Shown here in pieces: positions 1 to 64,000 of a stretch of DNA of 64,000 nt. This DNA comes from Saururus chinensis (taxonomy: Eukaryota > Streptophyta > Magnoliopsida > Piperales > Saururaceae). The translations under genes were made by a program, and so were the position numbers. Under the pieces are notes generated by a model. It saw only the letters and a program-made list of their open reading frames with translations, was not told where the DNA came from and did no database searches. How positions within the stretch are numbered: position 1 is the first letter of the stretch; every line of letters begins with the position of its first letter. The stretch is from the NCBI GenBank assembly GCA_035235625.1, contig CP141140.1, positions 13,350,685 through 13,414,684 on the forward strand, read 5' to 3'.

Positions 1-472
1 TCTCTGGAATCTGGATCTAGAGTGGGAGAGACTGGACTGGAGTGGGAGTGGAAAGCAGAAGAAATGGGGGACTGGGATTGGGTTTCTGGAATCTGGGGTC
101 TTTAAGTGTAGCCCGATTGGCCCGTTTCACCAAAATCTGTTTGATTCGGCCCGGGAATTGATCTTGGTCCGGATCAAGCCAGTTCGACCTGCCAAACCTA
201 ATTGGGTTTTAAACATTGCTTTGAACCGTCAAAGATAAAAAGTGTATGGAAAAACAAATGCTGTTTTGTAGACTATAATAGACATGTCTTTTTGGAAATT
301 TATGCTAACATCCAATTCAATGCTTTATCACGAGACACTTCCTTGTGTTAATATCTAAGTATGAAGCATGTTTAGTTATATGGATAAGCAATTAGCGAGT
401 TGAAAATTGCACAATTCCATCTCAAGAGAATGTAATAATGAAGGCATTATAGCTTTATATTAAGCAATGTTT
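1..472. other. Intergenic DNA, no gene recognised
   Basis: I see no convincing coding sequence, RNA gene or transposon end here. It is ordinary AT-rich plant intergenic sequence leading into the LINE insertion site. Confidence 0.5.
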
Positions 473-482
473 TTGCAGATCA

Positions 483-761
483 TTAATTCGTTTAATTTTT
501 TTTGGCACTAATGGGCCCCGTACCGGGTTATTTTATTAGAAACTGAAGGAGGGGTGGACAACCAACTATGCCTATATATTACATTATTCAAGGAAGATGG
601 ACAAGAATAGTGTTATTTAGAGCAAAGTTTGCTCGACAATCAGCCACCAAGTTAGCCTCTCTGTAGACCTGATGAATCTTGAATTCCACAAAATCAGAAA
701 GGACTTGCTTAATTTGAGAAATGATAGGAGCAATGCGTGTCTTTTTAACTTTGTTGAGGTG
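483..761 (-). mobile_element. 5'-truncated LINE tail (RNase H end of the reverse transcriptase ORF)
   Basis: Read on the minus strand, this 279 bp piece encodes the last part of a plant LINE RNase H-like domain. It contains IAPIISQIKQVLSDF followed by VYREANLVAD, which fits the family pattern HVxREANxxAD near the C-terminus. A stop, a short 3' untranslated part and an A-rich tail (T-run near 500-509 on the plus strand) follow. The 10 bp word TTGCAGATCA flanks it at 473-482 and 762-771, as expected for a target-site duplication made by target-primed reverse transcription. Only the extreme 3' end was inserted, so it is a dead copy. The TSD and tail agree with the domain reading; the exact LINE family is not assigned. 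Confidence 0.65.
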
Positions 762-771
762 TTGCAGATCA

Positions 772-2256
772 GGAATGCTTCTGATATTGTTTCATTTCCT
801 GTGTATGTTTGGAATTGTCAGGAGATATATTTCTGAAGTTTACAGCATGGAATAAGGGCTGAAAGCACTTCAAGCTTGGAACAGCGATCTTTCTTTTATT
901 TTTTTGGATAAGGAAAAGGAAGAGCTATATTTCTGTCTTAATAGTAGATGGAAGTGATCTTCCCGGTACTGAAAACTGGACTAAAGTCTCTTTCAGCAAC
1001 ATTCTGTTATGGTGTCTGTATTTATTTTTAATTTATTCAGGAGCATAAAATTCCTTGTAAACCATCAATATCTTAGATGACAAAATCTGGACTTCTTTGG
1101 TTGACAATATAAGTTGGTGCGTGCCCCATGATCTGGGTATGCCCTGTCAGCTGCTTAAGCAAATATAAACAACTCATTAAATTTGCGAGTAATTTTTATT
1201 ACGAATACAACTGAAGTAAAAGCTACAATTGGATGCCCGGTACTTCCATATCCTGGCTTTCACAGAAAGGAAAACCGAAAGGCGAAGGGGTTTCCGAAAT
1301 CTGGAAGACGAATACTACAATGATACAGTTCAAAAATGATTAATGTGGGATACATACCAAAACTGTTTTTCATTACTCTAAAAAGTGGAATTCAGTCCTT
1401 TTGGTGCGTCTGCTTATTACTCGGCATAGGCTAGTCAGGCAGCAGTAGTAGCTATAACAATATGCTCGGCCATTCTTATTCGGGGGATCACAAATTATGT
1501 GTTATTACTTACGTTTTTCTCATCTGGTGTTGTCACCAGAATCCAAACCAGTAAGCGCACGTTCTCTTATCAATTTCACATAATTGCGTTCATTTATTAA
1601 TAAAACTAGATAAAAGTTGCAACAAAAGCATATTTATATTTCATCTTCTGAACCTGAATCTATGTATCATTGGGTGTGGCAATTCATCACTTATGTAGAG
1701 CCCATAGTTGAAAATTACATTAAATTTCCTTTTGGTTACGATGAATCAGGTCAGGACTCGTGAATAAGTTTTTTCTTTCTTATTTCTGGCTGAAAAATGC
1801 CTAATGAATATCACATAATTAGTGTCTTTTAAGTTACAATTTTTATCCATAAAAAATGTTACGAATTCAATGAACTACACAATCTTACAAAGTCTATTGA
1901 CACAGAGAAATTATCTATTGGAATTGTTGTACAAGCCATAGTATGCGTTGTACCTCCAAAATTCATGCCGAAAGTGCGCGTCGAGGCCTGCAGCTTGCGA
2001 CTAAGCCTCATACCTGACTCTATGAGTTTAATATTGATGTCAAATATACAAATACAAATACACCAAAGCGTTATATTTTCTCACTGAAAATGATCCTAAA
2101 AATAGCAGAAAAATTAAAGACATTATATGGGCTATTTAAAGAATTAATAGACATTACATTAAAAAGTATAACAAGATATATTTTAAAACTTTGAGGTATA
2201 ATTGTGAACTATAAGAAATATTGGCGTACAAGGCACGCTTATGATATATACAGAGT
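772..2256. other. Intergenic DNA, no gene recognised
   Basis: No open frame with family resemblance, no inverted termini and no RNA gene were recognised. Composition is AT-rich with short A/T runs. Confidence 0.5.
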
Positions 2257-2330
2257 TATGTTTAAGAAAACACAACTTCTCAATAGGATGTGTTATGTTT
2301 AAGAAAACACAACTTCTCAATAGGATGTGT
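2257..2330. repeat. 37 bp perfect tandem duplication
   Basis: The 37 bp unit beginning TATGTTTAAGAAAACACAAC occurs twice back to back (2257-2293 and 2294-2330) with no mismatch seen. It sits just upstream of the MULE transposase remnant and looks like a recent local slippage duplication. Confidence 0.85.
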
Positions 2331-2429
2331 TATCTGCCAAATGAGGCTTAAACAATCGCATTTTTCTAAAACACAACTTCTTTACCTATCATGTTATCAT
2401 GAACATGACCGGTTAACCTATCATTTAAT

Positions 2430-3174
2430 TTTTTTTAATGTTAACTACTTAAAATTCGGTCGTGCAGGTAAATCACTGTGTGATTTAATCAATGGGGACC
2501 CAGACAAATCCTATCACATACTTCCTTTATACGGAATGCAAATAGAAAGGATTAATCTATGGAGTGTGGCAGTTTCAATAAGATCATGTGATTTTCCTAG
2601 ACTTATAGGGAGATACGATTTTAAAAGAGTATTTTGGATGTTTCGGCCGGTTGTAAGAGCGTTTACAATAACACTAAGGTCATTGCTAACTGTAGATGCG
2701 ACTTTCTTGAAGGGAAAGTATCCCGGTCAACTATTGATAGTAATTGTACTAGATAGGAACAATAATTGATATGCGTTACATTTGTAGTGGTCGAGAATGA
2801 ATGTGAGAAAACATGGAGCTTATTTTTTAAATTGCTAAAAAATTATCCATTTTCTAATCCACGAGCTGAGTTGGATACAATTGTTTCTAATAGAATGAAG
2901 GGTTTGTCAAATGTTTTTAAGTAGTATTTTTCCTCTACACACTACGGATATTGCCGCTGCTACATGGCAACAAATATGTTGGACATATTCAAAGACAACT
3001 ACCTAAAGAATCAGCTCCATGTGGTAGCTAAAACTTTTAGACAAAACATATATAATGACATAATTAATATTATTAAAGAACATAATCCTAATACATTTGT
3101 TTGGCTAGAAAAGATTGGTGAAGAGAACTGGGTCAATGTTAAATTTACAGGAATACGATATGGAACACTCAGCT
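2430..3174 (+). mobile_element. Mutator-like (MULE/MuDR) transposase remnant
   Basis: Broken coding sequence of a MuDR-type DNA transposase. In order: a pre-domain segment with LINGDPDKSYHILPLYG (family pattern xxGDxxxSYxxLPxY), then the start of the DDE catalytic domain at about 2640-2765 with VDATFLKGKYPGQLL, whose Asp is the first catalytic acid of the family, then VENECEKTWSLFFKLL at about 2790-2835. Next come NRMKGLSNVF and, from 2964, an ATNMLDIFKDNYLK...EHNPNTFVWLEKI stretch matching the conserved region after the catalytic core. The reading frame changes at about 2770 and again between about 2900 and 2960, and the last part ends abruptly at the border of the next repeat. Clearly non-functional. 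No terminal inverted repeats were found. Confidence 0.75.
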
Positions 3175-3804
3175 TGTCACACCCCGGCACACTCCAGCCC
3201 CGAGCCGAACCTGGTTCAAGGAAGAAGCGGCATGTGGCATGACGAAGTATAGTTTGATTTTGGAATACTTAACTCATCCTTGGGTAGAATACTACGGAGT
3301 TGCACACATATATTTTGTACAAAAACAAAATGACCAATAAAAGGACTACTAATTAAAAGCATTAGTCTACATATACCCACATACTTAGTCATAAACAGCT
3401 CATACATGGTTAAAATAAGTTTAAGCCAACAATGGCTATATAGAAGTGTGAAGTATAGTCAAGAGTATATAGATCGCAACATAAGATAATATCAAAGCTA
3501 TTATAAAACACAACATCTACATACATCCCCTCTCAATGATCAACGCCATCCACATGCTCCACAAAGAGCTCATCCAAACAACCTGCATGGCATGACATGC
3601 AGCCCCAAACAAAAACACAAAATAAAGAGGGGTGAGCCAAAGCTCAACAAGGGACAAAATACAAAAGTAAATTCACAATGAAAACACAAGCATAACCATC
3701 ATAACATCCATCACATAATCAAACACTATGCCCATTCATCAAGGAATAATCACATAAACTTGTGTCACATGTGCATCATGTCATAATTGGCATTGCATAA
3801 GCAT

Positions 3805-4080
3805 CTACTCATGCCACCTGCATATCATGCTATATATAACATTTCTCATCAACACATACTCATGTCACCTGCATATTATGCTATGTATAACATATCTCAT
3901 CAACACATACTCATGCCACCTGCATATCATGCTATGTATAAATAATATATTTCAACATCACATAGTCATGCCACCTATATATCATGCACATAGTCATGCC
4001 AGTTGCATGTCATATTATATATAACATATTTCATCATCACATAGTCATGCCACATGCATATCTACTATAACCCACATTCT
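3805..4080. repeat. Minisatellite, about 52-55 bp unit, 5-6 imperfect copies
   Basis: Units start with CTCATGCCACCTGCATATCA or close variants and run through a TATAACATATTTCATCAACACATA-like tail split by small indels. Copies begin near 3805, 3859, 3911, 3965, 3993 (short) and 4044. Lies inside the probable LTR. Short open frames here are by-products of the repeat. Confidence 0.75.
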
Positions 4081-4639
4081 AGAAGCACATACCATGCCAC
4101 CTGTGCAACATGGGTTCAAATATAGCTTATAACACATATATACCTCATGTGTAAATATGTAAAACTCATTATCATTATCACATCCTGCACGAATCATTTC
4201 TCAACATAAATATATCATGCATATTCATTCCTCAATAAAAGCATTCACCCTGCAATATTAAGCACATCAATCACACACATCATCCTATATATCCATGCAG
4301 ATCATGTCATAATCACATGTGTAACATAAGCTTCATTGTTCCTACACAACCTGTGTCAATGAGCATTATCTCCCATACACATGCAACAATAAATGGTGAA
4401 TCTCTTATAATTGAGAAAACAACTATCCCGCTCACCCTAGCCGAAGCCTAAGCGAACCTACTGCTCACCTTGGCTATAACCTAAGTAGACATGCTCACCA
4501 TGGACAATCCTAAAGAGGAAGCCCTAAGCAGTTTATGTAAGTTCCCTAGCTGGGAAGATACCCCATCGTAAGCTAGTGCACACGGACAAACCAGCTGGAT
4601 TCTCATGGTCCAAATAACTTATCAAATAACTTATATAAC

Positions 4640-5830
4640 ATTCCGATCTTCTTTATTAAAATAATTAAATGCACATCTTGACAAGCTTTTGAGCTTTGTT
4701 CTAAATTGAATAAAATCATATAAATTTAGGAACAATGGTAAAATTATGGTATAAATTTGTCATTTTAATTCGTTATTACAAACGTAACAAATAAATAGGA
4801 GGTCTCTTTAAACATTAAAGGATATAAAGATTTGTACACCTTCTAAATAAACTTTGGTTTTAATTGGTTAAAATGATAAAACTTAACCAACAATGCTCTG
4901 AGTGGTTCGTCATATAGTTTGTTTGATTTATTCTTACAAACTTAATAAATCAGTACGTATCTATTTAAAATAATTAAATACACTTTCGTGATGAGCTTTT
5001 GTGCTTTAATCTAAATCTAGTTAAGGGAATAAAACTAGATAAGTTAAGGAACAACATCTAAAATGCAGTGTCAGATTGTCCATTTTATTTGTTATTACAA
5101 ACGTAACAAATGAATGATATGTATTTTTAAGCTTTAAACGATATAACCATTTATGCACATTCTTAAAAAACTTTGGCTTTAAAAGATTTCAAGGATATAA
5201 CATAACTAAAAGTGGTCCAACTGGTTTGTCGTTTAGTACGTTTGATTAATTTTTACAAAAGTAGAAAATAAGTATGTATTTATTTAAATCAATTAAATAC
5301 ACATTTGTCACGAGCTTGGGTGCTTTATTTTAAATCTAGTTATACAAATAAAATCATATAACTTAAGGAAGAATGGTCAAATTGTGGTATCACTTTGTCC
5401 ATTTGATTCGTTATTATGAACGTAACTAATAAAATAGACATCTCTTTTAACTTTAAACGATATAACAATTTATGCACATTCTTTATGAACTTTGGTTTTA
5501 ATTAATTAAAAAGATATAACTTGACCAAAAGTGGTGCGATTGGTTCGTCGTTTGGTGCATTTAAATAAGTCTCATGAACTTAACAAATGAGTACGTATTT
5601 ATTTAAAATAATTAAAATACACATTCATGATGAGCTTTGGTTCTTTGTTCTAAATCTAGTTAAGCGAATGAAATCATAGAATTATATAAGTTAAGGAGGA
5701 ATAGTCAAATTGTTATATCACTTTGTCCATTTGATTCATTATTACGAATGTATCAAATGAATGAGAGGTCTTTTAATTAAACATTAAACGATATAAAAAT
5801 TTATGTACATACTAAATTTTCCTGTAACAC
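4640..5830. repeat. Four imperfect tandem copies of a roughly 315 bp unit
   Basis: A long-period repeat is visible by aligning the landmark CACAT/CACTTTCGTGATGAGCTTTT. It recurs at 4672, 4981, 5300 and 5620, giving spacings of 309, 319 and 320 bp. Each copy also carries CTAAATCTAGTTAAG-like, TTTGTCCATTTGATTCGTTATTAC-like (broken by substitutions) and GATATAACAATTTATGCACA-like stretches in the same order. The copies differ by many substitutions, so the array is old. It fills the right-hand half of the probable antisense LTR. Confidence 0.75.
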
Positions 5831-5944
5831 GAATAAAGCCCCAATGAGAATACCATATGTGGCGAAACTCTCATCTTTTCTGCTCCTGATATTGTGGTGG
5901 GCTAAGAATATACCACGACATAACATGTCATGAACTGCTTCCAC

Positions 5945-6405
5945 CTAGTTGTACCTCCCCATAATAGCCAAGTCATCGATGAAGTCACACGGAGATGGGG
6001 AGACAAATCTATTGCTATGTGTGAATAATACGTGAGCCACCATATGCACAATGACCAAGCATGCTAAGTCTTCGTCGACGACAAAATGCCTATTTTCTGC
6101 CACTTCCTTCAAAATTTTTTTAATGAGATTCTTCTCCAACCGCTTTCTAGCGAAAAACCTTTTGATGAATTGCCCCTGCCTTGGGCAGCCTTCCCGTCGC
6201 CACTATCCAACTTCAACTTGTTTCCTTTTTCCGTCAAACCAGTGATCAGTGCGACTCCTTTCTTAGTAAGGGGTAGTATTTTTCCCCGGATGTTGAACAC
6301 CTCGCGTGAGTCATCCCAGCACTCACCTATTAGAACGTCTAAGAGCAACCTGGAGCTAATGATTTGCTCACAATAGTATATTAGGTAGAACCCAGTCTCC
6401 TTCAA
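5945..6405 (-). pseudogene. Ulp1/plant-mobile-domain (DUF1985-like) protein fragment
   Basis: Read on the minus strand, 6405-6109 contains CWDDSREVFNIRGKILPLTK followed by KKGVALITGL, matching the pattern FxIxGKxLxLTxxDVALITGL of plant-mobile-domain proteins linked to Ulp1-type proteases. The expected continuation (KEVAENRHFVVDEDL...CDFIDDLAIMGRYNW) is in another frame at 6139-5945, with the shift at the T-run near 6113-6120. Such genes are often carried by Mutator-like elements, and the MULE remnant lies just upstream. No protease catalytic part is visible. This is a broken fragment; the family name is by motif memory only. Confidence 0.5.
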
Positions 6406-6569
6406 AATTGCCTTGCATCATTACCTCGATTCAACGAGGTCTTTTGATAGTCGAAGTCCACCAAGGAAACTATTTGTTCCTATACCCGGTCTCCGGCCGT
6501 AAATTCTCTTCTTTTCTCTTCTGAGGCCTTCATTGATTCCTCCATTTGATTGTATTATTGTAGCTTTCG

Positions 6570-6670
<101 letters not shown>

Positions 6671-6721
6671 ACAATAGGTCGTGACCAAAATCAAAGAGTC
6701 ATGTTGATTCACATTATGTAA

Positions 6722-8700
6722 CTAACGTTCAAATACATGCTTAGTACATATATCGTGTTATCGTTAACATGATAATATGCCTTCTCATACACGATAGCAC
6801 AACTTCTCAATGTCATATATTGTATATTATATTATCGATAACACAACTATGTACTATGTGCGTATGCAAGTACTACCTGTCATGTGCTCCCTAATACAAT
6901 ATATAAACAATCGTGTATTCGAACCTACAAAAAAAATTGAATTTGAATAATAAGTCATTAACACATAAGTCGTCGACTAGTTGATGTCGATTAGCCTCGC
7001 AGGATTAACCCCTCTATGGGTAGTTGATCTTCGTCAAAAATCACTTCTTTACTGGGGGCGTGTGAGTATACCCTCGGGCCGAACCTCACTTCACGGTCGA
7101 AACTTCGCTTGACATGTTGAATTTTGGAAATGTGGAATCGGAAATCGGATATCCCACTGCGTTTTCGCTTCTCACTCGTTGGACTTTAGAAATCACTGGT
7201 TGGATGGGTCGCTTTACGGTTGGTCATTTTTGGGTAAATGCTCCCATTTGCCCAATTTACACGATATAAAACCTTAATCCCTAACCCAAGGGTATTTCGG
7301 TCCAAATTTTTTATTATATCGTGTAAATCTGGGTTCTGCGATATTTTTACTTAAAAATTAAGAAATATAAAATATTGGCTTCTTTGGCTAGGTAATATGA
7401 AAAAAACTCACACCATACAAGGCCTATGTATCTAGGTTAGGTTTCCTCTTTTCAATTAGAAATTATTAGGTACACTTGTGCATATGGAAATTATTACCTA
7501 TGAGCAATTGACCTGAACTGATATTTTTTATTATGGGCTCATGGGTTGTTACATGTGTCCATCACTAATATAGGTGAGGAGCATATTTTTCGATATATTT
7601 TGCCTACCCAATAATTTTTCCTTCTTGAAGCTTTTGCCTACGATAGGTTAGAGTCTCCATTGTGCTTGTGGTTGAAAGTCTTTAAGTCAATAAGCATTTC
7701 AGGTTAGAGGCTTGTACTGGCCTTTAAACAATACGTAGTTCGAAAGGTCCTTAATAAGTTTAGGAATGACGGACTTCCTTTATGTTCTTTATATTTTTAG
7801 GATAAATTATACTTATACCTCCTTATATTTTAAAAATTATACATATATCTCATATCATTAACAAAATTATTATAATTATTTTTACATGATAAAAATATTT
7901 GTATGCACTTAATCGCTAAGGGGGGTCAGGTAAAAAGGTGGGGTACGTCTATCATGCTCCCTAATTGATCTTGCCCCCATCAACCTTCTTAGTAATTAAC
8001 TGAATAAAATTATTTTTATTATTTAAAATAACTGTTAACGTAAGCATTGACGTCTCAATTGTTTTTGGCACCGCTGGTCGAATTGTGGCTTACCGTATAC
8101 GCCATAGAGAAAATCTGAACGGAAAGTATCCAGAAAAAACATCACTGACGGCAATGCTCCTCTGCCAAATGGTTTATTATATCTTTGCACGCGTTATTGA
8201 TTGATTTTACCAATGTTTTAAACAAGTTCACGATCACTAGATTAAGAATTTTTGATTATTAGAATAATAGTCAAACTATGAAAATCAAACCGGTTTTTTT
8301 CCAAACAGATAGCGACAAAGTTGATTTCTTCGTCTGGAGCAACTGCATAATAGTGATAGGTCACCTAACAAGATGCACATAATCTAGTTTAAGTAGTCAG
8401 TCATAACGGTTAAAAGGAGTTTAGCAGCCTTGAACTACAAGGTTGAAGGTGTGGAAAGGGGCTACATTTCTTCGAACACCATTTGACCCACGATGAAATC
8501 ATCAAACTTTTTCATCTCTGCTAAAATAATGCATCATTTTCAGAAGGGCATTTCGTTTTCTAGTATGAAGTTATGAACAGATTGCCGTAGAGACTAGAAA
8601 ACATACATAAGCGTGAACCTAAAAAGACTTGCATATTCAATCTTCGACACAGCCAAGGCTGGAAGAAAACTTGCTTAGCTGAGCATAGTAGAGTAGCATA
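6722..8700. other. Intergenic DNA with one short inverted repeat
   Basis: No gene recognised. An inverted repeat with 15 bp perfect arms lies at 7255-7269 (ATTTACACGATATAA) and 7314-7328, separated by 44 bp. The rest is AT-rich sequence without a family I can name. Confidence 0.45.
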
Positions 8701-8900
8701 TCCCATTGTTTTTCTCCGTTGACGTCAAAATTTCCAGAAAAGAAAGTATGCCTTTTCTCTCAATACGTTTCAGCGACAAGGAAATGGGCTTCAATGGAAG
8801 TCTACTTTGGATGGCTCCATATCAGACAACAAAGTCTTTCTGAAATAATTTCTTGGATGAGCACTGCACCTTTTCTTCAAGAACTAAAGCGCCAACCTCA

Positions 8901-8907
8901 TATAATA
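8901..8907 (+). promoter_or_regulatory. Possible TATA box of the receptor kinase gene
   Basis: TATAATA lies 55-61 bp upstream of the receptor kinase ATG. Position is plausible for a plant promoter with a short leader, but the word is common in AT-rich DNA. Confidence 0.35.
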
Positions 8908-8961
8908 GATTATGCAAGTACGGAGTTCGATTAGCAGACCTTCTTTTAACAGCAAACTCTC

Positions 8962-11900
8962 ATGGCTCTTCTTGTGGGGATTAGACCTCTCTTTTCCCAG
9001 GCTATTGTATTCTTTGGATGTTTTCTAGTTCTGTGCTGTAGTTCTACAACAGCGCAAAGTGGATCAGGTGAAGCAGAAGCACTCCTAAGGTGGAAGTCCA
9101 GCTTCATTATCGAGCCTCCTCTGTTACGCTCTTGGACTTCACAAATCAATGGATCTGGCAACATGGAGAGCCCATGCAATTGGTTTGGAATTTCATGCAA
9201 CAAAGAAGGACGAGTGGCCAAAATCGTTCTGACCAATTCAAGCTTACAAGGTAACCTTGACAAGCTCAACTTCCCTGCTTTGACAGAACTCACTTTTCTC
9301 GACCTGTCTTTCAATAATCTCTCTGGAGTTTTGCCTCCTTCAATCGGGGATATTACCCAGATCAGGGTGCTCAACATTTCTAATAACTCATTAACAGGAG
9401 AATTAGCACCTTCTTTTTTCACAAACTGGACCCAGCTTATCTCTCTTGAGCTGCAGTACAATTATCTCAGTGGAAAAATTCCGTCAGAGATTGGGCAACT
9501 TAAAAATTTGCAGTTCTTGCGGCTCTACAACAATCAATTCAATGGTTCAATACCTCAAGAAATAGGAAATCTAACCAATCTCATTAGATTAAGGTTGAGT
9601 ATAAACAGTCTCAGCGGTGAAATTCCTCCAAGTTTAGGAAATTGCGTCAATACAACCTACCTAGTTTTGTATGGGAATCACTTGTCTGGTTCAATACCCG
9701 CCACCCTTGGTAACATGAGCAAGCTTACGCTGTTGTACCTGTACGATAACCAGTTGTCTGGTTCAATTCCTCCTGAACTTGGAAAATTAGTTAACATGGA
9801 CAATTTAGACCTCTCGAGCAATCAACTTTCTGGTTCCATCCCATCCAGTTTAGGGAACATGGAAGTGCTTGAGATTTTGTATTTGTTTGAAAATCAGCTT
9901 TCAGGGCCAATTCCTCCACAAATAGGAAATCTAAAAAATTTAACCCAGATGAGCGTGCAAGAGAACAAGCTCAATGGTTCAATACCTGCTACCTTTGGCA
10001 ACTTAACAAGCCTTACTGATCTTCGTCTTTTTCAGAATCAATTATCAGGCACCATGCCTCTAGAAATGTCCAATCTCATATACCTGTCTGTCTTTCAAGT
10101 GGGTGACAACAATCTGTCAGGTTCTTTACCCGACCAAATTTGTCAAGGCGGAAAGCTTACCTACATAGCCACATACAACAATCAGTTCACAGGTTCCATC
10201 CCAAGAAGCTTGAAAAACTGCACAACCTTGGTAAGGGTCCGGCTAGAGGGAAACAAGTTTACAGGGAACATTTCAGAAGGCTTTGGTGTGTACCCAAATC
10301 TCAGCTACATTGACTTGAGCAACAACAACTTGTATGGTGAGCTCTTGGCAAACTGGGGGGAGTCTTCGAATTTGACAAAACTACAAATGTCTGGGAACCG
10401 AATCAGAAGCCAGATACCGGCTGAGTTTGGGAAGTTGACCAAATTGCAGGAGCTTGGCATTTCTTCAAACAATTTATGGGGGGAAATCCCGATGGAGTTG
10501 GGGAACCTCATTTCTCTACTCATTCTACGTCTAAATGGGAACAAACTTACTGGTGCCATACCTCCAGAATTTGGAAAGTTATCTAATTTACAGATTCTCG
10601 ACCTTTCCTCAAACGAATTAAGTGGGCAGATTCCAACTGAATTGGAAGGGTGCTCCAAGCTTCTGTCGCTGAATTTGAGCAAAAATGCTCTGAGCGGGCC
10701 GATCCCATATCAGATTGGAAACTTTATATATCTCCAGATTCTCCTAGATTTGAGCAGCAACTCTTTAACAGGAGAAATCCCTTCACAGCTGGGGAAGCTG
10801 AACAAATTGGAACTTCTGAACCTCTCCCGCAACCTTCTCTCCGGGTCCATCCCAACTTCTTTTGATGGGCTGGACAGTCTTATAGCGATCGATTTGTCAC
10901 ATAATGATTTGGAGGGTCCTCTTCCTGACATCATATCCTTGAACGAAGCTTCAATAGAGGGGAACAGAGGCCTCTGCGGCAACCTACAAGGCCTTCCACC
11001 ATGCAATTCCACAAGGAGGGAAAAAGATAGCAGTAACCGCAAACAAGTTATTTTGATCGTCGCTCCTCTATTGGGTGCGTTGCTCCTTCTCCTCATAGCG
11101 GGTGGAGTTTGTGTAAGCTTCCATTACTGGAGAAGGCAGAAATATGTACCCAACAATTCATTCGAAGTATGGAATCTTGGTATGAAGATAGCATATCAAG
11201 ACATCATCAAAGCAACAGAAAATTTCAGCGACAGGTACTTGATGGGAAGCGGAGGGTTTGGGAAAGTTTACAGAGCAGAGCTGCCATTCGGGCAGGTAGT
11301 AGCAGTGAAGAAGCTCCACCAAATGGAAGAAAACGAGCTGCTCGACAGAAGCAGCTTCCAGAACGAAGTGAAGGCTCTGATGGAGATCCGCCACCGCAAT
11401 GTGGTGAAGCTATACGGGTACTGCTCCAACCCTTCGGTGACGCTGCTGGTGTGCAAGTACATGGAGAAGGGGAGCTTGGCTGACGTGCTGAGGAGCAATG
11501 AAGAAGCAATGGAGTTCGACTGGGCCAGGAGGCTGAACGCGGTGAGGGGAATTGCCCACGCCTTGGCTTACATGCACCATTATTGCACCCCGCCCATCAT
11601 TCATCGAGACATCTCGAGTGACAACGTCTTGCTTGATTCTGAGTATGAGGTGGGCGTCTCCGACTTCGGCACCTCCAAGCTGCTAAACCCCGACTCCTCC
11701 AACTGGACCTCCCTCGCAGGCACCTATGGATATGTCGCCCCAGGTAAGCTAGCTTAAATTTTACTTCAGCAACCGCTTCAATTAGACTCTAAATGACGAA
11801 ATAAGCTTAATGCTTGGGATTTTCGCTGTGGTTCAGAGCTCGCTTACACGATGAGAGTGAACGAGAAGTGCGACGTCTACAGCTTCGGGGTGGTGGCTAT

Positions 11901-12204
11901 GGAGATCATGATGGGAACGCATCCTGGGCAGCTGCTCAGCTCTCTGTCTGCGAATGCGACCCACGGTGGGGATGCAGTGTTGTTGAAGGACGTGCTAGAC
12001 CAGCGCCTCCGACCGCCGTCGGAAGAGATGAGCAGCGACGTTGTTATGGTGGTTGTTATGGCGTGCATGTGCTTGAGCAGCAATCCTGAGACGCGACCGA
12101 CCATGGAGCATGTGGCTCGAGAGTTGGCTGCCGGTGGCAAGCCTTTGTCTAAGCCCTTCCAAATGATTAGTTTGACTCAGCTAATGCATCATTTTAAGAC
12201 GTGA
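8962..12204 (+). CDS. LRR receptor-like kinase, MIK2-like (subfamily XII-type)
   Basis: Exons 8962-11743 and 11837-12204 give 1049 aa. The 93 bp GT-AG intron is phase 1, and joining restores GYVAPELAYTM, the usual kinase text after the activation loop. Order: signal peptide (about 1-31); N-terminal LRR cap with ALLRWKSSF and CNWFGISC; 23 LRRs of 24 aa (about 95-650); a short juxtamembrane stretch; one membrane helix at about 695-718; a Ser/Thr kinase domain from about 755. Kinase motifs are intact: GSGGFGKVY loop (about 760), VAVKK lysine (about 782), [10 protein letters not shown] (about 880, an RD kinase) and SDFGTSK (about 900). It would act at the plasma membrane, sensing an extracellular ligand. 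Architecture and kinase text resemble Arabidopsis MIK2 and its plant-wide relatives. The ligand cannot be read from sequence. No damage seen, so probably functional. Confidence 0.93.
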
Positions 12205-14190
12205 CAAATGCTCGAGGAGGACGAACTCCCCTGCAACCACAACCACAACCGGATGATTGAAACCGTTTGATGTAAATCATATCTTTAGCGTCTGTAATAT
12301 ATAGGTTATATTGTTACTTATCAGTTGACGCTGCGTTTCATTGCTAATCACCCCGTCTTAATATCAGCCCCTTTTTGTTAATTCTCTCAATGTGTTCAGC
12401 TAATACAAGATTGGAACAGCATGCCCATGAGAATTTTGCAAGTCCCATCTAGAGCATGGGCAGTCCGAATAATAATGTACTTTGCGGATACTGATCCGGC
12501 ACATGTCTAAACTAACCTGAGTTACTATAATTGGACTTAAATTTCTTTTATACTCTCTAGATTTTGTAACTGGCACAACAAAGGCACAAGCAAAGTACTC
12601 CTTTCTTCCTACATTAATAGTTATATTTAACAAAAAAATTATTCTATATTAATAGTTTTATTTTATTCAATTTAAGTGGTCGAGTACTTAAATAAAAGTA
12701 TCATAAGTTTATTTTTCCTTCTCTTGTATGTTTCACCTTTCAATAAAAAAACTATTTTTTTAAATATAATAATTAATATAAAATAGAATAGTATATGTTA
12801 TAACTAATATACCAATATATTTATCTTCATGACTAGACTAGGGCTGCCAAACTATTTTACCGTTTTACAACAAATATCATACTATTAAGAAATTAAATAA
12901 TATAATTAAATTTATTTAATAAATAAATAAGTAGATAATTTTATTTAATTGTTATCTAAATACGACAGTTATAGAAAAAGATCCCCGTTTGGCATATGAG
13001 ACAATATACTATATCTCATATTCTTTTTTTGACCCTTATTCCTAATGGAATTATTCAATGTGACAATTGTTAATGTTGGGCCAAACTAGTGGGCTAGGTC
13101 TAGCTCCTCGGAGGTTTTTTAGACACAAACTTATTAACTTATTATTTTTATAGTTAATGGACTTGAAATTTTGGATATACAAAACTTACTTGTTATTAAT
13201 TTATAGTTAGAGGACTTGGAATTTGGATATTTGTAAAGTACAAACAACTCTTTCGATTGATTTTTTTTGTAAGAAAATGATTGTATTTAAGGATTAGTAA
13301 ACTTTTTTAGGGAATGTAATATTCATATAGTTCATGATGTTCTAGTTATTTAGTTTAAACTTAAAAATTTATCACACAACATTAATTTCTTTGAACATAT
13401 GACAACTTCTTTGAGTCCATAGGCTATAAGTGCATTATATTATTTATTGTTTGGTTTGATTTTTAAGATTAGCTGTATTTGAAAAAACCAAAAAGATAAT
13501 ATGCACCAAAGTGCACATGCACCCATTGGATTGTCATTTGGCATCTTTTGGGCAGGTAGGTGATAAAAACTCACCTACCCCTTAGTAACATGGGTTGCAC
13601 GATTAAAATTGCTGGACCCATATGCGTTTGGTGCACATGCACCCAACACATATTAACGGGACTCTTGAAAAATAAAATATTATGTTAAATTATGAACTCT
13701 TATGAAAGAAGATGATGGGGAATGGTTAAACCAATTAATTGATTGAGTAATGGTAGATGAAAATGATATAGAATAACCTATATTATATAAGTAAGAGAAA
13801 AGTTATAGAAAAATATATGAAAATGGTTATAATAATGGAACAAATCGTCACGACTTCCAACAAACATGGAAGTTGTCATGTAATTTGTTTATGCTTAAGT
13901 TTATTAAAATTAAATAAAATTTAATATTAGTGGTAATCACGTTTCATAGCTTGTATGATTTGCAAGAAAAATAATATTTCTTCCTTCTTGAAATCAGTAT
14001 CATATTTAGAAAAAGTCAAATATTTAAATTGCTTCATGTTACTCAAATTTTTTAAAATAATCATTTTTTTATTAACACATAGAAAAAGTTAATAGGACAC
14101 TTATTTCAGACCAAATTAATTTTTTAAATGAGACTAATTGCTAGGCTAGTTTAGTGAAAAAAGGCATCTATATATGACTTAAGAAGCAGT
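12205..14190. other. Intergenic DNA between receptor kinase and peptide cluster
   Basis: AT-rich. Holds a MITE-like segment (12597-12790) and a small perfect hairpin at 13555-13579 (arms GGTAGGTGA/TCACCTACC). Short stretches at 12485-12600 and 13850-13880 recur near 19690-19830 and 19860-19880, showing that this flank belonged to the duplicated unit that produced the peptide genes. No gene recognised. Confidence 0.6.
12597..12790. mobile_element. MITE-like element, family shared with 35424-35620
   Basis: An AT-rich segment starting CTCCTTTCTTCCTACATTAA. It shares long stretches with 35424-35620, including TTCTATATTAATAG, a common ACTTATTAAAGAGTATCATAA-like core and TTTCACC. The CTCC(T) start and length fit a Stowaway-type MITE. 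The right border is not clear. Confidence 0.5.
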
Positions 14191-14575
14191 CATTTTATCA
14201 CGTTTTTTATCTTGTGTGGATGACAGTCCTTTTTCAAACTACATTGTCCCTTTTCACAATAGAAGGGGTCACTTTTGCTTACAGTCCAAAGCTCAGACTG
14301 AAATAGTACTTACGAAAACAACAATTTGACCCATTTGAACAGCTATAACTTATCAATTGAGTGGGAACATGCAAAAGGTTTGCAAATTTTGACTTGACTC
14401 TTCTTTGTTCAATTCTAGCGGCGTTCCTGCACATGACTCCCTTTCAAGCCAAATAATAATAAAACAAAAAAGCTTCCCTTTCAAGTTTCAAAATTTCCTA
14501 TTATTTTGTGAGGGTAAAGCTTTGAACAAGTCGAGGATCTGAACTTAAACTTGCTGACTAAACTGATCAAGCCTC

Positions 14576-14582
14576 TATATAA
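14576..14582 (+). promoter_or_regulatory. TATA box of peptide gene A
   Basis: TATATAA, 64 bp before the end of the leader at ATG 14646. The surrounding CTCTATATAAGGCTGGAG is conserved at the same place in the duplicate gene C. Confidence 0.65.
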
Positions 14583-14645
14583 GGCTGGAGCAATGGATGC
14601 GCTTCCACAAAGAGGCTTGAAGGATCTTAAAGAGGACAATCGAAA

Positions 14646-15205
14646 ATGCGTAGACCTTATTTTCTTGTGATTCTGTTAATTTCAGCTGTTCTACTCGTCT
14701 CCTCCTCACAAGGTAATAAAGTGTAAACACATTTCCGGCTCGTGTTACATCTATCCTAAAGTCTTATAATTTGTTAAGAAAAAAGTGTCGTTTGATAATT
14801 TACCATTTATGTAGGATTAAGAAGAGCAGAGATGGCAACCAAGGCTGAATATGGACGAGAAGTTTCAGCGGTCCGTGTTCCTACTCTTAACGTTTTGTTG
14901 GATAATCTTTTATGTCAGCTTTAATTTTAGGAAAAAATTAGCTAGAGCTAGAAAAAGTGAGCTGAAGCCCCTGGCCGTCAGCCATGATCTATTATGGGCT
15001 CCAGCTTACTAGCCCGCAGTACTAAGACATTCTCTTAATTTTAACACTGGTGTTGGCAAAAAAAATTACTAAAATAATCACATGCATGTGAATGCTTTAG
15101 GTACACTTTGAGGAACTACGGGACATGGAGGAATATAAATCGTTGGACTATGATCCTCCCAGTCGCAACCCTCCTAGTGGAGGGACGCCACCTGCTGGAA
15201 ACTAG
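14646..15205 (+). CDS. PSY-like secreted peptide precursor, gene A (75 aa)
   Basis: Exons 14646-14712, 14815-14870 and 15101-15205; introns of 102 bp (phase 1) and 230 bp (phase 0), all GT-AG. The product has a signal peptide (MRRPYFLVILLISAVLLVSS), a short basic/acidic propeptide (LRRAEMATKAEY) and an acidic stretch leading to LDYDPPSRNPPSGGTPP at the C-terminus. The core DYxxPxxNP matches plant peptides containing sulfated tyrosine (PSY) and the bacterial mimic RaxX. The Asp before Tyr is what tyrosylprotein sulfotransferase needs. The His usual two residues after NP is missing. By family knowledge such peptides are secreted, sulfated and read by LRR receptor kinases to promote growth. The leader, splice sites and conserved gene plan support the model. 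The PSY assignment rests on a short motif. Confidence 0.78.
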
Positions 15206-15534
15206 CACGGAGGTAGCCCACAGACCAATGGAACACTGAACCTGGAGAAGAAAGATTTTTGGCTATATATATACATATATATATGCAGATCCAATAACGG
15301 CTGTAGCTTATAAGAATTTGCATTTCACAGTTTTTGCGATGCAATAATAACATTGAGACTTATGAATATATTTTAATACCACTTTTCAGTAATAAGTTTT
15401 TTCAGTTAATTATGGTATTTATTATTACAAACTCTATGTCATTGGTGAAGTTATGTTCTTCTTAAGGACAAATAAAATTAATAATGCACGGGGTATTTCA
15501 CTTCGTAGAGAAATTAGTTAATCTTTACTATATA

Positions 15535-15667
15535 CCCCCTCTATCCTAGTTTAATAGACTGCATACATTTGAAAACCAAAATGTATTAAAATTAGTTTGT
15601 TTTGGTTTTCAAATGCAAACTATTATAGTATACAAAAAAATAAACTATTATAGTGGGGTAGGGGGAG
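15535..15667. mobile_element. Stowaway-like MITE
   Basis: A 133 bp palindromic element starting CCCCCTCTATCCTAGTTTAA and ending in its near reverse complement (TATAGTGGGGTAGGGGGAG), flanked by TA on both sides as Stowaway insertions are. Inner parts also fold back on each other. Confidence 0.7.
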
Positions 15668-15671
15668 TATC

Positions 15672-15770
15672 GTACTCCTTTTGTCTTAAATTAATAGCTT
15701 CATTTAGTTTTTTTAAAATGAACTAATTTTAGTTCATTTTGAAAAAAAAATAAAGCTTTTAATGTAAGAG
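15672..15770. mobile_element. Truncated Stowaway-like MITE (same family as 61796-61898)
   Basis: Starts TACTCCTTTTGTCTTAAATT and shares TTAAATTAATAGCT and TTTTAGTTCAT with the better preserved copy at 61796-61898. It adjoins the previous MITE directly. The right end is degraded. Confidence 0.5.
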
Positions 15771-18668
15771 AGAAAATATAATTTTAGGTTTATTAACACA
15801 ACCAACTTAATTTCTTCGTCTGTCTAATTTGCACTTTGTACATAAATTTGTGCCCCTAATGACTCACAAGTACAAACATAAGCTCAGCATTGCGTACTAT
15901 ATATTGTTGTCTCTATTTGGTAAATGATTAATGTAGAAGGAGATAAAACGTAAACGGGAACAAATGTTAAAATTGCCCTCTAGTACTCATAAGATTCCTT
16001 AGAAACTTATAGAATAAGTTACCACACATAAATGTTGATTATTGTGCTTGCTCGTTTAAAAGATCATGATCACTAGTGAATGAATATGTGTCCCTTAAGG
16101 ATTCTCTCTCCATTGTAACCGTGTCAATTTTCTCATATTAAATGTCTTATTTATAAAAAAAAATAAATTTTTTGAAGAAAGTGAAAAACATCTTAGACTA
16201 AAAAATGCCAAACTTTAATTAAACTCTAACTTAGATTCTCATGCTCCTCCTATTAATGGTAAGAAGTATATTAGAAGTTTTCTACTTGGAAGGAGTATAT
16301 AACACTTAATGAATGATAAATAGTTTTTTAATAAAAACTTATTATAGGATGGAGGGAGTATGATTTTGTGCGCTATTAGTTTGGACGTAATAATATAGCT
16401 TAGCATTTTTTGTTGATTGTACAAGTATTATAATTTTATGTAATCGTTTTATCTAAATTCATTTGCAAGAAATTATGTAATTTATTACTTATTAGAGCTT
16501 GAAACATATTTCGTACTACAGTGTGTAGATGCAAATTTGTTTGTGCCTTGTGAGTTGTGATCCAGGTAGACCAAGTGAACAAACAATCAACACTTGTTCG
16601 TATTCCATATATGGTTCGCATAGAGACGTCTTTGGCTTCTATACATAAACCTTCCATAGATATAGTTTTAGACGCATCTAGGTCAAGCTCCGTGAACTTA
16701 AGTCAATGACCATGGTATGTAGAAGTCTTAACATGGTTTATAAAGGCCCAATAAGGTATTTATGTTTAATATAACCTGGGGCCCGGTTCCATATAAAGCC
16801 TAGTGTACTATTCTAATAACTTTATGTACTATGTCAAGGATTCGGTTATGAAAGCATTTTCCTACAAGTTTTTAGTCACCATAATCTACAAAAAGAAATT
16901 TTTATAAAATAATTAAAAGAACACGTCTATTCCCCCCCCAAAAAATGCTTAGAGACCCCATCACAAAAAAATAACATGCATTCTTTTTACAACTCAGTAC
17001 CCCCCACACCCCCCCTATAAGTTTACTCATGCCACCCCAAATCTTTTGGAGGCTTTTTGATGGGTGGTACCCTCCGCCAAATAAAATTGATTTGAACGAA
17101 GGCCTTAAGTCCTCACCAAATTAAGATATATAATTTGTTATGATATGATGGTTTTTGATATATTCTGTTTTGATCTGATTTGCTTTGAAATACTTTATTT
17201 TGATTTGATATGCTTCGATATGATCTAAGATAATCTGTTATGGTCAGAAGAAATTTAATATGATTTGATGTGATCCAGTTTGTCTCTGTTGTGCGTTCTG
17301 CTATGCTTTGTAAGAGAGCAGGATATGTGATTCCGCTGAGTTATTAACTTCTGTTCTACTTCGATGATTTATGAGATTTCTGTCTGACTCTGAATGATTT
17401 ATTTGAATATAAAGTTATATGTATTTTAATGTATATGATTTTGTGATGCTTGATGTATATAATAGCCGTTAAGCACAACTACATTAAGATCCAATCGTAT
17501 TAGAATAATATTATATATATTATCTAATATATACATAGGTAACCAATGGTATAATAGTATTAGACCGATCCAAATTAATTATAAAATTATGTTTATTCTG
17601 ACTTACGTGCAACGAAGTGCTCAAACTCCGTAGTATGTAGAATAACGTTACGACTCTTGTACATAGAGTCTATGGCTCTTGGTTAGTCTCATTTTAATTT
17701 TTTTATTTAGTTTAATAAACTCCAATTTTATTTTCTGAATGACTCCAATTCAGGTTGGTATTCCTGGTCTGGGCTGTTTATGCGACAATTTTTTTTTACT
17801 TTTTAACTATAAGTGTCCAAGCCCTAAGGACCCACCTAGATAGCCGACTAGCCTCTTAACCATGTGTCAATTACCTTGGTACCTGGAATGCTTTCGCACC
17901 ACAACACACCGAATACGTTGAAGGTATAGCCTTTGTGGATGGCCGGCCGCCGGCCGGAGTGGAGATTCGGACATAATTAAAGAGTTAGGAAACTCAATTA
18001 ATTAATCTCATTGATGAAGATGTGCACATTTATATTTACTACTTTGACGCCAAGTTTCATATAGAAATAACCTACAGGTGCAAAGCCGTGGGTTTACGAG
18101 GCATGTTTGCTGAAAGCACGGTGATTTGAGTTTGAAGGAGACTGGTCGTATAAACATTTTGTCCTAGAATTGGTAATGTAATCTTAACAACAGCCATTTT
18201 TAAAGAGCATTTATTTTGTGGGATATAAAACCGGATTTGTTTTAGGTATGCACTTCAACTCCATAAACATTTGTATGTGATGACCACTTGAAAGGGAAAG
18301 ACTAATAGAAAGTGTCTACCCAATCAGAATGTCATGCACCTACTACACGACCACATAACAAAAAGACAGTTGAAACTTTGAATCAGTTTTGCTTCTTTTT
18401 ATATTTGAAAAAATAAATATAAGTTTGGGTTTATATGCGTCAGCAGGAGCCTCCGTATCATTGGCCATCAAATATTTTCTGGGAAGGGGGACAAAAAACC
18501 TATCTAAATAATGTCTGCCGTCCGATCAAAATCCAACGGCCAATAATGCTGCTTAGCCTCACACTATCATGAGTCCGGGCTGGACTCTATTTCGACAGTT
18601 CTTTAAAATTGAGAGCTTCTTCATCAAATATAAAATTGAGAGCTTCACCTACAACGCGTAATACGCCC

Positions 18669-18674
18669 TATAAA
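18669..18674 (+). promoter_or_regulatory. TATA box of peptide gene B
   Basis: TATAAA about 70 bp upstream of the gene B ATG, at the same distance as in the sister genes. Confidence 0.55.
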
Positions 18675-18741
18675 TTCTAACCGTTCATCTCTACTTCAAA
18701 AACGATAAAGAGACATCCCCTTAGCTAGAAGGTAAACAAAT

Positions 18742-19189
18742 ATGGGTTGCTCTCATTCTCTTCTACTCTTCGCGATTTCAGCCCTGTTAGTTCTCACTTC
18801 CACACAAGGTAAAACGTATCCTACATCTAGCAATTTCGTCGACATGTTCATCTTCCTGATGGATCCCTCCCTTGTCCCTTCCACTTTACAGGACTAAAAA
18901 GAATGGAGGCGTCAGTAGGACATCCAGTGGGATTACCAGAGGTAGAAATTTTTACTTTCTTTTCACAATTTAAGATATATATTGATGTTAACTAGGGTCA
19001 TGTCGTTTTATATGGTTGTCTCTCCAGGTGAATCTTGAGGATAAAAGCTCACGGGAAGTGTATAGATCGGACTATAATGATCCCTGTAATAACATAACCC
19101 CTACGGTACCAACTCCACATGAAGGAGGTCCCCATAGAGAAAAAATTACTCCTGGAGTAGGCAAGCGTGGAGTCTGTTATGGAAACTGA
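18742..19189 (+). CDS. PSY-like secreted peptide precursor, gene B (92 aa, divergent)
   Basis: Exons 18742-18808, 18892-18941 and 19028-19189; introns of 83 bp (phase 1) and 86 bp (phase 0), GT-AG. Exon 1 has the same 67 bp length as genes A and C and encodes a signal peptide (MGCSHSLLLFAISALLVLTS). Exon 2 gives GLKRMEASVGHPVGLPE. Exon 3 gives VNLEDKSSREVYRSDYNDPCNN, then a tail about 20 residues longer than in the sisters, rich in Pro, Gly and basic residues and ending KRGVCYGN. The core keeps Asp-Tyr, Pro at +5 and Asn at +8 (counting Asp as 1), but Pro +9 is replaced by Ile, and two Cys appear (one in the core, one near the end). It may make a different ligand, or be drifting. Secreted precursor by structure; ligand identity is inference. 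Confidence 0.68.
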
Positions 19190-20950
19190 ACTCGTGGAAA
19201 CATGGCTGCAATATTCTTGTGAAGTGCGTCTTCTCGCGCCTGATTTACAGTTGTTTATTACACTCTGAAGTCTGAAATCCTCAGAGTGAGCTTTTTGTTT
19301 CCTAATAATATTAATTAGTTTTCTCAAATCTAATAATTTTTAGTAGCTGGCTTACATTTGCATTGATAAAAGATTGTAATTTCGTGATGGTCTCAGTTCG
19401 AGCAAAGATACATTATCTGTATCCCAACTGGTTAGGTTGTCGAGGGTTGGAATAGTGTCGATCAAGCCTTCAAATCCGCTTATTACCATTCCATTCAGCA
19501 CAAAAAAAAAAACGAACAGTATCACTGTTCAATCCATTCAATGTCAGTAAAATCTTAACTTGATTCAAATCCTCTAAGATGTATTTCGTTGGTGGCGCCG
19601 CAATTCAATGTTCCTTACAAATTTCATCATTTGCAAGTACCTCTCTTGGTATTTTACGTCTTCAAGTATGTTCTGAGCTCTGAAGAATGCACTGCTGATC
19701 CGGCATATGACCAGACTAACCTGAAATTCTATGATTGGGCGTAATTGCATGTTTTTTTATACTATCTAGATTTTTCAACTCTGCCTTCGGACTTGAGGAT
19801 CGGTGTGACCACAAAGGCACAAACAGGTGCATGTTAGCTAAGATAGTGGGTACTTGGCTCTATGACTTCCAACAAACATGTGAAGTGTTAAGGAAGTTGT
19901 TCACGGACATATATAATGGAATTAATTTAAAGAACACGTTTATATGGAACCCAAAAAACCCTTAAATATTCCGTTTCTTATTTACCTTAATTGAAAATTT
20001 TTAAATCACTCGTATACCTTAGAATATAATGAATTTTTACCTCCTTCACTTTACCTATTCCTCCTTCCTTCTCCGGTGTCGGCAGTTGGTATCGCCGGCC
20101 GGTAGCCTCTGTGCATGGCTGCTGCAGCCGAAGTCGTGGCCTTTTTGGCTGCACAGACTGCAGCCTAGCTATGACAGCCAAGGTCAGATATGGCCTGCCT
20201 TGGCGCTGGTCATGGCAGCCAAGCCAGCTAGAACCAGATTGGCCTTGGCCTTGCTACCAGATGCCACCACGGCCAATGCCAAGGCAGAGTTGGCCACCAC
20301 TGTTAGAGCTGCGATCAAGACCAGTTTGGTTGCGGCAACCAGAGCTAGGACCAGTCTGACCCTGGTCTCTGCTCCTGGTAGCACGACGGCAACTCTTCGG
20401 CATCGTCGGTTGTTAATGAGGAGGAAGAAAAAGAAAAAGTGGTGGGGGAGGAGCTACGACGGCCGAAGACGCTGTCTTCGCCGTCGCATGAGCTGTTGCT
20501 GTCGCCAATGCTGTCGTTGCGTCGAAGCTGGCAACGAGATGTTGATTTTAGTTGGGTGATGGGTGAGATAAATAATGTGGTTTTTAGGGTTAGGAGAGCA
20601 AAGAAAAAAATATTGGATATTTTTTGTAAAATGTGATACCGAGGGGTTGTTCTAATTTAAATTTCAATGGTTAATAGTAAATTAGTTGATGGTGGATTTT
20701 ATCTCTTGCTGCTGCACGTGGACGTAGGCTATGCCGAACCATGTAAAGTTTGTCTTCTCCTCTTCTCTTGCCGAGTTCTCTTCTTTGATTTATTTTTGCA
20801 CTGGATCAAATTCATATACTGGTTGTTTGGTACTAAAGAGTCTTGTACAACTTTAGTTTCACCAGCTTAAGCGGGTTAAAAGAACAGTAATTTCTAGTTA
20901 AAAATCTAGTTTAGGGGAAACTAGAATCTAACTCACTTTAGAAGGGTCAC
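19190..20950. other. Intergenic DNA between peptide genes B and C
   Basis: 19690-19880 repeats parts of 12485-12600 and 13850-13880. 20060-20560 is a GC-rich island (about 500 bp) with overlapping open frames rich in Ala, Arg and Leu on both strands. It resembles no family I know and may be captured or low-complexity sequence. No gene is called. Confidence 0.5.
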
Positions 20951-21408
20951 TTACTAGTCTAGTGGCTGATCCTTTTTCAAACTACATGGCCCTTATTCCA
21001 CATAAACAGGATCCATTGTCCTTATCAGTCTCAAAATTCAAGGACAGACTGAAATAATGCTTACTAAAGCAACGTTTTTCTCGTTGCTTTAATTTATCAT
21101 TTGAGTCAGAACATGGAAAATAATTGCAATTTTTGACTTGACGAGTCCGGTTAGTATATGCTTGGCACATCTGGGGTACGTGGCACATTGCGGGCCATCG
21201 GATCTTAATCCAACCGTGCACGTAAAATGGGGGCAGGTGGGTTTGGATCTCGATCTTGAATCGTTCTCCTTGCTCAATAGTTTATTGTTAGCAGCATTCC
21301 TGCACACTACTCCCTTTCAAAGTTTCAAAATTGGCCATCAATATATAGGAGTAGTAGCTTTGAACAAGTCAAGGATCTGAAACTTGCACAGCAAGCTAAT
21401 CAACCCTC

Positions 21409-21415
21409 TATATAA
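21409..21415 (+). promoter_or_regulatory. TATA box of peptide gene C
   Basis: TATATAA in the context CTCTATATAAGGCTGGAG, which is identical in gene A. Lies 70-76 bp before the ATG at 21485. Confidence 0.65.
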
Positions 21416-21484
21416 GGCTGGAGTAATGGATGCACCACCACAAAGAGGCTTGAAGGAATTCATTATCAAAGAAGACAATCGAAA

Positions 21485-21925
21485 ATGGTTAGACTTTATT
21501 TTCTTGCGATTTTGTTGATTTCAGCTGTTCTACTCATCTCCTCCTCACACGGTAAAGCACATTTTCAGCTTTTGTTTCCTCTATCGTACTTTTGTCTCAA
21601 TTTGGAAACATAGATTCAGACGGATAATTTTCTTTGTATGTAGGATTAAGAAGAGCAGAGATGGCAGCCAAGGCTGGATATAGAGTAGATGTTTCATCGG
21701 TTAGTACACAGTAGTGTTCCAATTCTTCAACGTTCTGTTGAATTTCCCTTTTATGTCAGCTTTTAGAACTGTTGTTGGCGACAAAATTTTAGTAAAATAA
21801 TCACTTGTATGTGAATGCTTTAGGTGAACTCTGAGGAAGGACGGGACTTGAAGGAAAACATATGGTTGGATTATGATCCTCCTCATCGCAACCCTCCTAG
21901 TGGAGTGACGCCACCTGCAATCTAG
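21485..21925 (+). CDS. PSY-like secreted peptide precursor, gene C (74 aa)
   Basis: Exons 21485-21551, 21644-21699 and 21824-21925; introns of 92 bp (phase 1) and 124 bp (phase 0), GT-AG. Signal peptide MVRLYFLAILLISAVLLISS, propeptide LRRAEMAAKAGYRVDVSS, then VNSEEGRDLKENIW and the core LDYDPPHRNPPSGVTPPAI. It differs from gene A in the core only by His for Ser at position 6 and Val for Gly at 13, while the middle region (exon 3 start) is much less alike. That is the pattern expected of a peptide precursor in which only the mature ligand and signal are held. Asp-Tyr, Pro5, Asn8 and Pro9 of the PSY core are present. Probably functional: all splice sites, frame and TATA box are intact. Confidence 0.78.
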
Positions 21926-22249
21926 AATGGACTTAGCCCAAAGAACTGAACAGGAGACTAAAAAGTTCTTGCTCTCCTTCCGTCTCATAAAAAAAAATCA
22001 GGCTCTAGCGTCCAAATTTTGAAATTTTCTTGTAAAAGTTTGAATGCAATAATAATACTGAGACTTTGGAATATATTTCCGTACCATATAACGATATGCA
22101 TATCATATTCTAAACATGATCAGCGAACTTGTCCACCATATTCTTGTACAAAACAGGAATTAATACAAGAGTTTTTTCTATATTACTTGCTCGAGATACA
22201 AATACTCCATTTTTTTAAAATTTTAACACTTAATCCTATATGACCGGGT

Positions 22250-22815
22250 TTACAATAAATATACTTAGATAGTGGAAGGAAATCAACTATAAGCATGCAT
22301 ATGTATACAAACCAGTGTAAAGTGGTTGCCAGAATTGGTTTACTGTAACCCCTGATCGGATTCAAATTGCGTAGCAATAATTTTCTTCGCTGGTGTCTTT
22401 GATCTAAGGAAAATAATGCAAAATAGAAGAGATTTTTTTTACCACTTTGAGTCAAACAATGAAGGGGAACACTCAGCAGCATAATGGGACCATTTGACGT
22501 ACAAAACTTGAACACAGAAAAAGCTTTTTATCTATCTTGGGCATCAAGCAGGATGCTTCAATTGAGCCCAAAGGTAGACGTTAGAGGAAGAGTTTTTTAT
22601 GCTCCTTGTATATGACGAGCCTAGTATAAGAAACGTTTAAAGAGATATGATATTTAAGATCGATGATACATTTATGAATACATGTTAACATTTATGTGTC
22701 ATTGATCTCAAAGATGAACGGCTTCCAGCGTTCCTCATGTTAGACTCATGGTAAATAAGAGCATATAAAACGCTTCTCAAATTATTATTTTTATAAGTAT
22801 GAGCGCTCTCGACCC
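22250..22815. repeat. Flanking duplicate shared with 24585-25020
   Basis: Shares long stretches with 24585-25020: AAGCATGCATATGTATACAA, TTGGTTTACTGTAA, TTTGAGTCAAACAATGAAGG, GGGCATCAAGCAGGATGCTT and ATGAGCGCTCT, in the same order. About 60 extra bp near 22590-22650 interrupt this copy. The partner forms the region between gene D and the HNH gene, so the two peptide genes C and D were duplicated with some downstream DNA. Confidence 0.8.
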
Positions 22816-23984
22816 TATTATTTAATAATGTAAATACCTAAGGTAGAGAAATTAGAAAGAAATTCTCTTAAAATTCTTTTTTTTTTATAATTTAATTTTA
22901 TTTAATAGTTTTTTATTAGATTTTTATAGTTTTTGACGTGTATCTAATAAAGTTATAATACTCTCTCCAACTTTCACTTTCTCAAATAACATTGAAAATA
23001 TTTAATATCTATTTATAATATTACAATGTATCTATATTCTTTATGTTTGGCCCATGTAAAAATTATATATAAAATATTAATTAAAAAATAATTAACAAAA
23101 AAATAGAGTTACTTGCATACCAAACTCAACTCAACTAAGGTAAAATTTTAACTTAATTAACAAATAGGGTCGGGTCATAACTTAACTTAATTTAAATATG
23201 AGCCCAGACATGATTCCCGGCCCATGAGGCGGATACCTGTCAAATGGAAATTGAACTCACAGTGACATAACCTTGGCCGCAATGTTCTTACGAAGTTTTT
23301 GCCTGTTTAGCCTGAATCATGATTAGACGGCAGCGATGATTTCTTCAGTACCAGCTTTTGTTTTCAATAAATCAAGAATTTTCTGAGTTGTGTTTTTTTT
23401 TTTCCAATTTCCAACAATAATCATGGCCAAATTTGAGTTGGCTGGCTCAAATTTTCATCAATGAAAGATTGCTGCGAGAAGCCAAGATGCATTCATTATT
23501 TAGTATCCAAGATGTCCGCTGCCCGAGCTACAAGTTTCAGCATATGGTCGAGTGGGTGTCATGAAAATTTAAGCAAATAGCTCGGCAGTGGCCTTCAGTT
23601 AATTAACTTAATCCGGCCGGTCCACTTTCGCTACTCCTCTTGGTCCTAACTCTGTGGGACCTTTTGTGGGCCCGCTGCTAACGAATTAGCAAACACCACC
23701 CTTGTGGGACCATGAACTCTTCCATTGAATTTGTTGTTGCCTGTTGAATTGACTTGCGAGTTGTTTCACGGAAGTCCACATTTGAATCGGCCCGGCAGCA
23801 TTTTTACTGGTGAAGATGTTCTTATTATGGAAAGCCTCGTCCACATCGTGGCCAGGTTAAGGTTGAATTTGAACGTCTAGCTACTTAATTACAATTTAAA
23901 CTTCGAAAACCATGCATTCTTTAGTCAATCCCTTCCCTGGATATTTTCTTCTCTCATTTGTTGAAACGTTCAGAAAGTTATAAG

Positions 23985-23993
23985 TATATAAAT
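23985..23993 (+). promoter_or_regulatory. TATA box of peptide gene D
   Basis: TATATAAAT, 58-66 bp before the gene D ATG; spacing as in the sister genes. Confidence 0.6.
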
Positions 23994-24050
23994 AGTTAAA
24001 TTGGGCTTACATATCTTTGAAACCTATCGCAAGTAAAAGAAGATCAGGTC

Positions 24051-24487
24051 ATGGGCAATCGTCAGTTCATTTTACTTGTTCTGATTTCAGCCTTTCTGGT
24101 CCTCCCATCTCCAGGTACAGACTCATGATCTACGTTTCTTTAATTTCCTGTCCATCTTAACTGTTCTCATTTAGATATGCATCACCTTGTTACTTCTTTC
24201 TTGAGTGTATCTACAATATTATGGCAGGATTAGCAAGGAAAGCGATGGTGTTTCGCAAAGCACATATGCTGACTATGCCAGAAGTAGGTTCTTAGTTAGG
24301 TTTACAGTTTACAGACTTTTTTTTTTTATCATTGAATTAAATGAAGCCAATCGAGGTATCATAAATGATGTCATTTTTCTTGCTTGTCTTTCAGCAGCTG
24401 AGCTCGGAGACAAATAGCTGGGTTATACAGGAATTCAGTTTGGACTACAGTGGTCCACAGAACAATCAGAGCCCCGGCCATCGCTAA
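24051..24487 (+). CDS. PSY-like secreted peptide precursor, gene D (69-70 aa)
   Basis: Exons 24051-24114, 24228-24283 and 24395-24487; introns of 113 bp (phase 1) and about 111 bp (phase 0). Signal peptide MGNRQFILLVLISAFLVLPS, propeptide GLARKAMVFRKAHMLTMPE, then LSSETNSWVIQEF and the C-terminal core SLDYSGPQNNQSPGHR. Asp-Tyr, Pro5 and Asn8 of the PSY core are kept, and the ending resembles the GxNxRHxP style of many PSY-like peptides more than genes A and C do. The last acceptor reads CAGCAG, so splicing could start exon 3 at 24395 or 24398; both keep frame and differ by one Gln. The second choice makes the spacing to Asp-Tyr equal to genes A and C. Same gene plan as its three neighbours. 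Confidence 0.72.
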
Positions 24488-24584
24488 TCGGCCTATCTTG
24501 CTTCTTTTCTTATGTAAAACTTAATAATAAGAAGGCTCACTTTGTATGACTTCGTCACTGCCTCGTACGCGCTATAAATGTAAT

Positions 24585-25020
24585 CGGATGGTGGAAGGAA
24601 ATCAACTAGAAGCATGCATATGTATACAAACCAGTGTAAAATGGTTACCAGAATTGGTTTACTGTAAACCCTGATCGGATTCAAATTGCATAGCAATAAT
24701 TTTCTTCTCTGGTGCCTTTGATCTAAGGAAAATAACGCAATAAGATCCTGCTTTCTCGTTGCCAAATAGAAGAGATTTTTTTTTACCACTTTGAGTCAAA
24801 CAATGAAGGGGAACACTCAACTTCATAATGGGACCATTTGAGGTACAAAATTTGAACACGGATAAAGCTTTTTATTTATCTTGGGCATCAAGCAGGATGC
24901 TTCAATTGATATTTAAGATCGTGGTGCATTCATGAATGTACGTTAACATCTGTGTGCCGTTGATCTCAAAGATAAATGGCTCCCGGCGTTCCTCCCACAT
25001 TTTTTTTTACAGGCATGAGC
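24585..25020. repeat. Flanking duplicate shared with 22250-22815
   Basis: Partner of 22250-22815. It forms the upstream flank of the HNH gene, so that gene's promoter region may have been copied to the far side of peptide gene D. Weak antisense open frames here are not conserved in one frame between the two copies. Confidence 0.8.
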
Positions 25021-25199
25021 GCTCTGGCCACGCCGAAGTACTGGGCCGATCAGTTACAAGGAACAGTCCCAGTGGGCCGGCGTGGGCTGAGACCCTAAGC
25101 CCCGAAGTTGTGCAAAAGAATCACAGAATTCCCGATTGCGGTGTGTGTCCTTTCGTACTAGTTGCTAGCGGACCGTTGGGATTTATATGTGTGAAAAAT

Positions 25200-28172
25200 A
25201 TGGGGCGGCGGAAGGATGGAGGAGGGCGACGGAGAGCCTCATCTCCGACAGCCGGAGCCGGCCCACTTGTTCTCGAACCCTCTTCCCCCTCGATTAATGG
25301 CTCTCGCCGTCGGTCCCCGGCTCCTCCTTCGTCCTCTCTTTTCGACCGGGAGGTCGTGACGGAGGAAGGTCTATTGGATGACCAGGTAAGGGCTTTTTCT
25401 GGAGATTACTGGAGCAGCCCCAACAATCCGAGAAGCTTCCCGCACAGCGTGAAGCAACAGTGCTGGGAAAAGGCTGAGAAGGTCAATGGCCGGGACCCCG
25501 ACCGCTGGCGCCGCGACCCCCTCGGGAACATCCTCTTCCGGAAGCTCGTTGGGTGCCCGGGCTGCCTCTGTCACGACTACGATCACATTCTTCCATATTC
25601 CAAGGTGGTTGTCACTTTAAATTCGTCCTTCTTCAAAAAAAAAAAAGAGAAATCTGTTGATAGATCGATGTGATTTGGGCCATCTTAAATTGTGAATGTC
25701 TTAGTTTTTTTGTGAGATAAAATGACCAAGTGGAGGAAGGATATATGGAGAATTCAGTTGTTTTATTGCTAAATTGTTGGAACAATGGCCTTTTGTGAAA
25801 GGGGTGACTTTGATTGGTTCTCTTTGATGTGATACCTTGGGGCATTTTAAAATGAGGTTCATTATGTGCTTCATCCTACATATTTGGACGTGGACTACTG
25901 TTAATTGATGAACCATGTGTGTTTTAGTATATTGACTTAGTAGTGTAGACTTTTTAAAGAGGCAATAAAATAGTGAACTCTATGTTTGAAAAGGCAATCT
26001 ATGTTTAATGAAGCTACCAGGTTGGCCTGATATAGCTCATTATATTTAGTCGCTCCTTTTCTTGCAGTGCAGAAGTGGCGGTTGTTAAGACATTTTGATG
26101 TGTGAAGCTTTTAATATTGTGTTTGTCCTAATTGAATTAATTTCCTCTAAAACTATGACAGGAAGATTCCACTCTTTTCTAGGATATTAGATACAGCTTC
26201 TATTTGTTGTACTTGACAAATGATTGTGCTTTAGTAGCTGTGATTAAAATATTTATTATTGCTACTCAATGTATATGAGTAAAAGAAAGAAACAGGGTTT
26301 TAACACTCTACAAGATTTGATAAAGTCAAAATTTGCGTGTTATCATTATAGATATATACTGCTATATCCTCACTACTACTATCAGTAATTGAATATGAAC
26401 TGTTCTTTCTTCAATTAAGCAACTCTTTCGACTACTAATTCTTTCAATAATTGAATATGAATAGCTCTTTGTTCAATCAATCAATTCTCTCGACTACATG
26501 TTTTTCTTCTGAAAGTCATCTTCTTTTTTGAAAAATTATCATTATGCTTAGCTCTCAACTTTTTTGAGATATATGTTTTCATTTTCATGATTGAGAAAAA
26601 TATGAACTGTTCTTTCTTCAATTAAGCAACTCTTTCGACTACTAATTCTTTCAATAATTGAATATGAATAGCTCTTTGTTCAATCAATCAATTCTCTCGA
26701 CTACATGTTTTTCTTCTGAAAGTCATCTTCTTTTTTGAAAAATTATCATTATGCTTAGCTCTCAACTTTTTTGAGATATATGTTTTCATTTTCATGATTG
26801 AGAAAAATGTTTATCTGAATGGATCTTCCTATGTGCTTTTGGTTTAGCAAAACGCTCACATGTGTACTTGTTGTTTAAACAGTTTTTCTGATTGGATTTG
26901 CTTTGTACCTTATACAGGATAATTGTACTTTATGGAATGTTATTAGCTATGTGTGAGAAATGTCCTAGGCATTGTGACAGGATAAAATATCACTGATTTC
27001 TGTAAAGTCGTATTTTTTTGCCAAATTTTAGTTAAGAACTGTTTTATGTAACATACACATCTCTCCCTTGCCCTCCCCACAGACACAAGTTTGATTTATT
27101 ATGTGAAGTGTATTCTAAATTTTGCAGTTACGTTACTGATGTTATCCTCTTTAAATATTCCCATGTACATGATGGTGGGACCTCAAAATTAGGATGATGC
27201 ATCTTTATGCTGCAGTGTAGTGCTTTTTTAAAAAATTTATTCTTTTATTAGACTATCATGTTGTTTGAAATATAATTTATCAGCATCTTTGTTGTCTACT
27301 TGTTTAAGGCACTGTAGGTTTACATGCCTTAACATAATCTAACTTTTGTATTTTTCAGGGAGGAAAAAGCACGTTAGAGAATTGCCAAGTTTTACAGGTT
27401 TAACATCTTTCCTATATACCTACACCTATGAATTATGATGCTAGGCATATTGAATTATCTTTTTATTTTTGTCTATAATGTTTGTCGTGCCTTTGTTCCA
27501 TTTTAATTGTGGTCCTTTGGTATTATCTTGTCCTTTCTAGACAAGTTTATCTTACAATCCCATGGTGGTTATCTTTGTGCTTTATAATGTTTATAACAAA
27601 TCTAGAGTTCATAATTATAGTTATTATGACTAGACAACCATAACATCCACTTGGTACATCAGTTGGCTATTTTGGTATTGTAAAGAATGTTGTTTTCTCT
27701 TGAACCATTTTCCTGTATGTTTCGTTGCATTTTATGTTTTCTGTTCTTTGTGTGAGAATTTGTTAGTAATCAGTATTCCATGAGAAGAAACTATGTAGAT
27801 TGAGCATTAATGTCAGGGTTGAAACACCAATGATTTATCCTTTGTTCGTAAACTGACTTGATTGGTTAACACTTACACTTGATAGGCAAAAGTTAATCGG
27901 TCAAAGGGAAATCAAACTGAAATATCAAAATCAGATCTTATACAGAAGAGTGCATATTGTCGAGTATCAGGTAGTCCTAGTTCCACCACAATAGATGGTT
28001 AACATTTTTTTTGCAGCTACAGAAACTGGATATTAAATCCCTTGATTGAACCATTAGTTTTGACCATCGAAGCATACTATGCTTTTTAGGACGGGATATG
28101 GATTTACTGGAGCTCACAGCCTATGGGAATGTTCGTCGAGGACAGCCTTCTGGGGGCTGTAACATTCAATAG
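25200..28172 (+). CDS. HNH endonuclease-domain protein (203 aa)
   Basis: Exons 25200-25604, 27359-27397, 27886-27970 and 28090-28172, all GT-AG, join in frame to 203 aa. N-terminus (1-60) is basic and low-complexity (MGRRKDGGGRRRASSP). The HNH region follows: CWEKAEKVNGRDPDRWRRD, NILFRKLVGCPGCLCHDYDH, then ILPYSKGGKSTLENCQVLQA and KVNRSKGN. The His of DYDH, the Asn of LENCQ and the C-terminal Asn/Lys side make the metal and catalytic finger; four Cys could add structure. The end is GRDMDLLELTAYGNVRRGQP. Plants carry a conserved small HNH protein with this text; its role is not established as far as I know. The ATG at 25200 is preferred over an in-frame one at 24936, because the upstream stretch lies partly in duplicated noncoding DNA. 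Exon 1 is GC-rich, the rest AT-rich. Confidence 0.88.
26394..26807. repeat. 207 bp perfect tandem duplication in HNH intron 1
   Basis: The unit starting TATGAACTGTTCTTTCTTCA at 26394 is repeated from 26601 with no mismatch seen over 207 bp. It lies inside the first intron (25605-27358), so it should not alter the protein. Either a very recent duplication or an assembly artefact. Confidence 0.9.
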
Positions 28173-30855
28173 AAAAATGACTGGACTTTCTGTTGTATTT
28201 AATATCACAATAACAGAGGTCTTGTATTGCATTTGAATTTGTTTTGGGGAATTCTCGGATAATGGACATGATTTCTGGTCTGTAGAGTGTGATTTCAGAC
28301 GACTATAAACATTGTTGAATTCCTACGAGGAAATGCAAAGAAAATCATTTTAGAACGCGTACACCCAAGGTCATGCAAAAGGCCTGGCTCTCACGCTTGT
28401 AGAAACGTGGGGATAATTCTCTAGCATTTCGCCACTCAACGCAGTGGAATGGCTTCGGAGAAATTATGGGAGTCAATAAGAAAAATTCATGGTGAAAAAA
28501 CTAAAAAGAAGAGAGGTCTTGGGCACATTTTGCACTTAAAATGATCTCTTCATCAGTTACCAAAAAAAGAAAATCTCTTCATCTATTTGTGCAATGACAT
28601 AGTGCCACATGAAGAAGTTTTTTTATTTGCTAAAAATATTATACGGAGGAAAGTGCGCACTGGACTGTCAACAATTGGCCATCACCAGACTGCGCAGTCT
28701 ACCTATCTCACCTGCTTATTTCCACTCGCAAAAATCGAAGTTAAAGCGCCTTGCCTGTTTCCCATGTGCTCACAGTTTAATGCTTCTTAAATCATGCAAA
28801 AGGCGTACTGGAACTCACTTAAAGATAGGTTGCCACTTGCCATGTGGTTGTGGACTAGTCTTAGAAATTGTAAAACTTCAGGCTGCATGAGTGAGAGCAC
28901 ATATATACTATCTATTTTGCAAAAGTAACAAAGGCAGCGGTAAAGGGTAACAAAACTTTCAGCATTGTAAGTTATAGGAAGTTGTAGCTCACCTACTATG
29001 TTATGGAGAAAAATCTTATCTTGGGGACTGCGAACATTGGATGGACAGGTCAGTATTACATTTCCTCAGGGACTCTATCTCGTAGTTATGACAAGAATTT
29101 GAAATACAGTGTGGTGAAGGCCACTGATCGTATTGGACCGGATGGTACTCAACACGCATGATAACAATCCATAAAAAAATGTAATTGTCAGGTTGAATTG
29201 TTGGCGTCATTTTTGTCGCTCATTAACCACATGTTTTAAGACTTTACATATCTCAATTAAAATCGATCTGGAAACCAACTTATTTCCTTCATCCGTCTAC
29301 TCTACACATAAACAGTGTCCCCATTGACTTCCATACGTGGGCACAAGCTCAACATACCCTAGAAATTTGGTGAATGAGATCTATGAAGTAGCCTTTGATG
29401 ACTAGAGGGAGGTAAAACGTAAATAGTAATTTCAGACCTGCCTTTTTATCTGTAGTTTACTGTGACCAAGACTAGCCTGACCGGATTCCATATCCAAGAC
29501 TATTCGTGAGTATGATACATCAAAGTACATAGAGGCATCCTCCTATCATAGTACATAGTCGCATTCGAGGGCTTGCCAATTGCCATGCTGCACCTCTATT
29601 CTATCCTTTCAATGACACCTCTACCGGTTATGGAACACCCACATAATGGCTAAGGACTAGTGGGTCGTAAATAGGGTCTGTTTTGTTTCTCATCGGCTCG
29701 CTTAATTAGTGTCTTTTCTTTTGGCAAACAACAGGCTTGGTGTTTATAAGCAAGAGTACTAGGAGAATGAGGTGTTGGGCACAATCAGATATTCAAATGG
29801 TTTTTTGCCATCTATAGGAAAGAATATTGCCATGAACGGACGGTTAACAGCATCAACCTGTCAAAATCCAGACAATGACAACCTAGCAATCACTGTCCTA
29901 ATACAATATTGCTAGTTAACATTCCACTTATTTGACTACTATCGGCCTTCATGAAAGATGGCTTGATCAATATGAGAGTGAGACTGGCCGCCACTATTAA
30001 TTCCAAAATTGTCTGTTCGTGCTTCATACATATCTTTCTATTAATGTGTCCTTTCAAGCTGTACCTCATACATATCTTCAAACCGTGGAGAAGAGCAATA
30101 AATTTCCAACCAGGTAATGCACAAGGGTTGGTCGTTCATCCTCTTTGTGGAGAGGATAAGATTTTTGCTATCAAACTTCATCTTTAATTAGGGTGTTGTA
30201 TCTGTTTCCTGTCATAATCATAAAACAAAGTTGATATTACCCTAGATGGACAAGTTGATTCTGTTTTCAAATTGTATGATGAATGATTAGTAGAAAACTT
30301 GTGTATAGTATCAAAATATTTCTGTTTATCAGGATATTTCAATATATTAGAAGCAAACTCGACTACTAGTATAAAGCTTTCACTTTCTTTCCAGAAACAT
30401 AATTCTCATTCATGGTGTGTTTATTAAGGAAGCTTTGAGCAGGCAAAGTGTGCACATGCCAGTTTTTTTTTTTGGTACCTTGTCTTGGCCCTTAAGCGTT
30501 ACTATGCCCAAACTATAGTATCTTCACACTGGCAACATGCATCGTATATGATGCGTCGTCCATGCAAAAATTATGAAAAGATTATAGGCTTTTCTTTTTC
30601 TTTATTATTGAATGTTTTACAGGCAATAAAAGTTTACAGTGGGAAGAATTGGTGCCTGTCATCGTGCTGCGTACTATAAACTGAAACCCCTAAAGTTCTT
30701 TTTTGTTTTAAATTACGAAACGCCTAGACTTCTCATTTGCGATCACATTCTTACTTTCTTACTGTACATTTTCAAATCGGTATCAGAATTGAATCTGAAT
30801 TACTTCATCGCTGATCGATCATGTTATGATTACCATAGTAACTGCTTTGTTATGT

Positions 30856-30905
30856 AGGACGAGACATTGGTTTGCCAGAGCTCCGAGCAAGATGGCCTGC
30901 TTAGA
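30856..30905 (+). pseudogene. Possible relic of the HNH last exon
   Basis: After an acceptor-like TAG, the sequence reads GRDIGLPELRARWPA (taking G from the preceding codon as in the gene), against GRDMDLLELTAYGNV in the HNH gene's exon 4 at 28090. About two thirds of bases match over 40 bp. No upstream HNH exons are clear, so at most a fragment of a downstream duplication; chance similarity is possible. Confidence 0.3.
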
Positions 30906-30910
30906 ATATA

Positions 30911-30988
30911 TTCCCTTCTTCCTTATATAGTGTTCTATTTAATTTTTAAATAAACTAAAATAAAACAGTTATTATAGGACGGAGGGAA
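30911..30988. mobile_element. Stowaway-like MITE, block copy 1
   Basis: About 78 bp with ends TTCCCTTCTTCCTTATATAG and TATTATAGGACGGAGGGAA that pair with each other. The copy at 50774-50853 in block 2 is the same insertion, with a clean TA on each side, so it predates the block duplication. Confidence 0.65.
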
Positions 30989-31638
30989 TTGCATTGACTG
31001 ACAGTAAGGGGCAAAGTGGGTGTTATGAATTGTGACAGTATTAGTAAATCTCGTGTACAGTGCCTAGGTTTTCTAATCGATTCATGCATTGGAGGAAACA
31101 CTTTTCATTTGAACTCTTGCCAAATGTTAGTCCGTGGCTCAAGGTTGGTGAAGTCATTCAATGCGAGATCATCTATCTTTGAGTTTATATAGAATTGCCA
31201 GATCAATGCATGCACTAATATTGGTCTTAAAGGGATCTCAAGAGCTCATCTTTAGAAACAATGTTGACTGCTCAGCCCCTTCACATGTGTTTCTTTATGA
31301 ATCCCAGACCCACTAACGGTGTAGGGGAGAAGAGAATCTTTAATTAGGTTTCATTTTTAGAAACTATGCTGGGACCTTCCCATGCATGAAACACTGGTGA
31401 TTTGGTTTATTGGAAAGTCCTGCAGTTAAGTAAATGACAGTGACACCGAGTGACTGAAACCTTGGCTTCCACTACTTCCCAGTTTATATATGAATGAGGA
31501 CACATATACATTAATTTTTATCTGCATAAACATCCTATTCAGTATATTACATAGAATTCCATGACATCTTATATAAATTTAAATTTACATAAACTTCTTG
31601 ATTTAGTATTGCTAGACAACTCATAGTTTCTCGTTCAT

Positions 31639-31768
31639 CATCCACCAACTCGCAGTTTCCTAATTGTATCATCCACTAACTCCCTGTTTCCTATTTGTAT
31701 CATCCACTAACTCCCGGTTTCCTATTTGTATCATCCACTAACTTCCAGTTTCCAATTTCAATTTCTAT
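31639..31768. repeat. 31 bp minisatellite, about 4 copies
   Basis: Units beginning CATCCACTAACTCCC at 31639, 31670, 31701 and 31732 with few differences; the last copy is extended. Lies about 600 bp upstream of the pectinesterase-like ATG. Absent from block copy 2, where this region is deleted. Confidence 0.85.
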
Positions 31769-32365
31769 CATCCAACCACAGACAAGAAAAACCCACATTG
31801 AACTTCATCATGCTGCTGAATCATACGAAATCAACCTTCCGCAAAATCTAAGCAGTCTGCTGCAGCGTGAGCCTAAATGGGCTTCTGCCCAACCACTATA
31901 TATATCGCCCTCTAACTTTTGGTTTCCAGCAGCATCCGTAGCTGAAAAATACTCTTTTCCCTGTGCTCTATAGTTCTCTGCGCTCCGCAGGTGTAGGCAT
32001 TATTTTCTCTGCGTTCTACCTGAGTCCAATCTGGCCGATTCATCACCTTAGTCTTAATTACCATTTTTCACATAGTAGCTCAGTATAATTCGATTCTCTC
32101 TGTCTTCCACGGTCTTCCTCTTCCCCGGTCGTGTTCTCTCGAGCGTTAGCTGTTTATCGAGCTTCTGCCCAACAACTACTGGACGGTATTCATCTTTTCG
32201 TCTCCAGCAGCAACCAGTGTCTGAAAACACTTTTGCAGTGCTCTCTGACGAAGGTGCCTGCATTCATCTGCTCTCTTCGCCTTGGTCTTACTCTTTTGCC
32301 CTGGTTTCATCTTCGTCATAGCCCTTCCTCCCTACTTCTCTGTCCTTACCCAGAGATTTATCACA

Positions 32366-35041
32366 ATGCCCGAGACAATCGGCATTCTCCGGCTCATTCC
32401 TTTCGAGAGATTCAGATTCCTCCGAGCGAATCTCGTTAACGTTGTGAGGAGGTACAGAGAGCAGTTTGAGATTGTAGGAGGCTTTCTCATTGCTTTTTGG
32501 GCTGCACTCGTCATGTTGATCAGCTTGTCCGTAGTGTTCGTGTATACTTTTTACCGTCAACCACATCATTTTGTAGTGGGAAAAGACGGACAAGCTGATT
32601 TTAGGACCGTCTCCGAGGCAGTGGACGCGGCGCCCCACTTCAGCACGGGTCCCTTCTACATCCACATCTTGGCCGGACGGTACGAGGAGAACGTTCGGGT
32701 GTGGAAGAACAAGACCAACCTGGTCTTCGTCGGCAAGGGCATGAGCATGACAACACTCTCTTCCAACCGCAGTGAGGCCGACGGGTTTTTGGCTGATAAA
32801 ACCGCAACCCTCTGTAAGTTTTCTCTTTCCAGATGTTAATAGCATCTTAGACTTCATAATCCTGCCTATGTACCTCCTGTCCTTGCTTTCATGGATTGCT
32901 GATGGCGTCTTGCTCAGTTTTGGTGGTGCTTTTGTGATATACTCCCTCTGTCCCGAAATAAGCGTCCTATTTATTTTTCCAAAATTAGTTCATTCTGGAA
33001 AACTAAATCGGACACTTATTTCGGGAACAAGGGAGTATTTTATATTTCTGTCAAGTTGTTATTATCTTCAGTTCGTTTTCTTTAGATAGTGATTTGTACT
33101 TTGATGAGGTCTTAATGTTTTAATCTAATAAATGTATATTTGTTGACAGAGTTTAATACACGACTATAGAGCCCTGACCAGATTCTCATTTTCAATTTCT
33201 TTATCTTAAAAAAATTACAGCTGCAATTGTTTTAATGTGTACTTCGGTTTCCTTTTGTTTTAATGTCTTATTCTTTGGTACTCTCTATAATTTGTAAATA
33301 GGGCTTTCCTGTAGATATGAATAGTTTTAAGAATGAAAACTACTTAAAACTGTGACGAATGACATTTTAAAGTTTTCTTTTGGCTGAACTGGTTCTGCTT
33401 GTTATCCTCATTTTCAGGTTTGTTCTTTTTGATAAATTTAAAGTAATTGAAGATTTTCATTCAACTCTTTTTCTGGTTAAAGAATCTTTGTTTATTTACT
33501 TTCGCAACCGGCATGGAGTTGGGGGTACAAGAACAACGACTCCGGTAGATTCTGTTTGTTTTTTGCCCTCTCTAAACTATTATGAGAGAAGGCATTTAGG
33601 CAACTGTATATCGCTACACTCCCCTCGTCCTCGTACAGAAAAGTTCCCATCATTGCCTATATCTAATTTCCTGTTTTGTACGGTAAATGTTCATTGTAGT
33701 AAATGCCTATATCTAGTTTCCTTTCTTCTTCTTTTTTCAATTTAAAAGTTTGGTTTTCATTATTGAGTATATTGCAACTAATGGTATCGGGATTGTGAAA
33801 TGAATTGTACGAGAGATATAAATGAATTTGAGTACTGATCTCTGTACAGTTCTAATCTATCCAATTTTTCTTTATGCTTTGCGAGTTGGTTTTAGTTCCA
33901 GAATACACCTATCTTTTCCCCTCTAAATTTATAACTACTTTGTATTTGCCTTAAAGATCATCTTTCTTATCTTTCAAAGCATGGTGACATTGTTCTGAAA
34001 CTAGGAGTGATGTGGTTCAACATTGAATACGCGGCAATTACTTGTCTTTCCCATCCAGTCCAAGTTTTTTATGTGTAGCGATATATATTATGATCGTTCT
34101 AGCATGGTTTTATGTTTTCATTACTGTCAGCACTTCACTATGAGTTTATGATGTGTATGTAAACAAATTATGTTCTTTCTAGCATGGTTTTATGTTTGCA
34201 TGCAGACTGTCAGAACTTGATAAGATATTAGGGACGTCGTAAGCTGGTAGCACGCAACTATTTCTTTCACTCGATCGTTCCAGTTCTATATTTGCAATAC
34301 TGTCATTGATTCGTGGGAGGCACTGCACTAATCAACCGTTTTGTTCTACTGGTTTCAGTTGTAGAAGGGGATGGGTTCGTCGCCACGTACATGACTATCC
34401 AGAACACGGCGGCACCGGGCAAGGGTTATGCGTTGGCTGTGAATAACATGTCGCCACACTCCGCCTTCTACCGGGTTGGCCTGTCCAGCTACCAAGGCAC
34501 TCTTAATGCAAAGGAGGGATTGCAATACTACAGAGAGTGCGACATACATGGGGCAGTGGATGTGGTGCTCGGAAAAGCAAGTGCCACATTTCCAAACTGC
34601 ACCCTAAATGTTCAACCCCCTCTTCTGGGCCATGATGTAGTCCTTACGGCCCAGGGAGGTAGGAATAAGACGTCAGGATTTGTATTCCCCAACGCCACCA
34701 TAACAAGCCAAGGGAGCATACCAAAGGGGACTAGGGTGTACCTTGGCCGAGCATTGGGCACCTACTCTAGGGTGATGTTCATTTGGAGCTACTTGGCTGA
34801 ATTTGTGAGCCCTGAGGGATGGATGGTTGGCCCTGCAAAGGTTCCTGTTCCCAAGGTCGACTATGGGGAATATGGGAATGAAGGCCCCGGGTCTGACATG
34901 AAGAAGCGACTCAGATGGCCTGGAATTAGAAACCTTTCTTCTCAGGAGGCATCTGAATTCGCTAGTGTAGATTTTGTTCAGGGCCACGAATGGTTACCAA
35001 CTATCGGGGTACCTCCTATTGTCCTTGATGACTTAGATTAG
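32366..35041 (+). CDS. Pectinesterase-like protein with N-terminal membrane anchor (376 aa)
   Basis: Exons 32366-32813 and 34359-35041 join in phase 1 to 376 aa. A basic N-terminus is followed by one hydrophobic helix (about 36-62), then a pectinesterase fold: VVGKDGQADFRTVSEAVDAA, AGRYEENV, NLVFVGKGM, GDGFVATYMTIQNTA, GLSSYQGTL, DIHGAVDVVLG and VYLGRAL. Pectinesterases remove methyl esters from wall homogalacturonan. Of the active-site set, one Asp (217, in DVVLG), Gln195 and Arg279 are kept. The Asp of the usual YQDTL is Gly196, the Gln before it in the family is Tyr173, and LGRPW has become LGRAL. Catalysis therefore looks lost or altered, although the frame is intact. There is no fused inhibitor pro-region; a separate inhibitor gene faces it 760 bp downstream. 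The ATG follows the GC-richer start of homology; an upstream in-frame ATG at 32282 would add 28 aa. Confidence 0.85.
32942..33035. mobile_element. Stowaway MITE in the pectinesterase-like intron
   Basis: A 94 bp element with ends CTCCCTCTGTCCCGAAATAA and its near reverse complement ending CGGGAACAAGGGAG, flanked by TA at 32940-32941 and 33036-33037. Text typical of Stowaway. Lies in intron 1 (32814-34358). Confidence 0.85.
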
Positions 35042-35423
35042 CATGTTCTTCTTGTTCATAATTTTTCAGTCTCAAAATAATAGTTCTAGTTGGCAAAAAA
35101 ATAATTTATTTTCCTTTCAAATAGATATGGATTTCACTGTTATGTAATATTATTTTTTTAAATATAACTATTAATACGAAAAAGAGGAAATATTATATTT
35201 AAATTTAAATTTGCATACTCTTAGCCGTGAATTAGTTATATATAGAAATTGAAAATAAAAGTTGATAGTTAGCACACAAATGTAATATCCATGACATCAT
35301 CAATGAAATTTTAATTGAAAAAATGGTATGTTCATCAAATATAGTGAGCATGAATTATTTAGATAATGGATCCATTATTAGGATAAAAATCTTCCTGCTT
35401 TCATGGTTATTATATATAGTACT

Positions 35424-35620
35424 CTTTCTCTATTAAATTAATAGATCTATTTGACAAAACAAATATATTCTATATTAATAGCTTTATTTTGTTAAATTTA
35501 AATGATTTGGTACTTATTAAAGAGTATCATAAATCTATTTTTCATTCTCTTAGATGTAGGCTTCACCATTAAATAAAAATTACTATTTTTTTATAGGTAG
35601 CTATTAATATGTGACAGAAG
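35424..35620. mobile_element. MITE-like element, family shared with 12597-12790
   Basis: Opens TACTCTTTCTCTATTAAATT and shares the same ordered stretches with 12597-12790. Lies between the pectinesterase-like and inhibitor genes of copy 1. No counterpart was noticed in block copy 2. Confidence 0.5.
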
Positions 35621-35801
35621 AAGTTTAAAAAATACACACTTATAATTATAAAATTGTTGATTATCAAAATAAAGCTGCGAATAACAAGATGGATTTATTC
35701 AAACGGAAATGATCCTTCCAACACAACACCAATCTGCATCCCAACAAAATTGTACATTGTTTTTATGAGGCGCACCTTTTTGGTGCTCAAGAAAATCAAT
35801 G

Positions 35802-36335
35802 TTAAGAAATGTATAAAGCCATGGCTGCAGCAATGTTGCAAAGTTCTGCTACAATTTCATTTTGCTGGGCAATTGGCGACTGTCTCGGGGGATTTTCCTT
35901 GAAGTGTTCTTCACAATCGTCAGCAGACGTAGTAGCGAATCCAAAATCAGGAGCGGCCGTTGCCAAATCACCCGACTTGAACTCCCTTATGGCTCTTTCG
36001 GCAAAGTCTATCCCGCCATCATAATCATCGTAGCACGCATCCAAGTCTCTCAACATGATGGGGTCTTTCTCTTGCTTTTGCAACTCAGAGATGTGATTCA
36101 AGCCAGCCGTCATGTTTTTCAGACACAGTTCACCAGCAATCCCTACGAGCCCCCGATAATTTGCGCTGAAACTCCGAGGGTCCGACTTCAAGGCCGAAAT
36201 GCACAGTTGAACGTAGTTAGCATGCCGACATGCTTCTTCAATGGTTCCTTCATCCATCTCGCCGATGGAAGCAAAGCTAGCATGGGGAAAAAATACGAGG
36301 GCAAAAGATACAATGAGTAAGGAGATATTGGCCAT
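35802..36335 (-). CDS. Pectin methylesterase/invertase inhibitor (PMEI), copy 1 (177 aa)
   Basis: Single-exon gene read on the minus strand. Signal peptide 1-22 (MANISLLIVSFALVFFPHAS...), then the four-helix PMEI domain. The family's two disulfide pairs are present as Cys36/Cys45 in EEACRHANYVQLC and Cys101/Cys141 in LDACYDDYD and ADDCEEHF; Cys71 and Cys166 are extra. Typical length for a stand-alone inhibitor. Secreted inhibitors of this fold bind pectinesterase or invertase one to one in the wall; which target applies cannot be told here. It faces the pectinesterase-like gene tail to tail, 760 bp apart. A TATA-like CTATAAG lies about 50 bp upstream of its ATG (near 36380-36388, minus strand). 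The 5' half is almost identical to copy 2, the 3' half much less so. Confidence 0.9.
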   Translation of the reverse strand: MANISLLIVSFALVFFPHASFASIGEMDEGTIEEACRHANYVQLCISALKSDPRSFSANYRGLVGIAGELCLKNMTAGLNHISELQKQEKDPIMLRDLDACYDDYDGGIDFAERAIREFKSGDLATAAPDFGFATTSADDCEEHFKENPPRQSPIAQQNEIVAELCNIAAAMALYIS

Positions 36336-36692
36336 GCCTATTGATCAGTGTCACGAGGGAGAACTTGTTGACGGGCCCTACTTATAGATTTATGCCACAA
36401 GTTCAATGCTGCCAAAAAAGAAGGTGGGTGCCCCAAAAGGCCAACATAATCTTCCTCAACAATGCAAGATTACGAAGTTTAGTTGCAAATCCAAAATATG
36501 CATGAAAATCTTCCCTGTCCCGACGTTTATGGGAACGCCAGTCTCGCCTTACCTGGAAAAAACATATTAATTTGGCAATGTCATTAAGTGGTAGCATCAT
36601 GTGTCTGAATGCTGTTGATTATGTGCCGATTGCGATCTGAGAAAGATGAAAAATAACATTACTGACTTAACCATTGTAACTTGTAAGCATAT

Positions 36693-37241
36693 TGATGCAG
36701 CCGGAAAATTTGAAGACAAAACAATCTCTTTATTTCTAAAATGACAATTACAATCACAAGTTCAGAAATCTGCCCAAGCAGAATTTCTGCAACTTCACTC
36801 AACAGAGCCAGGGATCAAACCCTTTGATCAAACCCTTTGAAAACTTGTTCAACAAGCTAAAACTTCGAAAATACATCAACAACCCTTCCCTGATATTGCA
36901 GAGGTCTATTTATACTATAATTTGAATTTTCTAAACACTTGAACTAACGGAATTGCCAAATTACAAAGACGGCGTCTGAGAGTATTTACTGTTCAGAACT
37001 CCAGCTGAAGGTGACGATTAACAAAATTAACGACTCCCTCGTTTATACTGTAATGTCACAAATACCCCTTCCTTCATTCAAGTAATTACTCGCTTTACCA
37101 ACAGTCAGTATTTCCTGGCGTTAGTGATTACCAGAAATACCCTCGCCTGATTCAAATCTGCCACCAGTGTTTGAATAAATGTCTCAACCAATTTCTTATC
37201 ATCATACTGAATTCCCAGATTAAACTGAAACTCCTGCATCA
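36693..37241 (-). repeat. LTR (3' in element sense) of element 1
   Basis: 549 bp, TGATGCAGCC...CTGCATCA. Matches 41855-42390 apart from about 13 substitutions and one 13 bp tandem repeat near 36825. Confidence 0.92.
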
Positions 37242-40200
37242 ATTCCTCCTGTTTTACTTGAAGCTCGTCCTCGAGGTTATTTCAAACATCAAGAATTTCC
37301 ATTTCTTCATCATGATACAGGGTTAAATCCCTCACATTGAATATATTTGAAATTTGTAATCCAGGAGGCAAATTTATAGAATATGCATTGGTTCCAATTT
37401 TTTTTAACACTCTACGAGGACCAACCTTTTAAACTTGAAGTTTACCTTGCTATCGAACTGGCATCCTGTCTTTACTCAGACGAACCATAACAAGATCTCC
37501 CTCTTTGAAATGTACTTCTCTTCGATGCATGTCAGCATTAATTTTATATTGTTCATTGGATTTCAGTATATTGTCTCGGACTGTTGCATGTAACTGAACA
37601 AACTGATCAAATGTTTTAATTGCTGCAGTGGATTCTCCATTTTTTTTTAGCACCTGTAACAATATCCAAAGGGTGATAGGGAATAAATCCATACACTATT
37701 TGAAAGGGAGCCAGACCAGTGGTTCGATTCACAGTGGAATTGTATGTAAATTCTGCTTGAAAAATAGCTGAATCCCAATGTTTTGGGGTATCACCTACGA
37801 TACACCTCAATAGACTCCCTAAACTCCTATTTGTAACTTCAGTCTGACCATCAGTTTGCAGATGACATGTACTACTGTATTGTAAAGTAGTTCCAATTCT
37901 TGTCCATAAAGTCTGCCAGAAATTACTCAAGAACCGGCTGTCTCGGTCAGAAGTTATTGTCAAAGGAACTCCATGCAATCTGATTACTTCTTTCAAAAAT
38001 AGTCCAGCCACATGTACAACATCTGTATTTTTTTTACAGGGTACAAAATGTGCTTGTTTGGAAAATCGATCCACTATAACATATATGGAATCATGTCCCT
38101 TCTGTGTTTTTGGTAAACCAAGAATGAAGTCCATGCTGAGGTCTTCCCATGGTCGTTTAGGCACTGGTAAGGGACTGTACAACCCTGCATTAGTTGCTCC
38201 ACCCTTGTATTGCTGACACACAAAGCATTGTTGCACTACCTTCTGTACATCCTTTGATAAATGTGGCCAATAATACCTAGCCTTAACCAAGGCTAAGGTT
38301 TTATCCCTTCCCACATGACCAGAAAGACTACCACCATGTAACTCTTTAATCAACAATATTCTTAAAGAGTAGGCTGGCACACATAAGAGATGACCTTTAT
38401 ATAGAAATCCATTATATAACATAAAATCATATTGCGGTTGCTGAGTCTGCATACATTGTTGCCACCGTCCCTGAAAAGCTTTATCCTCCTGGTAAAGCTC
38501 CTTGATTTCTTCAAATCCAAAACAGTGACTAGACAAAACATGAACAAGATTAACTCTGCGGCTAAGAGCATAAGCAACTTTATTAAGTTTGCCAGACTTG
38601 TGGCGTATTACAAAGGTATAATCCTGTAAATCACCCACCCATCTTGCTAGCAATCTATCCAATTTAGACTAAGTGTGCAAGTGCTTTAAAGAATCATGAT
38701 CTGTATTTAAGATGAATTCTTTAAAAACCAAATAGTGACGCCAGTGTTTCAGAGTCTGAACCAGAGCGTATAATTCAAGTTTATAAGCAGACCACCTCTG
38801 TCTAGATTCATTTAATTTCTAACTATAAAATGCTACAAGACGACCTTCTTGTGTGAGTACAGCACCAATACCAAGTATAGAAGCATCGCAGTCGACCTCA
38901 AACACTTTTGTAAAATCAGGTAAAGCCAATGTAGGAGCTGTGGTGAGTTTAGTTTTCAAAACTTCAAAACTCTGTTGTTGACTAGCATGCCACTGAAACT
39001 GATTTTTTTTTAAACACTTTGTAAGAGGTGCAGCTAGAGTACTAAAACCTTGAATAAATCTCCTGTAGAAAGTAGCAAGGCCCAGAAAACTTCGAACTTC
39101 AGTAGAATTTTTAGGAACTGCCCAGTTAAGAATAACATCAATCTTATTTTTGTCCACCTTAAGACCTTCTCGGCTAACCACATAGCCTAAAAACACTAAT
39201 CTTTAGCCATGAATACACTCTTTTTCAAGTTAACAAACAGACTGTTTTCTTGTAGCAACTGAAACACTGAATTTAAATGCTGCAAATGTTGATTTTCCTC
39301 AGAACTGTAGATGAGTATGTCATCAAAATAAACGACAACACACTTACCTATTAATGGTTTCAGAACCTGAGTCATAAATCGCATAAAAGTGTTGGGTGCA
39401 TTGTTTAAACCGAATGGCATAACAAGCCATTCATACAAACCATCTTTTGTTTTAAAGGCAGTCTTCCACTTGTCACCTATTTGCATTCTAATCTGGTGAT
39501 AACCTGATCTTAGATCCACTTTTGAAAAAATCTGAGCCCCTGCAAGTAAGTCCAATATATCTTCCAATCTCGGAATGGGAAACCTATACTTAACAGTTAT
39601 TTTGTTTATTGCCCTTGAGTCCACGCACATCCTCCACGTGCCATCTTTTTTTGGAACCAAAAGAGTGGGAACAACGACTGGACTGAGGCTCTCTCGAATT
39701 AAACCCCTTTGGAGAAGGTCCTGAATTTGTCTTTGCAGTTCACTATGCTCAGTTGGACTCATTCTGTAATGGGGCAGATGAGGAAGAGTGGCTCCAGGCA
39801 AGAGATCAATTTTATGTTGGATGTTTCTCAAAGGAGGTAGTGATAACGGTTTGTCATCATTAACTAAGTCATGAAACTGTTGTAACAATGTCTGAACACC
39901 TGTATTTAAAGTAACAACATTGTCTTTAACCAGATGTAAAACTTTTCTGTTAGCTAAAACTATAGCTACCTTTTCTTTCCTCAAATCAGCAGACAAGTTG
40001 CACACAATAGACAAAATATGCTTATCTTTCTTGTTCCTTGTCTTATGGTACCCAAGTTTGATATCTCTAGCTGGTTTGTCATCGCTCAATTCTTTAGATT
40101 TGTTTAACTGTTCTGCAGATTCATTTGGCAAAGATGAAGATATATTTGACTATGGATGCAGAATAATGGTCTTTCCACTGAATTCAAATCGAATTGTATT

Positions 40201-41854
40201 CGCATGTCCATCATAAAGAATACAGGTATCATATTGCCAAGGTCTACCTAATAACAGTTGGCATATAGTCATATCTAGCACGTCACACAATATTTCTGTT
40301 TTATATATCTTTCAATGCTAAAAGGTACTAGACACTGTGATTAAATCTGTATTTCCCCCACATCTTTAATCCATCCAATTACATATGGGTGAGGATGAGG
40401 AGTAACTGTCAACTTCAACTTGTCAACAACAGTTTTAAAAACTAAGTTCTCTGTGCAACCACCATCCACTATTACTTTGCATTTCATTTCTTTCACTGTG
40501 CCCACTGTCACAAATAAATTGTGTCTCTGTTTAGGCTCACTGACTTTTGGAGCTAACAGAATTTTCCTTACCACTAACATTCTTTCAGATAAATTTTCCC
40601 TGTCAGACACATCATCACCATAAACTTCTTCACAACCATCTTTAGTTTCACTGTCATCACTAATTTCTTCTGATAACTGTTTCTGTTGAGAAAGCATAGC
40701 CCTATTGGACCTAGCATTAGATTCTCAAGTTCTTAACGGGCACTCTGAAGAATAATGACCAGGTTGTTTGCACTTCTAGCAAGTATCAGGCTTAGGTTTT
40801 GCATATTCATTTTTTTTATTAGTTGGTATCGAAAATATTGGTTTATTGCTCCTCAGGTTTTCCTTCCTTCTATCTTTTTGTTCAATACCAGATGTATCAC
40901 TCAATTTATTCCTCTGGTAACTTGATCCATCTCCTGATATTCAAGAATACTGAGAAGTCCTTATTTTATTTTGTTCCATCAAACTTTCATCTCTCAATGC
41001 TGACTGGATAGCTTCATTAACAGATCCTATAGATTTAATTGCCAGTTTTACCTGCAATTCATGTCGAAGACCACCCACGAATCGTTGCACTCTCTGTGCT
41101 TCATTTTCTTTCAAACCATTTCTAGCAGACAGCCTATGATATTCTTCAACATATTCCGAAACAGAACTTGAATTCTGTTTACAATTTTGTAATTGTTGAA
41201 ACAGTGACTGCTCAAAGTCAATAGGTAAATACATATCTTTCAATAGCTTTTTCATTCTAGGCCAGGAATTAATCTGATGTTTACCTCGAGTGACTCTGTC
41301 TTGCTGCAAGTGATTCCACCATGCTGATGCGCCACTTTTCAACTTACAAGCTACAACTCTGCACTTCATATCTTCAGGCACATCGAGACAGTAAAAGTAG
41401 TTATCTATTTCTGACAGCCAATCTAAAAATTGTTCGATGTCCAGTTGACCAGTAAAAGTAGCTAACTCAATTTTAGGCTTAAATCGAGGCTGTAATTGAT
41501 TCAAACCTGGATGATTTGCTGGCTGAGGTCGAATTACCTCATCTTCTTCACCAGATGATGATTCAAGTTGTGAACCATGTCTAGGTAATACTCGAGCTCG
41601 AGGTTGCATCTGTTCCGCAAATCTGGGATTCAGATCCGCATTTCTCGGAGGATTTCTCACGGGATGCATAGTGTTCATCATGATCGCATTCAAAGTGCAA
41701 TTCATTGTTTCCATCTGCGTAGCTATCAACTGCATTGACTGCTGCATTTGCTGTTGAATCATCAAAATGTCAGCTATGGAAGGTACATTGGCAGCACCTT
41801 CATCTTGATCGTTTGCAGCCATCGAAGATCAGCAAACTAGCTTTGATACCAAAT

Positions 41855-42390
41855 TGATGCAGCCGGAAAATTTGAAGACAAAACAATCTCTTTATTTCTA
41901 AAATGACAATTACAGTCACAAGTTCAGAAATCTGCCCAAGCAGAATTTCTGCAACTTCACTCAACAGAGCCAGGGATCAAACCCTTTGAAAACTTGTTCA
42001 ACAAGCTAAAACTTCGAAAATACATCAACAACCCTTCCCTGCTATTACAGAGGTCTATTTATACTGTAATTTGAATTTTCTAAACACTTGAACTAACGGA
42101 ATTGCCAAATTACAAAGACGGCGTTTGAGAGTATTTACTGTTCAGAACTCCAGCTGAAGGTGACGATTAACAGAGTTAATGACTCCCTCGTTTATACTGT
42201 AATGTCACAAATACCCCTTCCTTCATTCAAGTAATTACTCGCTTTACCAACAGTCAGTATTTCTTGGCGTTAGTGATTACCAAAAATACCCTCGCCTGAT
42301 TCAAATCTGCCACCAGTGTTTGAATAAATGTCTCAACCAATTTCTTATCGTCATATTGAATTCCCAGATTAAACTGAAACTCCGGCATCA
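41855..42390 (-). repeat. LTR (5' in element sense) of element 1
   Basis: 536 bp partner LTR, bordered on its inner side by the tRNA-Met-type primer site and on its outer side by the CATAT target duplication. Confidence 0.92.
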
Positions 42391-42395
42391 CATAT

Positions 42396-43601
42396 GCCGA
42401 TAAATAATTGAAAATAATAGAAATAAAATTAAAATTTTACAAGTTTCTAAATTGGAAATTAACTGGATTCAGAGATACTTGGGGGATTGTAATAATTGTA
42501 TATGTTCTACAAGGGTGCCTTTAGCATTTGCACCTTGTGAGTTTTAAATTCTTGTCATTTGGTCCAAATGACATGTTTGGGAACATATTTTGGGATGAGA
42601 TTTGATTTAGTCATAAATTTCAAGCCAAATTACGTGATTTGGTTTATAATAGGAAAGGGGTTACCTCCAAATCACATATCAAAAACCTTGTTCTTTTTAA
42701 TTCACACATTAGTGAGAATTTGTACAATGGCTTTTTTTACAACAATTGGTCATGCTTCTTCTCTACCCGGTTATATTCACATGTATCTCTTTGAGAAGAT
42801 GTTGAGCCAAATTGAGATGTCTCGGGAGAAAGATTATGTTTAGACAAGCACGTTTCTGAAATAGTCAACTATACTTATAAGACACAATAAAAAGAAATAT
42901 GCTCTTCTTGAGTATTTGTAGTCGTATTAGATCTTTGAAAGCTCAAAGGAGACCATGAATTGATCCACCCTTTTGGAATTTGGAATCTTTTCTTCTTATG
43001 CCAGAAAAATATCCATTTTTTAGCATAGAAAGATGTCTAATCCCTCTCTAGTTTTCTAACAACGCAGACTTGAGTCTTTTAGATTTCCTTTTTTCCATTT
43101 AGTTATGGTTAAGTATTCTTCTTGAGTTGATGAACTAGTTGATGATACCACGGTGAAAAATAAAGGAATAGTATGGGTTCAAGCTCACATTACTAGACAC
43201 GAGGTCCAATGACAGAGGAGGCGATCGCGCCGACACTACAAGAATCATCATGACACACATTCTCATGGGATCTACACTTGACACATGCATACATACATTA
43301 GGCATGTGACTAGGGTATGCATATTCACCTTGTGATGTCATGTCCTAAAATATGTATCTATGGTCGAACCCAAAGTTAGCGAGGGGATCAAATACATGGT
43401 TGGGTGCAGGGGCTCAGGCCTTTGTAGGCTCGGACTCTGAGCCCACATGTTTATTTCTAGGTGCATCATCTTTTTCCCAATGTTCAGAAAGAAGACTAAG
43501 GCGCAACTAGTTGCGAGTTGGTCTCATAGACTTGGGAGATTCGCTTGTCATAATCTCTGTGGATGACAATTCAGCTCGAGCTCAAACTGCAATAAGGGCA
43601 A
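42396..43601. other. 3' flank of duplicated block copy 1, no gene
   Basis: Matches 60116-61319 almost throughout. An open frame of 94 codons at 42559 corresponds to an 87-codon one at 60245, but small indels break the correspondence, so I do not call a gene. The block homology ends at GCAATAAG near 43601. Confidence 0.6.
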
Positions 43602-46103
43602 ACTTCACATAATCATAAGCCTTCGCTGTGACATTAGAATTAGGCTTATATGCATTAGCAAAGTGCATCTCTGAAACAACTGTTGTAATTCTCCATTTAG
43701 AACCCACTTTAAGAGCTTTAATTGCTGAGAACTCTTTCAATTATTCAAATTTGACATAAGTGTCTATATGATAAAGCTGAAATAAAGATTATGCTTGGTT
43801 CACATAAAACTGATCATGTAGATAATGTTGGTTGCTTTAACGAACCCAACATGATGCTAAGAGATTCTTCATACACATTCTCTTGGGTTAACATTGAGAT
43901 ATTCCATATTTAATTCGATCAGTAGCAAATAACAACAATGACAGTGGTGATACACAATTAAGCAATATTCCAAAATCAACTGGTGGAGGCAAGTATAGTG
44001 AATCGTTACCACTTTCAGACACTTGAGATACAAGGTGAATAGTTAGAAGTTGCAAGTATTCTAACTTTCCAGTGTATGGATTGTATCCTCTCATGTATAA
44101 TAGTTGTTGTCTCAAACCATTTTCAATAATAAAAAAATGTCCATTAAATGCATATTCAGGGAGAGAGTAAGAAATTTTCTAAACACAATAAAATAGACCG
44201 ACAATCATAATTCTGGTATTCTTTCACTGTATTGACCACTTTGTCATTTATCTTAAAGGCAACTCTAGTATAGCTTGGTATATAATTTGCACCAACAAAT
44301 TCATATCCAACTGGTTCGGCCAATGAAGGAATAATTTCTCCCAGATCATCCAGAAAAGAGAAAGGTGAAGTTTGAGATGTTGATTCAATAATATTTCTTC
44401 ATGTGGACTTGATGTATTTTTCTTGTGAGTTCTTCCATCAAATAAAGGATCAAGAATTTCTTCATCTCTGTCATTCCAAACTGTTGTTCACTATCAACCA
44501 TATCATCATGTTTTAAGAGTTTGATATTTTCAACTCCATTGTCCCAAACAATGATTATATTAAGCAAGAACCAAAAATCCACAGCTAAAAATGATAAGTA
44601 AATCACTAAAGTTTTCCAATTTTGATATGTCTTTGACAAACCTTATTACAAGAATTTGTTGTGTCACAAAATTGGACCCAAAAATTATAAACATTAAACC
44701 AAATTCTGTGTTGTTGATATCCAATGACCATGTCCTTGATAAAAGATCAATACAAGATTCATAGCAGTAAAAATATAAACCTGGTTGTAATCTTTCTTCT
44801 TCCTATTTTTGATATATAAAATTCTCATCACTAATTTCAGTCATGTGTAACTGTTCTACGGCATAATTTTTAGAAAGACTTGATGGTAAATAGTCAATGA
44901 CCATATTTTTATGTTCATTTTCCACAAATTTTGATAAGAAAATAACTGCTTTATTTTCTTTTATCTCTAGTTTTTTAAATTTCAGTTCAACCTGCACAGC
45001 TAGCTCAATAGCTTTGTCAATAAAATAAACTAACTTATATGCAATTAACTCTTGGATATTGAAATGCATTCCATCAACAAATCAAAATACTAGATATGTT
45101 TCCCTTTCATCCACTCCATGATGATTTAACAAATTTTGAAACTCTTTGACATATTGTCGAACACCTTGAAGGCATTGCTTGCAATTCTGAATTTGTTGAA
45201 CTACATAGCTTGCTGGAAAATATTCTTTCGCAGTAATTCTTTCATATTGCGCCAACTGGGAATAGACTATTTACTATCCTTCATTTGATTTACTTGAATA
45301 TAATTCCACCAAGATGAAAACCTTTCATTCAACCAACGAACAACTAATTTTACTTGCATATTTTCTCCAAACAAGTGGTAGGTATAACACATATCTTTGT
45401 GCAAATCCAACTAGGGTGGTTTTGGTAGTAGTTGTATCAGAATTTTTCAAAGCATATTGCAAAGCTCTTCAAATCGAAAAGTAAGAGCTAAAACAAAAAT
45501 ATTATGTTGATGCATAAACAATACAATATAGAATATCATTTGCTAAGAATTCTTATCATGTTTGAGTAATGACTTAAAATTTTCATATGCAACTCTTAGA
45601 ATTTTGCTACTGTCAAAATTGAGAAAGAATGAGGAATTGTTTCCCACTGATTCTTCCTTGTTGAATGCCAATTCAATGGAAGCTTCATTCCCCAATTTGA
45701 AGCAAGTATTAACTACGATATGTCCACATAAATCTGTCAAAATATTAGTGGCTAGAGAATCTTCTAAAGATTGGCACACTAACAACTCTAAAGCTAAATG
45801 TATTTTTGTGTCAATAATTATTTACTTGATCTTCAATTTTCTACTATAATTCCACTTCTTCACTTTCACATTCATCAAATTTTGGATCCGTGATTTTCAG
45901 AGGAATCTCTAACTCTTCTAATTCATCCAATTTCTTATACTCAACTTTTGGATTTACTTGGATGTCTTCTAATTCAACATCTGAATTACTAATTTTCAGT
46001 GATTGCTCTAATTCTTCAACTTCAATTTTTTCTACTAAGATTGAATCTACATGCTGTGATTTTTTCTTTGCCATAGAATATTGCGGTTGACGTTGGATGT
46101 TCT

Positions 46104-49100
46104 TGTAACGTCTGGAAATTTTCTAAATTCCCAAAGTTGACGACGGGAAATTAAGGTGTTGGACCCTTTGAGATTCTCATTAGAATAACTTGATCATCAA
46201 TTGGAAGTAGTGTCTAAATCCTATATCAATGGAAAATATACGGAAAGAGCTTTGAAACGCCACCAAGAACACGTGAATTGGAGTCCGGATGAGGGAGATA
46301 CGATTGTTTAAAGTTGAACATATCGTATAAGGCGTTTACCCGATTTAAACGTGCAATTGAGCCGTTTAAGTATTTTGGTGTGCCCGATTAATTACAGTTC
46401 CGAAATTAAATTTTTAGGGCCCAATTAAGTGACCAAATTAATGAGATTTATGCCCAATTAGGGATCCTAATCCCTACGCATATAAAAGGCGAATTAGGGC
46501 TAATGGAATGAGAGCTTTTGATGGTGAAGGAAAGGAGGGAATTTTCTGGCGAGACTCCAGTGAAGCCTTGGTGATGGTGGATCGACGATAACTCGGCCTT
46601 TGAGGTAGGATTTTGAGTCACGTTTAGAAATATTTCATTATTAAAATATAAATCATTTTTGTTAATTATGTGAATAGTGATTTCTGCAATCACTGTTCAC
46701 ATAATTTCATTGAACTTTTGTTTATTTTCTGACTGCCGGTCAGTCACCGGATGGCTGCTGGTGGCTGGAACAATTGCGGGAGGAGTGTTCCAGTCCTAGT
46801 CGCAATGGCTTTGGATCCAGCAGCCTTGGCGGCGGCGGATTGGCTGCTGCCGGGTCGTCACAAAAAAAAAAAAAGGAACCTTGCAGCGGCACGGCGCAGC
46901 TGTCAGCCAGAGGATGGACCAGGGCTGCCGAAATCGCCGAAAGATGGCGATCCAGTCAAGCCTGGCCCATCAGCCGGCCGTGGTGGCCTGCCGTCGCAAC
47001 GCCACCGCCAGTTTTAAAAAAAAAAGGGACAAAGAAAGAAAGGGCGGCCTTTTGGCCTCCGGCTAGCCACCAGCAGCGGCGGAACCGATGTAGTCGGTTC
47101 AGCCATGCTCCAGCGATTTGGGAACACCTGGGCCGCCCCCTCCTCTGCCGCAATGTTGGTGGCGCCGCCAGAGGCCGAACGGCCTCGCCTTCGGCTGCTA
47201 GACCGGGTCGGGTTTCCTAACCTGATTCATAAGAATTTGGAAAAAAATTATACTCTATGAACCGGATCCGGTTCAATGAGTTAGGGTATTCATAAGAATT
47301 TGGAAAAAAAGTATGAATGACCATGAATGTATTCTAAGTGTTTTTCCCCAGTTTCAAACTGGGGAAATTCCCAAAGTCTTTAAAATGACTAAATTACCCC
47401 TGTGAATTAAATCGTAAAATAATGATTAGTGACCAGACTTAGGGGATCTAGTTCAAGGGCCTATGAGTTGATTCAAAAATTGGGAAAATTCTCAATGAGA
47501 TTTTAATGGGTAACCTATTTATAGGCCAAACTACTTAGTGAGGAAAAATCCCAGCGAGTGGTTAATTAATCTCTTTTGCCCTTAGGGTTTATAGTAAACC
47601 ATTAATCAAAAACTTGGGTCAGTTCAAGGGGTTCACGACCCTGTCACATGCCAGGAAAATTACACAGAGTCCATCAAGTCTATTAGTATCATTGATTTTA
47701 ATTTTGGACCCATCAGATGTCATTAATTCCTTAAACCAAATGACAGAAATACCCCTTGAGTGTATTCGCCCACATTCGTGTGAATGGAAGCGCAAGTCAG
47801 TTTAAGAGTGGAGCCTCTTGAGAGGATTATGACTTAAAATAAATAAACAGAAGAGTAGTGAGATGGCCAAATGACCCAAGGGAGGATACCCTAAGTGGTA
47901 GAATTACCCTAATTCCCTTTGGGGGCAGTATGCTCTGTTTCTGCTGAAATGGATAACCTAGCTAGCAATCATTAGGGTGCCCTAGAATGACGTTAAATGG
48001 CTTCAAAAGGAAGGGATGTGACCAGTAAGAGACACGAAGACCTTAACAGGTCATAGTGTCACAGAAAACAAGGAGAATGACCCTAATTCTCAAGGTTTAG
48101 GGTAACAGATTACACGTATTTACAATCGAGTACATTGATCGACAATAGTGTTATATATGTAACTCGCTGAAAGCGTTAGAGTTGTTTACACTCTCAGGCT
48201 TGAATTTGCTGGGCCCTAGCCCTACAAATGAGTGCAACAGGCTTTTATTCGTTATTTATGCACTAGTGTGAATGCATATTATTTATGTTGATTATGTTGA
48301 TGCATGCTTTTATTTTTGATGTTTTCATTTATATTGGTAACTTAAGATTAATGAAGCTTAATCAAGAGGCATGAGTTGCCGTTGGATTGGGGGGAGAACA
48401 TCTAATCAAGATAAAGACTAAAATACCCTCAATAGGGTTTGGGACCGGTTCATAGAGTGAACGGGGCCCTGACATATAATTTTACCTTGGTTAATGAACT
48501 GAGGGTAGTTACGAGATGTTCTCGTAGTCATAGCTCAGTGGATGAGCTATTTATTGAGCCGATTCACAAGGTGAAGAGGACCCAAATGGTTGAGTAAATA
48601 CTTGACTAGATGAAAATAATCTAGTCTAAGTTTCAGATGTTTGGGGGAGTCAATGGTCATAAGGACCTGAGGCTTCTATGGATTCATTAGTAATGTCTTA
48701 TAAGACATTTTCTCCCAGAGTTGGGGAATGGTGGAGAATGTGATATGCTTCTTCATCGCCACGATGGTTTGGGTATTGACCAGAGGCTCTTTACTGCGGG
48801 TCTCCCGTAGGTCTTCTCAGGACTATTTAGTACGTACGAAAAATGGAGTTGTATGAGCATCATGGAAGGCTTGTGCTTCTCGCCAATCTGTGTCCATGAG
48901 CACAGTTGAGATCCTCTTCTCCAGATTCATGGCAGGCTATTGAGAGCCCTGGGGATTTAGGTCAAGCTGTTATTAAGCAGTCTACTCCAAGGTTGGAGTA
49001 CTATGTTTGGAGATTTCTCGAGGGGCGAATCATCTCTGAGTTATAGATTTGATAGTATTAATTATCGAACAAGGGATGTGAGATAATGAATAACATTGTT

Positions 49101-49755
49101 TGATATTGCTTATTAATTAGACAAGTGGAACGATTAAAGGACTTACTAAAATGTAGGTTGGTTAAAAATACCTAAGCATTGAATATGTGATGTTATGCTT
49201 CTTAGGATAGAGTAGTTTCTAGGCAGAACTACGTCTGGATCTGATCTTGTTGGAAACATTGGAGATGTTGTCTGATTAGTACGTAGGCAACTAACATCGG
49301 GTGATGTTGGCCTGATCTGAAAAATATTAATTAAACCTTTTGTTCTTTGGAAGCTCTTCTCCTGAAGGCAGAGATGTTCCATTGTTGTTATTGTGGTTGT
49401 TTGGTTTGGCTGGTTGCAAATTTTCCAGGCGACGACAAGTGAGACCAAGACAAGCGAGCACAAGATGAAGTTTCAGTGTTTCTGCAACTCCAGTACATAA
49501 GTGTTTCACTAGCGTGAGAGTGAACTTAGTTATTTATTTTCAAACGGATGACGGACTTGTACTTAGATGGATGAGCTGTTGTTGAAATTTTGAGACGTGT
49601 AAATATCATATAATTTGATATCCGTATTTGTGAACCTCAGTTATCATGGCCTGGATATTTAATCGAATGGTTTGTTTTGTATTCAAGAAAAAAAAATTCT
49701 CGCTACTTACCGTTCATGCTATTAAAAAATACTTTTAAAAATCCGGGTTATGACA
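46104..49755 (+). mobile_element. Large solo LTR (Ty3/gypsy, Tekay/Del-like), nested fossil
   Basis: A 3652 bp insertion opening TGTAACGTCTGGAAATTTTC and closing CCGGGTTATGACA, with a 5 bp target duplication GTTCT at 46099-46103 and 49756-49760. End text, length and absence of any gag or pol sequence fit a solo LTR left by recombination between the two LTRs of a Tekay-type element. A GC-rich stretch at 46750-47220 gives overlapping open frames without resemblance to any family. It sits inside element 3, so it is the younger of the two. Confidence 0.65.
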
Positions 49756-50104
49756 GTTCTTCACTGATGTCTTCTTCAACTGTGAAATGAGATTATTCAA
49801 GCCCTGAGTAAATAAGTCAAAATTTTGTTGTAAACACATATCAAACTATTCAAGTCTATTCACCATTTCAATCAGTTGAAAACCATCTTCACATCTATGT
49901 CATCGTCAATATTCATAGTAAAGGGCTTCTTTAGCTAAATAATTCCAAAAATGATTATCATCTTGCTTTACTTCTTGCAAGACGTACTCTTGCAGAAAGT
50001 TGTTAAAGTTGAATCTGAAATTGTTCCAACTATCTGCTTGTCACTTGAAATACTGGAACATTGGTTGCCATGGAAGACACACCAACCATTCTCTGATACC
50101 AAAC

Positions 50105-50766
50105 TGATGTAGCCTTAGAAGAGAATTCAAATATTGTAATTCAAATTCGAGTTGCCAACTTGTAATAATCGCTTTGAATAAATTTGTATTCAAAACACTA
50201 AATCAAAGGTACTAAATTACATCCAACCTATATTCCAATTTTCAACAATCAACATAGGAACTTCAGATCAAGCTCCAATACAGTAAGAACATGAAAAAAA
50301 GTAAGAATTTACGCAACTGCAGTCCAACAGAACTCAGAAATTACGAAACAAGCTCACAGATATGATATTACGAACATTGAATTCCTTGAAGAACTAAACT
50401 AAACAAGTTCAAATAAGAGGAAAGAAAGGATTTACTAAGATCGAATCCACGAGCCGTTTTGAATCCATGAAACTTGGGGACGAATGCCAAGTCCACATCA
50501 TGAGCTTCTTGGAATCTATAGAGATGATGAGATTAACTTCTCATATCAACTAGTCACGGAAGAAGACAACTGATTTTAAACTCAAATTAATCAATCAAGT
50601 GTTTGAAACCCTCGCTTCTGGCCTTTTTATAACGACTTCACTTTAGCTGAAATACCATTGGCTGTTATTTCAGTTTTTAGGGTAAAAGACAAAAATATCC
50701 TTATTGAAACTTCAGTTTCATTTTAACATAGAAGAGCATTTTTGACAATCAGAACAGACTGCATCA
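50105..50766 (-). repeat. LTR of element 3
   Basis: 662 bp, starts TGATGTAGCC and ends ACTGCATCA. The block copy 2 homology begins at the very next base. Confidence 0.7.
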
Positions 50767-50773
50767 GAATATA

Positions 50774-50853
50774 TTCTCTTTGTCCTTATATTAAGTGTTC
50801 TATTTAATTTTTAAATAAACTAAAATAAAACAATTATTATAGGACGAAGGGAG
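50774..50853. mobile_element. Stowaway-like MITE, block copy 2
   Basis: 80 bp, flanked by TA at 50772-50773 and 50854-50855; ends TTCTCTTTGTCC and GGACGAAGGGAG pair. Same insertion as 30911-30988. Confidence 0.7.
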
Positions 50854-51971
50854 TAGCACTGACTAACAGTAAGGGGCAAAGTGGGTGTTATGAATTGAGT
50901 CTCGTGTACAGTGCCTAGGATTTCAAATCGATTCATGCAGGGAGGAAACACTTTTCATTTGATCAAGCTAAGAGAAGCACTAGGTAGTTAAAAATTTATG
51001 CGCCTAATTTTTCTTTCCATCAACTCAAAACCCATGAAGTTGCTCCTATGTTTGTGTTCTGATGTACCTATTAACAATATATTGTCTTCTCATGTTTGTG
51101 ATACTAAACAATATTTGCACTCGGTGGCCCTCTCAATATTAGCATCTTAGACTTGTTAATCTAACATTATTCCTCTGACTGAACGTACGGTGTCTAGAGT
51201 CTTATACTATTGCTTCCTGATATGCTATATTCACTTTTTGTGTTTCAAAAAAAGCCCTATAATTCTGTACATAGTGGCAGTTTCCTATATTTTTTTCAAT
51301 TTAATTGGTTTTCATGATTGAATATATTGCAACTTATGGTATCAGGATTGTAAAGTGAATTGTACTAGATATAAACGAATTTTAGTACTGATCGTTGTAC
51401 AATTCTAATCTATACAATTTTTCTTTATGTTTTGTGAGTTGGTTTTAGTTTTAGAATACACCTATCTTTTACCCACGTAAATTAACATGGTGATATTGTT
51501 CTGAAACTAGGAGTGACATGTGGTTCAACATTGAATATGCATAAATTACTTTTCTTTTCCATCCAGTCCAAGTTTTTTATGTGTAGCGATATATGTTATG
51601 ATCTTTCTAGCATGGTTCTATGCATGTTTGCAGTACTATCAGTACTTCATAATAAGTTTGAGATGTGTATCTATACATATTATGATCTTTCTGGCATGGT
51701 TTTATGTTTGCAATATTGTGAGTGCTTGGTAAGATACTAGGGACGTAGCAGCATGTAACTATTCCCTTCACTCGTATCATTGATTCGTGGGAGGCAATAC
51801 AACTAACCATCAGTTTTGTCTTACTCGTTTCAGTTGTGGAAGGGGATGGGTTCGTCGCCACATACATGACTATCGAGAATACAGTGGCCCCGGGCAAGGG
51901 GTATGCGTTTGTCGTGCATAACATGTCACCAGAGTCTGCCTTCTACCGGGTTGGCCTCTCCAGCTACCAAG

Positions 51972-52644
51972 TGATGTAGGCGGAATATAATTGAATCATA
52001 AGGAGAATAGACTTAGTGGCATTTCGTCAAACAGTTTCCTGTTAGCAGAAAAGTGAGGGGTAAAAATGTATTTTAGTATTGATGTTTAAATCGTGACCGT
52101 TGGGCAAATCTAACTATTCCTAGTTAAAGGGGTAAAAGCGTCCATTACTAACTCGTGAGCTCATCGGAACTGTTGATAAAATTGGATGGCAGAAGATGAA
52201 GGGCATAATGGACAAATTATAATGCAGTTAGGTAGTTAATTTGGTTAATCGTCTTCAAGATTCAGCTGGGAGCTCGGTTTCCAGAAAACTTTCAAGGTTA
52301 TTTGGAATGCATTAATCGGATCATTTGTCCCAGGTGGAATCCACATTAGATGAGCAAAGTAGTATAAATAGATTGACTGTAACTGAACTCGGTGGTTGTT
52401 AATTCTGAAAGTATTCAGTGTATTGAAGCTCTGTAAATGTTCTCTGCGAAGAACTTGGAGAACAGATGCTGCTATTCTGTTGAATCATCGAGGTTTGAGT
52501 TTAATTCCTCATGATTCATGTGATTTCTTTAGTTGTATTTGATTTCTGAAGATAGTGAAGACTTTATCTCCCAAATTTGCTTGTTTCTTAGTGATCCAAC
52601 ATTTCCGGATCTGGTTTATTTGATTCCTATGAACAGCTCTGTCA
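51972..52644 (+). repeat. 5' LTR of element 2
   Basis: 673 bp, TGATGTAGGC...CTCTGTCA, followed at once by the primer-site-like TTTGGTATAAGAG. Confidence 0.92.
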
Positions 52645-55600
52645 ATTTGGTATAAGAGAAGTGGTTCGAATTTGATGTCAAACATGGATCGATCTGAGTC
52701 CACTACTGAGCAGTCATTGTTATCACAGTTGATCCAATCGTAGTTGCAAATGCAACAACAAATTTTAACCCAAATGCAGGAAGTTACTGTGCAACTTCAA
52801 GCATTGAGAATGGAAAGGTCGGAAATACCTTCGAGTCAAACCAATCATACCAACAAGAGGTTTCCCTGGACAACCCAGAACCAATCGATTCAAACATAAC
52901 CATCGAAGTCAAGGATTTCAAATCGAAGAAAGTGACTCTAGTGGAGAAGAAGAAATTCATCCGGCAGGAAATGTGCCAGGTAACCATCATAGGCCGACTT
53001 ACTTTAAACCAAAATTAGAGTTACTTATCTTCTCTGGTCAGTTGGATATAGATGAGTTTCTGGAGTGGATAATAGAAGTGGAGAATTATTTTACATGTAT
53101 AGAGGTTCCAGAAGAGATTAAGGTATTACTTGTAAACTGAAAAAAGAGGGGCAGCAGCTTGGTGGTCACAGTTACAAAACAATCAGTTAGCCTTGGGAAA
53201 ACATCCTATTATGTCTTGGTCCAGAATGAAGAAAATGATGAGAGATATGTATCTTCCTAGTGACTATGAGTAGATTCTTTTCCAGCAATTGCAGCATTGC
53301 CAATAGGGAAATCGAACAGTGGATTAGTACACAGTTTACTTCCAAAAATTGACAGTGCGTAATTGTCTGAATGAATCAGAAAGTCAAAAGGTTTCCAAGT
53401 ATTTGAATGGTTTAACACATGAACTGTAAGAGAGGTTGGCTGTGAAACCAATTCATTCACTTAGTGAAGCTTTCCATCCAGCTACCAGAAATGAAACTCT
53501 ATTGATCAAGTCTTTGAATAAAGTGATGTCAAATCGAAAGTTCTATCAGGGAGAAAGTTCTCAAACCAGTTTACCAAGAAATAGAAATACTTATTATCAA
53601 CCTGCTCCAGAAAGATTTCCAGCTCCTAGGAAAGAAATTGTCAAAACAAATGGAAAGGTTACCTTCTCTGTTGACCATGTTAAACCATACTCCAAACCAG
53701 GACTTGACAAGTGCTGGAAGTGTCAAAAACCTGGCCATTATTCCCACCAATGTCCATTAAGAAGGATGGATAATAAAACTGGTCCAAAAGTGATAGCATG
53801 TAATCAAGTCCTACAAGAAGAAGGTATAGAAGATATAGTTGACGAAAATCAATCAGCCGAAGAGGTGTATGGGTATGAAGGAGAACAATGTGAAGAAGAG
53901 CATTTTGTAATGGTGATTTGAAAATTGCTATGTACTTCTAAAGTTTTTGATTCAAGTCAAAGGCATGCTATTTTTTCCACCACAGGAACAGTTAATGGTA
54001 AGGTATGTAAGATAGTCATAGATGGAGGATGCACAAAAAATATTATTTCAAGGACAGCTGTGGAAAAACTCCATTTACATGTACAATCACATCCTCATCT
54101 TTATTCTATTGGGTGGATCAGAAATGTTGGAGAAGTGAAAGTTACATAACAGTGTTTAGTGACATTATCAATTGGGAAAACATATAGAACTACTCTTTTA
54201 TGTGATGTGATTGATATGTCTTTGTGTCATCTGTTGTTGGGTCGACCTTGGCAATTTGATAACCAGGTCATCCATGATGGAAAGCAGAACACTTATAAAC
54301 TCATTCATAAGGGAGTGTCAATTACCTTCTGGCCACAAATAGGAAAACAAGGTCTTGACAGTTTTGGAAATATGACTTCTGAGTTAGAAAATATAATTAA
54401 ATCTAGGCTCTCAGCTAGTACAAGAAGCAAAGGACAGAGATCTATATTGTTGGTAAGTAATGTGCCAAAATCTCTCTATAGAGCACACTCTTTCTTGGTA
54501 CTTATATGTAAGGAGGAGATTGACTCGAATAAGCAACTGAAACCTGCATTATCTTCTCGAATTCAAGACTTGCTTAAACAGTTTAGATCTATTACTGATG
54601 ATGAAATGCCATTATCATTACCACCACTAAGAGATATTCAGCATCATATAGATTTAATTCCTGGGTCAAAACTTTCACACCTTCCTCATTATAGAATGAA
54701 CCCAGCAGAACACAGTGAACTGCAAAAACAGGTTCAAGATCTGCTAGACAGAGGGGAAAGTCTGAGCCCTGTAGTTGTACCAACTCTTCTAGTACCTAAA
54801 AAGGATGGAAGCCAGAGAATGTGTGTGGACAGCAGGGCAGTCAATAAAATTACCATCAGGTACAGCTTCCCTATCCCTAGGTTAGATGACATGTTAGCAT
54901 ATTCAAGGGTCTTTTCAAAAATAGATTTAAGGAGTGGGTATCATCAGATTCTAATGAGGCCAAGGGATGAGTGGAAGACAACATTTAAAACTAGGGAAGG
55001 GTTATACGAATGGCTTGTAATGCCATTTGGGCTGTCCAATGCACCTTCTACTCTCATGAGGTTAATGACACAAGTACTTAAGCCATTCCTAGGAAAGTTT
55101 GTTTGTGTCTATTTCAATGATATCCTAATCTATAGCTTGGATCAGCAACAACATTATTCTCATCTTAAATCTGTACTGGATGTTTTGGAACAAAACAACT
55201 TGTTTATCAACTTGAAGAAGTGCTTTTTCCTTACTAGTCAGCTTGTGTTTTTAGGATAGGCTGTTAGTGCTGAAGGCATACAAGTGGATCAAGATAAAAT
55301 CAAAGCCATTAAAAACTGACCAGTTCCTAACAATGACTGAAGTAAGGAGTTTTCATGGTCTAGCTACATTTTACAGGAGATTTATCAAAGGTTTCAGTAC
55401 CTTGGCAGGACCTCTTACAGATTGTCTAAAGAAGAATAGATTTGTTTGGGATAAGAGAGCACAACAAAGTTTTGAAACACTTAAAGAAAAGCTCAGTTCT
55501 GCACCCATTTTGGCTCTGCCAGATTTTAGTAAAATATTTGAAGTAGAATGTGATGCCTCCTCTTTGGGAATTGGAGTTGTTTTGTCACAAGAGGGCAAGC

Positions 55601-57196
55601 CAGTGGCATACTACAATGCCAAATTGAATGACAACAAAAGAAAGTGGTCGGCTTATAAGCTTGAGCTATATGCTTTAGTTCAAACACTTAAGCATTAGAG
55701 ACATTACTTGGTTTTTAAGGAATTTGTGTTGCATACAGACCATGACGCCTTGAAATACCTCCATGGGCAAACGAAATTGGACAAGCTTCATGCTCGATGG
55801 GTCAGTGAAATTCAAGATTTTACCTTCACTATTAAACACAAGGTTGGTGTGTTAAACAAAGCTACAAATGCTTTGAGTAGAAGGTACAGTCTACTTGCTG
55901 TTTTGACCAATAAATTTTTTGGTTTTGAGTGTTTAAAAACACATTATCAACGGGATAGTTACTTTGGAAAGTTTTGGGAGATCTACAAACAACAATCCAA
56001 ACCATACCTCGATTTCCATGTACTGGACGATTATCTGTACAAAGGAAATAAACTGTGTATTCGAGCAGGTTCCATGAGAATGCAATTAATTCAAGAAGTA
56101 CATGCAGGAGGTTTAGGTGGGCATTTTGGGAGAGACAAAACTATGCAAGCCCTATGTTCTAGATATTTTTGGCCACATCTTAAAAGGGATGTTGAGCAAT
56201 ACCTCCACAAGTGCACAGTTTGTTTGGTAAATCAGGGAGGATCCACAAATGCAGGTTTATATCAACCTTTACTAGTTCCTACATAACCCTGGACTGATTT
56301 AAGTATGGATTTTATTTTGGGGTTTCCTAGAACTCAAAAAGGAAATGATTCGATATATGTGGTGGTGGACAGATTTTTGAAAATGTCCCATTTTATACCC
56401 TATAAAAGAACTACTGATGCAGTTCACATGGCTATGTTATTCTACAGGGAAATTGTTAGACTTCATGGGGTGCCTACCACTATTACTTCAGATCGAGACA
56501 GTAGGTTTCTGAGTTTATTTTGCCAAACACTGTGGAAAAGATTAGGAACCAAACTTCAGTTCAGCAGTACCTGCCACCCACAGACTGATGGACAAACTGA
56601 AGTGACTAATAGGAGTTTAGGCAATCTATTAAGATGCTTATGTGGGTAGTCACCAAAACAATGGGATGTTATTATTCCTCAAGCAGAGTTTGCTTATAAT
56701 GCAACCACTCACAGAGCCACTAGTCGAACACCATTTGAAGTTTTATATGGAAGAAACCCTCCTCATGTAATTGACCTGGTACACTTGCCGAAACAACTAG
56801 GGGAGCATTCAAAGGCGATTACAACCATTGAAATGATGCAGATATACACCAGATTGTGCATGAAAAGTTACAGCATACCAATGCAAAATATAAAGAGCAG
56901 GCATACAAACATCGATGTTTTGTTAAATTGGAAGAAGGGGATTTTATTATGGTGCATCTTAGCAAAGGTCGAGTTCTAACTCATTCTGGTCATAAGCTCA
57001 ATTAGCGGAAATTCGGTATTTGTTGCATCCTTTGCAAGATTGGTGAAAATGCTTTTGTGGTAGATATTCCTCTTGAATTGGCTATATCCTCGATATTTAA
57101 CATTAAAGATCTTACCCTTTACCAAGGAGATATAGTTCTTGTTTGCTCTTAAAACATTTGAAGCTCGAGGCCGAGCTTTGTTTAGCAAGGGAGCTT

Positions 57197-57870
57197 TGAT
57201 GTAGGCGGAATATAATTGAATCAAAAGGAGAATCGACTTAGTGGCATTTCGTCGAACAGTTTCCTATTAGCAGAAAAGTGAGGGGTAAAAATGTCTTTCA
57301 GTATTGATGTTTAAATCGTGACCATTGGGTGAATCTAATGATTCCTAGTTAAGGGGTAAAATCATCCATTACTAACTCGTGAGCTCATCGGAACTGTTGA
57401 TATAATTGGATGGCGGAAGATTAAGGGCATAATGGACAAATTACAACGCAATTAGGTAGTTAATTTGGTTAATCATTTTCAACCTTCAGCTCGGAGCTGG
57501 GTTTCGAGAAAACTTTCGTGATTATTTGGAACACATTAATCGGATCATTTGTCCCAACTGGAATCCACATCAGATGAGCAAAGTAGTATAAATAGATTGA
57601 TTGTAATTGAACTCGGTGGTTGTTAATTCTGAAAGTATTCAGTGTATTGAAGCTCTGTAAATGTTCTATGCGAAGAACTTGGAGACAACTGCTACTGCTG
57701 TTCGGTTGAATCATCGAGGTTTGAGTTTAATTCCTCCTGATTCATGTGATTTCTTTAGTTGTATTTGATTTCTGAAAATAGTGAAGAGTTTATCTCCCAA
57801 ATTTGCTTGTTTTTGAGTGATCCAACATTTCCGGAACTGGTTTATTTGATTCCTACGAACGGCTCTATCA
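57197..57870 (+). repeat. 3' LTR of element 2
   Basis: 674 bp partner of 51972-52644, preceded by a purine-rich AGCAAGGGAG tract and followed by the CCAAG target duplication and the resumed pectinesterase exon. Confidence 0.92.
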
Positions 57871-58465
57871 CCAAGGCACCCTTAAAGCAAAGGAGGGATT
57901 GCAATACTACAGTCTACAGAGAGTGTGACATACATGGGGCAGTGGATGTGGTGCTTGGAAAAGCAAGTGCCACATTTCCAAACTGCACCCTAAATGTTCA
58001 ACCCCCTCTTCTAGGCCATGATGTAGTCCTTACTGCCAGGGAGGTAGGAATGGGACGTCAGGATTTTTATTCCCCAACGCCACCATAACAAGCCAATGGA
58101 GCACACCAAAGGGGAATAGGGTATACCTTGGCCGAGCATTGGGCACCTACTCTAGGGTGATGTTCATTAGGAGCTACTTGGCTGAATTTGTGAGCCCTGA
58201 GGGATGGATGGTTGGCCCTGCAAAGGTTCCTATTCCCAAGGTCGACTATGGGGAATATGGGAATGAAGGCCCCGGGTCTGACATGAAGAAGCGACTCAGA
58301 TGGCCTGGAATTAGAAACCTTTCTTCTCAGGAGGCATCTGAGTTCACTAGTGTAGATTTTGTTCAGGGCCACAAATGGTTTCCAACTATCGGGGTACCTC
58401 CTATTGTCCTAGATGACTTAGATTAGCATCTTTTTCTTTTTCTTTTTATATTTAGGTTTAGATTA

Positions 58466-58803
58466 GGCATCGTTTGGATGACGCTTTGTGCCATATGGAA
58501 AGCTATTTTTAGTTGAAATCGCTTTTTGAAAAACAAAGCAAAAATGGGTTATGCTTGGATATATATTATAGAAAATCAGTTTTTCAAAAAAAAATTTATA
58601 AATCAGCTTTTAGCCTAACCCTCCTCAGGAGGAGAGTTAAGCATAAAGCTGTTGAAAAGCAAAAACGAGTCAAAAATAGAAATAAATATGTTTTTGAAAC
58701 AAAACAAGGTTTTTAGTCTAAATTGTCTAACCAAACAAGATTTATATGGAAAACAATAAAAAGCGGACAGAAAGTCGTTGCAAAGTGTCATCCAAACGAT
58801 GCC
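58466..58803. mobile_element. PIF/Harbinger (Tourist-like) MITE
   Basis: 338 bp with terminal inverted repeats GGCATCGTTTGGATGACGCT and AGTGTCATCCAAACGATGCC (one mismatch in the first 20 bp or so), flanked by TTA on both sides (58463-58465 and 58804-58806), the target hallmark of this superfamily. The matching place in block copy 1 is empty, so it landed after the duplication. Confidence 0.85.
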
Positions 58804-58823
58804 TTAGCATGTTATTGGTCATG

Positions 58824-58925
<102 letters not shown>

Positions 58926-59224
58926 CACGAAGAAAAGTTGTTTATTAGCAATAAAATAAAAGCACAAATTTAATTTCTCTGACATCATCAATGAAATTTT
59001 TATTAAGAAAACGGTATGTTCATGGATCGTAGTGAACACGAATTATTATAGTTAAAAAATGCACATAAATCCAAGAATTGGCAATGATCAAAATCAAGCT
59101 ATGAATATATAACGATATCTATTTACTCAAACGAAATGGTCCATTGAACAAAACACCATTCCACATTTCAACAAAATTGTAGATTGTTTTATTAGCTCCT
59201 TTTTGGTGCTCAAGATAATCAATG

Positions 59225-59758
59225 CTAAGATATGTATAAAGCCATGGCTGCAGCAATGTCACAAAGTTCGGCTACAATTTCATTTTGCTGGGCAATTGGC
59301 GACTGTCTCGGGGGATTTTCCTGGAAATATTCTTCGCAGTCATCCACAGTCGAACTGGCGAATCCAAATTCAGGAGCGGCCGTTTTCAAATTACCCGAGT
59401 TGAAATCCCTCATGGCTCTTTGGGCAAAGTCTACCCCGGCATCATATTCATCGTGGCACGCATCCAAGTCTCTCACAATGATGGGGTCTTTCTCTTGCTT
59501 TTGCAACTCAGAGATGTGATTCAAGCCAGCCGTTAAGTTTTTCAGGCACAGTTCACCAGCAATCCCTACGAGCCCCCGATAATTTGCGCTGAAACTCCGA
59601 GGGTCCGACTTCAAGGCCGAAATGCACAGTTGAACGTAGTTAGCATGCCGACATGCTTCTTCAATGGTTCCTTCATCCATCTCGCCGATGGAAGCAAAGC
59701 TAGCATGGGGAAATAAAATGAGAACAAAAGATACAATGAGCAAGGAGATATTGGCCAT
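59225..59758 (-). CDS. Pectin methylesterase/invertase inhibitor (PMEI), copy 2 (177 aa)
   Basis: Minus-strand single-exon paralogue of the gene at 35802-36335 with the same length, signal peptide (MANISLLIVSFVLILFPHAS) and conserved Cys pairs (EEACRHANYVQLC, LDACHDEYD, VDDCEEYF). Residues 22-92 are identical to copy 1 but for one change, whereas residues 93-147 differ at roughly 20 positions (for example FAQRAMRDFNSGNLKTAAPEF against FAERAIREFKSGDLATAAPDF in parts). The frame is intact although its pectinesterase neighbour is dead, so it appears still under constraint. The promoter, with the CTATAAG TATA word, is also conserved. Confidence 0.9.
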   Translation of the reverse strand: MANISLLIVSFVLILFPHASFASIGEMDEGTIEEACRHANYVQLCISALKSDPRSFSANYRGLVGIAGELCLKNLTAGLNHISELQKQEKDPIIVRDLDACHDEYDAGVDFAQRAMRDFNSGNLKTAAPEFGFASSTVDDCEEYFQENPPRQSPIAQQNEIVAELCDIAAAMALYIS

Positions 59759-61319
59759 GGCTATTGATCAATATTGTCACGAGGGAGAACTTGTTGACGG
59801 GCCCTACTTATAGATTTATGCCACAAGTTCAATGCTGCCAAAAAAGGTGGGTGCCCCAAAAGGCCAACATAATCTTCCTCAACAATGCAAGGTTACGAAG
59901 TTTCAATGCAAATCCAAAATATGCAGGCAAATCTTCCCTGTCCCGACGTTGATGGGAACGCCAGTCTCGCCTTACCTGGAAAAAACATATTAATTTGGCA
60001 ATGTCATTAAGTGGTAGCATCATGTGTCTGAATGCTGTCGACTAGGTGCCGATTGCGATCTGAGAAAGATGAAAAATAACATTACTGACTTACCATTGTA
60101 ACTTGTAAGCATATGCTGATAAATAATTGAAAATAATAGAAAAAAACTAAAATTACAAGTTTCTAAATTGGGAATTAACTGGATTCAGAGATACTTCGGG
60201 GATTTGTAATACTTGTGTATGTTCTACAAGGGTGCCTTTAGCATTTGCACCATGTGATTTTTAAATTATTGTCATTTGGTCAAATGACATGTTTGGGAAC
60301 ATATTTTGGGATGATACTTGATTTTGTCATAAATTTCAACCCAAATTACGCGATTTGGTTTATAATAGAAAAAGGGATAACACCAAATCACATATCAAAC
60401 CTTGTTCTTTTTAATTCCCACATTAATGAGAATTTGTATAATGGCTTTTTTTACAACAATTGGTCATGCTTCTTCCCTACCCGGTTATATTCACATGTAT
60501 CTCTTTGAGAAGATATTGAGCCAAATTGAGATGTCTCAGTTGAAAGATTATGTTTAGACAAACACGTTTTTGAAAGAGTCAACTATACGCGCGTGATAAG
60601 ACACGATAAAAAGAAATATGTTCTTATTGAGTATTTGTAGTCGTATTAGATCTTTAAAAGCTCAAAGGAGACCATGAATTGACCCACCCTTTTGAAAGTT
60701 GGAATCTTTTCTTCTTATGCCAAAAAAATATCCATTTCTTGGCATAACAAAAAGATGTCTAATCCGTCTCTAGTTTTCCAACAACAGTCTTTTATATTTC
60801 CTTTTTCCATTTAGTTATGGTTAAGTATTCTTCTTGAGTTGTAGAACTAGTTGATGATACCACGGCGAAAAATAAAGGCAGAATAGTATGGGTTCAAGCT
60901 CATATTATTAGCCACAAGGTCCAACGACAGTGGAGGCGATTGCACCGACTCTAGAGGAATCATCATGACATATATTCTCAAAGGACCTATATGTGACACA
61001 CGCATACATTAGGCATGTGACTAGGGTATGCATATTCACCTTGTGGTGTCAGGTCTTAAAATATGTATATATGGTCGAACCCAAAGTTAGTGAGGGGTTG
61101 ACCCTATCATACACATGGTCGCGTACAGGGGCTCAGGCCTTTGTAGGCTCGGACTCTGAGCCCACATGTTTGTTTCTAGGGGCATCATCTTTTTCCCAAG
61201 GTTCAGAAAGAAGACTAAGGCGCAACTAGTTGCGAGTTGGTCTCATAGACTTGGGAGATTCGCGTGTCGTAATCTCGGTGGATGACAATTCAGCTCGAGT
61301 TTGAGCTCAAACTGCAATA

Positions 61320-62317
61320 AGTGAATCATGTGCTTAGGCTCAATTTGGGCTCGAACTAAAAAAAATGAAATGTATCTAAATCTAAAGTATATAAAGTATC
61401 ACACATAGTTAGATGTTTTCAGTATTAAATATTAATAAATACATTTCAATAAGTATTACGACTACACCTCAAACTAGTGACTATAGTCACTAGGAAAGAA
61501 GAAGACTATGACAAATGAGTTTTAGTTACATATGCTCCAAAAAGGTAGGATTACCATTTCCTTCTCTTTATGTGCATATAATCAATAAAAAGATGCAGAA
61601 AATAGAAACTCACTTAGGCACATATTTTCTTTTTTTTTTACATGCTTATAAATCACTCGTAAAAACAACTATTCTCTTAGCTTTAGTGTTCCTCTAAAAA
61701 ATTTCAAGTACATGTAAAAAGATAAATATACTGTAAACTGAGGTTGGTCTCTGTGTCAAGTTTTAACTTTTGAAAAAATATATGATATCATGTTGACCCT
61801 CTGTCTTAAATTAATAGCTCTGTTTGGTTTTTCAATAAAACTAGTTTTAGTTCATCTTGAAAAACCAAATGGAGCTATTAATTTGGGACAGACGGGGTAT
61901 ATTAGTATTTGTGTCTTCAATATTTTTAATTTTAAAAAATATATATCAAACATAGAAATTATATATTCATTACAATTTAATAAAAATATATATCATAAAA
62001 AAAAATTTATATGAGTTTGGGCTCACACAGCATCATGGGCCATTAGATCGATATCTAAGGCACAAGGGGACATAAATTAATCCACCTCTAAGTTATATGC
62101 ATTGTTGGAACCAAATCCACGGGTGCGCAATGTCAAGGCTCACACAGTCGTAAGTGAGCCTTGGCTCGTATAAATGGGTCTCATATATCATATATGATAC
62201 ATGGTATTGGTACATATATGTAATTATATCTCATATTTTATGTCATAGGTATATATTTAAATTAATAATTGTGTTTATATCATATATATTATTTATTTTA
62301 TATATACATTGTTTATA
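61320..62317. other. AT-rich intergenic DNA after the duplicated block
   Basis: Contains one Stowaway-like MITE (61796-61898) and A/T runs. No gene recognised. Confidence 0.55.
61796..61898. mobile_element. Stowaway-like MITE
   Basis: About 103 bp; ends ACCCTCTGTCTTAAATTAAT and ATTAATTTGGGACAGACGGGGT pair with each other (shown to 20 bases: ATTAATTTGGGACAGACGGG). Same family as the truncated copy at 15672. Confidence 0.7.
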
Positions 62318-62660
62318 TCACACAAGAAAGCGGGTTTTTGGTGACACATTATTAGCGGCGTTTTGATAAAAACGCAGCTAAATATTCACTATAGGAGCAC
62401 TTTTGTAAAGTGCCGCTAAAGATCAAAACAACAGCGGTGTTCTTTACAAAACTCCGCTAAAAAATGTCATTAGTGGCACTTTATAGTGAAGCACCGCCAA
62501 TGTAAATAATTAGTGGTGTTCTACGAAAAGCATCGTTATATAGTATCATAAAACGCCGCTAAAAAACTTTTAGCATCACTTTTTCATGACCGCCACTCAT
62601 TTAATAACTTTCAAAAATAAATAAGCGGACACATTTAGTGGTGTTTAAAGTGAAAACACT
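62318..62660 (+). mobile_element. CACTA (EnSpm/CMC) transposon terminal region, degraded
   Basis: Begins CACACAAGAAAGCGGGTTTT, close to the CACTACAAGAAAA end of plant CACTA elements. It is followed by about ten diverged copies in both orientations of a subterminal word like TTAGCGGCGTTTT / AAAACGCCGCTAA (near 62352, 62410, 62436, 62463, 62513, 62549 and 62637). Clustered short subterminal repeats of this kind bind the CACTA transposase. Only one end is visible and no transposase is seen, so a fragment or a small non-autonomous copy. Confidence 0.65.
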
Positions 62661-63704
62661 AGTAATATATTTAATATAAAAATAATTATAACCTAATCTT
62701 AAATTAAGAAAAAATAAGAAAAAAACATGAAAATTTATAACAGTGAATGATGAAGAAGTATTTTCAATTTTACTATAAAATTTATGTTTAATTAGATTTT
62801 AGACTCACTCACAACAAACATTTAATTTACATGTGTTGTATGCACCTTAATTTTATGGTACCGACAATATTGGTTAAAGATGAGAGTTACGCTTAATGCA
62901 TTCCTCCGTATATGTATATATAAAGATCATTTTAGGTTAAGCAAACTAAAAGAATGGGCACAATTGTGTGGTGTTTTATATATTTGAATGAAATGACTTA
63001 GTAATGGATGTCATCGAGTTTTGGTAAACCCGATCTCGATACCATTTAAGAAATGATAACTCCAACCCAACCTGAATAGACCAAGCCTAATCCTGACCTA
63101 AATAGGCTTACTCTGAACCTCACTTGAATTACTAATTTAGAATTTAAAAAAAATTTAAATATATATTTTCATCTTTGTAAAAAATTACTTACATAATAAA
63201 ATTTTATTGAGTTATTTTCAAAATACAAATAAAAAATTATATTTTATAAGTTTAATTGGGTTGAGTTGGATCACATAAACCCTAAACCCGATTCAAATAA
63301 CTATTTAGGTTGAATTTAGAAATCCAAACCCATTTAGGATTAGGTAGGGACTAGTTCATTTATAATATGATGTTTGTTTCCCTAAATGGCACAATAAAAT
63401 TGAAATGAATATGATACTAAATCAGATGCATTGTTATCAACACTCGATGTTAGCGAGAAAGTTGGGTTGTCAAGCTCGGGTTGGGTTATCTGAAGCCCAA
63501 ATATATTTCTATTTAAGAAATAGTAACTTGTCGACCTAATCCATGCATACTTAAACCTGACCCGATTCGAATATTTAAAAAACTTAAAAAATACCTAATT
63601 ATAAAAATAAATACAAATAAAAGTTTAAATAATTACTCAGTTTATCTATTAACTTGTAAAAATTTTGAGAGTTAGAAATTATCAAAATAAAAAGTAAACT
63701 ATAG

Positions 63705-63759
<55 letters not shown>

Positions 63760-64000
63760 CTTTAGTTGGGTACTGATACAAGTGACATTTTTACTCGATC
63801 ACATATACCTACAATAACCACAAACCTTCCTTGAAGGGTTGTCTCTTGAGTCGGGTATAAGGTAAAACCTGAACCGACCAGACCCTACCGTAATAAATCA
63901 TGTTTGAGTTTATTAATTCAACCCAAACAGCTATTCAATTTGGGTTTTAGGTGATCCAACCCGACCTAAATTAAAGTTAATTATAAATATATTTTATTAT
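62661..64000. other. AT-rich intergenic DNA, no gene recognised
   Basis: Contains an AT microsatellite (63710-63758) and scattered CCCGACC/GGGTTGGGT-like words in both orientations (for example 63025-63130, 63250-63350, 63455-63560 and 63850-63970), a texture seen in some plant non-autonomous repeats. No ends could be defined. Confidence 0.5.
63710..63758. repeat. (AT)n microsatellite
   Basis: About 49 bp of TA dinucleotide. Confidence 0.9.

Follow-up and report, generated by a model that had tools for sequence, protein, structure and literature searches.

A tandem array of short three-exon precursor genes with a DYxxPxxN core in Saururus chinensis, and its relation to PSY-type peptides

Introduction

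What kind of product is encoded by four small genes that lie one after another on the plus strand of a 64,000-nucleotide stretch (hereafter the window) of contig CP141140.1 of the Saururus chinensis genome? An earlier note on this DNA had labelled them PSY-like peptide hormone precursors. The PSY family includes AtPSY1-9, with PSYR1-3 as receptors, and RaxX is a bacterial mimic of it, a sulfated peptide of PSY type. The published PSY motif is DYXXXX[AP]NXXHXP (PMC7913133, PMC11641228), and the family criteria include an Asp-Tyr start in the second half of a precursor of 60-200 aa (PMC7913133). The shorter form DYxxPxxNP, by which the earlier note had characterized PSY, leaves out the family-defining H and P, and the placement of these genes has to be judged against the longer motif.

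Results

Four three-exon genes in the window

We recovered all four genes (g1 to g4) where they had been described and with the cores that had been quoted, each encoding DYxxPxxN near the C-terminus (Table 1). All 8 introns were GT-AG, the first of each gene being in phase 1 and the second in phase 0. The products were 75 aa (g1), 92 aa (g2), 74 aa (g3) and 70 aa (g4) long; the lower limit of 69 aa given before needs correcting, as g4 shrinks to 69 aa only when splicing takes the downstream AG of its CAGCAG acceptor. The TATA[AT]A boxes, noted before as equally distant, lay 66-76 bp from the ATGs, and g2 and g3 each had a second copy further upstream. The exon 2 propeptide, previously called basic, was weakly so, with net charges of +1, 0, +2 and +3 in g1 to g4. 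By eye, the N-termini of the precursors present a hydrophobic core and an S-x-G cleavage-like end. As to the surroundings, a MIK2-like LRR receptor kinase gene with the same orientation as g1 precedes it by 2.4 kb, and repeat copies were found at 22255-22740 and 24574-24994 in the window.

Table 1. Exons and candidate TATA boxes of the four genes (positions in the window); signal peptides are putative.
Gene	Feature	Position	Strand	Remarks
g1	TATA box	14576..14581	+	70 bp 5' of ATG; consensus match only
g1	exon 1	14646..14712	+	signal peptide, phase-1 donor; 88.1% identity with g3 exon 1
g1	exon 2	14815..14870	+	56 nt, propeptide, phase 1 to 0
g1	exon 3	15101..15205	+	core DYDPPSRNPPSGGTPPAGN and stop
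g2	TATA box	18669..18674	+	73 bp 5' of ATG; consensus match only
g2	exon 1	18742..18808	+	signal peptide
g2	exon 2	18892..18941	+	50 nt
g2	exon 3	19028..19189	+	core DYNDPCNNITP, long tail, stop
g3	TATA box	21409..21414	+	76 bp 5' of ATG; consensus match only
g3	exon 1	21485..21551	+	signal peptide
g3	exon 2	21644..21699	+	56 nt
g3	exon 3	21824..21925	+	core DYDPPHRNPPSGVTPPAI and stop
g4	TATA box	23985..23990	+	66 bp 5' of ATG; consensus match only
g4	exon 1	24051..24114	+	signal peptide
g4	exon 2	24228..24283	+	56 nt
g4	exon 3	24395..24487	+	CAGCAG acceptor, core DYSGPQNNQSPGHR and stop

The array extends upstream of the window

The array turned out to be larger than the four-gene cluster described earlier, since two intact genes, A and C (cores DYPDPGAN and DYDNPGNN), begin 43 and 20 kb before the first position of the window on the same strand, with a broken copy, B, between them in the same orientation. 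C was also recovered by whole-precursor similarity to g4 (E 8e-4). We scanned 196.6 kb for the whole gene plan, i.e. a signal-like exon 1 with a phase-1 donor, an exon 2 of 44-65 nt and a phase-0 exon 3 that encodes DY and terminates in a stop codon. Seven places fitted, all on the plus strand; six of them carried DYxxPxxN, a count that is not blind because the criteria had been loosened once a stricter version was seen to miss known members, and the seventh (C1:13322248) had DY only and no resemblance to the array members. In 40 block-wise dinucleotide shuffles there was no place with DYxxPxxN, and places with any DY averaged 0.4 (maximum 2); the earlier stricter scan had given 4 places with the core against 0 in 8 shuffles. 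Most scan places fit several exon combinations, and the combination listed first for g4 differs from the model used here.

Searches of the genome (516 Mb, 11 contigs) with g1, g2, g4 and A as queries revealed no other copy at E<=10 save chance-like matches; those inspected from the g1 search (L028, L029) and from the A search (L056-L058) were taken as chance. The g4 search was too insensitive even to list C, so these searches carry little weight against divergent copies elsewhere.

Comparison with the PSY motif

All six intact members, of 69-92 aa, have the Asp-Tyr start in the second half of the precursor. Asn-8 was found in 6/6 members, 11/12 PSY motifs and 1/21 RGF motifs, a contrast to be read with the caveat that DYxxPxxN had been one of the grounds for selecting g1-g4 and A. 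Position 7 was Ala or Pro in A only (1/6, and 0/4 in the window), while His-11 and Pro-13, both found in 12/12 motifs of the PSY set, were absent from all six members; the full motif DYXXXX[AP]NXXHXP consequently fails in every one of them. The initial half of the PSY motif is fully intact in A.

We also scored the cores as PSY minus RGF, the RGF set comprising 21 motifs including CLE18 and L011 (RGF4, GLV8 and GLV9 of PMC11534595, which are not 13 long, were omitted). On columns 3-8 the scores were +18.2 for A, +10.0 for C, +7.2 for g2, +4.7 for g4, +0.6 for g1 and -6.3 for g3. Left-out PSY members ranged from 7.3 to 19.0 and RGF motifs from -23.1 to -2.3, which places A and C within the PSY range and g3 within that of RGF. 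On columns 3-10 only A attained the PSY range (g1 -6.7, g3 -13.5), and on columns 3-13 all six members lay outside both families. When g4 was aligned with one residue skipped, its score moved RGF-ward (-3.5 on columns 3-10, -10.4 on columns 3-13). An earlier score table, made without A, C and the PSY motifs of this genome, had put g1 and g3 toward RGF, g2 toward PSY, and g4 slightly toward PSY, or toward RGF with the skipped residue. The PSY-like label is partly supported, by Asn-8 and by the scores of A and C on columns 3-8, and not by His-11, Pro-13 or position 7. Comparing the AtPSY1 19-mer with the genome gave no match, the query being too short to be informative, and g1 exon 3 had no match among PDB sequences at E<=10.

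The genome has canonical PSY genes of its own. Three (L036-L038) were found at weak E (0.065, 0.18, 0.40) and identified by their motif. L036 has exons of 58/44/105 nt with phases 1 and 0; in L037 and L038 the first intron is in phase 1 and, by eye, the middle exon (59 and 56 nt) ends in phase 0. L037 is located at C1:13274959-13275012, on the opposite strand; roughly 32 kb separate it from the first gene of the array. The array genes share with PSY a short secreted-type precursor, DY, Asn-8, Pro-5 (6/12 PSY motifs), the C-terminal position of the motif with a short tail and, partly by eye, the three-exon structure and intron phases (1, then 0) of these PSY genes. They differ in the residues missing at positions 7 (in all but A), 11 and 13 and in their tandem arrangement. 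None of the wheat PSY genes is tandem-duplicated (PMC11641228), and three introns are reported for tobacco PSY genes (PMC12153210) and for most wheat PSY genes (PMC11641228).

Comparison with RGF/GOLVEN precursors

A rival that was absent from the earlier reading came from the profile search of the products. For g1 and g3 the nearest curated profile was Pfam GLV1-2, of the RGF/GOLVEN family (g1 E 0.0026, 19.1 bits; g3 E 0.018, 16.4 bits), under its cut-off of 28.1 bits; with the signal peptide removed the values were E 0.016 and 0.065. The profile matched neither g2, g4, A nor C, and no array member exceeded a curated Pfam cut-off. It gave no match at E<=10 to any of the three PSY precursors of the genome, and it also misses L009A and L010A, RGF precursors of another type in the same genome.

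The array could on these grounds be a divergent RGF/GOLVEN/CLEL branch lacking the C-terminal HN, with Asn-8 convergent. Such an origin would account for the GLV1-2 matches of g1 and g3, for the common DY start, and for the likeness of g1 and g3, DYDPP(S/H)RNPP, to the GLV1-like DYEPPHRKPP of L010, with which the g3 stretch DYDPPHRNPP shares 8/10 residues. Gapped g4 (DYSGPQNN-SPGHR) leans the same way and, by eye, resembles DYYGPRSHNPKHH of L009A, and g1 and g2 terminate in Asn. RGF genes, too, are known to occur as tandem duplicates (PMC8708909). However, Pro-10 was found in 2/6 array members against 21/21 RGF motifs and His-12 in 0/6 against 19/21, and position 13, which is N or H in 21/21 RGF motifs, is N in one array member and H in another, so the His-Asn or His-His that ends RGF peptides of 13-16 residues is missing. 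Besides the Asn at position 8, the g1-g3 cores depart from RGF by extending past position 13. When a profile of g1-g4 was compared with one of six RGF precursors, the probability was 7% and the alignment was limited to the signal-peptide junction; none of the array genes came up when the genome was searched for the RGF family. We consider an RGF origin unlikely, if still credible.

Gene structure was tried as a discriminator and set aside. The RGF gene L009A (exons 61/50/174, phases 1 and 0) at first seemed to favour RGF, but the PSY genes of the genome have the same phases, so intron phases and a short middle exon, being common to both, are not diagnostic. Of other RGF genes, five have a phase-1 intron only and L010A a phase-0 intron only.

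It is distinctly unlikely, in our judgement, that the array is an independent, lineage-specific family of DY sulfopeptides, outside PSY as well as RGF, that uses the same three-exon layout for its secreted precursors. The position of all six members outside both families on columns 3-13, the lack of Pfam matches over cut-off and the genome searches that yielded no further copies would all fit it; yet A conforms exactly to PSY over the initial half of the motif, on columns 3-8 both A and C fall in the PSY range, and searches that overlooked C can say little about divergent copies.

CIF/TWS1 peptides resemble the array in their DY start and Pro-richness and in the C-terminal Asn of g1 and g2, and Liriodendron is known to have CIF genes duplicated in tandem (PMC13074997). 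This candidate was rejected: by eye, only DY and scattered Pro were in common with the five motifs in PMC11534595. RaxX retains DY, N, H and P (PMC7913133), whereas the array lacks the H and the final P.

Coding constraint among the members

Between g1 and g3 we counted one in-frame indel of 3 nt in 225 aligned exon bases, whereas the introns had 7 indels over 203 aligned bases; contrary to constraint, the alignable part of intron 2 was 83.8% identical, against 83.3% for exon 3. The dN/dS was below 1 in 14/15 member pairs, and in 8/15 pairs, each with dN/dS <0.5, Fisher p was <0.05 (uncorrected, with non-independent pairs and largely saturated synonymous sites). The remaining 7/15 did not depart significantly from 1; between g1 and g3 the ratio was 1.21 (p 0.83), so this pair gives no sign of purifying selection.

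These figures bear on whether the genes are decaying or unexpressed duplicates, evolving under relaxed constraint and no longer signalling. The broken copy B, the g1-g3 ratio together with the pairs that do not depart significantly from 1, and tails that differ among members agree with decay. Against it stand the open reading frames of all six genes, each spread over three exons with GT-AG introns and sharing one core, the single and in-frame exon indel between g1 and g3, and the eight pairs with p <0.05, and we hold decay to be improbable.

Discussion

The gene plan, the intron phases, the shared DYxxPxxN and the frame constraint are the basis on which we lean, with moderate confidence, towards reading the array as a tandemly arranged side branch of the PSY-type sulfopeptide precursors that has lost the HxP half. 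Three points lower our confidence: members were selected in part by the motif, the searches of the genome lacked the sensitivity to show that copies are restricted to this locus, and gapped g4 moves RGF-ward. The earlier view of the products as secreted, probably tyrosine-sulfated precursors of DY type is supported by the plan, the conserved Asp-Tyr and the frame constraint.

Exon 1 would direct the product to the secretory pathway, and signal cleavage would fit (by eye) after the Gly, or Ala in C, that is encoded across the first intron. The Tyr following Asp would be sulfated by TPST in the Golgi and subtilases would cleave at the Asp-Tyr end, so that a short, mostly Pro-rich sulfopeptide might be freed into the apoplast and act on an LRR receptor kinase. 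Since HxP is gone and the tails differ, such peptides would probably show altered binding to PSY-type receptors, as weak agonists or competitors, or have a lineage-specific receptor. It is improbable that PSY-derived ligands without HxP act at PSYR-type receptors as natural decoys or competitors, or that they pair with a receptor co-evolving nearby, for which the MIK2-like kinase near g1 would be a candidate; if true, the array would be a genomic set of ligands tuned independently of canonical PSY.

Genes of 70-90 codons spread over three exons may easily be overlooked, and surveys requiring DYXXXX[AP]NXXHXP would miss all six array genes. If they are expressed, PSY-type precursors would be able to multiply in tandem and to shed the HxP half, and the members would offer natural variants for asking which residues determine receptor choice and whether sulfopeptides act as competitors. 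Finally, the intron phases common to PSY and RGF genes in one genome hint at a common origin of the two families.

Four small genes and the array around them

Re-reading of the sequence (exons, introns, phases and core) recovered all four small genes that an earlier note had claimed. These genes, g1 to g4, share a common plan of three exons. Their introns are GT-AG and split the frame first in phase 1, then in phase 0; exon 1 is hydrophobic and signal-like, exon 2 is 50–56 nt long, and exon 3 carries the motif DYxxPxxN. The TATA boxes were also found at similar spacing, 66–76 bp 5' of the ATG, while the exon 2 propeptide, described as basic, is at most weakly so (net +1, 0, +2 and +3 in g1 to g4). 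Protein identity to g1 is 31% for g2 and 29% for g4. g1 and g3 are 83–88% identical in exons, 64% in intron 1 and 84% in intron 2 (111 alignable bases) and, by this sequence comparison, are recent duplicates.

A scan for the whole plan in the window and fetched flanks (C1:13268001-13464600, 196.6 kb) gave 7 places, all on the plus strand. DYxxPxxN was present in 6 of them; the seventh had DY alone and no likeness to array members. In 40 block-wise dinucleotide shuffles no DYxxPxxN place appeared (any-DY places: mean 0.4, maximum 2). The scan had been loosened after a stricter version missed known members; the stricter one found 4 places with the core vs 0 in 8 shuffles. Upstream of the window lie two further intact members, A and C, and a broken copy, B. 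C was also recovered by whole-precursor similarity to g4 (E 8e-4), and A by its motif, with a weak match to g1 confined to exon 1 (E 0.55). Similarity search and plan scan found no array member in the 50 kb 3' of the window. Genome-wide protein searches with g1, g4, g2 and A gave nothing beyond the array locus except 5 weak matches, which we read as chance; these searches were insensitive, C not being listed with g4 as query, so divergent copies may exist elsewhere.

Positions of array members, related loci and neighbouring features (window or contig coordinates)
Feature	Position	Strand	Description
A	C1:13307451-13307897	+	78 aa, DYPDPGANTNGRNGAILSPPPPG, exons 67/56/114, phases 1 then 0
B, broken copy	~C1:13328180		exon 1 out of frame, DY lost (by eye)
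C	C1:13330386-13330814	+	69 aa, DYDNPGNNPSPGRKH, exons 64/56/90, phases 1 then 0
g1/g2/g3/g4	window 14646-24487	+	75/92/74/70 aa
PSY exon-1-like match	C1:13270441-13270367	-	second match of L037/L038 type (E 0.016), ~5 kb from L037; last exon not found in fetched flank DNA
L009, L019 (RGF)	C4:4212423, C8:34139090		dissimilar genes paired in tandem, or else alternative last exons; DYYGPRSHNPKHH adjoins DYSSARRKPPIHN, DYYEPRTHPPSHN adjoins DYEPPHRKPPIHN
L011-L014 (GLV-type RGF)	C11:18546294-18612274	all on one strand	4 genes in 66 kb, ending DYTP(S/T)RK(K/R)(T/K)PIHN; L012 from last exon only
L017 (RGF-like core)	C4:27293899-27293970		DYAHVRRRRPIHN, then KGILGGP, then stop; His-Asn thus not C-terminal
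LRR receptor kinase gene	window 8962-11743 + 11837-12204	+	2.4 kb upstream of g1
Two-block repeat	window 22255-22736, 24574-24994		3' of g3 and 3' of g4; blocks 86% and 83% identical
Duplicated block	window 34491-36692, 57870-60114		
PMEI/invertase-inhibitor genes	window 35802-36335, 59225-59758	-	one in each duplicated block
Retrotransposon-like reading frames	window 37616-41822, 53436-56286	-, +	

Coding constraint

Between g1 and g3 we counted 1 indel, in-frame, per 225 aligned exon bases vs 7 per 203 intron bases. Among the 15 pairs of the six array genes, dN/dS was below 1 in 14, and Fisher p was < 0.05 in 8 (A-C, A-g1, A-g3, A-g4, C-g1, C-g2, C-g3 and g2-g4), although the pairs are not independent, the p values are nominal and synonymous sites are at or near saturation in most pairs. 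The remaining 7 pairs included g1-g3 (1.21, p 0.83), g4-C (0.76, p 0.39) and g1-g4 (0.61, p 0.19). Together, the indel contrast and the dN/dS results suggest that the reading frame is constrained; purifying selection is seen in roughly half the pairs, with no sign of it in the young pair g1-g3.

PSY and RGF motifs compared

The published PSY criterion is given as DYXXXX[AP]NXXHXP (PMC7913133, PMC11641228). Counting from the D of DY, we set the 6 array motifs against 12 of PSY type (9 from Arabidopsis, 3 of this genome's own) and 21 of RGF type (12 published, 9 of this genome's own). The published motifs came from PMC11534595 and PMC8708909; 3 listed RGF/GLV motifs of a length other than 13 were excluded. 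The array agrees with this criterion at Asn-8 (array 6/6, PSY 11/12, RGF 1/21) and departs from it at His-11 (0/6, 12/12, 1/21) and Pro-13 (array 0/6, PSY 12/12), together called HxP. Of the RGF residues, His-12 was seen in 0/6 array vs 19/21 RGF motifs, and Pro-10 in 2/6 vs 21/21.

PSY minus RGF motif scores, with ranges of left-out reference members
Columns	A	C	g2	g4	g1	g3	PSY range	RGF range
3-8	+18.2	+10.0	+7.2	+4.7	+0.6	-6.3	7.3 to 19.0	-23.1 to -2.3
3-10	+19.0	+10.4	+8.4	+5.9	-6.7	-13.5	14.6 to 23.7	-30.3 to -9.5
3-13	+12.7	+11.6	+14.9	+2.6	-8.0	-13.4	25.3 to 41.6	-48.8 to -21.3

Over columns 3-13 the scores miss both ranges, so all six members stand between PSY and RGF. With one residue skipped, g4 scored -3.5 (columns 3-10) and -10.4 (columns 3-13). 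All these scores are indications only, given small sets, kinship among the array genes and their selection partly on the motif itself.

A possible link to RGF came from g1 and g3, which matched the Pfam GLV1-2 profile at 19.1 bits (E 0.0026) and 16.4 bits (E 0.018), both below the cut-off of 28.1 bits, and at 16.6 and 14.6 bits with the signal peptide removed. The profile did not match g2 or g4. Among the controls it likewise missed 3 PSY precursors of this genome, A and C, and also L009A and L010A, RGF precursors of another type; on L014, a GLV-type RGF, it scored 41.6 bits. Its genome search listed 8 places above the cut-off and 2 below, with the array absent among them. The g3 motif DYDPPHRNPP differs from DYEPPHRKPP of L010 at 2 of 10 positions. 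When a profile of g1-g4 was aligned to one of six RGF precursors, the match had a probability of 7% and spanned 14 columns around the signal-peptide junction.

Gene structure in the two families

Three canonical PSY genes (L036-L038) were found by query at weak E (0.065, 0.18 and 0.40) and recognised by the full motif. L036 has exons of 58/44/105 (phases 1, 0); in L037 and L038 the first intron is of phase 1, and the middle exons, 59 and 56 nt long with a phase 0 end, were read by eye as the script demanded a stronger donor. Among RGF genes, L009A has exons of 61/50/174 (phases 1, 0), L011 and L013-L016 a single phase-1 intron and L010A a single phase-0 intron; the comparison was confined to fully modelled genes, which excludes L012, L017 and the second gene of both L009 and L010. 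The plan is thus common to both families and offers no choice between them, and we dropped it as a discriminator. Three introns are reported for tobacco PSY genes (PMC12153210) and most wheat ones (PMC11641228), at odds with the two introns of the plan seen here.

L037 (DYPGIGANNRHTP), on the strand opposite to A, precedes it by ~32 kb; this closeness, a single case, is suggestive of a common locus for the array and a canonical PSY gene.

Origin and novelty

The likeliest account is that the array descends from a PSY-type precursor. A, which keeps DYxxPxAN, would be nearest the ancestor, followed by C and g4, with g1 and g3 the most changed, an order taken from the motif only. On this account the RGF likeness of g1 and g3 would be convergence within a Pro-rich stretch. 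Processing and perception are proposed by analogy with CLEL6/9 and PSY systems: PMC7162652 describes SBT6.1 cleavage, TPST sulfation and SBT3.8 trimming at Asp for CLEL6/9 (RGF) precursors, and PMC10519359 describes repression of PSYR1-3 signalling by PSYs. In RGF1 the last Asn is contacted by RGFR (PMC6749341). g1-g4 have no Asn at position 13; g1 and g2 do end in Asn, but beyond that position. Receptor binding would presumably change once HxP is lost, in either direction.

Tandem duplicates are reported for RGF genes of several plants (PMC8708909) and CIF genes of Liriodendron (PMC13074997); PMC11641228 found none among wheat PSY genes. Titles and abstract openings among the open-access matches listed mentioned no tandem HxP-less PSY array, which is weak evidence.

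Neighbouring features

The receptor kinase gene upstream of g1, which we take to be MIK2-like, encodes LRR and kinase domains; both exons are open, and its one intron lies in the kinase part. Each copy of the duplicated block carries the 3' part of a pectinesterase, and the retrotransposon-like frames are of Ty3/gypsy type by eye.
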